Shown here piece by piece: positions 1 to 64,000 of a stretch of 64,000 nucleotides of DNA (position 1 is its first letter; every line of letters starts with the position of its first letter). The notes beneath the pieces are model-generated. The model was not told where the DNA came from and made no database searches. It saw only the letters and a program-made list of their open reading frames with translations. The position numbers were made by a program, and so were the translations under genes. The stretch is from Cannabis sativa (lineage: Eukaryota; Streptophyta; Magnoliopsida; Rosales; Cannabaceae): positions 62,698,211 to 62,762,210 of the forward strand of contig NC_083604.1 in the NCBI RefSeq assembly GCF_029168945.1, in the 5' to 3' direction.

Positions 1-430
1 GTGGATTACAAAGGATTGCGGCAATACTTTAGAGGGAGTCTAAACTTGTTTAAGTCAATTGTCTTTGTAATTTTGATACTTTATTAATTGATTTCATTCT
101 CTGGGCGTGGCCCCGTGGACTAGGAGTGTTCGGGAGAACACTGATACCACGTATAAATCTCTTGTGTCAAGTTATTTATTTTTCTACAAATATTTTATAT
201 TCTGCCTGTTCAGTTTTGCTGTAGCAGAATTACTTTCTGCTGCTGCAAACGCGTACAGTTTTTATATTTTCTTATATACAACTGACATTTGCAAAAATAC
301 GGTTTTTCAAACTTTAATATACATGTATATATATAATACATATACACATAATATATTAATTTTATATAACTATATATGTTACATATCTCACACATATATA
401 ACATATATATACTTTAATATACATGCATGA
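1..430 (+). mobile_element. Copia LTR-like remnant
   Basis: The stretch at 108-165 (CCCGTGGACTAGGAGTG, then ACCACGTATAAATCTC and TTGTGTCAAG) resembles the 3' part of LTRs common in plant Ty1/copia elements, where a 'ccgtggac...accacgtaaat...ttgtgtc' run is typical. No second LTR, primer site or target duplication is visible and the left part lies outside the window. The open frame through 107-430 has no protein resemblance and runs into TA-rich sequence, so I do not call it a gene. Confidence 0.4.
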
Positions 431-770
431 TATATATAACATATATTATATATGCATGTCTCATATAAATACATAGAAATAATTATTTCTACATATTTAA
501 TCTCACTAATATATATTATATCACATGCTCTACATATATATAATATATATTACTCATATATACATGTTACATATTATATATCTCACATATATACATATAA
601 TAACATGATATAAAATTCAAATATCATATTATATACTACTATATATAATATATGATATAGACTCATGATCACATATATATGACATATATACATATACATA
701 ACTCATAAATATATATATTATATATATTACTATCATATAAAATAGTAAATCACATAATATTCACCACCAT
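300..770. repeat. TA-rich low-complexity block
   Basis: About 470 bases made almost only of TATATA, ACATATAT and CATATATAA runs, with scattered short perfect TA palindromes. No coding signal. It probably grew by slippage at the end of the neighbouring retrotransposon remnant. Confidence 0.75.
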
Positions 771-1882
771 GCTCACCCATGAATGGCTTTTACATAAAAT
801 CTCTTATCCTTGTATTCTCACAATCTTGATTTATCGCCTCTTCCATTGAAAAGAGATAAGCTTTTGATTGTTAGAGATTTAATTACAATGGAAGATAAAT
901 CAAGACATATACAACTCAATTGTAAAAATAGTACAAGGATAATAAAAGAGATTGATTAAATATATGTTATAATGCACATAGATATACACTATATATATCG
1001 CATATATATGAAAGGTATAGAAGAAGAATATTAATAGAATACACAATATTATATAATGTATATATAATATGAAGAAGAAAAAGAAGATCACTCACTCACA
1101 ACCTTGAGTGTAGATTAGTGGGGATCACCATGACTTGAACAAGGTATTACACCTTTGTCCAAAAGCTTATTTCCCCCTATCTCTAAGCACTAAGGGAACT
1201 CTCTAGGAAATAGCTTTGGGAATTATCAAACCTTAGGGTTTTCTAGCAAAGTGCTTTTTTTCGATAGAAAACTTCATCTCAATGAGCACATTAGACTCCT
1301 TTATATAGTATTTAGATGATCACTCTTAGGATTCAAAATACCACCTCATTTCTCTCCCATAAATGAGTATTACATTTTGTAACAACTATATCATCATAAT
1401 TTTGAAATCCTTAAACCAAATTGTGTAACAACCCTTTTATTACACTAATAATGTGTGATCAACACAAGAGTTACAAATGACAACAAATTGTAACTCCTCT
1501 CCAAGTTACTATGTAGGTTACAAAAGTGTAGGTTAAATTATAAGTTACACATTTATCTACCATACACTTAATATATATTATTCACATAATATTATATATT
1601 ACCACATTTTAATCTACATATTATTATATTAAAAATAATATAACAATCAGTTCTAACTTTGAGCATATATTGAGAAGTCATAGGATCGCAATTTAAATAC
1701 AATTTTATATATAGAAATAATTAAATAGCTAACAATATATATTATGAGAGAGAGAGGGAGAGCGAGTATAATTTGTATTTTTCTAATATATTCAATTAGT
1801 ATTTTAGTCCTACAATTAGAATGAAGTTTTTGAAAGGAAAAAAAACAAAGAAAAAAAAATATAATTAGAATGAAGTGGCCAT
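771..1882. other. Left flank of the CACTA element, no gene
   Basis: AT-rich DNA without a credible reading frame. The part at about 1090-1460 (with 'CCTTTATATAGTATTTAG' and 'CAAACCTTAGGG') has the look of a reverse-oriented copia LTR, similar in style to 55500-56030, but no ends or repeats can be fixed. A short GA run lies at 1746-1764. Confidence 0.4.
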
Positions 1883-1921
1883 CACTACTAGGAAAACATC
1901 CTTTAGATGCAGTTTTTAAGG
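1883..1921 (+). repeat. Left terminal inverted repeat of the CACTA element
   Basis: Begins CACTACTAGGAAAACATCC and continues with TTTAGATGCAGTTTTTAAGG. It pairs with the right end at 17636-17672 over the CACTACTA tip and the TTTAGA-GCAGTTTTT block. The middle has diverged. Confidence 0.85.
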
Positions 1922-1924
1922 CCT

Positions 1925-2130
1925 TTTAGCGTCAGTTTTGACAAAATTTTCTACTGATGCTGATCCAAGTGACGTTGTAGGGTCTAAAATAACTGACACC
2001 ATATGTGCCCTATGGCGTCGGTTATTTTCTAGGAACTGACGCCATATGTGCCCTATTGCATTGGTTTCTAGCAAAAAACTGACGCCATATACGCCCATAA
2101 CCGATGCCATTTACCCCCTAAGACCCGACG
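1925..2130. repeat. Left subterminal repeats of the CACTA element
   Basis: Several copies, in both orientations, of a motif around TATGGCGTCGGTTATTT or its complement AACTGACGCCATA (for example near 2011-2026 and 2033-2050). Subterminal motif clusters of this kind are where the element's accessory protein (TNPA) binds in En/Spm. The same motif recurs near the other end. Confidence 0.75.
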
Positions 2131-2659
2131 TCAAATCTCTAATGATTTTTTTTAGTTTATTTAGTTTAATTTAATTTATTTAAATTATATATTTTTATTA
2201 ATTTATATATTATATTATTTAATTTAAATTAGATATTTTTTTAAAAGGTAAATTAAATAGGGGAATTACCCCATATACTATTTTTTTTAACTTTTTTTTT
2301 TCAAATCTACGGTTTGGGCTTCTAAAGTGGTTGCAGCGCTAGTTACAATAGGAGTTTCTGTACGATTTTTTGTTGCAATTTAAGTTCCAACGCTAGTTGC
2401 AATAGGGGTTTCTATGTAGAATTCCGTTAAAAAAAAAGTTAAAAAAAAAAAAAACTCTTTTGAAGTGTAAAAATAAAAAATTCCCAATTAAATATTATTT
2501 AAATTAATATTATGATTAGCCAATATACCTAATTTCATTTCATAGAAGTAATTAAATAAATTACAATTAAATATTACACAAATATTGTAAAATTAGTCCA
2601 AGTATTAACAAGTTAATAAATCTAACTACAAGTTAACCTAAAAAATAAGCTAGGGAAGA
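2131..2659. other. Noncoding interior of the CACTA element
   Basis: AT-rich, with two near copies of a 'GTTGCAATAGGRGTTTCT' phrase at about 2340 and 2395. No reading frame was found. Confidence 0.5.
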
Positions 2660-3560
2660 AAAATTCTTAGGTCTTTCAGCATCAATCGTCGAAGTCTTCG
2701 TGAATCACTGCCATTAACCATTCTATCCACTGTTGTTGTACTGGTAATAAATCGATTTTTGGATTGTATTCCTGCTTGTCTCCAAACTAAAAAATAAAGT
2801 AAAAATTTATATTAGTTTATATATATTATTATTTGTTATTATAATAAATACTATAATCAATAATTAAAACTTACTGTTTTTTTATCTTGTATATAACGGT
2901 TGGGGTTTGCACGTGCGACGATGTCAGTCATGTATTTCAAAACATAAAAACCACATTATTGATTTTTACGTTGTCTTGGACAAGTTGCTAATGAAATTCC
3001 TGGCTACGGCCCAAGATACGCATTTGATGTCCATATATATTTGTATGCTTTGTTTGAAAAATTATATTAACATTTCAATTCATTAGTTAATTAAATAATA
3101 TGTTACATAAATTGTCATTAAATTATTACCTTTTCAACATTGCAATAATTTAATTGTTCGGGAACTTGGTGGTCACATATAGGGTCTAAATGGATAACTT
3201 TCATTGGCGCAACGACCTCTAACATTCAATGCGCACTAAAAAATTATATTAGGTTATAGGTAAGATAGTATAAAAATAATTTCAAGTTATAATATAGAAA
3301 TAAACAATTAGCACTAAAAAATTAAATAGTGTTTACCCGATATTCCATGGAATAAAGAACATTTTGTGGTTATTATTCATCAATGATAACTAAGCAGTCA
3401 ATCATCTTGCTACATTGTCAAAATACTGACTTTTCTCTTCATCGTTGATACCATTCTTTACGAGAAGCTCTAGGTCGTAAAGCTTGAAAAATTTTCTCAA
3501 ATCATTTATGCTCTCCCTAATGTGTCTGCATTAAATTGTTAAGTATTACTGTTTTATAAT
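2660..3560 (-). pseudogene. Ulp1-like (C48) cysteine protease domain, degraded
   Basis: Read on the minus strand, exon-like pieces spell parts of an Ulp1 protease fold: FFIPWNIG followed by a GT splice donor, then AH-stop-MLEVV with VIHLDP, then CPRQRKN ahead of stop-CGFYVLKYMTDIV, and a final piece ending WLMAVIHEDFDD before a stop. The His, Asp and Cys positions of the Ulp1 catalytic triad are recognisable. Two stops sit right beside them: TGA at 3226-3228 after the His and TAA at 2956-2958 before the Cys (2953-2955). Such protease domains are known as C-terminal parts of plant CACTA and MULE proteins. Here it lies downstream of the Transposase_24-type exons and probably belonged to the same gene. 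It cannot encode an active enzyme. Confidence 0.7.
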
Positions 3561-4154
3561 AATTTCACTAGAATTTGATATATAAGGTTAATTAGATTAA
3601 GGAAGAGTATACATGATTCAAAATATCATTCCCTAGTTGCCGATGAAGTCACATAATGCAACCTGCTACAAATCCTCTCCAGATAATGTGATCTGGGTAC
3701 GCGGTGTTATGAATCACTTAGGCAAAGAAATTGTGATTAGATCACGTTTATCTTTGAGCTTCAAAAATTAAGCAACCATCTATTTTAGCAATTTAGGGAT
3801 CAAATCCATGACCTTTCGCGAGAATAATTCATCTTCTTCATCATGACCGCCTTGTGGAGAAGGCATGGGACCTTTCCCCTTCGACACATCACATATTGAA
3901 GGCGGTTGAGCGAGTGGACCCTACACAAAACACACCATAATATATCAAATTTGATCCAAATTCTACTGAAATTTTGGCAGCATAAAAACTGTAATTGAAT
4001 GCCCCCAAAAATTTTAAACATGCACATATAATGACAAATAACACAGATATAACAGTTGTTTATTCATCCATCCCACGACAACACATATATTCGTAGATCC
4101 TACTTCACTAAGGTTGAATATTGAAGATATTCAAACTCCACTAATCATTAATAA

Positions 4155-5734
4155 TTAATTTATAACAAAAGTTACCTTGGGTGTTGCAATTACATATTTA
4201 GGCCAAGGAAGGAACATGTTTTCTACTTCCCTAACATATCTATACCCTTCAATTGAGATTGAGATTTCAGCATCCTCTTGCAGCATTTCCAAAATCAGAA
4301 CCTGTGCATGTGAATCATCGTAGTCTTTATAGTGAAATTTTATTAGACCCTCATGCTCGTACAGATACGCTCGGGCCACAATATTGTCGATATTGTCAGA
4401 GCAGAGGTATACTTGTTGATTAAGGGCTCTCTGGTCATCGAAATGGTACAGGACAGGCGGCTGATTGATTGAAACAAACTCCTCAGTATAAATTCGTGGT
4501 CGACCCTCATCCTCACGAGCATATTGTTGTGGAACATATGCCTGATCAGCCACCTCTCCTTCTTCCTCTTGTTGGGCAGTATTTTTCTTCTGTTTAAGGG
4601 ATTGGATTTCGGCTTTTAATTTATCAATCTCCTTCTGTTGCCGAGCTACAACATCAAAAACTTCCCCTTTCTTCCTACCAAACAGTTTAGATACTTTGGT
4701 CAGGAACCTACAAATCATGAAATAAAATTAGCTATGATTTTTTTGTATAACTAAGGAAACAACATTTCAAGTACTAGCATACCCAGTAGCCCTCACACGT
4801 CCAGGATGCTCTGGTGTCCCGAGCGTCTGCTTCAGGATATCGTTTTGGCCATGGACCTACATTTGTCACTAAGTTACTCCTCTAATAGAGCCTAATTATG
4901 CACATATGCAAGCAATTAGTATATGAATTATATATACTAACTCATTAGTAGTACTCAATTAAGGATTAATATATACTTACTATCTTTTCGGCAATTTCCT
5001 TGTTGTAATCAGTGACAAGTTTTGTTCTCTTGGTCTGAGATTTGATCCAAACACGGTGGCGTGGCGGATCTTGAACATCGAGGTCCTTTTTTTACATTAC
5101 TTTATAAAAGTTAAATGAGCACAATTACATTTTAAAGCACATTATTAGAAATCATTGATTACTTACCATATCTTCCCTTGCATTCATTATTCCACTCCGA
5201 CCACTTTGATGTTTGGATTGGATTTTTGTCTAACGTTCCCTTTGCACCTTACTCAATTCCTACAATGCCAAAAAAAAATACATTAGAAACATGCACTTGT
5301 ATTTAAAAGTTATCTTAGTACAAATATAATTAGCGTACTTGAAATTCAGGACTTAGTCGAATTTCAACAAATTTCAACCAATCAGTAAAGTCAATTTTCC
5401 AACGCTTTTCAGGGACTTGTGCCAGTCCTTGCACATCTTTTTCTTCTAATGTGGGCATTATAACATCTTTTATCATTCTATTCTTGAAGTCTTTCATTAA
5501 CTTCCCAGCAAGTATTAGACAATCATGTTTGAAATCATCCGACACAATAAAACCCGTCTAGTTTGAAGAAAAACAAACACGATTAGAGTTAATATCTGAA
5601 TTAATAAAAAACAAATCAAAATTCTCACAAATAACCGCTTACTTGTATCCAACTCCTAAAGTCGATACTAGCTTACAGTAGTTTTTGCCATAGTACTGTC
5701 CTTTGTCATTCACTTTGAGTGCCACTCTTTTTCC
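4155..5734 (-). pseudogene. Transposase_24-type (TNPA-like) CACTA gene, multi-exon
   Basis: On the minus strand exon-like blocks with good splice sites follow each other: 5734 to about 5640 (RVALKVNDKGQYYGKN), 5545-5330, 5258-5166 (with one in-frame stop), about 5090-4982 (ends EIAEKI before GTAAGT), about 4858-4786 (GTPEHPGRVRATG after a TAG acceptor), and about 4703-4177. The last exon begins FLTKVSKLFGRKKG and has a heptad-like stretch rich in K, E and Q (likely coiled coil). It ends VIATPK at a GTAACT donor, so the 187-residue open frame reads a few codons into an intron. The 'KGQ..GKN' and 'GTPEHPGRVRA' phrases are typical of this transposon family. The first exon is cut by the solo LTR at 5735 and continues at 7891-8010. 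Confidence 0.7.
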
Positions 5735-7890
5735 TGTTGGGTTTTGTGCCCTAAATAAAACTCATTTCAATATAATCAGATTTACTTATTAATAAAGATC
5801 ATAAATAACATTTTATGTTGCATGGTTCACATGATTTATTTCATGATTATATATATAATGTATAAATTCTATTTAAGTCCAGAACATATGAATTTGTTAA
5901 TGATTATAGTGTTGTCAGCACAGTGGAATATAATCTTAATAATATGTTCGAAAGTTTATTCCCTGATTTGTCAGAACACTGGATTTAGACTGACATGGTA
6001 TAATCAGCGATAGGTATTCTTACACCTTGGAAAAGTGTTATGTCCTTTCTAGGACATTGGCAAAGTTTACCAGCATCGAATGTATGGAGTATACATCGGA
6101 AGGGACCGATATTGAACTTTGATTAGATATATTAGAATTTACCGTAATATCTATTCAATTTAATATCACCTGTTAATCCTAGATCAAATGATCTTAATCC
6201 TGATATGATTAGGTTCAATCTCAAGAGTGTTATTCGTGTTCTTTGATTTGTTAGTTAAGCCTACTTTTGGGTCAGGGTGATACGTACATTTTGGGAACGC
6301 GGTAGTGCAATTGAGTGGGAGCGCTAACATAAATATGGAATCTATAGCTTCTATCTGGCGAATAGAAAGTAAAGGATGATTTCCTTCGAGCTTAACCAAA
6401 CGAAAATAAATGGTGGAGTACTCATTTCACTTAGCTAAAATATCATTTATACAGGGTTAAGTGTTTTAAGGATAAAATACATTGTAGGGTGTTACGGTAA
6501 TTTAATCCCTTTACAGTGTAGATCATCTATATAGAGGATCATTGATCACATTAGGATTATAACAATGGATAACTAATGACGTATCTATATCGTGGAACAT
6601 ATAGAGCGTTCTATATGACTGAGAGTGCAATTCCAAGTTCTAAGAGTGGATTCAATAAGGAATTAATAAGTTAGGGAATTTACTTGGTAAATTCGGTTCG
6701 ACTTATGGGAAGCTCGGCTATATAGACCCATGGTCCCCATACTAGTTGAGACCATACTGCTTGTAAGACTCAGTTAATTGATTTTAATTAATCAATAATA
6801 ATTCTAAAAGTTAGACTATATCTACTTTATGAATTTTCACTAAGCAATGGCGAAATTGTAAAGAAAAGAGATTCTAGGTTTATTTATTAATTAAGATACT
6901 TTATATGTCTAAATTAATAAATATATTAAATGGCAATATTATTTAATAATTATTTTTTAAGTTATTAAATAATTAGAATTTGCATTTAAAAGGTTATATT
7001 GGAAAAATTGGCATTTTTGAGAAAATGGGAATCAAAAATAACAAAATGGGAAAGTTGCAAAGTGAGGCCCAATTTCCTTATATGGGCCGCCCACTATGCA
7101 TAGGCTTTTACCATTTTATTTTGAGAAACTTACAAAAATACTAGAATTTGGGTTAACTTTTACAAAAATACTGTCACACGGAAATTTTTTCAAAAATACT
7201 GTGTTTTTTATAAAACACCAGTAAAACACAAAGCAGTATAACTCAAAACAACAGTAGAACACTAGTAAAACACCAGTAGAACACTAGTGAAACTTTACAC
7301 AGTATACTGCAGTATGAAACTTATAAAAAAAACACAGTAAAAAAGTAAAAAATACCGCCTGGCCGTATTTTTGTAAAAAAATGGCAAAAATTAGTATAAC
7401 ATGTAAATTTTCCTTTATTTTTCCATTATTTTAATGCCACACTACTCTAACCTAAATCTAGAGGGCATTCTATAAATAGAAAGTAATGGCTTCAGGAAAC
7501 AACACACAATTGCATCTCATTCTTTTCAGAGAGAATTCCTGAGCGTCGCTTTCCTCTCTCTTTTCTTCTCTAAACTTTCGAAATCCCTTGAGTGAATGAG
7601 TAGTGCCCACACACATCAAGTGGTACCTCAATCATAGTATGTAAGACTCTAGAAAATCAGCATCGAAGAAGGAGAGAAAGGGATCCAGATTCAGATCTTG
7701 ATTATGCTCGGCTACAGAAAGGAATCAAGGGTTAGAGATCTGAATGGAAGGAGTCATAATATTTCGCTGCACCCAATGTAAGGTTTTCTTAAACTCTTAT
7801 GTGTTTATTTCATTGTTTTAGAATTCATATTAGGATGTTAATAAAACATACTTGGTAGTAAATCTAGATCCTGGTAAAATATTTCCAACA
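5735..7890 (+). mobile_element. Solo copia LTR in the CACTA gene
   Basis: Begins TGTTGGGTTTTGTGCC and ends ATATTTCCAACA. It is flanked by perfect 5-bp direct repeats TTTCC (5730-5734 and 7891-7895), which fixes both ends. It belongs to the same LTR family as 32763-34673 and 44026-45935, sharing for example the blocks around 'GGGTCAGGGTGATACGTA' and 'GTAGTGCCCACACACA'. A TATA-like TATAAATA lies at 7471-7478. No internal region remains, so it is the product of LTR-LTR recombination. It splits one exon of the CACTA gene: the codons on either side join in frame on the minus strand. Confidence 0.92.
7123..7413. mobile_element. Small MITE-like insertion inside the solo LTR
   Basis: These 291 bases are missing from the two sister LTRs at the corresponding place (near 34150 and 45400). 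The ends are loosely inverted (GAGAAACTTACA and, reversed, GGAAAATTTACA) and the flanks carry TTTATTTT on both sides (7115-7122 and 7414-7421), compatible with an 8-bp duplication, although that sequence is low complexity. Inside are many copies of a CACCAGTARAACA phrase. Confidence 0.55.
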
Positions 7891-8309
7891 TTTCCTTGGT
7901 CCATCAGCTTGGATATTTCATTCATCTGAGTAGCTCCTAGTGTAGGTATCGGCCTAGGATATTCTGCTTCTAGGTTTGAATCTGATCCTAAACCTTAGTT
8001 GGCCATATCTACACCATTAACAAACAAAATTTAAAGTTAGCTATATATATAACAAGTAATTTATACGAAATATTAAATGCATAAACAAACATTATGTATT
8101 CAGCATAAACAAACACAATATAAAGTAAGATATATATCAAGTTACCAATTAGACACATTTTCTTTTCGTTCTTTGTTTATGTTTGCCTGAATCACAATTG
8201 ACCCATATTCCCTCATTGATATCGTTTCTAATGTATTCAGAATCGTCTTTCTCAAGGTTACGATAAATTCCCATAACTTTTTGATGAATTGGTTGCCCAA
8301 CAATGAAGT
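7891..8309 (-). pseudogene. CACTA gene pieces between two solo LTRs
   Basis: Minus-strand remnants: at 8309-8140 a frame running FIVGQPIHQKVMGIYRNL and on to a lysine/arginine-rich end continues the DUF4216-like C-terminal part of the TNP2 gene beyond the insertion at 8310. At 8000-7891 the frame with EAEYPRPIPTLG and MNEISKLMDQGK leads directly into the Transposase_24-type exon beyond the other solo LTR. One in-frame stop is present near 7996. A noncoding intron-like stretch lies between the two pieces. Confidence 0.6.
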
Positions 8310-8820
8310 TGTAACACCCTAACTAGCATAGGTGTATTACGTGATTTTTAAACGTACTGTGCAGCTCGTTGCTAATCAACGAGGTTTATGGAAATCGTGA
8401 TTAATTAAAATTTTTGCTTTTTAATTAAACTTATAAAATATTTATACAAAAAATACTCGGGATCCCGATTACAAAACATTTTACAAAAGTTCACTGACTA
8501 TACAAAATACTTGTCGCCTAGCGACTAATTACAAAACAAGCACTGCTGTCTCGAGGATCGTACGCTCCAGGCCTAACCGCCCCGACATGTACAATCTTCA
8601 CCGGCTCGTTCTCACGGTCCTTCAGCCTTAACCTTGCTCTTACCTACACATAAACATAGCACTGTGAGTCGACAGACTCAGTAAGAAAAGCATAAATCAT
8701 AAACATACATAAATCCCGAGTTATGATCAGACGCCCATATCCCTGACCATAACCCTAACTGTCGTGTCCCACACGATACTGAGTCCCGAACGTTCATAAG
8801 ACATTACTATTGACAAGTAA

Positions 8821-9141
8821 CAGCCTATACTCGGTACACTGGTCATACTCCAGCTGCTAGTCATACTTTAGCCTGTACCGATGTGTTACAGTATCAGCCT
8901 ATACTCGGTTCACTGGTCATACTCCAGCTGCTAGTCATACTCTAGCCTAACCGATGTGATACGGTCAAATAGTACAGTACCACCAACCCTAGTATCAGCC
9001 TATACTCGGTTCACTGGTCATACTCCAGCTGCTAGTCATACTCTAGCCTAACCGATGTGATACAGTGTCAGCCTATACTCGGTACACTGGTCATACTCCA
9101 GCTGCTAGTCATACTCTAGCCTGTACCGATATGACACAGTC
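8821..9141. repeat. Four-copy tandem repeat in LTR 'A'
   Basis: Copies start at 8821, 8895, 8996 and 9069, each beginning CAGCCTATACTCGGT and containing the inner near-duplicate TCATACTCCAGCTGCTAG and TCATACTCTAGCC. Spacing is 73-74 bases except for one copy with a 27-base extension. It lies inside the presumed LTR intron. Confidence 0.85.
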
Positions 9142-9742
9142 GGATGGTACGAAGCCAACATACATATCTAATGTAATCTAACAGGCTTCCTAACATGCAC
9201 GCTAAACATGTAATACATATGCATACTATTATACTAATCTTACCTCAATTCCGAATTCAGGTGTGCCGGTCAACCTGACTGGAACGAACTGCACGGCGGT
9301 TTACAGGCTCCTAAACCATAACAATCACAACACTATAAGTGATACGCTAAATCACTTCCCGGGGACTTAAACTAGGAACTAAAAGTTTCCCTATCGATAA
9401 AAAGCATGGCAATACCCCAAATAACATATAAACGAGAAAATCTAGGGTTTCTGAAAATCACCCAACCGGCAGACCGGTTGCACAACCGGAATTCCGGTTC
9501 TGGAAATTTCAGAACCCCATCCAGAATTCCGGATGCACAACCGGAATTCCGGTTCCTCGCAGAAAACATTCAAAAATTCACACTTTGCTCAAATCAATTC
9601 CAAACCATACTAAAACTTCCAGACCTGTTCTAAATACCCTAAAGAACAAGTCTAAAGCAACAAAACCATCCAGAAACCTCAGACACCAAAAATGCCATGT
9701 GAGCTCCAAGTTTTGAGTTTCAAACTCAAACTTGGCTAAAGC

Positions 9743-11821
9743 TGTAATGACCGCTCTAGTAATGTGGATTAGTAAAGGCAATTAGCACTAATTTTTATTA
9801 TTTTATTATTATTTGTGAATTAATTTTAAATGTGGACCCCAATATTTAGAAATAAATATTAGAGTTATAATTTCTCAATTCCGGAGATTTTATTAAACTC
9901 TAGGGGTATTATTTAGCTTATATGTGAAATATGTTCATTTTGTAATTTTTGCTTGGCGACAACGGAAAATGCGATGGATGGTTAGATTGATCACATGGGT
10001 AAGTTTAGAACCCTATTTCATAGTGGGAAATATTTAGAGGGAATAAATTATCGGGATTGAGCGGGGTTATGGATTTTGACCATTTTACCCCTAGCTTTAG
10101 AAATACTTAAGTTATATCTTTAAGGGTATTTAAGTCTTTTTAAAAGAATGGTGTAGTGGCTGCCTAGGGAGGTGACAAGTGGCCTTATTTTTAGCAAAGG
10201 ATTAATCAATCCTTTTTCCCACTTAGAAAATAAAAGAAAAGAAAATAAATTAGAAGAAATACCTTTCCTCTTGAACACTCTCTCTCTTTCTTTCGGCTGA
10301 GACAAATCAAGGACCAAAACCAGAATTTTTCCTTCCATTTCTTTGAATTTAAGCTAGGATTCAAGGAGATTTCATTAAGGTAAGCCCTAGAACTCTTGTT
10401 TATGTATTTTTGAGCTTTTTACTTAGTTTGAACATGTGATTTTGAGAATAAGTGGCTGTTAGGTTTTAAAATGTTTAGGGTTCGAATTCTAGAGTTATTT
10501 TGAGTTGATTCTAAGTCCTAGCTGCTGGTTTTAATGGGTGTAGATGGTTTTATGCAATTTTAGGTTTAAAGTTCAAAGCTTTGAGCTTTAATGGCATAAT
10601 TTGATTTGTTGGTTTGTTCTGTGATTTATTGGTTGGAAATGGATGTTTATGCATTGTATAGGTATACTGGAGAGTTTGGTAAGGTTTGGGATTGGATTGA
10701 ATTAAGGGGGATGATTTTTGGGTTCCCAGCAGCAGAATCGGAATTCCGGTTCTGGGAGACCAGTACCAACCGGTCGACCGGTTGGTGACCCAGAACCGGA
10801 TTGCCGGTTGGGATCCGGTCTGCCTGTTGGGGGAATTTCCAGAACCCTAGTTTTGGCCAATTTTGAGATATTTAGGGTATTTCCATGAGGTTTATCGATA
10901 GGGAAACTTTTAGTTTCAAATTTAAGTCCCGGAAAGTGATTTAGCGAGTCACTCATCTGTGTTGCAATTATTGTGATTAGGGCATCCATCTAGCACGTGA
11001 ATTCCGTTCAGGTCGGCCAGCACACTTGAATTCGGAAAAGAGGTAAGAACTGTGTATAATGTATGATGTGATTATCTGAATGTGTGTATATGTGTTTATA
11101 TATGCATGCTTGAATTATGTTAAGCACTACCAACACTTGTATGAATAAGTTATAGAGTGCATTGGTATAGTGATTATTGTGATTGTGAGTACGATACAGT
11201 GATACCAACACAAGCATGGGAAAATGCTAAGGTGTGTGGTACATCACTCAGTGTTACTCAGTAATCGGGTTAAACCCTACCAACACTTGTACAGTGAGGT
11301 ACGATGTGTATGTGGTATAGTGGTTGTACCCTGGTATTGAACGTTCATACTCATCTGTTAAGCTCTGTAAATAGGTGTATGGGCGCCTATTTACAGGTCG
11401 GAAATTATATGGTAGGTTATATGCATTTCTTACTGAGTCTGTTGACTCACAGTTTCTGCTTCTATGTGTAGGTAAAGGAAAGGCGAAGGCTGAACAGGAG
11501 TGGACTTGAGCTCGGGTGAGATTGTACATTTCAAGCGGCGCGACCTGGATTGTTCGGTCTCGGGACATCTGGGAGTTGTATTTTGAAAGTCGCTGTGCGA
11601 CCTGAAAATTATGTATTTTGAAATGTAAAGTTTAAACAGTAAATTTTACAAAGTTTGAAATCGGGATCCCGGAATTTGTAAATATTATATTATATTACAA
11701 AGTTTAATAATTAAAGCAAAAGTTTTAATTTAACACGTTTTTCAAGAAATTTCTTTGATTAGCAAAGATTGCACAATAATTGAAAAAGCACTGTAGCGTG
11801 CCTTAGCATTAGGGCGTTACA
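9743..11821 (+). mobile_element. Solo gypsy LTR 'B' with an intron-like segment
   Basis: Starts TGTAATGACCGCTCTAG, ends TTAGGGCGTTACA, and has perfect 5-bp duplications AAAGC (9738-9742 and 11822-11826). It is 2079 bp. Its two outer portions match the LTRs of the complete gypsy element at 18788-25282 closely, while 10380-11471 is absent there. That segment begins GTAAGCCC and ends TCTATGTGTAG after a pyrimidine-rich run, which are consensus splice signals. It sits inside the intron-like part of LTR 'A'. A CT-rich run at about 10275-10300 lies just upstream of the presumed exon 1 end. Confidence 0.92.
10380..11471 (+). other. Intron within the LTR (inferred)
   Basis: The upstream boundary is ATTAAG|GTAAGC and the downstream boundary TGTGTAG|GTAAAGG. 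The complete gypsy element's LTRs read TTAAG directly followed by GTAAAGG (junction on plus at 19145/19146 and 24639/24640). A conserved block near 10981-11042 ends GAG|GTAAGA and also occurs in LTR 'A', so an alternative internal exon is possible. A hairpin (TGAGTC, loop TGTT, GACTCA; 11434-11449) sits 22 bases before the acceptor. The exact junction is seen in the sequence; that it is a spliced intron is inference. Confidence 0.75.
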
Positions 11822-12746
11822 AAAGCTCACCTACAAGCATCAAAACCAGAATAAAACTTCATATTCATGCATAATAAAGCTGGAGAAACCAATCTCAAAC
11901 TCATGCAACAAACACAGCAACTAATTTCAAAATTTCTCTTTTAAAACTAAAGCTTTTGAACCAAAAAAATCTAAACTAGGTTAAATCCAATCAAACAAGC
12001 ACCAAAACAGATTCAATCCACTCAATCCAACATGCTTAAACCTCTTAATACAACAACAAAATCACAGCAACAACATCAACACAAAACTAGCATGCAACAC
12101 TCATCTTTTTAATCAAAATTTCAAGAAACTAAAAGAGCAAGATGAAAAAACTTTACCAACAATTAAAGATCACCAAAATCTTGCTAAAATGAGCTAGATT
12201 CACCAAGAAAAATCCCACTTCCTTGCTGCTCAAGGAGGGCCTAATAGAGAGGAAAAGAGAGAGAGCTTTTTCACAATTTTTCTAACTTTTCTAACTTTGG
12301 AAAATGAAAATAAAGGTTTTAATTACATACTTCAGCCAATATAAATGCCACATAATCACATAATTTCCAATTACAATGTCCACTAAAGGACAAAATATCA
12401 TTGGGGCAAAATGACCAATTTGCCCCTCCATACTAAAACAACATAAAGGCACTAAAGGGATATTTTGGGAAATTCTAAATTCCCGGCCAAATCCTGACAT
12501 TCCCAATGTCTAAATAACCACCCCCTAATACTAACATACTAAGTTGTGATTGCACTGAGCCAAACACCGAGTTCCATGTTACCGGGCACCGAAAATGCAA
12601 AATTATGAAAATCACTAAATGACATAAAATGCATTTCAGAATTCAATAATAACAGTATAATTAATTATTTAAATATCTATAAATAATTTTCCACAATTAA
12701 ACATGATTAACTTCTAATTTCCAAATTAAACTAAGCGGTCTTTACA

Positions 12747-15700
12747 GAAGTCATCATAACATAAATCAACATTCTCCTCATCCTTTTCATTCTCTAAGAA
12801 CCTCCTCTCTCGTGTCGATAAAACAACAGAGATGAATGGATAATTATTGCTTCCTCTCTTACTTAAATCAACCAAAGTAAAACCAAGCTCGTCAGTTTTT
12901 ACTCCAACATTGTTGTCAACCCAAGAACATTTAAAAAGTAGAATTCGGAACGCAAAATAATTGAGCTCCCATATTTCTTCAACAAATCCATAATACGTCA
13001 TAGTACCTAAAACTGAGTTTTTATCTTTTGTACTTACAAAATGCATAGTTTCTGTGAAGATACGTATGCCACTATTTTTAACCTCTCGAGCATCATCTCT
13101 TGGCTTTTTATGGAAATGTTTACCCTTTACAATGTACGCTTCATACTTTGCCACCGCAAAAGTTGGTCCAAGGGAAATATGACTCAACACATCGGATACT
13201 CCATGATTCAGTTCGTTCAACTTTGCTATAATGGTATTCCTTAATCGCCCAATGAAAGTTTGACGATGCTGGTCCGCAACCCATTTTTGTTTATTTTTAT
13301 GATTTCTTGGAATCATTGATTGTAACAGCTTTGTATGGTCACTGTAAAACAAGTAAGGTAAATCAAGTTATTGTTTCATCGTTACTTAAGAAATGTTAAT
13401 CAAAGGAAAAACTGCTTACATTATATGGCTGAACCTCTGCATTATTATTCATCACGACTAATTGAGCTTGATCTAGTTCAAGCTTGGACATTGTCACCAT
13501 TGTCCTGTTCCCCCTTAATCCTCTATCAACCTCAACTCCAGCCATGTACCCTGAACAAAATTCCACAGCCTCTTTAGAAATGTAGCACTCAACCATAAAT
13601 GCTTCTGGCCGATAGTGGTTACGCACATAACTTTTAAGCACCTTCATATTTCTTTCAAATGGATACATCCATCTCGCCCAAATTGCCCACATAACCTTAC
13701 TTCTCTTACTAGATGAACCATTAAATGTATCATGATGTCAAAAAAAGATGGCGAAAAAAAGTTCTCCAGGTTGCATAATGTTTTGACTACATGTTCATGT
13801 AATACATCTAACTTATCCAATTTTAATTCCTTCCCACACAACTTATTAAAGAAATGCAAACATGTGTCAAACACTCTCGAACATTTTTCCGCAAGACTGA
13901 TCTAATGGAAATTGAAAGTAGATGTTGCATTAACACATGTCAATCATGTGATTTTAGACCCATTAGTTTCAATTCAGCTTCATTTACCAAGTTTTTGATT
14001 TTAGACGAGTAACCATCATGTACTTTTATATTTGCATATGATTTGCAAACTATTTGTTTTTCCTTTTTAAACAAAGTGAAACAAGCAGAAGGTAAATATA
14101 ATCGTTTACCTTTCTTCTCAGGTGCCAAAGATTGTCGTATACCTATTTCAACGAGACCTAAATGACTATTTAGACCATCCTTAGTTTTGCAGGGAATATC
14201 AAGTAAGGTACCGATAATACTCTCACACACATTTTTTTCAATATGCATGACATCCAAACAATGTCGAACAAGTAAACTTTTCCAATATGAAAGACAAAAA
14301 AAGATTGACTTTCTTTGAAAACAACCATTTGTTTTCTTATTTTTTTTTTGCATCTTTCTATACTTAAAATCTACAAGTTCTACTTGTTGGAGAATTTGTT
14401 CCCCTGATAATGGCAAAGGAGCCATATCTCCCTCTTTCGTACCATCGAATGCTTTCTTCTTTCATCTATCAGGATGATTTGTAGGCAAATACCGTCTGTG
14501 ACCCATATAACACATCTTGTGTCCGTTTGCCAAGCAACAAGCCCATGTGTTGGTACAACAAATCGGACAACCTTCGTAACCTTTAGTGCTTAAGCCTAAT
14601 AAATTACTGTAAGCTTGAAAATCACTGACAATTCACAATAACACTGCTTTCAGATTAAAGAATTCTTTTTTAAAACCATCATAGGCCTGAACACCATTCT
14701 CATACAATTCTATTAAATCGTCAATCAATGGTTCCAAATATACATCGATATTATGTCCGGGTTGTTGCAGGCCTGATATAATTAAAGAAAGCATATTAAA
14801 TTTCCTCTTCATCACAAACCAGGGAGGAAGATTGTACATAACAAGGAAGACATGCCATTAACTATGACGACTACTTAGAGATCTATTTAGATTTATTCCA
14901 TCCGCAGACAGACCGAGACGAATGTGTCTTGGTTTAGATTTAAATTTAGGATTTATTTAGTTTACTTTTTTCCAAGCTTGGGACTCTGCAGGATTTCTGG
15001 GTTTTCTTGGTCTCATACCAAATCAATTTTTTAGAATGTTCTGCACTACGATATAATCGTTTCAGTCACGGAATCAAAGGAATGTACCACATCACTTTTG
15101 GGGGGATAAGTTTCCTATTCACCTTACTCTTGTTTACTTTGTGGCGGAATAAACCACAAGTTAGGCAATAATCCATATCTGCATATTCCTTACGATATAA
15201 AATGCAATCGTTCGGACAAGCATGGATTTTTTCATACTTCAATCCTATGGAATTTAATTTCTTTTCACTTCATATGTAGATTCCGGGAAGCAGTTGTCAA
15301 ATGGTAAGATATCTTTAAAAGCAGCTAAAAATTGAGTAAAACATTTATCGCTCACTCCATTTTCTACTTTGACGTTGTAAAACTTTACCATTATTGGTAA
15401 TCTTAGTTTTTTACAACCATCGAACAGGGTTTATCACTTAGAAAATTATCGAATTTTTCAGGATCATTAAGAAATTCCTCCTGTGCTTTATTAAGCAAGT
15501 CCAATGGATGGTCATCGAAATCATTACCCTCGATATCATCTACCCCCGCTTTCCTAATGGATATGGATCATCAGCTAAATGTTCGCCATGCCAATACCAA
15601 GTAGTATAACTTCTATTAAAACCTCGTAAATATACATGGTCCTTAATTATTGTAATATTTCTTTTACATCCATTACAATAATCTACACACGGACAATAAA

Positions 15701-15806
15701 TACGTTTGGGATTTTTAGAATTCTTTAAGGAAAACTCTAAAAATGCATCGAACTCTACTTGAAATCACAGTGTGTCGCTCTCCTCATGCATTCATGATTT
15801 ATCCAT
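12747..15806 (-). pseudogene. TNP2-like CACTA transposase, degraded
   Basis: The start is the ATG at 15806 (MDKS-stop-MHEE, TGA at 15792-15794). An N-terminal transposase-associated domain follows, with YCNGCKRNI and a YTTWYWHGE phrase near 15580-15690. The Transposase_21 core follows: YNLPPWFVMKRKFNMLSLII (14839 onward) and RHCLDVMHIEKNVCESIIGT with LDIPCKTKDG (within 14425-13940), the best-known signature of TNP2. A DUF4218-like part covers about 13874-13396 (KLDVLHEHVVKTLCNLE, WARWMYPFERNMKVLKSYVR). A DUF4216-like part runs 13352-12747 (FKCSWVDNN, GFTLVDLSKRG) and is cut by solo LTR 'A'; its last residues before the stop at 12726 come from the LTR. The domains are split across several frames with stops. 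In En/Spm elements this protein recognises the ends and catalyses excision. Confidence 0.82.
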
Positions 15807-15812
15807 AACAAA

Positions 15813-17350
15813 TATCTTAACTCAAAAAATTCAGTGTTTAGTAACTAATTATAACTAGTTACTACTTACACAATGTAACTAAGTAGATTTCTCACAATTA
15901 ATTCATATTAATTTATATATTACTAAAATTATTGTTTTAGTTTGGTTCAATTTATTAAGTTGTATAAGTTGTAAAAATTGTAATTAACTAACTAGGGTAG
16001 TGTTTAGTTGATGGTAATGTTGGTAGAATTGAAATGACTTTTCTTAAAGTGAATCCACTTATTTGTTTGGTTTGTCATTTATAATTAAAAAGTTTATATA
16101 AATGTGTTATGTCACCTAATTTCTTACAACTAGCGAGTAATTAACTAGTTATGTATATTATGTACTTTTCATTTAATATTTATGTTTTTTTAGTAAAATT
16201 TATTCTAATTCTACCAAAATTTTAGCAGCATAACAGCTGTAATTGGACGTTTCCAAAAATTTTAAGAGTGCCTAAAGTAACAAACAAAACAAATATAACA
16301 ATACAAAACAAACAAAATAACATAAACAATACAAAATTTATCCATCCATCCGACCGCAGTACATGTATTCGCAGAACCTACTTCACTACGAATAAATATT
16401 TAAGATATTTAAACTCCACTAAGCATGCATTGATAATTAATTATAATAACAAAAAGTTAGTGAATGTATATACCTATAGCACGTTAAAATCCAATCAATA
16501 CCGAAATATGTCAAACCTCAAAAATTAGCTCACAACCTACAATATAATGCAATATACAACCAAATTAGAATTTTAATTATTTAATTACTTACTAATTATT
16601 AAAAAATGTAATAAGTTACTAGTTACTAAATTCTATAGTTAATTTTTTTAAAAAAGAACATATACAGATATAATCAATTATATATCACACTAACATAATT
16701 TTAAAAACTTTATTTCTAAACTAATTAAATCCCTACTACCTCATTCTCATTTACAATAAATATATATACAATACAATTACATAAAATACACAAATAATAT
16801 ACACACAATATATATAAACACATATTCAATAATAAAACACAAAATGTATACCATTATATTATATATCAAGTTAATAAATATTTACTTTATAAACGCAATC
16901 TGACAACAAATTGCAACAAAAATCCGGCCACCTATAGCACACACAAAACATAATATTAATAAAATGGAAAAATCCCAAAAAAATTTACAAAAATGAAAAT
17001 ATAGCAATGTACATTAATAAAATGAATAGAACTCATGTTTATACCTTAATGGACATTGAGATTCAATATTTTTTCTATTAAAATGGGTGGCCGGAGTTAT
17101 ACCACTACTTTTTTTATAATAGGTTCAGTTATAGTGATAGAAGGGAAAAAATTTAAACTTTTTTACAGTATAGGTTTAGGTATTGAAAATAAAAGATTTT
17201 AAAACAAAAATGGGTAAAATGGTGAAAAAATGAGGAGAATGAGGCTTTTTTATGGGTGGTTGGCGAGGATTTTTTCGTGGGTATGGGGCTGCTATGGCTG
17301 GCTGTTCTTCGTGTTCAATAAGTTGTGAAATGGAGAAGACGATACTATTT
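15813..17350. other. Upstream noncoding part of the CACTA element
   Basis: AT-rich and free of recognisable frames. It probably contained the promoter of the minus-strand TNP2 gene. The part at about 16190-16455 is a diverged same-orientation copy of about 3950-4170 near the other end of the element. Confidence 0.5.
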
Positions 17351-17354
17351 GGGG

Positions 17355-17480
17355 TCTGATATATAAACCTATGGCGTCGGTTATTTAGTATTGATCGACG
17401 CCATAGGTGCACACGTGTCGAATAATGAGTGCACCTATGGCGTCGGTTAATACCAAATAACTGATGCCATAGGGTTAATA
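17355..17480. repeat. Right subterminal repeats of the CACTA element
   Basis: Copies of CCTATGGCGTCGGTTA occur in both orientations (about 17369-17384, 17396-17406 and 17434-17449), matching the cluster at the left end. The inner TIR motif AAAAAACTGCCTCTAAA also appears twice (about 17555 and 17636). Confidence 0.75.
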
Positions 17481-17635
17481 AAAAACTCTTAATTTTACCC
17501 CAACCCCCAACCGATAAAATAGATATAATTAAATTCTATACCTACGGTTTTTACCAAAAAACTGCCTCTAAATATAAATTTCAAACCAGGTAGGTATTTT
17601 CACACCTTTTAGCTTCCCTTTTTATATAATGACTC

Positions 17636-17672
17636 GAAAAAACTGCCTCTAAAGACCATAATTATAGTAGTG
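17636..17672 (-). repeat. Right terminal inverted repeat of the CACTA element
   Basis: Ends ATTATAGTAGTG. Its complement begins CACTACTATAAT and continues into TTTAGAGGCAGTTTTTT, matching the left end. Confidence 0.85.
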
Positions 17673-17677
17673 CACTC

Positions 17678-18787
17678 TCTTCAAAATTACGAATCCTACA
17701 ATTTAACAATATTTGGTAGTCTTTCACCTATCTCTTTACTAGCTAGGTAGCAACAATGTCTTTCCACAAAAGAAAAGAATCTGTGAAAGTGTTGTCATTC
17801 TGACTAACACACAAACTTAAGCAGTAAAGGACCATCATAATACAAATTTATAGTCCAATTCTCAATTCAAAATCTGAAAATAGCCAACCCTAGGTTTTAT
17901 ATGTGCATAATAATTAATGGCAAATGTGAAATGAAACCTCACCAATTTATATGCCTTCCGAAAGTGTCTCTTTTCTGTAGCCGATCCATCTCATTCTGCA
18001 AAATTATCATCGATTGCCATTAACAGTAGCCAATATGGTGAAAAACTTAAAAGTTTTAATTCTTACATCCCCTTTCAAAAATGTAACATATATAGCTAAG
18101 AGAAAATGCAACTCAATAAAATAAATTTACATAAATACCCCCAACTATATACATAATTTCAAAATTAAATTAAACAAAACTAAATATCAGTATTTTTCGC
18201 AACAACAAAAATAGTGTAGTTTTGAGTGTAATAACTGATTGTAACACCAAGCGAGGTTACACATAAAATCCTTTATTTTAAATATTAGAATAAAAAATTT
18301 ATCAAGAGTGCTCTTAGAGCATCTCCAATGGTAAAAAATTAAGGGATGCTTACTTAGGTGGATAGATGAAGTGGCAAAATATTGAGATACTATACTATTA
18401 GAGGAACAAGAATGATATTCTAGGAATATGTGTGAATGCTATACAGCAGCATTGATGCTATTATTATTTTTTTAATAAATAATTAAAACTAAAAAATTAT
18501 TGTTGTTAAAAAATTAAATAATAATGTGTGAGATCATAATTATAGTATTTTTGAAGAGTGATTTTAGAAGTAAGAGTGCCAAAAATAGTAAGGAAAAGAT
18601 ATAAAATAAAATATTATATTTTTGGATGATGTAGAGATTTTTAACGTCTTAAAAAATGCTACTATTAGAGATGCTCTTATAGTCTTATATAATGTATATA
18701 GTCAAATGTCAAATTCAAAATTTAATTTTTCAAAAAATTAATTGATTATATAAATATTAAAAAATAAATATTGCCGATGTAATTAAA
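17678..18787. repeat. Tandem duplication, copy 1 (left part)
   Basis: Together with 25288-25530 this is one copy of a roughly 1-kb unit; the second copy is 25531-26490. The copies share long stretches such as 'GTAGCAACAATGTCTTTC', 'ATTCTGACTAACACACAAA' and 'GTAGCCGATCCATCTCATT'. Copy 1 contains a MITE (18317-18676) and is then split by the gypsy element. On the minus strand, 18001-17947 looks like a small exon (TTTTGCAG acceptor, EMDRLQKRDTFGRHIN, then GTGAGG), so the unit may derive from a gene fragment I cannot identify. Confidence 0.7.
18317..18676. mobile_element. PIF/Harbinger-type MITE
   Basis: 360 bp with inverted ends (GAGCATCTCCAATGGTA, and reversed GAGCATCTCTAATAGTA) and a TTA duplication at 18314-18316 and 18677-18679. 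The unoccupied site is preserved in the second tandem copy near 26142-26156 (GTGCTCTTATAGTC with a single TTA), which confirms both the ends and the target duplication. TTA duplications are typical of the PIF/Harbinger group. Confidence 0.9.
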
Positions 18788-19790
18788 TGTAACGCCCTAA
18801 TGCTAAGGCACGCTACAGTGCTTTTTTTTAATTATTGTGCAATCTTTGCTAATCAAAGAAATTTCTCGAAAAACGTGTCAAATTAAAACTTTTGCATTAA
18901 ATACTAAACTTTGTAATTTAATAAAATATTTACAAGTGGCGGGATCCCGTTTTTTTTTTAAACTTTATAAAATTTACTTTTCAAGCATACATTCCAAAAT
19001 ATACAGATTTACAGGTCGCACAGTGACTTTCAAAATACAACTCCCAGATGTCCCGAGACCGAACACTCCAGGTCGCGCTGCTTTGACATGTACAATCTCA
19101 CCCGAGCTCAGGTTCACTCATGTTCAGCCTTCGCCTTTCCTTTACCTTAACTGGAATCTCCCAAGGTTCCTTGCTAAAATCACCAAGATTCAGCAGCCCT
19201 TTTTCCTTGCCCTTGCTGGTTACGAAGAGAGAGAGAGAGAGAAGAAGGGAGCTTTTCCTTTGAATTTCTTAATTTCCTTCTAATTTTCTAAATGGGATAA
19301 ATGAAATAAATTCATTTAGGGAAAATCCATTTCCCTTGGCTGAAAACAAGTGGCCACGTGCCACACTTTTAGGCAGCCACACAACCCCAAACAAATTACC
19401 ACTTTGCCCTTTAAGTTAACAACTTAGGTGTCTCAAAAGCTAGGGGTAAAATGGTCAATTCCATAACCCCGCTCAATCCCGACAAAATATTTCCTTTAAA
19501 ATATTTCCCACTAAGAAATAAGGTTCTAAACTTACCCATGTGATCAATCTAGCCATCCATCGCATTTTCCGTTGTCGCCGAACAAAAATTACAAAAATAA
19601 CATATTACACATATAAGCTAGATAATACCCCTAGAGTTTAATAAAATCTCCGGAATTAAGAAATTATAATTCTAATATTTATTTCTAAATATTGGGGTCC
19701 ACAATTAAATTAATTCACAAATAATAATAAAATAATAAAAATTAGTGCTAATTGCCTTTACTAAACCATATTACTAAAGCGGTCATTACA
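18788..19790 (-). repeat. 3' LTR of the gypsy element
   Basis: Read on minus it starts TGTAATGACCGCTTTAG and ends TTAGGGCGTTACA. A GA microsatellite lies at about 19226-19241. The 148-residue open frame at 18837-19283 lies wholly inside the LTR and is not a gene. Confidence 0.95.
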
Positions 19791-19806
19791 ATTATCCCCC
19801 CGATAA
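19791..19806 (-). other. Polypurine tract of the gypsy element
   Basis: Directly next to the 3' LTR, the minus strand reads ATCGGGGGGATAAT. Such a G-run primes plus-strand DNA synthesis in retrotransposons. Confidence 0.8.
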
Positions 19807-19811
19807 TAGGA

Positions 19812-21717
19812 TTTCGTCCCCGAAATCTAATCTGAATAGCTCTGGATGTTGAGTCCTCATATCCGACTCTAATTCTCAGGTGACTTCTTCCACCTTACTG
19901 TTCCTCCAGAGTACTTTAACCAGTGCAATAGTCTTGTTTCGAAGAACTTTTTCCTTCCTATCCAAAATCTGCACAGGTTGCTCTTCATAGGATAAGTTTG
20001 ATTGTAGTTCAAGGGCTTCATAACTCAAGATGTGAGTCGGGTCTGACACGTATTTCCTTAACATAGAAATGTGAAATACGTCATGAACAGCCGATAGTGC
20101 TGGTGGTAAGGCTAGCCGATACGCTACCTGCCCGACCTTCTCATGTATCTGAAATGGCCCAATGAACCTAGGGCTTAACTTACCCTTCTTCCCGAAGCGT
20201 CTAATACCCTTCATTAGTGAAACCCGCAGGAAAACATGTTTTCCTGCCTGAAATGTAACATCTCTACGCTTCGGATCAGCATAACTTTTCTGCCTGCTTT
20301 GAGAAGCAAGCATCTCAGCCTTGATCTTATTAATAGCCTTATTGGTCCTCTGCACTAACTCTAGACCCAGGTACTTCCTTTCTCCTGTCTCGTCCCAATG
20401 AATAGGAGAACGACATTTTCTACCATATAACATCTCATAGGGAGTCATCCCTATTGTACTTTGGTAGCTGTTGTTGTAGGAGAATTCAATTAAAGGCAAG
20501 TACTTTCTCCATGAACCCTCAAAGTCCATGACACAGGCTCGCAGTAGGTCTTCTAAAATCTGGATAGTTCCTTCTGACTGACCATCGGTCTGAGGGTGAA
20601 AGGTTGTGCTAAACTTTAACTTGGTACCCATAGCCTTCTGAAGACTCACCCAAAACTTCGATGTGAACTTTGGATCCCTATCTGATACAATAGATTTAGG
20701 GGCTCCATGGAGACGAACTATCTCCTTCATATACAATTCAGCATACTGATCCACTGAATAGGTAACTTTCACTGGTAGAAAGTGAGCCGACTTTGTGAAT
20801 CTGTCTACAATGACCCATACTGAATCATACATCCCCGTAGTTCTAGGCAAACCAGTTACAAAGTCCATTGCAATGTCCTCCCACTTCCATTCTGGAAGGA
20901 CTAAAGGTTGCAATAATCCTGCCGGCCTCTGATGTTCAGCCTTAATCTGCTGGCAGGTTAAACACTTGGACACATAGTCCACCACACCCCTTTTCATCCC
21001 ATACCACCAGAAGTAGGGTTTCAAATCCTGATACATTTTGGTGGTTCCCGGATGCAATGAATAAGGCGTGGTATGAGCTTCATCAAGTATCTCTCTCTTA
21101 AGCTCATCAACATTAGGAACACAAACTCGAGCTTTATATAACAACATTCCACTGCTCGAGACTGAAAAGCCTCTAGGCCGACCAGCCACTACTTCGTCTC
21201 GAACTTTAATTAGCTCGGGATCTTCCAGCTGTGCCTTTCTGATTCTCTCCAATAGATCAGATTGGAGTGTTAAATTATGTAATTTCCCGACCACAAACTC
21301 AATCTCTGCACTAACCATTTCTGAGGCTAGTTGAGGGGCTATCATAATCGTAGTATAAACTTGCCCGGGACCCTTTCTGCTTAAAGCATCGGCCACAACA
21401 TTGGCTTTCCCGGGGTGATACAGTATTTCACAATCGTAGTCCTTAACTAACTCCAACCACCTTCTCTGCCTCATATTTAGATCTTTCTGGGTGAAAAAGT
21501 ATTTGAGACTTTTATGATCAGTATAAATCTCACACTTTTCACCGTAAAGATAATGTTGCCAAATCTTTAAAGCAAAAACCACAGCAGCGAGCTCTAAATC
21601 ATGAGTTGGGTAACGCTGCTTATAATCCTTCAGTTGACGAGAGGCATAGGCTATAACTCTATCAGCTTGCATCAAAACACATCCCAGACCCTGTCTGGAT
21701 GCATCACAATAAACCAC
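19812..21717 (-). pseudogene. Gypsy RNase H, integrase and chromodomain region
   Basis: The open frame 21717-19876 (613 residues from a GTG codon) is uninterrupted. RNase H occupies about residues 1-115: [23 protein letters not shown] and [10 protein letters not shown]. The integrase has a zinc-binding start (H and H in the [11 protein letters not shown] region, then [12 protein letters not shown]). Its core shows the D, D and E residues in [15 protein letters not shown] and GQSEG. After the core come [25 protein letters not shown] and a chromodomain-like segment ([15 protein letters not shown]). The frame stops at TGA (19876-19878) where chromoviruses carry a conserved Trp, although similarity continues to about 19812. 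The upstream stop near 21735 separates it from the reverse transcriptase, so it would not be made as part of a polyprotein. Confidence 0.88.
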
Positions 21718-21734
21718 AAATTTTTCTTGATCTC

Positions 21735-22520
21735 ATGGCAAAGCTAACACCGGAGTTGTTATCAAACGTTGCTTCAGCTCCTGAAAACTTGTTTCACACT
21801 TATCTGACCACACAAATCTCTGATTATTTCTTAGTCAATTCGGTTAGGGGCATAGAAAGTTTAGAAAATCCTTCGACGAAACGTCGATAATACCCTGCTA
21901 ACCCGAGAAAACTTCGAATTTCCGTCACAGACTTGGGCCTCGGCCAATTCTTCACTGGTTCCACCTTGTTTGCATCGACCATAATTCCATTCTTCCCAAC
22001 AATATGTCCCAGAAAGGACACTTCAGACAACCAGAATTCGCACTTTTGAACTTGGCATACAACTTGTGATCCCTAAGTCGCTGTAACACCATTCGAAGAT
22101 GATGCTCGTGCTCCTCTTCTGACTGAGAGTATACAAGAATGTCATCGATAAACACTATAACGCAGTTATCGAGGAAATCCTTGAATACCCTATTCATGAG
22201 ATCCATAAAAGCCGCAGGAGCATTAGTCAATCCGAATGACATTACCAGAAACTCATAGTGCCCATATCTGGTTCTAAAAGCAGTCTTCGGTATGTCCTCC
22301 TCCCGAATTCTGAGTTGGTAATCAGATCGTAAATCAATCCTCGAAAACTCTGTCGTTCCCTGAAGCTGATCAAACAGATCGTCGATTCAGGGCAACGGGT
22401 ACTTGTTCTTAATCATTAATTTGTTTAGTTCCTGATTATTAATACATATTCTGAGGGAACCATCTTTCTTCTTTACAAACAGAACCGGAGCTCCCTAGGG
22501 CGATGCACTGGGTCGGATAA
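21735..22520 (-). pseudogene. Gypsy reverse transcriptase region, broken
   Basis: Recognisable motifs in order: [18 protein letters not shown], then [30 protein letters not shown] and [12 protein letters not shown] (the catalytic DD pair is present), then [11 protein letters not shown] and [14 protein letters not shown]. Breaks: TAG at 22495-22497, TGA at 22387-22389, a one-base frameshift near 22035-22050, a TAA after LTELTKK at 21824, and a TGA near 21735. In this family the first two stop positions are normally Trp and Arg. Confidence 0.88.
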
Positions 22521-23100
22521 ACCCAATGTCAAAGCATCCCCTGAAGTTGCAACTTAAACTCCTTGAGTTCGGCTGGAGCCATTCTATATGGAAACTTTAG
22601 AAACAGGTTCGACTCCAGGTGCCAGATCAATTACAAAATCAACCTCTCGCTGTGGCGGCAATCCCGGTAATTCCTCGGGAAACACATCAAGAAAAATCTT
22701 TCACCACCCTGATTGCCTCATGCCCAAATGTTTCAGGTCTGCTGGAGTCAATTACCACTGCTAGAAATCCTACACAGCCACTGCATAGTAAATCCCTAGC
22801 CCTTAGTACAGATATAACCGGGATCCGAAACCCCTGGATTGATCCAACATAACCAAATGGATCTTTACCTTCCGGATGAAAAATCACCATTTTCCGCCTA
22901 CAATCTAAACTGGCTGAATACTTGGACAAAAATCCACTTCCAGTATAATGGCAAACTCAGTTAATTTCAACTCTATAAAGTCAGTACTTAACTTCCAATC
23001 TTCGATCCTAACTGGCTTAGACCTAATGTGCCTATTAAAGATAATCAATTCCCCGCTAGGCATTAGGGTTCCAAACCCTCTTTCTAAAACATCACAAGGC

Positions 23101-24006
23101 CTACCCTAAAAGATCAACCACTCTTATAATTACATATAAGCGTGTAGCTCCCGAGTTAAACATCACAATGTAAAAGAAGTCGCTTACAAAGAACTGACCT
23201 GCCACTACAGAAGGGCTTGCTGCATCATCAGCTCGAGCATTAGCATTCACCGGGGTAGGAACAAATACCGCTTTCTGCTCTTGTTCTTCTTTCTCCACCT
23301 GTGGGCAATCTTTCTTAAAATGTCCAACCTTGCCACATTGAAAACATACTTTTCGGTTGCATTCTCCGGGATGGTGTTTCATGCAACGTGGGCACTCAGG
23401 GTAAGAATAACCCTGGCGTGCTCCCTTGCCTTGAAACCTTCGGAACCGCTTGTTCTGTCTTAAACCCACCACTGATGACGTAGGTTTCCTCTTTCGCTCA
23501 ATCATGGAGCTCCTACCACTTCCACCATATTCTGGATTCAGGCAGGTATTATTCTGACCCCCTACAATAATCTCCTGAGGTCTCATAATAATTTTCTCAG
23601 GGCTTCCAACCCAAGAAGCATTCTTCACATTTGAACCTCCCTGAAGGTCTGAAGGTTCTTGAATCCAAATCTTTTCATGCAATGGTTCCACTTGAGTACC
23701 AGCCATTCCATGTTTCGCTGGTAATACCGAATCAAAAATGATTGGCTTATGTGGTAAAGATATTACAGGAGACCTTTGCTGTTTCAACCTCTGAATTACT
23801 TCTTCATGTCGTTGAATCACAGCTTCTATTTTTGCAAACCTTTGCTCCAAATCCAACGGAGCTTGTGACGGATAACCATCACTCCCGTCGGAAGCCCTCC
23901 AAGGGATTTCACCTTGGTAACGGGGACAACTTGAACTCCATTCTCTCCAACCGTTACTAGCCCTGGCCACTTTATTCTGACTCTCCATAATGCACCAGGT
24001 GTCCAT
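23101..24006 (-). pseudogene. Gypsy gag and protease start, truncated
   Basis: This open frame of 301 residues begins at 24006 (MDTWCIMESQNKVARASNG). Residues about 50-75 (DLEQRFAKIEAVIQRHEEV) look coiled-coil. A zinc knuckle CFQCGKVGHFKKDC lies at about residues 219-232, preceded by a second Cys/His cluster CPRCMKHHPGEC. The protease active site reads FNSGA (Asn codon at 23155-23157) where aspartic proteases need DSGA or DTGA. Compared with usual chromoviral gags the central capsid domain is not recognisable between the coiled coil and the knuckle, so an internal deletion is likely. The frame ends at 23101; the linker to the reverse transcriptase (22520-23100) has only fragments. Confidence 0.82.
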
Positions 24007-24267
24007 TCTATAAGACTAACCTGTCAGTTAGTAAGTCAGCTTGGTCAGGCAACGGCCTATTTACATACTTACTACCGCACTTATGGATTTTAAGGCAATG
24101 CACTTAACATAAACAGTTATAATCTAATATGCTTCCTAACATGCTTTCCCATTCGTAATTTTTTTAAAAGAAAATACTAAACAAGTACGGGCTTACTGAA
24201 CCGTGAACCGAGCTTTCTCTGATGAAGATTGTACATATCTTAGCAAGCTTCGGTAGACAAACCTGGC

Positions 24268-24280
24268 GGCTCTGATACCA
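24268..24280 (-). other. Primer-binding site of the gypsy element
   Basis: The minus strand reads TGGTATCAGAGCC four bases from the 5' LTR, complementary to the 3' end of initiator methionine tRNA, the usual primer of this group. Confidence 0.93.
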
Positions 24281-24284
24281 AAAT

Positions 24285-25282
24285 TGTAACGCCCTAATGC
24301 TAAGGCACGCTACAGTGCTTTTTTTTAATTATTGTGCAATCTTTGCTAATCAAAGAAATTTCTCGAAACGTGTCAAATTAAAACTTTTGCATTAAATACT
24401 AAACTTTGTAATTTAATAAAATATTTACAAGTGCCGGGATCCCGTTTTTTTTTAAACTTTATAAAATTTACTTTTCAAGCATACATTCACAAATATACAG
24501 ATTTACAGGTCGCACAGCGACTTTCAAAATACAACTCCCAGATGTCCCGAGACCGAACACTCCAGGTCGCGCTGCTTTGACATGTACAATCTCACCCGAG
24601 CTCAGGTTCTCTCCTGTTCAGCCTTCGCCTTTCCTTTACCTTAACTTGAATCTCCCAAGGTTCCTTGCTAAAATCACCAAGATTCAGCAGCCCTTTTTCC
24701 TTGCCCTTGCTGGTTACGAAGAGAGAGAGAGAGAAGAAGGAAGCTTTTCCTTTGAATTTCTTATTTTCCTTCTAATTTTCTAAATGGGATAAATGAAATA
24801 AATTCATTTAGGGAAAATCCATTTCCCTTGGCTGAAAACAAGTGGCCACGTGCCACACTTTTAGGCAGCCACACAACCCCAAACAAATTACCACTTTGCC
24901 CTTTAAGTTAACAACTTAGGTGTCTCAAAAGCTAGGGGTAAAATGGTCAATTCCATAACCCCGCTCAATCCCGACAAAATATTTCCTTTAAAATATTTCC
25001 CACTAAGAAATAAGGTTCTAAACTTACCCATGTGATCAATCTAGCCATCCATCGCATTTTCCGTTGTCGCCGAACAAAAATTACAAAAATAACATATTAC
25101 ACATATAAGCTAGATAATACCCCTAGAGTTTAATAAAATCTCCGGAATTGAGAAATTATAACTCTAATATTTATTTCTAAATATTGGGGTCCACAATTAA
25201 ATTAATTCACAAATAATAATAAAATAATAAAAATTAGTGCTAATTGCCTTTACTAAACCATATTACTAAAGCGGTCATTACA
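24285..25282 (-). repeat. 5' LTR of the gypsy element
   Basis: Near-identical to 18788-19790, and it carries the same TTAAG/GTAAAGG junction (24639/24640). The 68-residue open frame at 24577-24783 mirrors that in the other LTR and is not a gene. Confidence 0.95.
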
Positions 25283-25287
25283 TTAAA

Positions 25288-26490
25288 TATTAATTATATA
25301 TATTAGTTTAATAATTAATATAAAAAATTTATCAAGGTATTTAGTATTTTTATAATATTATCTCTTATAATTGGTTGACATTATTTTTCATAATTAATTA
25401 ACGATTTTTTATAATATTTATTAAATTGAAACAAGTTAAATTCAATATAAAATTACACCAACAACAATATACCGAACAAAATCTTTTATGCTAGCATGAT
25501 AGCGCCCTTAGCATTTCTCTTTTAAGTTCAAATAATTTGACAATATTTGGTAGACTTTCACCTTCCTCCTTACTAGGTAGCAACAATGTCTTTCTACTAG
25601 AGAAAACAATTAGTGAAAGTGTTTTCATTCTGACTAACACACAAATTAACTTAAGCAACAAAGGACTATCATAATGCAAATTTATAGTCTAATTTCCAAT
25701 TCATAATCTAAAAATAGCTAACCTTAAGCTCCATATGTGCACAATAATTAATGGAAGATGCAAAATGAAACCTCACCAATTTATATGCGTTCCTAAAAGT
25801 TTTATTTTCTGTAGCCGATCCATCTCATTCTGCAAAATCGTCCATTGCCACCAACAGTAGCCAATATGGTAAAAGACTTAATAGTTCTAGTTCTTACATC
25901 TCCTTTCAAAAATATAACATAACTAATTAAGAAAAAATACAACTCAATAATAAAATAAATTTACATAAATACCCCTAATTATATACATAATTTCAAAATT
26001 AAATTAAATTAACTAAATATCAGTATTTTCCTCAACAAAAAATTAACGATATAATTTGCGTGTAATAACTGGTTATAACACCAAGCGATGTTCTACATAA
26101 AATCCTTTATTTTAAATATAAGAATAAAAAAATTATTCAAAGTGCTCTTATAGTCTTATACAATGTATATGTGTGTCCATTGTTAAATATAGTCAAATGT
26201 CAAATTCAAAAGTTGATTTTTCAAAAAATTAATTGATTATAGAAATATTAAAAAATAAATGTTGTTGATGTAATTAAATATTAATTTTATATATTTTAAT
26301 TTAATAATTAATATAAAAAATTTATCAAAGTGCGTGCTTAGTATTTTTATAATGTTACCTCTTATAATTATTTGATGTTAATTAAATTAAAATAAGTTAA
26401 ATTTAATATTAAATTACGCCAATAATAATATTACAACTAACAAAATTTTTGTATGCCAGCCTTAGCATTTCTCTTAAGTTCAATTAATGT
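25288..26490. repeat. Tandem duplication: end of copy 1 and whole of copy 2
   Basis: 25288-25530 finishes copy 1; 25531-26490 is copy 2. Copy 2 has neither the MITE nor the gypsy insertion. Shared phrases include 'ACAATATTTGGTAG', 'CCTCACCAATTTATATG' and 'TTCAAAAAATTAATTGAT'. The copies differ at many positions, so the duplication is older than the gypsy insertion. Confidence 0.7.
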
Positions 26491-26787
26491 GAGCTCGTGC
26501 TGGTGGTGTTCATTAGTCTAAGTTGATATTCACACACAACACAAAAAATGAAAACAATATATTCTTCTTCTGCAGAAGTGCATGGGATGGGACCACTGGG
26601 CAGTGACCACCTTGTACATGTCGATTGTCGACTCTCATACAGCTTTGACTGACCTTCTATTATATATAAACAATTCACTCTTCCATGTTCAACTTACTAC
26701 CACTATCACCCCAAATACACACATTATTGTACCGTTTTGTACCACCTCCCTACGTTTCACTATTAATTACTATATATATATAAGTAT
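26491..26787. other. Intergenic, no gene seen
   Basis: No credible frame on either strand. The open frame 26582-26854 has no recognisable motif. Confidence 0.5.
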
Positions 26788-27006
26788 AGGGACACGATTT
26801 CATCTTATGATATACTTTCAAGGAATATATTCTGTGATGTACGGCAGCCGTTAGATGAAGGAGTTATTTGATTTGAGAGCTGGGGTTGATCTAAGGATAA
26901 TTACGGTTAAAAAATGATAACGTACCCTAAGACTCATCTAATGTATTCCATATATCACGGAATACATTCCGTGAAAAGTACACCACGGGACAAAATAGTG
27001 TCCCCA
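26788..27006. mobile_element. Small MITE with GGGACAC ends
   Basis: Inverted ends GGGACACGATTT (from 26789) and AAAATAGTGTCCC (to about 27004). Inside, GAATATATTCTGTGATGTAC and the related reversed 'GGAATACATTCCGTGAAAAG' lengthen the inverted structure. The target duplication is not clear. Confidence 0.55.
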
Positions 27007-27215
27007 GCTTACATATTATTTCATCTCTCCAACTCCACCTTTAATTATTTTAATATCCCACTTAATTATAAAATATAATATAAAATAATGTAAATATATA
27101 GTATCTCTCAAAATAATTATTAGCGAAAATTGTGATAAAAGTTTTTAAAAAATTTCCTTTGACATAAATAAATTTTTAATCTTGAAAAATAACAATAATA
27201 ATAATAATCTCCAAG

Positions 27216-27740
27216 TAGGGGTGAGAATAAAATCTAAAAAACTAAAAAACCGTTTAAACCGATTTAGCGAACATCTTTGGAACTGAAACCGAAAAAACTA
27301 CTAACGGTTAAAATCGCCATTGAATAGTCGGTTTTTTTTTGTAATAAACCGTCAAAAAATTAGAAATCGACCGTTATACATATATATATTAATTTATTAA
27401 GTTTTTTTTGCATGTATTATAATTACTAATAATATATTATTTTTTTTATTAATATTAAAATTAAAAGAATAAGATTATTAGTTTTTGAACAATTAATTTG
27501 TATGTTTGTAGTTGTAAAATAGAATAATGTATTTATAAAATAAATTGGATCTTTTTTAAAAAAAAAAAAAATCGGTTTAGGCGGTTTAAACCGACCAAAC
27601 CGAGATTCAAAACAGTCGGTTTTAAGATAAGCTCTGGATTGGTCGGTCGGTTTTCGAATTGCACCAATCCAGACCGAAAACTGAATTTTGAATTTTTTAT
27701 ATAGAAAAAAACCGACCGAACCGACCGATGCTCAACCTTA
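27216..27740. mobile_element. hAT-type MITE rich in CCGACCGAACC motifs
   Basis: 525 bp. Ends are TAGGGGTGAGAA and, reversed, TAAGGTTGAGCA. Flanks TCTCCAAG (27208-27215) and TCCCCAAG (27741-27748) match at 7 of 8 positions, as for an 8-bp duplication. Subterminal regions are full of CGGTTTAAACCG and CCGACCGAACC repeats. Confidence 0.75.
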
Positions 27741-28029
27741 TCCCCAAGTTCAAAATTCTTGTAATTCTATCAGTCATCTTTTTAAAAGATTTGTTAATTA
27801 CTCTCTAAGATGTCACGTGTTAATATTAAAAGAAAATAATTTTTTTAATACACAATGGCTTTTTTATATATTCCTGCTAGTAGAAGTTTTTTTTTTTTAT
27901 TTATGTATAATATTTTTTAATATTAATAAAAGAAAATGAAAATAAAATTATTAAAGTTTTTAATAATTTTATTATTATTTAAATAATTTTTATGTTGTGA
28001 ACCAATAAACTTTTGACACGTGAAAATTT

Positions 28030-28380
28030 TAAGAACTACAAACAGAGCACTATTAAATTGGTACCTACGGACTAATGAAAATATCGAGCTTAGGAACTAT
28101 AGTGACAATTTTTTGAGATTAAGATTTATCTGCATCAAAGTAACTTTTTAGGGACTCATGTGCATCAAAATAAATTTTTTAAAGACTTATGGCACAATTT
28201 AATATCAACATGTGACATTTAGCGAGGAATTAACGAATTTGCTAAAAAGAAGATCAACAGACTTACAAGAATCTCGAACTTGGAGACTATTGTCACTATT
28301 TTTCGAAGTTAGGTTGGGGACTTATTTGCATCAAAGTGAACATTTTAAGACTTTTGCTCCAATTTTCCTTATTTTAAAAT
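28030..28380. repeat. Diverged direct repeat
   Basis: Two related stretches of about 170 bases (about 28060-28200 and 28255-28370) share 'GAACTTGGAGACTAT/GAGCTTAGGAACTAT' and 'TGCATCAAAGT' phrases. Probably a decayed DNA-element end. No coding signal. Confidence 0.45.
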
Positions 28381-28739
28381 ATCTAATTTTAATTTAAATT
28401 TTATCTTTTTTTAATATCTAAATATCTAATAAGATAAGTTTAAATATAATATCAAAGATTTAAAGGATATTTTAAACTTTAATAATTTTGATACTTAAAA
28501 TATTTGATCTTATAATTTATACTAAAAGATAAAAAATAAAATTAACTAAACTTAAAATATACCATTTAAATATAAAGTTAAAAAGATCTTAAAATCTAAA
28601 TTGATATTTTATTATTTAAAAAATCAATAAAAAAAAGTTACTCTGATTTTACAATTTTAAACTTGAAAAATTTATTAAGAAAAGAATTTTAAAACTCAAG
28701 ATATGCCAAAATCAATTTTGGCTTTCAAATTGCATGTTT

Positions 28740-29187
28740 GGAACGGGCACCTAGTCCGTGTTTCTCGGACCCTGTCCGAGAAATAGGGGCGTTTGCATAA
28801 TCTTGCGCCCAGCATGCTTAGCATACATCTCCTGCACTCGCGCGTCCCCCAAGCCATGGCCAAGAAATCTGGGCATTCCCTTTCTCATCCTTACGCATCA
28901 CTCGGTGTCACCCGAGTGATACTGGCAGCCAAGGGTGCAATCTTTCAAACTTTCATAACTTTCTTAATTTTTATCGAAATCAAGTTCCATAAAAAGCAAA
29001 CTTGCATAATTTTTTAAATTTTTCTAAACTTTCATTCTGAAATAATTCTAAAATAAAATTCCATGTATTTTTTTATAGAAAATTTGCAATAACACAATCA
29101 TTCATCAAAGCATATAACACTAACATGAGACATCCAAATCTCACCCAAAAAAAACATATAAAATTATTTAAAAAGGATCTAAGGCTA
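28740..29187 (-). mobile_element. Leader of a reverse-oriented copia element
   Basis: Continues downstream (on minus) from the LTR at 29190-30304. A weak primer-site remnant (TAGCCTTAGATCC, 8 of 13 positions as TGGTATCAGAGCC) follows the LTR. About 265 bases further in, a GC-rich island (28761-28920) contains perfect hairpins: ATCACTCGG/CCGAGTGAT at 28897-28920 and TTTCTCGGAC/GTCCGAGAAA at 28761-28783. AT-rich sequence follows to about 28400. No gag is recognisable. Confidence 0.6.
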
Positions 29188-29189
29188 GT

Positions 29190-30304
29190 TGTGGGAAACT
29201 TATTTTATCACGACCTTATTTACTTTTCATGTATGTTAAATTATGTTTAATCTTACATCCTAAATATGAATTTCTTACAACAATAATATAACACATAAAT
29301 GGATGTGGAAATCCTTACAATGGCTGCAACATAAATTATTGACTCCTTTTCAATTTTCTAATTCTTGTTCCTTTTTGTCGCAGAGTATTACCAAGAACTG
29401 AACTTGGATCTTTTTCTCCTTCGATCGTGTTCATCACAGTCTTCCACAAAGGCCTGAGTATCACACCAGATATTTTACATGATTTTATAGTTAAAATCTA
29501 CATACTCCACGAGTCTGTATTATTAGGTATATTTATTCGAATACAGAGAATAATTCTCAATAATGATAAATAATAGAATTCTCTCTCAATATTGCCATCC
29601 CTTTTCCCATAGATTTTGTCCCTATTTATAGGTGTATATGTTGACATTTATTTTTATTGGGATCTATTTACTCACAACTGCTTATGAAACGTGGACATTC
29701 CCCATGTTTCATTTATATACACATGTGATAATATCTAATAACTTCCCAACTGCTTCTTATTTTTATCCTTTAAAATGTTATGCTGACTAAGAAGGTCGTT
29801 TCTCGCGGAATGTAAGTTATCCTTCTTATCCGTCTTTTGAGGAAAAAATGCTAAGTATAGTTATTCTTCTTCTTGCAATGTTCTTCATATTATAAAGTTA
29901 TTTGCGAGGTGGCGTTGAGAGCGAGATGGATGAACGTAATCTTCTCCATGTACAATTGCGTGAGTCAATGAGTTGCAAGCTTTTATTCCCAAGTATGTGG
30001 GTCAATAACCTGCAAGATTCTTGATGTCTCGTTTTGTACATTCTTATTATATACTTTGTTTATCCCGAGGTGCACATATTGTCTCGTCAATTAAATTAGT
30101 GAATAGTTATTATTCTTATTTTGCATATGCCTATGTAGTTAGCGAGTTTGAATATTTCTATCAACATATAATTAATATTGAAATGAGTTGTATTAAATTG
30201 TATTTAATAATGTAATTTAATTATTATATTCTTTGAGCTGATTCATATTCCTTTTGTAGGACAGCTGTCAGCTTATGATTAATAGCAGAATTTAGGGTAC
30301 AACA
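29190..30304 (-). mobile_element. Copia LTR, reverse orientation
   Basis: On minus it begins TGTTGTACCCTAAATTC and ends GTTTCCCACA. The stretch 'CTTGGTAATACTCTGCGACA', then 'CATTGTAAGGATTTTC'-like and 'TTCATATTTAGG' phrases parallel the last 250 bases of the LTRs at 34423-34673 and 45685-45935. A TATA-like CTATAAATA is near 29620. No matching partner LTR was found, so the element is truncated. Ends are inferred from alignment with the related LTR. Confidence 0.6.
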
Positions 30305-30323
30305 ACTCTGATATGGACCATAA

Positions 30324-30804
30324 GACCATCTCTAATGAGAGATGTAAAAAGTGTGCTATATTTAACACAAAAAGTAGTTTTGTGGTAAATTTACACAAAA
30401 TTTTAGCTTTATTCTCCAATGCACAATTGTAAAATTTTCATGTAAAATTTAATATCTAATTAATATTTTATTAAAAAAAATAAAATCTAATAACTTTATA
30501 ATCAATTTTATTATTATTTTAATATGTAAGACAATAAAAAAATAATATAAATATTTTATAATTTAATGTGATAGTTAAATATACTAATAAAACAATAGAA
30601 ATGACATAAATATAAATGAAAAAAGTAGTACATTAATTGTGGTGTAAATTTTACATCATAGCAAATGTTGTGCCAAATTTCGCACAAAATTTGCTATGTG
30701 CCAAATTTACATCACTTTTTGGCACACCATTGGAGCACACTTTTTGTTAAATGAGCTATATTTTAGCTTTTCATCATTTATTTACACCTCCATTGGAGAT
30801 GCTT
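30324..30804. mobile_element. PIF/Harbinger-like MITE
   Basis: 481 bp with inverted ends (GACCATCTCTAATG; reversed AAGCATCTCCAATGG) and TAA on both sides (30321-30323 and 30805-30807). The interior repeats AAATTTACACAAAATTT-type phrases in both orientations. It is a different family from 18317-18676, which has a similar tip. Confidence 0.7.
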
Positions 30805-30819
30805 TAAAAACCAACAATT

Positions 30820-32465
30820 GAGGCTCTAATCAAACCTCCTAATGATCCAAACGATGCTCCTATTGAGAAGGAGAAGGCCAAGAAAAAGAGGCATGCGGCT
30901 AAAAAAGAGAAAAGTAAGTATGACAATGAGATGTTACTAGTTAAGATTGCTTGAGCAGAAACTAGGAGGAACCAAGCCTGACTGAGGCATCTTGCATGGG
31001 GTAGCACAAATGGCTATGCCCCAGTTTTGATTAGGCCTAAGTAATAGGAGTCCGTGAGACCTGTCGGGTAGTAAGGCTGTTATGACTTAGAAAAGCTTTG
31101 ACGAGTCTTCTTCTGAGGATGAAGGGCCTTTGGATGGTTCTCCCTGTGTAGATTATCTCGAGGAAATTGATGGTAGTAATTCACTTACCCTTACTTGCTC
31201 TTTGTGTTTATAACTTGTATTCTAACTTTGTTGTTTTTCTTTTACAGACATGGCTTCTAAGATGAGGGACCTACTAAAATGCACGTCGAGCAGCCCTTCT
31301 GGTGGGCAGACTCAGTCCAAAGTTGCCCGGACAGGGGCTGCCTCAGATATGACTCAGGCCACTCTGCCTCCACCTCCTTCAGGTCCACCTCTGGTCAACT
31401 AGCCCGTGATTGTTGATCCTTCTTTGAGATCTACTTCTCCTCCAAAGGCACCCAGTAAAGGCTACCAAAGATAGGGTCAGGCAACTTCTTCCAGCACTGA
31501 ACACAAGGCTAAGGAAGTTGTTCAGAACTATCTTGGAAGTTGTCTTCCTGCTATCGGTGATTAGCTTTGTAAGTTGGACAACGATTCCTTGGACTACCTA
31601 ACATTTGTGAAAATATTGCTCCGCGGCCTTTAGTGACTTTTACTTTTTTTTTCTTAATTTCAGATCTTCCTAAAACTTGGCCATGCCCATGCTCCAGCTA
31701 AAGGCACAACTCTATCTTTCATGCAGAAAATTGTAGAGAAGGATTCTATGGTTATGGAAAAATACTCTCAATTGAAGGAGAAAGATACCTAGATCAAGGA
31801 GAAGGAGAAGCAACTAAATAGGGTCAACAAGGAGTTTTCTCACACGAAATAGAAAACTGAGGGTCTGAAAGAAAAGATCCTTGATATGCCATCCACATCT
31901 GAGCTGGAGAAGAGTTTGGAGGAGACTAAGGAGAAAGTGAGAGAGCTTGCAAGGCAGAGGAAAGCTTTGGGTCGATTGATGACTACTAGGAAGATGAAAT
32001 CGAAGAGCTCAAAAAGGAGCTAGATGCGATAGAAAATTCTTGCAAGGAGAAATAAAAGGTGTTGGACATTGCCTTGGAGAGTCATGATGACATCATAGCC
32101 GAGTATCACGATCTAGCTATGGAGATGTTCTATGAGTGTTACATAAATAATTACAAGGGCAACTTCACTTATATGGAGGCTCCTTTGCACGAGGATATGA
32201 TTGCTTGGAGCAAAAACTATTTTCATCCAAAGTGGTAGATGAAGGTACTTCTTCATTCCCTCCTATCTAGGTTGACAGGGTCGGCCAAGCAGTTGTCGAG
32301 GCTTCTTTTGGCCAGGGCTTTACTGGACAGGCCACTAATGTGGCTGCCCATCCTGGAAATCTTGCTTTAGAGCCTCTAGTTGATCCTGCTTTAGAGCCTC
32401 TTGTTGTCCTCTCTGACGTAACTTTGAACCTACTGACTCCAACCATTATTCCTAAAGACATTTGA
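30820..32465 (+). pseudogene. Transposon-derived coiled-coil protein, degraded
   Basis: Exon-like pieces in order: 30820-30970 (acidic/lysine-rich, KEKAKKKRHAAKKEK, stop after LLVKIA), about 31250-31470 following a TTTTACAG acceptor (MASKMRDLLK, then a proline-rich TLPPPPSGPPL), about 31690-32230 after a TTTCAG acceptor (long coiled coil with MQKIVEKDSMVMEKYSQLKE, then MFYECYINNYKGNFTYM), and an end at TIIPKDI-stop (32463). Coiled-coil proteins of this layout accompany plant 'putative gypsy-type transposon' genes, but I am not certain of the family. Several stops and frame changes. The sequence resumes at 45936 after the copia insertion with 'CCCCTAAGTGATCGAG', probably its 3' flank. Confidence 0.5.
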
Positions 32466-32762
32466 AGACTTTACTTTTTTTCATGCTTTTATTTTGCACT
32501 TTTTATTTTATTCTTGTATGACTCTAACACTTTTTACATTTGAAAAGTGAACGACCAGGCAGTCTTTAATCTTAGCTTTATCTTCTTTTAGTTTTGAGCA
32601 CATAGCTGATTGGGCAACTTTTAATCCCGAACTTATGCATTTTATGTTCACCTTGAAGCTTGACATTTGCACAAACTTAACCTTCAATTTCTTGCTTAGA
32701 AAGCTTCAATTTTCTTGCTTAAGTATTTTTTGTGCTTGTTCGATGATGTGCGGTGTGGGTGC

Positions 32763-34673
32763 TGTTGGGTTTTGTGCCCTAAATAAAACCCATTACAATC
32801 TGATTAGTTATCAATTTAAGAGATTTGAAGTGATTATGTTAACATGTATTTTTCATGTTTATGGTTTAATATATATATTTAATATATGCACAAAATCAGT
32901 TAAGTCCAGAACATATATTTATTCACAATTACAGTATTGTCAACACAGTGGAATGTCATTGTGATTATATGATTCAAAAGACTAAGTCCTTGTTTCATTA
33001 GTGTTTTGGATTTACACTGATGTGATAATCAGCGATGAAGTATACTTACACTTAGAGTAAGTGTTATGTTCTTTACAGAACATTGGTAAAGTATACTAGT
33101 TTCGAATGTATGGAGTATACATTGGACTGGACCGATATTGAACTTAGTCAAGATACTATAAACTTACCGTTGTATCTTTCCAAGTCAATATCACTAGTTG
33201 ATCTTAGATTAAAAGAATCTAAATCCTGATATCTTTAGGCTCAATCTCAGGAGTGTTATTCATGTTCTTTGATTTATTAGTTAAGCCTACTTTTGGGTCA
33301 GGGTGATACGTATATTTTGGGAACATGATAGTATGACTGAGTGGGAGCGCTGAACATAAATATGGAATCTATAGCTTCTACTGGTGTATAGAAGTCAAGT
33401 GATGATTCCCTTTGAGCTTAGCTAAATAGAAGTAAATGGATGAGCTCTTGTTTCAGTGACTATATATATTAGATCACTAAAACATCATTTACAGGTAGCT
33501 AAGTGTTTTAAGGGGCCAGATACATTGAGGGGTGAAAACGGTAAATTTATCCCATCTCGATGTAAATCATCTATATAGAGGATCTTTGATCACATTAAGA
33601 TTATAATGATGGTTAAATGAGATAGCATATCTATATCGTGAAACATATAGAATGCTTTATATAAGTCTGAGAGTGCAATTCCAAGTTCTAAGAGTGGATT
33701 CAACAAGGAATTAATAAGTTAGGGAATTTACCTGGTAAATTCGGTTCGACTTATTGGAAGCTCAATAATATAGATCCATGGTCCTCATTCTAGTTGAGAC
33801 CATACTGTTTGTAAGACTCAATAATTGATTTATGATTAATCAATTATAATTCTAAAAGTTAGACTATGTCTAATTTGTGAATTTTCACTAAGCAGGGGTG
33901 AAATTGTAAAGAAGAGAGATTCTAGGTTTATTTAATAATTAAGAGACTCTATATGTCTAATTAATAATTATGTTAAATGATAATATTATTTAATAATCTA
34001 TTTTAGTTATTAAATAATTAGTTTTGGCATTTAAATGGTTAGAATTGGAAAATTGGCATTTTTTGGGAAAATAGAAATAAAATTGTGGAAACTGCAAAAT
34101 CCAAGTGAGGCCCAATCACACCATGGCCGGCCACTTGTATGTGCATTTTCCAATTATTATTTTTAATTTTTTAATGCCAAATAATTACTAACCTAAACCT
34201 AGCAGTTGTATATAAATGGAAAGTGATGGCTCACACCAAATAAGGCAATTAAGTAATTACTGAGTAATTCAGGAAACTACCTCTTTCAGAAAGTTGAGCT
34301 TCCTTTTTCTCTATATATAGCCGCCCATCTCTTCTTCTTCATATACAACACACAAGAGAGACAATTTCGAAATCCTAGTGAGAGAGTAGTGCCCACACAC
34401 AGCAAACAGTACCTCAATCATAGTTTGAAAGACTGTGAAGGATCAAATCCAAGAGAAGGACATTTGGGCTCAGATCTTGATTATACTCTGCAACAGAAAG
34501 CATTCAAGGGTTAGAGATCTGAGTGGAAGGAGACATATTATTCCGCTACAACCAATGTAAGATTTTCTTAACTTTATATGTGTTTTCTTTTTATCGTTTT
34601 AGAAGTTCATATTTAGGTTGTTAATCAACATACTTGTGAGTAGATCTAAGATCCTGGTAAAATAATTCCAACA
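32763..34673 (+). repeat. 5' LTR of the gag-only copia element
   Basis: TGTTGGGTTTTGTGCCC start, AATAATTCCAACA end. A TATA box TATATAAA at 34209-34216 marks the likely promoter. The family also occurs solo at 5735-7890. Confidence 0.93.
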
Positions 34674-34675
34674 AC

Positions 34676-34688
34676 TGGTATCAGAGCC
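34676..34688 (+). other. Primer-binding site of the copia element
   Basis: TGGTATCAGAGCC two bases after the 5' LTR, complementary to initiator methionine tRNA. Confidence 0.93.
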
Positions 34689-34947
34689 ATGTAATTGATT
34701 TGCTTGCAAGAAATTTGGACTTAAAACGATTTGTTTGTGATTTGGATGGTATCATATTGTTTTGTGTGTTGTATTGATGATTGATTGATGTTTGTGAAAT
34801 TCTGGGAAAAATAATTGAATTTTCGATTCTGGAATTATTTTTATTGGATAGTTTGGAAAAATTAAGTAATTTACTTTTTTACAGAACTCGATTTCGATTT
34901 CAATTTTATTTGAATTAGTTATGAATTTTTGAAAATCGGAAAAAATC

Positions 34948-35064
34948 AGGGTGGTGATCACCCTTCCCACGCGCGCGGAAATCATGCCAGGGAAGGCATG
35001 CGCCGAGATTTCTCGGCAGGTTACCTCCATCTTCGCGCGCAGATGGTATGCTGTGCATACCATC
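34948..35064 (+). other. GC-rich hairpin island in the copia leader
   Basis: Four perfect hairpins in 117 bases: AGGGTG/CACCCT (34948-34964), CATGCC/GGCATG (34983-35000), CCGAG/CTCGG (35003-35016) and GATGGTATGC/GCATACCATC (35042-35064). The surrounding leader is very AT-rich. Open frames on both strands here (34752-35072, 34929-35196) follow from the inverted repeats and look non-coding. It may be a packaging or dimerisation structure (inference). Confidence 0.65.
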
Positions 35065-35069
35065 CGTAC

Positions 35070-38000
35070 CACCTGCCATTTTTTTTTCGTTTTCTTCGAT
35101 TTTTCATGCTATTTTATGGAATTAACTTCTGATTTTTGTGTAGTTTTGTATTTTGATTTTTATTTTTCATATTTCAAATCTAATTATCAGAAATAAATTA
35201 ATTTGGATTTTTTTAAATTAATTTTAGATATTAGTGTAATTTAAATTTGAAAATAGGTAAAAATCATGTTTTTTGCTTACCTCTTTTCTTATTTTCTTTA
35301 AAATTAGATTATTTTATCTTAATTTTAAATCTAAGGTCAGATATTAAATTTTTTTTATAAAATATTCTATTTTAAGTAATTTGACCTTATTTAGATTTAA
35401 AATAAAATTACTATAATTATGGTATTTTAAATAGAAATAAGAAATTTTGTTAACTTTTAAATTTTGTTATTTTTTTTATTTAAATTAAATTATAAAATCA
35501 GAAAAGGATATTTATTTATCATTTTCTTATTTTATTGAATATTTAGTTTATAAAATAATATAAAATTTAAAAGGTAAGTTAGCAAAGTTTTTTGAAATGA
35601 TATTTAGGTTAGTTGAAACCTAATTTTTCAAAATTGTAGGTTTAATTTTAAATATTATTGTTTATTTCATTTAAAAATCCGAATTTTTTTATTATTTAAT
35701 TATTTTCGAAATATAATTAATTATTTAAAATTAAATAAATCCTACATCCAACTATCCAATCTAACTTGTTGCAGGAGTATGTGTTTTAGATTGTTTGTAA
35801 GTTTTTTCTAAAATCTATTATTGCTTGATCTAAATTGCATGGTTAACTTGTTGACAGATCCAATAATCTGATTTTAACCCATGGTTCAATTGTCAATAGG
35901 TCAAGTAAATAATTTGTAACAGGTAAATTTTACATTCTTCTTTCATCTGTGTATGACCTAGTAACATGATAGGGTCCATCCAAATTTGTGTGCCTGTGCG
36001 AGCCTATATGTTTATTTTATTATAGATACATATAGATTGTTGCTAAATAAAATGTCACACCTTGATAGATTTTATTTAGGTCCATTTAGTTTTTGGACCT
36101 ATTCAATTAATAACAGTTATTTATTTTAAGGTTAAATTCCTCTTTTTTGGGCCTTGTGTGAGAGATGGGGGCCAATAGAAGTGGGTACGACATACTGAAC
36201 CCAGCTCCCCCTCACATGAACTACCCCAATTGTGAAGGCCCATTTGCCTGATTTGAATAACTGTACTAGGTTTAATTAAATTAGTTTAACCTAATAAAAT
36301 TGATTAGCAACATAATTAACTTTTAAAATATATGAAATTTATTTTTATTTTAATATTTTAAAGTTAATTTTAAGAAAAATACTTTTAGTTTAAGATATTA
36401 TTTCTAGATAAATTATTTGTATTTTTCTTGTATTTAATTAAATAAAGAATTTTAACTAACTAGATTCTTTCTGAAACTTACTTTAATTATTTCATTAAAT
36501 ATTCCTATTTAAGTTATAAATTAGTTATTTCTAACTAATTTTCCTTATCAACTTAAATTTGAATATCTTTTGAATTTAATATTAAGTTGAGGAATTCTAG
36601 TTGGTTATTGAAGATTCTTAAGATATTTTTGTTTAAGTTGTTTTTAAACTTAAAATGGAATATTCTTAAATTAGGTAGTTACCACTTAATTTTGATATTT
36701 AATTAAATTTTATTTGGAAAATTGTAAGTTTCTTATTTTAGATTCTTTCAATAACAACTTAAATTAGATATTTTCCAAATTTTGAAAAGGTACTTAATTA
36801 AATTGAGATATTTTCTAGATAGTTATTTCTATATTAGTTATTATTTCCAATATAGGAAAATATAATTGATTGTGAAATTAATTATTTAATAATTAATTTT
36901 GGTACAATTCAAATTAAGAATATTTTTCTAGTATTAAACTAGAAATTAATAATTAAGCCTTCTCTATACTTAATTATTTATTTCTTGAATTTAATACATT
37001 TAATTAAATTAAAAATTAAATATCTAAGTTGATTTTCATCATGATACTTAAATATTGTTATTTTCATGACATTTAATTAAATAGAAAATTATTTTAAGTT
37101 GGAATTTTTTTTTTTAAAACAACTTAAATTTGAATAATTTTTCAAAATATATTTTATTTATTTTATTAATCAATATTTTCAAAATCGCATTTGATTATGC
37201 AAGATGATTTTAAATTTATCTTGAAAAATATATTAAAGTTGTAAATTAATTATTTCAATTAATTTTGAACCAATTAAAATCAATGATTTTTTCATTTAAT
37301 GATTAATTTAAAATAAATGAACTAAAATATATTATTATTAGAAATTGAATTAATTAGTTAAAAAAAATCTAGATAGATAGTATTTTTGCTTGAAGTATTT
37401 TTTCTAGTAAAGATTAATTTGTTTTTAAGTATTTCGGAGATTGTATAATTTTATAATTTAATTTTTCGAAATACAATATATATTTTTATAGAAAGTTTAA
37501 ATTTGAGTTGCAAATTAATTTAAATTAATACATTTTAATTTAAAATAATTTTCTTAATATTTGTTGGAAAATTAATACTAAGATGGAAATAATTCATTTT
37601 ATTTTCTTAACCATCTAAGTTTAATTTTATGAATATTAAATTAAATTTTATTTAGAATTTTATTCTAAATTAAAAATTTAATTAAATAAATATATATTTA
37701 AAATAAATAAATAATAGAAGAAAATACATTTTAAATAATGGGCTTTATTATTATTAAGATATTCGATCTCCATTGTTGGTTTTACATAGCTATTGTTTTA
37801 GTGAGTAATCCTCCCTAATGGAGGAACGTTCATTAGCAAGTTAGCGCCGTTTAATCTCGAAAGATAAGTATATTTGTAAGTGTTTTATATTAGTATTGAT
37901 CACCCTAATGGTGGCGACTGTATTTGACTTACAAACGTATGAAACAATGGTGGAAGCTCATGAAATAGGAATGACCTTGACTCTCGCCAAAACGGGACAA

Positions 38001-38270
38001 CGTCAGATTCTCTTTTCGATCGAATAAAAGGTTGTTAGAATGGTTATTATTTTAGATGAGCTGACAACTCTATTCAATGGAAGATAGCTTTGACTCTCGC
38101 CTAAACGGGACACTGATATCAGTTTGTTGAAAACCTTAGAAATTATTTAGGATTGTATGTTTTAGTATTTTCTCTTGTCATTCCTACTTGCTATGTGATA
38201 ATAATTTCTGAATAAGATTTTGTATTAAACCATAATTGATTTCTATTTATTATTTTGTAGTATCCTGAAT
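35070..38270. other. Long AT-rich leader of the copia element
   Basis: About 3.2 kb with no frame of note before gag, mostly TTAAATT-type sequence. Near the 3' end are two hairpins with the same loop CTAAT (37809-37825 and 37901-37913) and two copies of 'TTGACTCTCGCC' with 'AAACGGGACA' (about 37977 and 38089). Confidence 0.6.
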
Positions 38271-38274
38271 TGCC

Positions 38275-39165
38275 ATGTCAAATCCCATGTTATCACTGTT
38301 GACTGAAAATAAGCTAAATGGATCTAACTTCCCTAAATGGGAAGAGAACATTAATATTGCTCTCATAGGTGAAAGTGCCATGTTTGTGTTGACTGAGCCG
38401 TCTCCTGAACAGCCGGGTGACAATGCAACCAAAGCTGTTAAAGAGAAGTTTGAGCGTTGGCAGAATGCTAACAACAAAGCTTGATACTTCATGCTTTCCA
38501 GCATGGTTGACACCTTGAAAACAAGGTTTGCTAACGCTGTCACGGATGCAGAAATAATGACGCAGTTAACTGAGCTATTCGGTATGGCATCTATCCAGTC
38601 CCGCTTTGACGCGACTAAGAAATTCATCAACGCACGGATGGAACCCCATCAGAATGTGCGTGATCACCTTCTCCAAATGGCAAGTTATTTCCAGGAAGCC
38701 CAGAATCATGGTGCTGAAATGGATCAGACAACTCAAGTGAGTCTTATCTTGAATAGTCTGACTCCAGCTTTTCTGGCCTATACATCAAATTATGTCATGA
38801 ATAAGAAGGAACAAGACTTTCACACGTTAGTCAATGACCTTCAGACATATGAAAATTTGATTGGAGGACCCAAGAAGAAAGGGAGTAAACCTCAGAATTC
38901 TAGAAATGGTAATGGGACGAGTAATCCTGAGGCACACGTTGCCTCTACTTCCAAACCCAAGAATAAGAAGAAGTGGAAAAATACCAAGAAGCGAGCTCAA
39001 GCTGTGAAAACAGCTAAGAACAAAAAGGTTGCTGCTTCTGGTGATACACCAAAAGGAAAGTGTTTCTACTGTAATGAGAAAGGTCATTGGAAACCCCAAT
39101 GTCCTAAGCTTCTTGCAAAGAAAAAAGGTATTTCTTTCTATAAACTGATGTGTTTTAGTGAATAA
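38275..39165 (+). pseudogene. Copia gag with zinc knuckle, one internal stop
   Basis: A frame of 296 codons from ATG 38275 (MSNPMLSLLTENKLNGSNF) is interrupted only by TGA at codon 70 (38482-38484). Residues about 10-30 show the LNGSNFPKWEENI start common to copia gags. The middle (FGMASIQSRFDATKKFINAR to NDLQTYENLIGG) is the Retrotran_gag_2-like core. A lysine-rich basic stretch follows, and a CCHC zinc knuckle CFYCNEKGHWKPQC begins at residue 263. Gag packages the element's RNA. The stop sits where an Arg codon (CGA) would give TGA by one transition. The true 3' end may lie beyond a small intron: AAAAAAG|GTATTT at 39127/39128, acceptor TTCTTACAG at 42288. Confidence 0.85.
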
Positions 39166-39196
39166 TTATCTATTTGGATTATTAATTCTGGACTAC

Positions 39197-42100
39197 TGTA
39201 ATATCCAGATTAAAATAGTATTTAATTTTTTTTTCTCCTTGGGATATTAATTGTGCGAGGATAATTATCTTATTTCTTTGTGTTGTTAGTGAGTTGATAT
39301 TATTGCTTAGAGTAGTTGTACCAATTTTCTAGAGAGAGTTAAAGTTGTATTAACTACGAAAGTAAAATATTATGGTATTTTTACAAAGTAGGTAATCTTT
39401 TAATTAAAGCCCAATATGAGGGTCCATTAGGGTTTTATAATATATTTAGTGAGTTTAATTATTTAATGTTAAAAAATTTGTAGGTTTGGATAAATTCGCA
39501 GGATTAAAAACTGTTTTACTAAAACAATCATATCTGGAGTTTTAGAGCTCAGATTGAGGTGATTTTAGTGGCGTTAGAAAGATAATTCAAAGATCTATCA
39601 ATTATATAGAAATAGATTTATCGTAATTTTAACTTTATTGGGGTCAAAATTAAGCTACAAATTGACGACCTGTTAAGTTTAGTATAGAAAAACCCTAAGT
39701 TTTAAAATTCAAATTTAAAACTTATATCTAACAAATAAGATTTTTATTTAATTATTCTATTTAGAGTTAAATTAGCATCAGATTATAGGGGTTATTTTAT
39801 TATTTTCTTTTATAGGTTTAATTAGATTATAAAACCTAAATCTATCACCTTCTTGATACCTAATATGCAGAACCTCTAACCCTGAGAAAAATAAAACTCA
39901 ATCTCAATCTCTTTCTTTCAGCCTGAACACAATTCTAGCCTGAACACAATTCTTTGAGAAGACACTCATAAACTCCTATGCCCTACAAGTTATTCATCTC
40001 GCTATCTATCAAAGATTTATAATTTTCCTTCTTGTTTCGTTCTCTTCGCCAAACAACACTCATGATTTTCATCAACATAAGATTGAGATCATCATCACCA
40101 TTCTAATAATTTGAGATTTCAAGATCTAGCACTGATTAAGAAGAGTCATCAAGAGGTAAGAGAGTTCTTCCACTTATTGTTGTGAACTTTTAGGTTAAAC
40201 TATGAAATCTCGTTTTTTTATTTTTCTGAAAATTATTATCTTAGTAAAATAGTCATATCTCTCTCAATATTGATCTGTTTCCAGCGATTTTTGTACTGTT
40301 GGAAAGCTTATTCGATGATCTAAATTTTTTTATGAAGAAACTATTCACCAATTCGGTGTTCTTCTATGTCAAAAATTATCATCTTTCTGCTGTTGTTGTA
40401 ATTCATTTTTTTCATATTTCCAGAAAAAGTACTTTCACTTAAAATACCATAACTCTCTCAATTCTCATCCATTTTTAATGATCTATATATGGTGTCAAAG
40501 CTTATTTGATTTCGCATAAGTTTCATGAAAAAATATTTCATTAATTCGGAATTATACTATGTCGAAAAGTTATTTTCCTTCTGTATCATTTGCTTCGTTT
40601 CTTGAATAATGTTCTTGCAAATCTGTTTTAGTAAAATTACAATATCTCTCTGAATATAATTCCAATTTCAAAGATTTTAGTATCATTGGAAAGGGAATTT
40701 AATTTCCTAAAACTTTCATGAAGATATTATCTTCTAGTTTTGAACCTTTCAATGCCAAAAGTTTGTATTTTCGCTAAGTCGTATAATTCGTTACTCCATA
40801 TTCCTTCTCAGAAATAGTTTCAGTAAAACAATCATAACTCCCTCAGTTTTAATCCATTTTTAATGATTTTTATATCATTAGAAAGATAATGGAATTTCCT
40901 ATAACTTTTATGAAGACAACTTTTACTGAATTAGTGTAGTTGTTGGTCAAAAATAATGATCTTTCTACTGTACTGTAAGAGTACGAATTTTAATATTAGG
41001 GCCTTGACCCATGTCTTATTATAGGTAGTAGTGACGAGATAACAAGTCTTAAGCAGCGGGATTTGAGGTAAGGAAATTAAGTAGTTTTTATGTGTTGAAC
41101 TGCATAATTTAAATTATTTGTCTATTGAAATATTATTTGTGATGTATTATTATGAATGTGTATATAGTATTGAAAATGTGTGGTATGGACACAATATGGG
41201 TTTTTGAATCGAAATATATTATGGTTGGTACGATTTGTATATTGTATGTTGTATGATGTATGTGGTGTGTTGTATGTTGTATGTTGTATGCTAACGTCTC
41301 AGGTACAAATGAGGGGCCATGGTGGGGTATGATACGGGGTAAGGCCGTTGAATGTAGAGATACCCTACCCTACATTTGTCTGATTCGTGTATGACATTGT
41401 TATGGTGGAGTATGATACAGTGATGTTACTGTTGAATATAGAGATACCCTATCCTATAACAATGGTAGGGCTACATATGCCCAGGTTATTATATGGGCAG
41501 ATTAGGCCCAGGATATTGGGCCAGGCTAAGCCCAGGTTATGTAAGTAATGACTATGATATGCCAATATTATGGTAAAGACATGATATGATTGAAATAATT
41601 TTTATATGTTATTGCTATGATTGTGCTATGAGTATGATGTCAGGGTTGTGATCCCTACATATATGTAATAGTTTCGTTTAGTACAAATATATGGTATATG
41701 ATATAGCTTTCCATATCTAGAGTTATTTAAATTACAATTATGAGCTAAGGCATATAATTTTGTTAAGACTGGATACGTTAATGTTATAAAGAATCGTATT
41801 ATTGTGAATTTTAAGATATGTTTAGTGTATTGAATGCTATTGTATGTTAAGCATTTCCTTACTGGGCTTTTAGCTCACCCCCTTTACTTTCCCCCTACAG
41901 GCAATAGACAGGAAACATTGAATGTAAGTTTGATGAGCTAGGTCAGTTCTGGTATGTATACTGCGAGGGGCTATGGACGAGCAAACGGTCTAGAACGCCG
42001 GTGGAGCCTTGGTTTTGTTTTTTTTTTTATACTAAAGTAATCTGAGCTCAGTGGGATGTTACAAATTTATTATTTTTTTTTTTTTAGAAAAATACACTCA

Positions 42101-42252
42101 ACTACTTATTTTGTTTTAATATGAATGATAATTCACCTTTTTGCATATTTATTGTAAAACCCACTGTGTATTTTCAAACAGCTTTAAATCTTTTTAATTA
42201 ATGCATCAAAATTAGCACTTTGTAAAATAAGGCAAAATATTGGGGCGTTACA
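39197..42252 (+). mobile_element. Solo gypsy-type LTR (3 kb) inside the copia element
   Basis: Starts TGTAATATCCAG, ends GGGGCGTTACA, with perfect 5-bp duplications ACTAC (39192-39196 and 42253-42257). No internal coding region. Like LTRs 'A' and 'B' it has intron-like signals: AAGAG|GTAAGAG at 40155/40156 and a pyrimidine-rich CCCCCTACAG acceptor ending 41900, with the phrase 'CTTACTGGGCTTTTAGCTCA' shortly before it, corresponding to the hairpin in 'A' and 'B'. Confidence 0.88.
40241..40990 (+). repeat. Four degenerate repeats of about 190 bp in the solo LTR
   Basis: Copies start near 40241, 40431, 40627 and 40818. Each has 'AGTAAAA...CATAWCTCTCTCA', then 'TTTTWRTGATYT', 'GAAAG..T.ATT' and 'TTTCATGAA' in the same order. 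A partial fifth stretch lies near 39515-39610. Confidence 0.75.
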
Positions 42253-42257
42253 ACTAC

Positions 42258-44025
42258 TAACCTTGTTTATTTGTTTTTCTTCTTACAGCCCAAGCTTCTT
42301 GAACTCAGGTGCTATCTTAGCGAGTTGGATTTGAAAGCTAGACAAAGGGGACGAGTTCGTCCAAGATAAAGATGAAGCTCATTTATTCATTTTTTTTTTT
42401 TTTTGAATTAATTGTTTCAGTTAAGAACAATTTGGATTTCAAGTTTGGGATTTTATTCCCTGTTCTCATTATGTTGCAAACTTTTTTTTGAATTTATAAT
42501 TAAGTTTTATTTTACAAATAAATTGTAATCTATGAGTTGAGCTTCATTACTTTATCTTATATATCAATTACAAATTATTATATTTATTATGTTTGTATGT
42601 GTATGTGTTTTTATTATTGATACAAATTCTATAGTTATTTAAACTCTTTACAGAGTTATTACTACATAAACACTAGAAATTATTTCTATGTTTACGAATA
42701 ATTGTTAATTCTAAAACAATTATTAAGAATTTGTTTAATAAAAAGGTCTTTTGATCTAATAGGGGTGGAGAAAAGTTAAGAATAATATGCAGTTCAACGA
42801 TCTTTTATATCTAATGAACTCTAGATTATATTCAACTCCACATAATCTCTATAACACTTAGAGAATCATGATCTCTATAACCTTTAGGGGTGGATCATAA
42901 TCTCTATATACTTAGGGGTGGACTATATTCCACAGTACTCTTTGTGAACACGTAAATTTAAACATGGAAGTAATAAATTAGCTATTATAAAAATAAATCC
43001 TTGATCTTGATTATATGTTCAAGTTTAGATTTACTGTTGTAATAGATAATGATACCAATAAAGTTCTTTGATAATGTATCACACTACCTTAATTGAGTGG
43101 GAGAATTTTAAAATTCTTCACCCATTTTCATTTGGTTGACACTTGTGATAGGAACTTAAGAACACTACTGAGTAAGCAAATCTAACCATTCATGTGGATA
43201 GATATAACTTATCAGAATTATGAGAATAAGGTAGAAGAATTCTTGCATAGTCCATTCGAATGACTTGAGTCAAGATTTCTAATCCTCATAACAATTTTAT
43301 GGTATCTTAATTTGATTGCTTAATCTCTAGCAAGTATTTTAAACTTCAAATACTAGACTGCTAAGTTGATGACTTAGTCTTATAGAAACTTACAGTTTCA
43401 GAATAAGATAATAAGTCACAACTAGATATCCCTCAAAACAATAGTAAGAGGTTGAAAGTAATTTGAACCAGACACCTATTATTGAGTGAGCGCCATCTGA
43501 AATGTAATCAAATGAGGAACATTAGGGGACAGTTAAGAAAGATTTATGTGAAGTGACCTATATGTTAGATATTAAGGAATTGTATATTAATTATCCTTAT
43601 ATCTACACCAACTCATTAAGAATTTGAGATGGTGGTTACTCTGGGGGTGGAGGAGTTATTCTAGAAGAGTGTAAAAACCCATCTATAATAATTCAAGTTC
43701 CATCAGAGAAGATATACATAACTTTGTCAATTCGAAATTACCAGAAAGTTATTCTACTGAAGAAAATTTTACACTGCATTATCTCAATTCCAAATTTTAA
43801 AATATGAGAGATATGTCTTCTGTTTGTTCAGATGTACTTAATAAGCAGTAAGGATTTCAGTATCCCTTGATGAGTAAAGCATATAGTTAAGGATGTTTCA
43901 TAATGTTTTATGAACCTGGTTCCAGAAATTTGGGTAGATTCAAATATACTACACTTGATCTGAAGATTGAGACCACATATTGATTATAATGCACAACTTG
44001 TTTTATGTTAGTGCAAGTGGCAGTT
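42258..44025 (+). other. 3' internal region of the gag-only copia element
   Basis: No polymerase motifs. Short frames only. Ends with CAAGTGGCAGTT immediately before the 3' LTR, probably a worn polypurine tract (family form AGTGGGAG). Confidence 0.6.
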
Positions 44026-45935
44026 TGTTGGATTTTGTGCCCTAAATAAAACTCATTACAATCTGATTAGTTATCAATTTAAGAGATTTGAAGTGATTAT
44101 GTTAACATGTATTTTTCATGTTTATGGTTTAGTATATATATTTAATATATGCACAAAATCAGTTAAGTCCAGAACATATATTTATTCACAATTACAGTAT
44201 TGTCAACACAGTGGAATGTGATTGTGATTATATGATTCAAAAGACTAAGTGCCTGTTTCATCAGTGTTTTGAATTTACACTGATGTGATAATCAGCGATG
44301 AAGTATACTTACACTTGGAGTAAGTGTTATGTTCTTTCCAGGACATTGGTAAAGTATACTAGTTTCGAATGTATGGAGTATACATTGGACTGGACCGATA
44401 TTGAACTTAGTTAAGATATTATAAACTTACCGTTGTATCTTTCCAAGTCAATATCACTAGTTGATCTTAGATTAAAAGAATCTAAATCCTGATATGCTTA
44501 GGCTCAATCTCAGGAGTGCTATTCATGTTCTTTGATTTATTAGTTAAGCCTACTTTTGGGTCAGGGTGATACGTATATTTTGGGAACATGATAGTATGAC
44601 TGAGTGGGAGCGCTGAACATAAATATGGAATTTATAGCTTCTACTGTTGTATAGAAGTCAAGTGATGATTCCCTTCGAGCTTAGCTAAATAGAAGTAAAT
44701 AGATGAGCTCTTGTTTCAGTGACTATATATATTAGATCACTAAAACATCATTTACAGGTAGCTAAGTGTTTTAAGGGGCCAAATACATTGAGGGGTGAAA
44801 ACGGTAAATTTATCCCATCTCGATGTAAATTATCTATATAGAGGATCTTTGATCACATTAAGATTATAACGATGGTTAAATGAGATAGCATATCTATATC
44901 GTGAAACATATAGAATGCTCTATATAAGTCTGAGAGTGCAATTCCAAGTTCTAAGAGTGGATTCAACAAGGAATTAATAAGTTAGGGAATTTACCTGGTA
45001 AATTCGGTTCGACTTATTGGAAGCTCAATAATATAGATCCATGGTCCCCATTCTAGTTAAGACCATACTGTTTGTAAGACTCAATAATTGATTTATGATT
45101 AATCAATTATAATTCTAAAAGTTAGACTATGTCTAATTTGTGAATTTTCACTAAGCAGGGGTGAAATTGTAAAGAAGAGAGATTCTAGGTTTATTTATTA
45201 ATTAAGAGACTCTATATGTCTAATTAATAATTATGTTAAATGACAATATTATTTAATAATCTATTTTATTTATTAAATAATTAATTTTGGCATTTAAATG
45301 GTTAGAATTGGAAAATTGGCATTTTTGGAAAAATAAAAATAAAATTGTGGAAACTGCAAAATCCAAGTGAGGTCCAATCACACCATGGCCGGCCACTTGT
45401 ATGTGTATTTTCCAATTATTATTTTCAATTTTTTAATGTCAAATAATTACTAACCTAAACCTAGCAGTTGTATATAAATAGAAAGTAATGGCTCACACCA
45501 AATAAGGCAATTAAGTAATTACTCAGTAACTCAGGAAACTGCCTCTTTCAGAAAGTTGAGCTTCCTTTTTCTCTATATATAGTCGCCCATCTCTTCTTCT
45601 TCATACACAACAGAAATGAGAGACAATTTCGAAATCCTAGTGAGAGAGTAGTGCCCACACACAGCAAACAGTACCTCAATCATAGTTTGGAAGACTGTGA
45701 AGGATCAAATCCAAGAGAAGAACATTCAGGCTCAGATCTTGATTATACTCTGCAACAGAAAGGATTCAAGAGTTAGAGATCTGAGTGGAATGAGACATAT
45801 TATTCTGCTGCAACCAATGTAAGGTTTTCTTAACTTTATATGTGTTTTCTTTTTATCGTTTTAGAAGTTCATATTTAGGTTGTTAATCAATATACTTGTG
45901 AGTAGATCTAAGATCCTGGTAAAATAATTCCAACA
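44026..45935 (+). repeat. 3' LTR of the gag-only copia element
   Basis: 1910 bp, closely similar to 32763-34673 throughout, with a TATA-like TATATAAATA at 45471-45480. Confidence 0.93.
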
Positions 45936-45940
45936 GGTGC

Positions 45941-46310
45941 CCCCTAAGTGATCGAGTAGACTTATGGGCTCTTGGTCACTTGAAATTAACAACGTACTAT
46001 AGATCTTTGCCTATATATTTTATTGGGAGGACTTGTTTGAACGCACTGTTAACTAAAAATAAAAATTAACTATAAAAAGGTAATTTGTTAACAAGTTATT
46101 TGGTGCAATTTGAAAAGATAAACTTCTTATATTCATTTAGAAGTCTTACAAATGTATTGTTGCAATGCAATGTACATATATATTTGGTAATAAAGGCTTA
46201 CAAATCTAATGTCTGCTTTTAAAACATAAATTTTCGCTACCCTTGCCTGACATTGGACCTAAAATTTAATTTTGAGGTTGCTGGCCGAGAAAACTAAACC
46301 TAATTCTTCC
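45941..46310 (+). other. 3' flank of the decayed transposon gene
   Basis: Continues the sequence interrupted at 32762: 'CCCCTAAGTGATCGAGTAG' and following. AT-rich, no frame. Confidence 0.4.
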
Positions 46311-46319
46311 TGATGACGA

Positions 46320-47937
46320 TTGAACTACATAATCTTCCTCACTATGCTGAGTATTGCTTTAACATATGTGGGCAAGCTCTCAACACGAAGGAGCACAATA
46401 TTTCATGAAGAAATCCAAGAGAAAATAGCCTCTAAATTTTTGAAAATTAAAGAGAAAGAAGAAGTGAGCACTTTAGTGTTTTCTAGCTTAGAAAGTCATC
46501 ATCTAATAAAGCTCTCTTGTTTTCCATTTATAGGCTTCAATTAGAGTTAGATTTATATGAGATTGGACTTAAAATAAAGACTTGGACTGAATCAATTGTT
46601 AGGGCTGAATTACATATGGGTTGTAGAGTTAGATTTATGCCACTTTATTTTATTTAAATGAAACAATGTGTCTTTTCCAATTTTACCACTTATCTCTTCT
46701 AACTATTTAAATACCAGTTTAATTTTAAGAATCATAAATAATTATCAAATAAAATACAATTTAAATATATTTATTAATTAGACCCACAAAGTGTACTAAT
46801 TAACAAATAAACCCCCTTTTCTCTTTTCTTCTCAAATATGTCCTTCCTTAGTAAAATTCATAAATAAGACATAGTCATAATTTAGAATCCTAATTGATTA
46901 AGTAAATTAAGTAATTGAGACTCAAAACAATATTATCCTAGTAAGTGTGAGGACCATGGACCTATGTAACAAAGCTCCCAATAAGTATTTCTAAAATTTA
47001 CGAAGTAAATTCTATCTTATTAATTACTCATAACTCTACAATAGATTTAGAATTACACTCCTGATTACATAAAAAGCTCTATATACCAAATATAGGCATG
47101 CTTTGAATTATCTATTGTTACAATCTAAATGATTAATGATCCTCTATAGATGGTCTACATTGGATATAGACTAAATTACCGTTTTACCCTTCAATATATT
47201 TAATCTTTAAAACACTTAGCTACTTGTAAATGATATTTCAGAAAACTAATATAATTACTGAAATGAGGCATCAATCATTTAAACGCGTTTAGCCAAGCTC
47301 TAAGGAAACCATTGTTTCACTTCTATTAGTTACAGAAGCTATATGCTCCCACTCAATTGAACTACTGAGTTCCCAAGATGTAAGTATTGGGTCGATCTAT
47401 TGGTCAACTTTAACGAACAAGTCAAAGAACATGTATAATACAATTAAGCTAGAACTGAACCATCTCAGGATTGAGATCAATTGATCTAAGAACAACTAAG
47501 TGACATTGACTTAGAAAAGATATAACAGTAAGTTTATGATATCTTTTCCACTGTTAATATTGGTTAAGTCCAATGTATATAGTCGATACATCTGATACCA
47601 GTGTACTATGATAATGTTCTAAAAAGGACATTCTACATACTAGTGTGTAAGTAAACTTTATTGTTGATTATCGCATCAGTGTAAATCCAGTGCACTGATA
47701 AATCATGAGACTAAATAATTTGAAGCATATAATGATAATTACTTTTTACTGTGATGACATCACTGTAATTATAAATAAATATACGTTCGTGATTTAATAG
47801 AATTTATATATTAAAACTATAATCATGTATAAAATATGTGAACAAGGCATATGACAAGGTGAAGATATGATTTCTGATCTTTATTAAAAGTAAATAAGAT
47901 TACAATAAAATTGAGTTTTATTTAGGGCATAAAATCT
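46320..47937 (-). mobile_element. Copia LTR relic, reverse orientation
   Basis: On minus, from 47937, 'ATTTTATGCCCTAAATAAAA' matches the start of the 1.9-kb copia LTR family after its first bases. Further blocks (the equivalents of 'GAGTGGGAGC', 'AGTGTTTTAAGG...TACATT' and 'GTCTAATTAATAA') follow in order to about 46650. The rest (46320-46640) may be the diverged LTR end. The first bases are missing and no target duplication was found. The 74-residue frame at 46320-46544 is not credible. Confidence 0.65.
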
Positions 47938-47944
47938 TAATAAC

Positions 47945-48095
47945 CTCAGCCCGAACCCGAACCCAGACCAAGCAACGGCCCCAGCCCCAGACCCTGACCC
48001 AGCCTGACCTCGCCCCAGACTCGGATCTCGGCCTAGACCCGGACTCGTGCCTCGGCCCTGGACCCGAACCCTGGCCTCAGCCCAGCCCGGTCTAG
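47945..48095. repeat. GC-rich minisatellite
   Basis: About 150 bases of short CCC-rich units (GACCC, GCCCCAG, GAACCC) in otherwise very AT-rich DNA. The minus strand has many GGG runs. It abuts the broken end of the copia LTR relic. Confidence 0.75.
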
Positions 48096-48099
48096 ACTG

Positions 48100-48330
48100 A
48101 AAATGAGGATAGAGAGAAATGATGAGAGAGAAAATGATAAGAGAGAAAATAATGTGAGAGAATGAAAAGAGAAAAAATAATGTAAGAAAGTGATAAAATA
48201 ATGTGAGAAAATAATGAGAGAGAAAGTGTGAGAAAATAATGTAAGAAAATAATGATAGAGATTGTGATGAGAGAAAACAATATAAAAAAATGATGAGTAT
48301 AATGATATGAGACAAAGTGAAAAAAAAAAT
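48100..48330 (+). repeat. Purine-rich degenerate repeat
   Basis: Irregular units such as GAGAGAAAATAATGTGAGA repeated about a dozen times; the plus strand is almost free of C. Minus-strand frames here (47884-48315) are Leu/Ser/Phe artefacts of the repeat. Confidence 0.75.
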
Positions 48331-49092
48331 ATTAACTAAAAGTGAATAATTTTTAAAACAGAAAATAACATTTTGTCGTTCTCATAATTCTAGTTTTTGT
48401 AATCTTGTAATGTGAAAACTGTTTTCAAATAATAAGACTAAACATGCTTAATTATTTTCATTAATAGTTTTTTATTTATTTTTTAAAAAATAATTTTTTA
48501 TTTATGATGCGAAACATACACTTACTTTCTCGATCATATTTTTTAATATATTAATATCGAACCATATGTAGTAAAAAATATCGTAGAATATATAACCTAC
48601 TGATTGAAAAATTGGATGAAATCATTTTGTTTAATACTGTATATCGAACAGATATAAGGTTTCTTCTCCCCGATTAAGAATGTTTGTTTGTGCCAAATTC
48701 TCACTTGGATCTGTATTTATTTATTTTTATTATTTGCTTGGTAGAGAGTTGGTATAAACTAGAGCTTATTCATTCATAAAATTATTGGGAAAGAGATATT
48801 GAGTGTACATGTTTATATTTGGTCCCATACAGTAAAGTCATATATTATATCACACACGTGACTTTCGTTTTTGTATTGAGTAATGTGTGTGTTGTGCATA
48901 TATATTTTTTTAACATACATAGACATATTATTGTGATTATTGGTTGATAAGGTAATCAAGGTAAGGTGGTATATAAAACAAGTGTTCTTTTAATTGCCAA
49001 GAGATTCTAACATTTATTTTTTCCTATCAGAAGGCATCTTCCACAAATTTATTATTTTAGTGCCTATAAGAAATATAAACATTATTAATGTG
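48331..49092. other. Intergenic, no gene seen
   Basis: AT-rich, no frame or repeat with clear ends. Confidence 0.5.
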
Positions 49093-49097
49093 ATCAT

Positions 49098-49324
49098 TGT
49101 TATAAATATTAATAATTATGTGGATGTCCAAATTTTTTATTTATTACCATTAATTGTAATCAACATTCCTCTTTTTCTTAGTTTCTTAATATCTCACTCT
49201 TGTATTTATATAAATAGGGGTTCACCCCATTGGAATAAACAACTCAGAAATTCTCATTCACTTTCTCTTTCTCTCTTCGTCTTCTTCTTCTTTCCTCTCA
49301 TCTACTTTATATTATTTTATAACA
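49098..49324 (+). repeat. 5' LTR of the short-LTR copia element
   Basis: TGTTATAAATATTAATAA start, TATTTTATAACA end. TATA-like 'TATATAAATAGGGG' near 49205-49220, then a CT-rich run. The 165-residue open frame 48994-49491 crosses this LTR and is not a gene. Confidence 0.93.
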
Positions 49325-49410
49325 CGTTATCAGCACGAGTCTCTGCCCAAGCTTCAAGCATGAGTCTCTGCCCAAGCTTCAAGCATGAGTCTCTGCCCAA
49401 GTTCCAATGT
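49325..49410 (+). repeat. Triplicated 25-bp unit next to the 5' LTR
   Basis: Directly after the LTR comes CGTTATCAGCACGAG, probably the primer site (tRNA type not assigned). From about 49332 a 25-bp unit (GCATGAGTCTCTGCCCAAG with TTCAA) occurs three times in tandem. Confidence 0.7.
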
Positions 49411-49683
49411 AAGTATCTTGTTAAAGTTCTTGAATTATTTCAAAGTCAAAATACACTAAATATATATTTATATATATACTCCTCTGACTGAAACAATTTC
49501 AAGAATCATTTGGTTTCTTTTTTCTTTTTATTTATATATCTATATATTATATATGTATGTATATGTTTTTATATATTTATTATTGATTTCATATATATAT
49601 ATATAATGTTCTTATCATTCATAATATTTACAATATATGTGTGTCTATGATATGATAGAGAAAATCTATATAAATTATACATA

Positions 49684-49903
49684 TATCCAGAAGATTATGT
49701 ATCATCGATAAAATATTGCATAAATCCTAAAGATTATGCATCATCGATAAAATATTGCATATATCCTGAAGATTATGCATCATCGATAAAATATTGCATA
49801 TATCCTGAAGATTATGCATCCTCGATAAAATATTGCATATATCCTGATGATTATGCATCCTCAATAAAATCTTGCATATATCCTGAAGATTATGCAAACG
49901 TAA
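49684..49903 (+). repeat. 39-bp tandem repeat (about 5.5 copies)
   Basis: Unit GATTATGCATCATCGATAAA followed by ATATTGCATATATCCTGAA. Each unit junction forms a hairpin TGCATA / TATGCA enclosing ATCCTGAAGAT. The copies differ at few positions. Confidence 0.88.
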
Positions 49904-50019
49904 TATTCATTATATAGTTGATGGATATATAATGAAAGAGATGAATACATATTTATATATATGTTCTTGTATTCTTTGAGGACAATGAAAAGTAATCTAA
50001 TATCGATATAGATTTTGAC

Positions 50020-53000
50020 AAACATTTCCTGAAGTAAATGTTTTATATTTATCGAAGAAAAAAAAATGATTGTATTTATGTGAATACAACTAAAGAATCA
50101 TTAAAAATGATTATTATTGATGCAATTTTATAGTGGGTTTTGAATACCCAAAAAGAATGTTAAGAAAATTGTATTGAAACATTAAAGTATAAGAATAACA
50201 ATGAGCATGACTAATGTTATTTAAATACATGAGGCAGTATTTATTGTTCATCATTCCCTGCAGAGAATGATACGAATTGAAGCCAATCACTTTTAAAGAT
50301 TCCTCGTATTAGTCATGTTATTATACATTGTTATTACTTGCAATGTTAGAAATTATTGAATCTGACATATGTTAAAGATTAAATTTTGCATACATCTTGG
50401 AGATTATGCAAAAATTGCATTCATATATTCTTTGAAATATCGTAAAAGAAATTGTTGAATAATTTCTTATATTTTTTATGGATGAACAAGTAATAAATTT
50501 TTAAGAAATTTATAATAATGTTCTACTTGTTCAACGTCATTCCCCGAAGTGAATGTAATGATTTTAAATAATCAATGACATTATTTACTACTCAAATATT
50601 TTCAGAAAAAGTAGAAACAACTAAAAGATGAGATACCACACATAATCAAAGTGCATGAAATTTATATATCATGTGTGGAATTGAATAATAGTGGTCGCAT
50701 ACCTGTAGTACAGCCATACTTATAATCAAGATAAAAGTATACTTGATTATTTAATAGAATGTGAATTGTACAAACTTATTGTACATTTAGAATATTTAAA
50801 TATTATTACCTAAAGAGAATGAATAGACATGAAATTCTATTTCAAAGAATATAGATTTCACATATATTGGTAATGCCAGAAGCAAATTAATATATACATA
50901 TTTTATTATTTCTTGAAATCAATAGTTTCAAACTATTGTTAGTACAGGATATGTATATATATAGTTACTATATAATTCAGTTTGCATATTCCCAAAAGTG
51001 GATATATAATTTACTAATATTTGTTAGTGATCCAATATAATCAAAGTGATAAAGAATCACAAAATGATTATTTGAAAAGCTTCCTGAAGAAGTCTTACAT
51101 GCAATTGCTACTTGGAGTAGTAAAATATATTTGTATGTACCTAGATGTATAACTTTTATCTAGTTATGAAAGTAATAAGAAATAGCTTATTGTATGTACT
51201 GGTGGTACATTTAAATATATAATATATCAAGTCATGATAATTAGACTAATGAATAGTCTAAATAAATTAGACGACTTGTTAAAAAGATACCAGGAAAAAT
51301 GAATGATATATTATGGTTATATCTATTTGACCATTATAACAACATGATAAAGTTGTTATGTACATTTTATATAATACACATCATTAAATTGATGATAGTG
51401 ATTCTTGAAGAAATATAAAATTTGATAAACATAATAGTGACTCCTGAAGAGTGTATATGTTTTGGAGAATAATATAATTATATTATTCGTGTATATAAAA
51501 ATGAAACTTATAATGATTATGTTGTAATGAATTTACATTACCTTTGAAAGTTTCATTGAAATACAAATTATAGTGAACCTGAAGTTCATTAATTGAATTA
51601 TTTTGACATGATAAATCATATGCAATAAATTGTCAAAGGATTTGACTAAATTTTGTTGAAGAACCAGAATATTCTTCTCATTGTTAATTTATAAGGCTCA
51701 AAAGAAGAATGTGCATATATTTGCACATAGAAAATAATTAAATTATATTTCTTTAACAATCTTAAGCCATTGTTAGATTTTTATTGCATAGTTTATTATC
51801 GATGTGATAAGATTATATGATCATGCGTTTACAAAATGTGTAAATTTATGTATTTCTTATTATACACGTGTGACTCATTCTTAGAAATGAATTAAGTTCA
51901 TAAGTATTGAACTTGAACCTGAAGTTTATTGAACCTGAAGTTCAATGTCATATAGTATATATGGGTTTAAATAAATATTGATTCATTCTGATATATTGAA
52001 ATCCCTACAGGTGTGTTAATATTATTAGATATCACAATTTTTAAAAATTCTCTCGATCAGGGGGAGAGAAGCTGTTGGGATCGATGATAATTTTTGAAAA
52101 ATGATCCTTGCACAAAGTATATAAGAACGATATAGTTCAAAATGATATATACCAACTGCAAATCAATATTACTCAAAGTTGAGATAGAATGAGTTGAAAA
52201 CGCCTGAAGCGTAAAGAACAATATAGAAATTATTAGTAAATGTTCATTTGATTTGCCCTGAAGTTGTTAAATCTAGAGGTACTCATGGAGATACCTTAAT
52301 GTTATAAAGTATTAAAATGATAACCGTGATGAAAACGGTACTCGAAGAGACTCCCAAGAGAAGTTAGACATAACACATTTCATCATAATTGAATCCCTGA
52401 AGTGATTCGTTATATGTACCTATAAATGATAAACATATTTAAAAATATGTAATTTAAAGAGATCTCTATAAGTTATGTCAATACGGGAGGAAATTATCAT
52501 TTATTGAAATTTTGTCGACAATAAATATTGAATGTGTGCATATGCAATAAACTAACATGAGATAGCAAGGATCATTGTATTAGATTTGTCGAGAAGTATC
52601 GACATACATTTTAATTTTTGGCCAAAATATTATGACGCAGTCCAGGCAAATTTACTCACATAAAGTGAAGTAAGACCTGTAGGGTGTGCAAATAAATATT
52701 TCTAATGAGAAATTTGCATATATGTATTTGTACATAATGAATTGTTGTACAAAGTTTGCATAGATATGAGATTGATTGAAGTAAGGCTTAAATATTGAGA
52801 AAATATAATCATGATTTGATTATAGCCTGGAATATATTTTATGATGATTTATAAGCGTCACATAAATGTTGCAACAAAAAGTTATTCATTTGGAGCTCCT
52901 AATATAGTGAGAATTTGAAATAAGCCTTATCTAAAAATTCTAGAAGAATTTAATACATGTCTTAAGTTGATATAAATTCTAAGTCGCGCGCACTATATGA

Positions 53001-53480
53001 CAAAGATCTTTGTATGAAATAAAGACATGTAAGTAAATTATTGTTTGAAAAATACGTATGATTGTCTATGCAGTATAAATACGTAAATTATACGTTGTGA
53101 TAGACTCTTGAAGAGTTTTTGATTAATTGCAAAACAAACTTTTATTTCTTTTGTATATCGAGAAATATTAAATGTATAAAGTTTGTTCATTAGTATTGAA
53201 GTCCTGAAGTACTTCATATGTATTAAGAATTATAGATATATGATCATTTGATATGGAAATTAAGATCATACAACAAGATGGAACAAATATATGGTCTTGG
53301 AGTACCATCATTGTCACAAACGAAAATTATATGTGTTATGTTCATATCGACTTGAAATGTTAAATTTTAGTATGAACAAGATTGTATATACACATGAATG
53401 ATACAATTAGTTGGATAAAGATTAATGTTTCACGAACCCCTCATCTATAATTTAGATGTCCATACATACTCTGGAAGAGT
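50020..53480 (+). other. Array of small hairpins with shared loop core
   Basis: At least 14 perfect inverted repeats of 4-8 bp enclose a loop related to CTGAA or CCTGAAGT, with different stems: for example 50020-50043 (AAACATTT stem), 50250-50271 (ATCATTC), 51574-51588 (TGAAC), 51928-51946 (ATTGAAC), 52200-52212 (ACGC), 52391-52408 (GAATC), 53197-53216 (TGAAGT) and 53291-53308 (ATGGT, loop CTTGGAGT). Between them lie other perfect hairpins with unrelated loops, such as 50722-50750, 51241-51261, 51336-51359, a 22-bp palindrome at 51467-51488 and a nested pair at 51501-51556. Function unknown. Confidence 0.7.
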
Positions 53481-53610
53481 TATAGAAAATATATGATCAA
53501 AGATTATATATGGTGATATTTTAAAAGTGATAACAATGATCTTATGAGATCTATTATCACCAAAAGAATTATGGATCATATGTGCATGAGAGGGAGACAT
53601 ATTCATGTTG

Positions 53611-54233
53611 CACTCTTTTTCCCTTAGCTCAGGTTTTGTCCCACTGGGTTTTCCTGGCAAGGTTTTTAACGAGGCAACTTGCAAATAGTTATGAATATGA
53701 AATATATATTGTACTCTTTTTTCCTTAGCTCAGATTTTGTCCCACTGGATTTTTCTGACAAGGTTTTTAAAGAGGCAACTTTAAATCATGTTAACATACT
53801 TGCATTTTATGAAGCAAATAGAGAATGTGTGTGAGTGAGATCATTGACATAGCATATTCGGGAAACATATGGATTGCACCCAATAAAGAAGTATCAACCC
53901 AAGCAATTCTCTATGGATAATATTGCTTGCATCACTCAACTAAAAGGATGGTACATTGAAGGAGATAAAGTTAGAACACATTTCACGAAATTCTTCTTTA
54001 TACGCTTAAAGAAAATACATATTGGTGTTCAACATATTTAATCAAGTGTCAATCTTGTAAACTTATTCACAAAGTTATTACCAACATCAACATTTGAGAA
54101 GACGGCAGATAAGATCGAAATTCGTCGATTAGAAGATCTCCACAAATGCTTAAATGAGGGGAGTTAGTTTACACTATACTCTTTTTCCTTTGATCAAGTT
54201 TTCAGCAAGATTTTTAATAAGGCAGTTATTATG
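53611..54233 (+). repeat. Repeated motif before the polypurine tract
   Basis: A 70-bp stretch beginning CTTTTTCCCTTAGCTCAGG and ending AACGAGGCAACT-like occurs at 53611-53680, again at about 53713-53781, and in worn form at about 54178-54233. Similar stretches are common near the 3' end of plant copia elements. Confidence 0.7.
53913..54167 (+). pseudogene. Copia RNase H C-terminal relic
   Basis: 85 codons from ATG 53913 with one internal TAA. MDNIACITQLKGWYIEGDK and LFTKLLPTSTFEK are the characteristic end of copia polyproteins, where an 'aDilTKaLp' phrase closes RNase H. It is the only coding trace in the element. Confidence 0.8.
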
Positions 54234-54249
54234 GACATCCAAGGGGGAG

Positions 54250-54476
54250 TGTTATAAATATTAATAATTATGTGGATGTCCAAATCTTTTATTTATTACC
54301 ATTAATTGTAATCAACATTCCTCTTTTTCTTAGTTTCTTAATATCTCACTCTTGTATTTGTATAAATAGGGGTTCACCCCATTAGAATAAACAACTCAGA
54401 AATTCTCATTCACTTTCTCTTTCTCTCTTCATCTTCTTCTTCTTTCCTCTCATCTACTTTATATTATTTTATAACA
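54250..54476 (+). repeat. 3' LTR of the short-LTR copia element
   Basis: 227 bp, same ends as 49098-49324. Confidence 0.93.
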
Positions 54477-54481
54477 ATCAT

Positions 54482-55018
54482 AACATTATAATATGCAAGA
54501 ATGAAAGCCTAGTAACATTAATCTTTGTTTACATTATTGTTTAATTACTTTGACTATATTTGCTTTATTATAGGCATAACATAATGAATCAAAATGAAAT
54601 TACAGATGAGGACTTGACCTACTATTGAAGCACATAGGCAATAAGTAGGTAAAAACAAATACCACCACTCTTGAAGTAAGGAAAAACAAGGAAAGAAATA
54701 CAATCTCATGTCAAACTTAGAAAATGGAAAAATAATAAAAATCTAAAAAAATTCTAGTACATCAACTAAAGAGTGTATCTATTAAGAAAGTTCTAGTTAT
54801 TTAAAATTAATTGTAATTTTTTAGAAAATTTTAAATAACTTATAATGCCGAATAAAATAATATTCAAATATTTTACTGCACGCGTCATTGTTTTTCTTAT
54901 TAGCGTAATCAATGGCAGACCCAAAATTTAAGCTACTTGGGGTATAGGTTTTTTTTTTTTTTTTTGAAGTAACACTTTTTGTGCTTATTTTAATTGTATG
55001 AATGTATGGTTATGTAGT
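54482..55018. other. Intergenic, no gene seen
   Basis: AT-rich; a run of 16-17 T at about 54949-54965 follows 'GGCAGACCCAAAATTTAAGC', possibly a retroposon tail in reverse orientation. Confidence 0.4.
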
Positions 55019-55301
55019 CACTACAAAAAATATCTACTTTTAGTGACAATTTTTTAGTTACAATATAAATTTTTTGTGACTAAATTTAACTTTTAATCAT
55101 AGCAAAAATTTACTTGTAACTAAAATATAGTATTTAGATACACATTGTCACTATAATTTGGTTTTATTCACAACAAATAATATGACTAAAAATACATTTA
55201 GTCACAACATATATATAAGAAAAATAATTTATAATTAATTACTATTTTTTTACTTTTAGTCACAAATTTTATTATGACTAAAAATAAAATTTTCTGTAGT
55301 G
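55019..55301. mobile_element. CACTA-type MITE
   Basis: 283 bp beginning CACTACAAAAAAT and ending TTTTCTGTAGTG, with a perfect 3-bp duplication AGT (55016-55018 and 55302-55304). TTTTAGTGACA / TTTAGTCACAA motifs repeat in both orientations. It differs in sequence from the large CACTA element. Confidence 0.88.
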
Positions 55302-55369
55302 AGTAGTAAATAAAATTAAAAAAATAACAATTAACAAAAAAAAATTGTAATTTAGCTCATTTATTTTTA

Positions 55370-55475
55370 AGAATAAATTACATATATTTAAAAACAAAAT
55401 AGCATTATGAGGACTTGAATCATTGCCTTTAAGATAAACTCAAGATAACACAACCACCACACCCAAAAATCTTAT
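55370..55475 (-). other. Possible tRNA-derived SINE head
   Basis: On minus, GATTCAAGTCC (55411-55421) fits the B box of tRNA-type RNA polymerase III promoters, and about 40 bases before it lies 'GTGGTGGTTGTGTTATC', a loose A-box-like region. No tail or target duplication was established. Confidence 0.3.
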
Positions 55476-56542
55476 AATTCTTAACTTGCTTTTAAGTTAA
55501 AATATATACAAATAAAATTTGGAGATCTCCTCATTATATTAGGGAATTATATAAGGGAATAAGAGGATTATAATAAAGATATTTAAAATACAAATAAAAG
55601 TATTACATCAAAACTTCAAGAAAATTTGAGAAGAAACAACACATCAAGATCATTGGCTTGACCAAAGCTAGGACCTTTGTCTTAAAAATTATTTCTTCTT
55701 TTAAAGAAAACTCTAGAAATGCTCTTATGGATTTTCAAGCCTCATATGCTGAGTTTAGTGTCTAAAGATGAGGATAACTTCACAAGATTCTAATTAAAAT
55801 AAAGTGTATTCAACAAAATTTTCAAGTGAACACTACAAACTCTATTTATAGAGTTTTCACTCTCATTTGAACATGAATGACCACCATAATTATTTGGTTG
55901 TTACAAATGTTTGGGAGTTTATGGACATAAATGAGTGATATGGGAGTTATGGTACCTCTTAGCCAAGCATAATGTTCATAAAACGTTAAAAAGTCCATGC
56001 TAAAATTTGGCCAAGCGACATGTCGCCTGTAGTATAAAAGTTCAAAATTTAATAACTAGTAATCAGTTACCAATTTTTTTTTTTCAGCATTTAGTAAAAT
56101 AACTCCAAACAGTTCAAAACTTCTCACATTAACTTTATATAATTTATACACCCTATACATTATAGAAATAGCTTCTCAACAACTATATTTCTATAGCTAC
56201 CATTGAATCACATTCAAATACAATTAGTAACTCAATTTATTAATTAAGAGTGATAATATAGAGAGGAGTTGCAAAGTTCGTTATTATTATCTTTCAAGGA
56301 TTTTCAACTATATTTTATGATTTATGTTCAAACTATATAACTTCCTATACCTATATAATTCTTTTCTTAACTTTTTTTTTTTCAACGGGGCAACCGCCCT
56401 CTGTTGTCTTCATGTGAGTGCGTCGGTGAGCGTGGTTAGCAACTACTTAAACAATATTAATTTGTAGTATTATAAATTATTTAATTTTTTTTTAAAAAAA
56501 ATAAGTTAAAAGTTAACTAATATATACACTATTATAAAAAAA
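55476..56542. other. AT-rich sequence, possible reverse copia LTR
   Basis: 'CTCTATTTATAGAGTTTTC' near 55848 and neighbouring phrases look like an LTR promoter in reverse, in the style of 1090-1460. Ends cannot be set. No frame. Confidence 0.35.
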
Positions 56543-56920
56543 AGGGTAAATAGTAGCATAAGTACCCAAAGTTTTATGTTTGTAAGCGGCATAAATCCAA
56601 TATTTATTTTTAGCGGTATAAGTACCTAATATTTGTAAAACTGTAATTTTTCTCTAATTTTGTCAGTACAGACTCTGATATTGTCTTAAACAGGGCACAT
56701 ATAAAGCCTAAATTTTTGATCATCGTGTTTAGATAGAAATATACATTATCAGTTACTTCCAAATGTTCTTTTAATAAATTCAAAACAGAGTCTGTACTGA
56801 CAAAACTGGAAGAAAATTACAGTTTTACAAACATTGGGTACTTATGCCGCTAAAAATAAATATTGGGTTTATGCCGCTTACAAACATAAAATTTTAGGTA
56901 CTTATGCCGCTATTTACCCT
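56543..56920. mobile_element. Long-TIR foldback MITE
   Basis: 378 bp with ends AGGGTAAATAGTAGCATAAG and, reversed, AGGGTAAATAGCGGCATAAG. The inverted arms match over about 130-150 bases, so the element can fold into one long hairpin. The flanks are A-runs, so the duplication length is unclear. Confidence 0.82.
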
Positions 56921-57256
56921 AAAAAAATGAAGTTAAAAAGTTCCGCTCAATGTACTAGAATAACTCTTTAGTATGTAAATTTACTCAAAAAAAAAAAACA
57001 AAAATCCCTACTAATTAATATATAATGAGTGGTTAGAGCATTTCCAATAGTAACATTTTAGAGAATATTTGATGTGCTGGAAAGTTTAGGTGGTAAAATA
57101 TAAGAATGCTATATTATTAAAGATAAAAGAATGTTTTTTTTTAAATTTGCATTGTGTCACACAATAGCATTGATGCTATATTTTTTTTTTTAAATAAAAA
57201 ATTAAATGTGCAATATATATAATAGTTTAATGAAAAAAAAGATTTATATATATAAT

Positions 57257-57752
57257 AGGATAAATAGTGGCATAAATATCTAAAGTTTTAAGTTCTTAAG
57301 TGACATAAATCTAATTTTTATTTTTAGCGACATAAGTATCTAATGTTTATAAAACTGTGATTTTTCTCTAATTTTATCAGTACAAACTCTGTTATTGTCT
57401 TTAACAGGACACATATGTAGATATGACCCAAATTCTAGATCATTAGGTCTAGATCCAATATTTACTTGCAAATGTTCTTTTAATAAATTTGATATGTAAC
57501 GTATTTTTATAAACTTATTATCCAATCCCATATTTTATGTTTTTGTTTTTAGCTTAATTAGTTTTATTTATTTTTTTAATTTATTTTACACTTACATTTT
57601 ATGGTTTCTTTTTATTTGAAAAATTTACACCAAATACTACATTTTTTTCAAACATTACATTTTTAATTGGGATATTGGCGGCTAAACCATAAACGTTGAA
57701 TTTATGCCGGTTACAAACTTAAAATTTTGGGTACTTATATCGCTATTTACCT
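57257..57752. mobile_element. Foldback MITE, diverged copy
   Basis: Starts AGGATAAATAGTGGCATAAA and ends TCGCTATTTACCT, related to 56543-56920 but with a different middle. TATATAAT flanks both ends (57249-57256 and 57753-57760), consistent with an 8-bp duplication. Confidence 0.75.
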
Positions 57753-57778
57753 TATATAATAATATGTGAGATCATAAT

Positions 57779-58374
57779 TAGGGGTGTTCATTGGATCACA
57801 TCCAATGTTTTTAGGCCTATCCAGATCCGATCCAATCATATATTGGATGTTAGATTTTACCATCCGATCCGATCCAATTAATTTCGTCATCCAATCGATC
57901 CAACATCCATTGGATGTTGGATTGGGTCGGTTCTATCCATTGGATGTATTTCATATATATTTATTTATTTAATTTGGATTTATCCAATATTTTAAACCTA
58001 ATATTTTTTGGATCGGATTGGATCGATCCAATATTTTAGATCCAGTATGTATTGGATCGGACTGGATCCATCCAATCCAAGAAAAAAAGAGTAAAACTTT
58101 AATGTTAATTTTTATATATACATATAAATTTGACGTATAACAATATAAAATCTAATTACTCATCCAAACTAAATGAAAATACTAATTAGTTCGATTGGAT
58201 GCTGGATGTATTGGATTTTTAGACACCACATCCACCATCCGATCCGATCCAACTGGATATTTAAAAATAACATCCAATCCGATCCGATCACAATTGGATA
58301 TCCAATATTTGGCGGTCAGTTGTAATTGGATCGGTCGGTTCTCATTGGATTGGATCGATTTATGCACACCCCTA
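57779..58374. mobile_element. hAT-type MITE rich in GGATC/ATCC motifs
   Basis: 596 bp, ends TAGGGGTGTTCA and, reversed, TAGGGGTGTGCA, with a perfect 8-bp duplication ATCATAAT (57771-57778 and 58375-58382). The interior is packed with ATTGGATCGGAT- and CCGATCCGATCC-type repeats in both orientations, which produce artefact frames on both strands (57784-57972, 58182-58425). Confidence 0.9.
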
Positions 58375-58539
58375 ATCATAATTATAACATTCTTAAAATG
58401 TCTCATACTATTGAAGTGTTTTTAAAAATAAAAATACCAAAAAAAATATAGAAGAAAAATAAAATAAAATATTATATACTTAAATGATACCGAGATATAA
58501 CATCTTTAAACAATATTAACATTAAAAATACTCTTATAA

Positions 58540-59781
58540 TCATAATCTATTAGTTAAAAAGAAGAATCCCAAATTTAACTCCCCAATGTCGAAAAACCAA
58601 TAATAATAATAATAATAAATAATGAAAACAATATTTTTTTTGTTAAAGGTTACTTTAATTTAGTTTCTTATATATATTATAGCGGCATATTGTCAGCCAC
58701 TAATTATTTTTTGGTAGTGTGACACAGTACTAATTGAAATTAAATTAATATGACGTGGTGAGTACACCATATATTTAATTAGTAACAATTAATAATTAAA
58801 ACCCAACAATTAAAAATAATTAATTCGAGAAAAAGCCCAAATTAAGAAAAAGTTCAGTTGTCATTTTTACAACCAGATCTCAGTTTGGGGGATACATATA
58901 GCTAATGGTACTAGTACAGTTGGGAGAACTATTATATTAATATTGGAGAAATACTAAGAGGAACCGTAAGTGTAATTAAGTATTTTATAATGTAACATCT
59001 TTTTAGTAATGTATTTAAATATCAAATCTATATAATTTTTTATTTAATAAATAAAATAGAAAAACACTAAACTAATTAATGGATGCTATATTGGTATAGT
59101 GTTAAACATGATCAAATAGCAATACTCTAAATATTGAGATGTAATTTTTTATTTCATTTTTTAAGTTTGACGTTCCAAAAAAACTAATAAATAAAAGGAT
59201 GGAATTTATTTACAAAATAATAATAATGAGGTTTGGCTTTATTACAATGTATATTAAAAAAAAAAAATTAATTGTGTTCCACACCAACAATATATAACTG
59301 GTGCAATGAGCATCATCTGTGAGATGCGTGTAATAATGGAAGCTCATAGTAAGATTATGAGGGGCCCCTCTGAGTATCCCTACTCTTTTAACTTTTTGGA
59401 TAGCATTTTTCTGAGGTGAAATAATGGCACAAGTAAGGCATCAATGAAAATCCCATCAATCCAACGGTCCAAATCAAAAAATATATTATTTTTAATTTAA
59501 TTTTGTTATATAGTATGGTTTTTGTGTTATGTTGTGCAACCTTTGTGTAAGGTACAGGTTCATTGAAAATGATGGAGGTCCCATCAATCCCTAATATAAT
59601 ATATATTTTTAATTTTTACATTTCTTAATTTTTTGTAGTTGGAGTTTGGAGAAGAGATAGCCCCCCTCACTTAGCAGATTAATATACAGATTTAAGCAAC
59701 TTAATTTTGGACATGATTAGGTAATTGATTCCACCCTAATTAATGCCACGTGGATTTGATTACATTATTTGTTTAATTACC

Positions 59782-59834
<53 letters not shown>

Positions 59835-62220
59835 GTTGGAATTATTATACTATCATTTTTGTGTGTGGAGCTGTTTAACTGTAAAAAACGGTAAATTATT
59901 TGATGTTAAATGTTTTTACAGAGCAAGAGATGATCATTATTTTTGTCGTACATAATCTTATTATGTATTATAGTTTCTAGATGGTGAGAACGGCTCAGGA
60001 ATTTAGTAGCTTTTTTTAGTGGCACTGCTCATGTGACATTCCATCCGATTAAAATCTCTCCTTTTTATTTTATTTATTTTTATTTTTTTTGTTGGTTTTG
60101 CTGAATTAATCGATTAAAATCTCTTTTGAAAGTAGTAGCAATTACTTTCTGAATTTTTAGGCGTGAAAAAAGTAGTAATAACTAAATCATATGAAAGCAA
60201 TAATGGTTAATTATTTTGGCAATCAAAATGATCATTTTGATTGCTATATCTCTCTCTCTCTCTCTAGTCTAGCTATATGGCTTTTGTAAATGCTTCAAAG
60301 CAGAATAATCAATCATATCATCTTTCATTTGCCGAATGATTTTTTGTCTATATATATATTTAACAAAGCAAACCACCGTGACTACCTTTTTACTAATTTT
60401 AATTATAAGTATATGTTCTAGCGATTATAGTATAAATAAATTATGTATAACCTAGCTAGTTTTCTTTTCTGAGAAAAGTTTTGTTGATTAAACTAATTCA
60501 TATATTTCCACAAGGAAAAAAATTAATATTCTTATCTATGTGATTATATAGTATATTAACATACATATTAATTTAATGAAGTGGTTATAGTGAAAAAAAA
60601 ACACATATATTGGGATTTAAAATTCCAAATTTCCACTATACATATTACTTTTACATCATAATAATGATTTCTTTTTTCCCTTTTTTTTTTTCCTTTTGAA
60701 AGTACACCAAAATTATAATAATGTTTTTTTTTTTTTTTTGAAAGGGATCAAAATAATAGTGTTAATACAATTAGAATGAATTCTTTTGTAGCAAAAATTG
60801 TTAATACTTATAAATAAGCCTACATGCTATATATATTAGGAAGAGGTTGTATGCTAGATTACTTGTGGACATGAAAGACGTGAGAATGGGGATGTTAGAG
60901 TTAGCCGTTAGGGTTTGGTTTTGTGGGGGCAAAATGGGGACCAAAGGGTATAGTAAATGAAGGAAAAGAATATAGAATCACACGTTGAACGATGATGATG
61001 ATGTGTATATATATATAATTTAAAGCTGTGTAAATATTATTTAATAGGGTTATTAAATGATCTAAAGAAGGTAGTAAAGACGAAGAAGAAAATAAAATTA
61101 TTGGTTTATTTTATAGTTGTGATGGTTGTAGCGAACTTTATAGATACATGTTGTTGAACTGATCCATCCAAAAACACAGATTGGAAATCCTTAGATGATG
61201 ATCTTCTAATTAATAATAGTTATTTTTATTTTGTAGAAGCATTGTTTATGCATTAAATATTAAAAAATAATAATAATAGAAAGGCATGGAGTTGAGGACT
61301 GAAGCTAGAATAGAGTCTACTGTACATACAGGTATAAGTAGAAAAACTGTATATGCACAAGGTGCGAAAATATCTGTAAAAGAATATAGAATAAACAGAT
61401 GAATTATAGTGTAAAAGAAAGAGAGAAATATCATCATTTTCTATTTATATTTTCCAGCAGAGGAAGACCGTATGAAAGATTCTCTGAGGTTCCCCAAATA
61501 ATAACTAATGACTTTTTTATTTTATTTTTTTTAAAAAAAAATTAATGATATTGTAATTTGTAATGAGGCTTCTGACTTGGTCAAATTAAGCTGGTAGATT
61601 AACTTAAAACTTTTCAAATATAAATAAGATAATAGCCAATGTGATAGTGCTTACTTTTACTGTGAGAGAGTAAATAAACCTAACCCTGAAAACGAGAGAC
61701 AAAATATATATATGTATTTATTTATAGACGAACAATATAATGTGTATTAATAACGCAACATGTAATTATTTTGCCATTTCCAAATTTTTCCATGGAATTA
61801 TTAAAAAAATAATAAAAAATAAGGCAACATGGAATTAATTTGCCATTTCCCAATTTCAAAATATAAAAATAAATCAATAAAGTTATTTCATGTTCAATTA
61901 CTTAAGATTTGATTTTTGGTTTTCTGGAAGTCTTTTGAAAAGTAATCTTTGGCTTTGGTGGTTCTCTTTCTTTTATACAATTCAACAAGCATGTTCCCGA
62001 ATTTGGTTGCTTGCCCACCTCATTAGTCCCAAAATATATATTACAAATAAGAAAAAATAAGTAAATAGAATTAATGATGTTTAAAGTATAATTTAATAGA
62101 ACCCCCAAAATGAATTTTAAATCTAATAATTAAACAAGTTTCCTAAAACCCCATATATATAACTTAGTTAATTTTTCATTATTCGTTTCACACTTAATTA
62201 ACAAATCAAAACCACAACAC
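58540..62220. other. Intergenic region upstream of the VQ gene
   Basis: About 3.7 kb with no credible frame on either strand. It is less repeat-like than the rest of the window, with moderate-complexity stretches at 59300-59650 and 60850-61000. A G-box core CACGTG lies at 59747-59752. (TC)n occurs at about 60249-60265. Confidence 0.5.
59782..59833. repeat. (TAA)n microsatellite
   Basis: About 17 uninterrupted trinucleotide units. The open frame over it (59743-59955) is a poly-Ile artefact. Confidence 0.95.
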
Positions 62221-62229
62221 TTACATACT

Positions 62230-62339
62230 TTGACCGGTAGAGCTAATAAGCTAAGCTAAGCTAAGCACTTGGCCAAATCCCATAATAGCTACCCCACTCT
62301 GATCTTTTTTGGGTGGGAACCGCCAAACAGTAGAAGCAG

Positions 62340-62372
<33 letters not shown>

Positions 62373-62935
62373 CTTGAGAAGAAAAGGTTAGAGAGAACAA
62401 TTAGAAACCCTCCCTTTTATTTTTCTTATTTCCTTTTTTTCCTTGACCAACAAAAACCCTAAATTCAGCTTTAATCTACATATAGTAAAAAGAGAAAAGA
62501 AAACCCATCAATTCAAAACCAAAGAGGGTTTTCTTTTTCTTCCCTTTCATCCTATCAATTTCATTGAACTCTGTTCTCTCCCTTTTAAAAAAATACTAGT
62601 ACCCTTTTGCTCTAATCCAAAAAATAAGCCAAACCCATTATAGATATCCCAGTTACCGATCAGAAAAATTGCTTTTTTAAGATTTATATTTATTTAGTTA
62701 TATATATGGCTAGTACTTTCTGATCATTGTTCTCCTTCGAGAAACCCTCTGTTTTTTTTTGGGGTTATCTTTTTCTCTCTCTTCTTTCTCTGATCATAAT
62801 AAATGAGTCTGTTTGTGTAAGCAAATCTCTCTGAAACTTCATATATATCTCTGTCTAGCTAAGCTAAGTTCTATTCCACGTCTTACCAATTCTTTCCTTT
62901 GTTTTTCGCTTCTCTCTCTCTGTTCTCCAGAAGCA
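62230..62935 (+). promoter_or_regulatory. Promoter and 5' UTR region of the VQ gene
   Basis: Contains W-box cores TTGACC at 62230-62235 and 62443-62448 (another in reverse at 61579-61584), a GCTAA pentamer repeat near 62243-62266, a run of 29 T at 62344-62372, and CT-rich sequence up to the start codon, typical of plant 5' leaders. The transcription start cannot be fixed. W-boxes bind WRKY factors, the usual partners of VQ proteins. Confidence 0.5.
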
Positions 62936-64000
62936 ATGGACTCTGGTAACAGTGGGAGTATGCAATCCTCGAGCGGTGGAGACGAAGAGTACGACTCACG
63001 CGCCGAATCGATCTCTGCCCTTTTGAGCTCCAACCCTCAAGGCCATATGGGCAGCCACCACGCGCCGCAACAGCAGCACACCCACCAGCACCAGCAGTCC
63101 TCCATGTTCGACCCTTTATCCAACTTCTTCGATCCGACAACAGTCTCTTCCCGATCTCCGCTCAATCTTGACATGGCCTGGCCCAGAACCTTACGATCCG
63201 ACCCGAATTCAATCGATCTTGGATCCGGGTTGATGTCTTCGTCGTCAGCCCAGAACCAAAGCCACCCATTTTTCACAAATAGCCAATACGGACAAGGACA
63301 GAACAGAGGCAGTGGATTCGGAATCAGCGGAGTTGGAGGTGGAGTGAGCCTTGCCGGCAACGTAGGCGGCGGAGGTGGAGTCGGGCTTGGCTCGAGTCAC
63401 ACTTTTCAGGGAATTCAGATCCCACTCGAGAATAATAATAGTAATAATAATAATGGTCCAAGAGGTACAAACCCAGGTGCGATTTCTGGAACTTCAGCTC
63501 AAAACGACGGGAACAACAATGTCGTTCGAAATCCGAAGAAGCGGTCAAGGGCTTCTAGGCGTGCACCCACCACAGTTTTGACCACTGACACCACCAATTT
63601 CCGAGCCATGGTCCAGGAATTCACCGGGATCCCGGCCCCACCTTTCACCTCCTCACCTTTCCCGAGAAGCACAAGATTGGATCTCTTTGGCACAGGGGGA
63701 GGAGCCGGTTCTTCCATGATGAGATCAGGACCGTTGGATTCACCGCCGCCCTATATTTTAAGACCTTTTGCTCAAAAGGTTCAGGCTCCCCAGCAACACC
63801 CAACGACGTCGTTCATTCCTCCAATCTCATCTTCAAGTAGTGCTTCCATGGCTTCAACTTCAACTGCCATTAACTACCAACAACCACCACCGGGAGGCGG
63901 AAGCGGTAGCGGAAATGGAGGACAGAATCCTCTCTTGATGCAAAACCCAGTTCTGAATTTCCATTCCTTGCTTCAAGCTCAGCCTAAATTCTCATTATCC
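62936..64000 (+). CDS. VQ-motif-containing protein (partial, runs off the window)
   Basis: An open frame of 355 codons from ATG 62936 with no stop before the window ends. The start is preceded by AGCA and a CT-rich leader, and the N-terminus (MDSGNSGSMQSSSGGDEEY) is of a type seen in several plant VQ proteins. The defining VQ motif FRAMVQEFTG spans residues 222-231 (V226, Q227), following a basic, probably nuclear-targeting stretch PKKRSRASRR (200-209) and ahead of the usual PAPPF and TRLDLFG phrases. The rest is low complexity: His/Gln-rich near 45-55, Gly-rich near 125-150, and Asn-rich. The last visible part contains NFHSLLQ. VQ proteins are plant cofactors that bind group I/IIc WRKY factors and can be MAP-kinase targets in defence and growth. 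The exact family member is not assigned. VQ genes are usually intronless, as here so far. Minus-strand frames across it are shadows. Confidence 0.93.
   Translation, partial: MDSGNSGSMQSSSGGDEEYDSRAESISALLSSNPQGHMGSHHAPQQQHTHQHQQSSMFDPLSNFFDPTTVSSRSPLNLDMAWPRTLRSDPNSIDLGSGLMSSSSAQNQSHPFFTNSQYGQGQNRGSGFGISGVGGGVSLAGNVGGGGGVGLGSSHTFQGIQIPLENNNSNNNNGPRGTNPGAISGTSAQNDGNNNVVRNPKKRSRASRRAPTTVLTTDTTNFRAMVQEFTGIPAPPFTSSPFPRSTRLDLFGTGGGAGSSMMRSGPLDSPPPYILRPFAQKVQAPQQHPTTSFIPPISSSSSASMASTSTAINYQQPPPGGGSGSGNGGQNPLLMQNPVLNFHSLLQAQPKFSLS

Follow-up and report, generated by a model that had tools for sequence, protein, structure and literature searches.

In the 64,000-nt stretch of DNA analysed here (the window) we identified three types of long terminal repeat (LTR) that belong to one broad family, and we consider it highly probable that these LTRs carry a leader intron that the lineage of one gypsy element lost through reverse transcription of a spliced RNA. 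The features on which this reading rests are the following.

8310-12746, minus strand: LTR2, a solo LTR that is older and belongs to the same broad family, with the target-site duplication ACTTC; the younger solo LTR is nested in its candidate intron
8644-12156, minus strand: candidate intron of LTR2, 1429 bases excluding the nested LTR, with a weak donor (TTG/GTAAAG) and the acceptor TGTGTAG/GTAAG
8664-8682, minus strand: hairpin of LTR2, with the stem as in the solo LTR
9743-11821, plus strand: solo LTR with the candidate intron, target-site duplication AAAGC (9738-9742 and 11822-11826)
10127-10379, plus strand: block preceding the donor, with a similarity of only 62% to the element LTRs, the putative site of the promoter and leader exon
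10380-11471, plus strand: candidate leader intron, GT..AG, 1092 bases, absent from both element LTRs
11432-11450, plus strand: hairpin ACTGAGTC-TGTT-GACTCAC of the solo LTR, over the branch-point-like CTCAC
11472-11821, plus strand: second exonic part of the solo LTR, poor in ATG; its similarity to the element LTRs is 92%
18788-19790, minus strand: 3' LTR of the gypsy element, without the intron, junction 19146/19145
19791-24284, minus strand: internal region of the gypsy element, with parts (CCHC gag-like, RT, RNase H-integrase) in separate broken frames
24285-25282, minus strand: 5' LTR of the gypsy element, without the intron, junction 24640/24639

With positions 10380-11471 taken out, the solo LTR comprised 987 bases (988 in the alignment run, which included one flanking base) and aligned over the full length with both element LTRs, which have 998 and 1003 bases. 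The segment starts with GTAAGC after AAG and ends with TGTGTAG before GTAAAGG, and at the junction of each element LTR TTAAG abuts GTAAAGG directly, so that the identical segment is missing from both. An earlier reading made from the letters alone (the sequence-only reading) had claimed that the solo and element LTRs match on either side of one boundary, that the solo LTR has 1092 bases that the element LTRs lack, and that TTAAG joins GTAAAGG in both of the latter; the alignment bore out all three. The GT..AG of the gap lies in the sense direction of the element (minus strand, with the PBS-like TGGTATCAGAG following the 24285 end).

The gypsy element (18788-25282) is flanked by the target-site duplication TTAAA, and between its two LTRs there are 11 differences in 998 sites (K2P 0.011). 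It has the TG..CA LTR ends, 5-bp target duplication and tRNA-like PBS of Ty3/gypsy elements; we take the PBS-like TGGTATCAGAG to be a tRNA primer site. The Pfam domains on the minus strand follow the Ty3/gypsy order of RVT_1, RNase H and integrase zinc-binding, with the rve core falling under its curated cut-off. The element had been described as complete, which holds for its structure but not for its coding capacity, since its gag-like, RT and RNase H-integrase regions are in different, interrupted reading frames. No Pfam chromodomain was found in the 613-aa frame, and PF00385 is present in some relatives among the matches listed. The window is DNA of a plant: the 120 matches listed for the integrase frame, of 7,983 scored, included a Humulus lupulus protein with 80% identity over 55% of the query, the most identical of those that carry an organism name, and another match at 86%. 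The name Tekay is our assignment, presumed from resemblance. The element is flanked by a diverged duplication (17700-18787 and 25283-26492, 84% identical over 629 bases), in which the copy near 26274 contains the empty site of the insertion. Elsewhere in the window, direct repeats at 32763-34673 and 44026-45935 are 97% identical over 1.9 kb and lie 11 kb apart; the first is followed by the PBS-like TGGTATCAGAG, which points to a second LTR element of about 13 kb, and a diverged relative of these repeats (79-81%) lies at 5734-7890. Another direct repeat (49098-49324 and 54250-54476) is 98% identical over 227 bases at a distance of 5.2 kb. An Rfam scan of the window gave no match.

We propose that LTRs of this chromovirus-like plant family carry a spliceosomal leader intron whose donor and acceptor would both lie within the LTR. 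Transcription would begin slightly upstream of the donor; we infer this start from its position and a CT-rich stretch near 10280 only, because a simple scan for a TATA box was negative in all three LTR types. Splicing would take out about 1.1-1.4 kb of ATG-rich sequence, so that gag would be preceded by a short, ATG-poor leader, and the unspliced RNA would be the genome that rebuilds intron-bearing LTRs. In the reverse transcription of LTR elements, R and U5 of both new LTRs are copied from the RNA's 5' end. If a spliced RNA were packaged and reverse-transcribed, two intron-less LTRs would be expected because its 5'-derived R-U5 enters both, and each would then be without the intron, precisely at the splice junction. 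The gypsy element (18788-25282) would be such an intron-less copy or the descendant of one, and the loss may be ancestral and inherited by the element.

The exact junction does most in this argument. It had been claimed as an exact GT..AG junction, and the gap edges indeed allow GT..AG, but they allow other readings too: AGGTAA stands as a direct repeat at both edges (2 bases left, 4 right), which gives seven edge readings, of which GT..AG is one. An ancestral deletion between the two AGGTAA copies, by slippage, recombination or template switching of the reverse transcriptase, would make the GT..AG fit a coincidence. The loss from both LTRs is not decisive by itself because a DNA deletion in the parental 5' LTR reaches both LTRs likewise. 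In addition, a sharply diverged block that the sequence-only reading did not mention stops at the junction. The 253 bases at 10127-10379 are 62% alike between the solo LTR and the element LTRs (24640-24898 and 19146-19406), and the adjoining blocks are 93% and 92% alike. This pattern shows that the lineage of the element also recombined, apparently by a swap of promoter or leader; it would also be compatible with a deletion made at AGGTAA by template switching, an event that may have imported the 253-bp block as well. However, the solo LTR has 620 pairs of direct repeats that are 6 bp or longer and spaced 200-1800 bp apart, 36 of them readable as GT..AG, yet only one pair links the top-scoring donor (AAG/GTAAGC) with the top-scoring acceptor (TGTGTAG/G), and that pair is the gap's own. 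Scoring used a general splice consensus; under a slightly wider consensus the donor still ranked first, with one tie, among 148 GTs. The claimed consensus donor and acceptor were thus found again as the best pair of the LTR. The solo LTR has the GT..AG ends and the consensus donor and acceptor of a U2-type intron, and the donor of LTR2 is weak. A deletion would also leave unexplained the ATG pattern and the layout shared among LTRs that are described below, and we judge it unlikely.

We counted ATG triplets in the LTRs on either side of the candidate splice sites and between them. In the exonic parts of the solo LTR and LTR2 (913 bases, the start of the leader exon being the analyst's choice) ATG was the most depleted of the 64 triplets, with 5 seen against 19.1 expected, while the introns (2,521 bases) had 70 against 56.7 expected (Fisher p 1.6e-5 for exonic versus intronic). 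Triplets with these three letters in any other order occurred at 0.79-1.10 of expectation. The next most depleted exonic triplet, ACT, was nearly as low (4 seen, 13.6 expected), which counts against our reading. The second exonic part alone had 5 ATGs against about 15 expected in the two LTRs together, and 2 against 8.1 in the solo LTR. The element's 5' LTR, which lacks the intron, had no ATG in its leader part and 4 in its second part (8.1 expected). Tolerance of ATG inside the segment and its avoidance on both sides are what would be expected if the segment were removed before gag is translated, and the pattern looks as if the translated RNA lacked the intron. The T-richness of plant introns relative to their flanks was not seen in the candidate intron (T 0.36, against 0.36 and 0.31 in the flanks), and its G+C was slightly above that of the flanks.

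The ATG counts also bear on a reading in which the intron is real and its spliced junction incidental or made in host chimeric transcripts, the element having lost the segment when it recombined with an unrelated LTR type that had no intron. In favour of this, the element LTR is a mosaic, and chimeric gene transcripts started by LTRs occur in sunflower, according to the part of PMC12844716 on which we draw. The depletion of ATG nevertheless runs on through the second exonic part towards gag, and we saw no intron-less donor LTR type in the sequence that this analysis covered; we hold this course of events to be very improbable.

LTR2 bears on the direction of the change. Its donor at 12156 and its acceptor ending at 8644 are arranged as in the solo LTR, and its identity to the solo LTR was 55% in the first block, 62% in the intron (1084 aligned sites) and 66% in the second exonic part. 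The position of the LTR2 donor was set by the alignment; the site scored 5 of 9 and ranked 34th, with 55 ties, among 203 GTs. Since so distant an LTR keeps a homologous segment with matching borders, the segment is ancestral and was lost by the lineage of the element; judged from these alignments, the form with the intron preceded the one without it. The same homology contradicts the notion that the segment was inserted into the solo LTR, with the 6-bp direct repeat AGGTAA at its edges as target-site duplication and the element LTR as the ancestral form, and we reject it as scarcely credible. Tandem-like repeat units, 76-90% alike, occupy 8816-9150 within the LTR2 intron.

We also scanned contigs of bacterial genomes for relatives, using an alignment of 16 sequences, and found nine loci (L001-L009). 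Seven of them showed 51-57% identity; their contigs (L001-L007), published in bacterial assemblies, are plant-like, bear retrotransposon sequence and are plausibly contamination by plant DNA. Six of these seven had part of the layout of the solo LTR; we left out of the count L008 (30%) and L009 (24%) as too distant, and L002, which stops about 460 bases into the LTR. L001, L003, L006 and L007 extend to the donor region, and each has a run of 147-305 bases free of ATG that ends at a GT scoring 6-9 of 9 and ranking 1-5 within its own LTR with up to 20 ties; these donors were chosen by eye, partly through the ATG-free run, so the two observations depend on each other. The acceptor region is covered by L003, L004, L005 and L007, each with a hairpin and an acceptor. 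They represent three lineages, since L004 and L005, which come from two CPCC strains and share 99% identity along 5.7 kb, are counted as one. Both intron ends are visible in L003 (1,135 bases) and L007 (1,048 bases). The introns of the relatives exceed the ATG number expected from base composition (in L003, 60 against 23.3). The second exonic part was mildly ATG-poor in L005 (4 seen, 6.5 expected) and not ATG-poor in L007 (6 seen, 6.9 expected). In IMG/VR, three pattern scans for LTR motifs gave no match and another gave 12 stretches, which we judged to be chance matches, the surroundings of 6 of the 12 having no PBS or other sign of an LTR. Searches of IMG/VR with the integrase frame gave no relative in one run and a single one (L010) in another, which was set aside as a plant-like match of 250 bases fused to GC-rich sequence. 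A tblastn search of plasmids and phages at E 1e-30 found none. The claim that splicing was followed by reverse transcription into both LTRs draws support from the LTR2 segment, the depletion of ATG in the exonic parts only, the layout of the relatives and the joining of the best splice sites.

A branch-point-like YTNAY site lies 15-40 bases before the acceptor in all six LTRs that reach it (the solo LTR, LTR2 and four relatives), such sites being short and common. In all six, 5-8 Watson-Crick pairs span the site, and the same stem was formed by 1-34 of 2,000 shuffled sequences per LTR (for L004 the tested stretch lacked one base at the end). An initial alignment of the acceptor region, in which the hairpins did not fall into register, was discarded. 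Read by eye, the stems show two-sided changes at pair 2 (G-C to A-T, in L007) and pair 5 (T-A to C-G), and pair 6 occurs as C-G, A-T and T-A and is unformed in L003. A count of covariation over the 4-pair core had all cells paired and one two-sided change, which 89 of 500 shuffles matched, a weak and not significant result; the two further compensating pairs come from the reading by eye only. Minimum-energy folds of 110 bases kept the hairpin in four of the six (the solo LTR, LTR2, L004 and L005) and not in L003 or L007. We put forward as a proposal only that the hairpin may restrain splicing.

Splicing in LTR elements is already known, and what would be new here is its place, inside the LTR. 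The major splice donor of foamy viruses is located in R. In the part of PMC7828637 that we use, foamy viruses and similar retroviruses resemble the proposed arrangement in having a major splice donor in the leader near the 5' end and a genome that is kept unspliced; their acceptor, however, lies far downstream in the genome, so that the LTR is not rebuilt without an intron. According to the portions of a December 2025 review drawn on here (PMC12786077), plant LTR retrotransposons are generally without introns, with Ogre and EVADE named as exceptions. The excerpts used of PMC6317226 and PMC12786077 mention the intron of Ogre (Tat lineage), also a plant Ty3/gypsy element, whose intron is partly spliced so that spliced and unspliced RNAs occur together. 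EVADE and the short-gag splicing of BARE1 are similar in that splicing separates a translated RNA from the full-length one, but these are Ty1/copia elements with the intron in the coding region, where it alters the protein (PMC12786077, same portions). The intron-marked Ty experiment and later retrotransposition reporters likewise use intron loss as proof of passage through spliced RNA, but that Ty intron was placed by experimenters whereas the LTR intron would be natural (PMC12786077, same portions). The leader intron of the plant gene AtMHX also lies in the untranslated leader and possibly boosts expression (PMC3095359, in the part used); it differs in belonging to a host gene. Introns in LTRs are not described in the sections used of three sunflower papers (PMC7730604, PMC9784723, PMC11728184), and in the openly licensed literature we found no recognisable report of an intron inside a plant LTR.

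How plant Ty3/gypsy elements part translated RNA from packaged RNA is poorly known. It is possible, at somewhat short of an even chance, that the use of an LTR-internal leader intron, its branch point enclosed by a conserved hairpin, is ancient and widespread among these plant chromoviruses, in which weakened splicing would divide the transcript into an ATG-poor mRNA and an intron-bearing genome, and packaged spliced RNA would give rise to intron-less families. If the leader intron that we infer is real, an abundant clade would hold a family-wide exception hidden in sequence that is usually treated as promoter or junk, and the counts of intron-plus and intron-minus LTRs would provide a natural record of the frequency with which spliced RNA is packaged, measurable in any plant genome.
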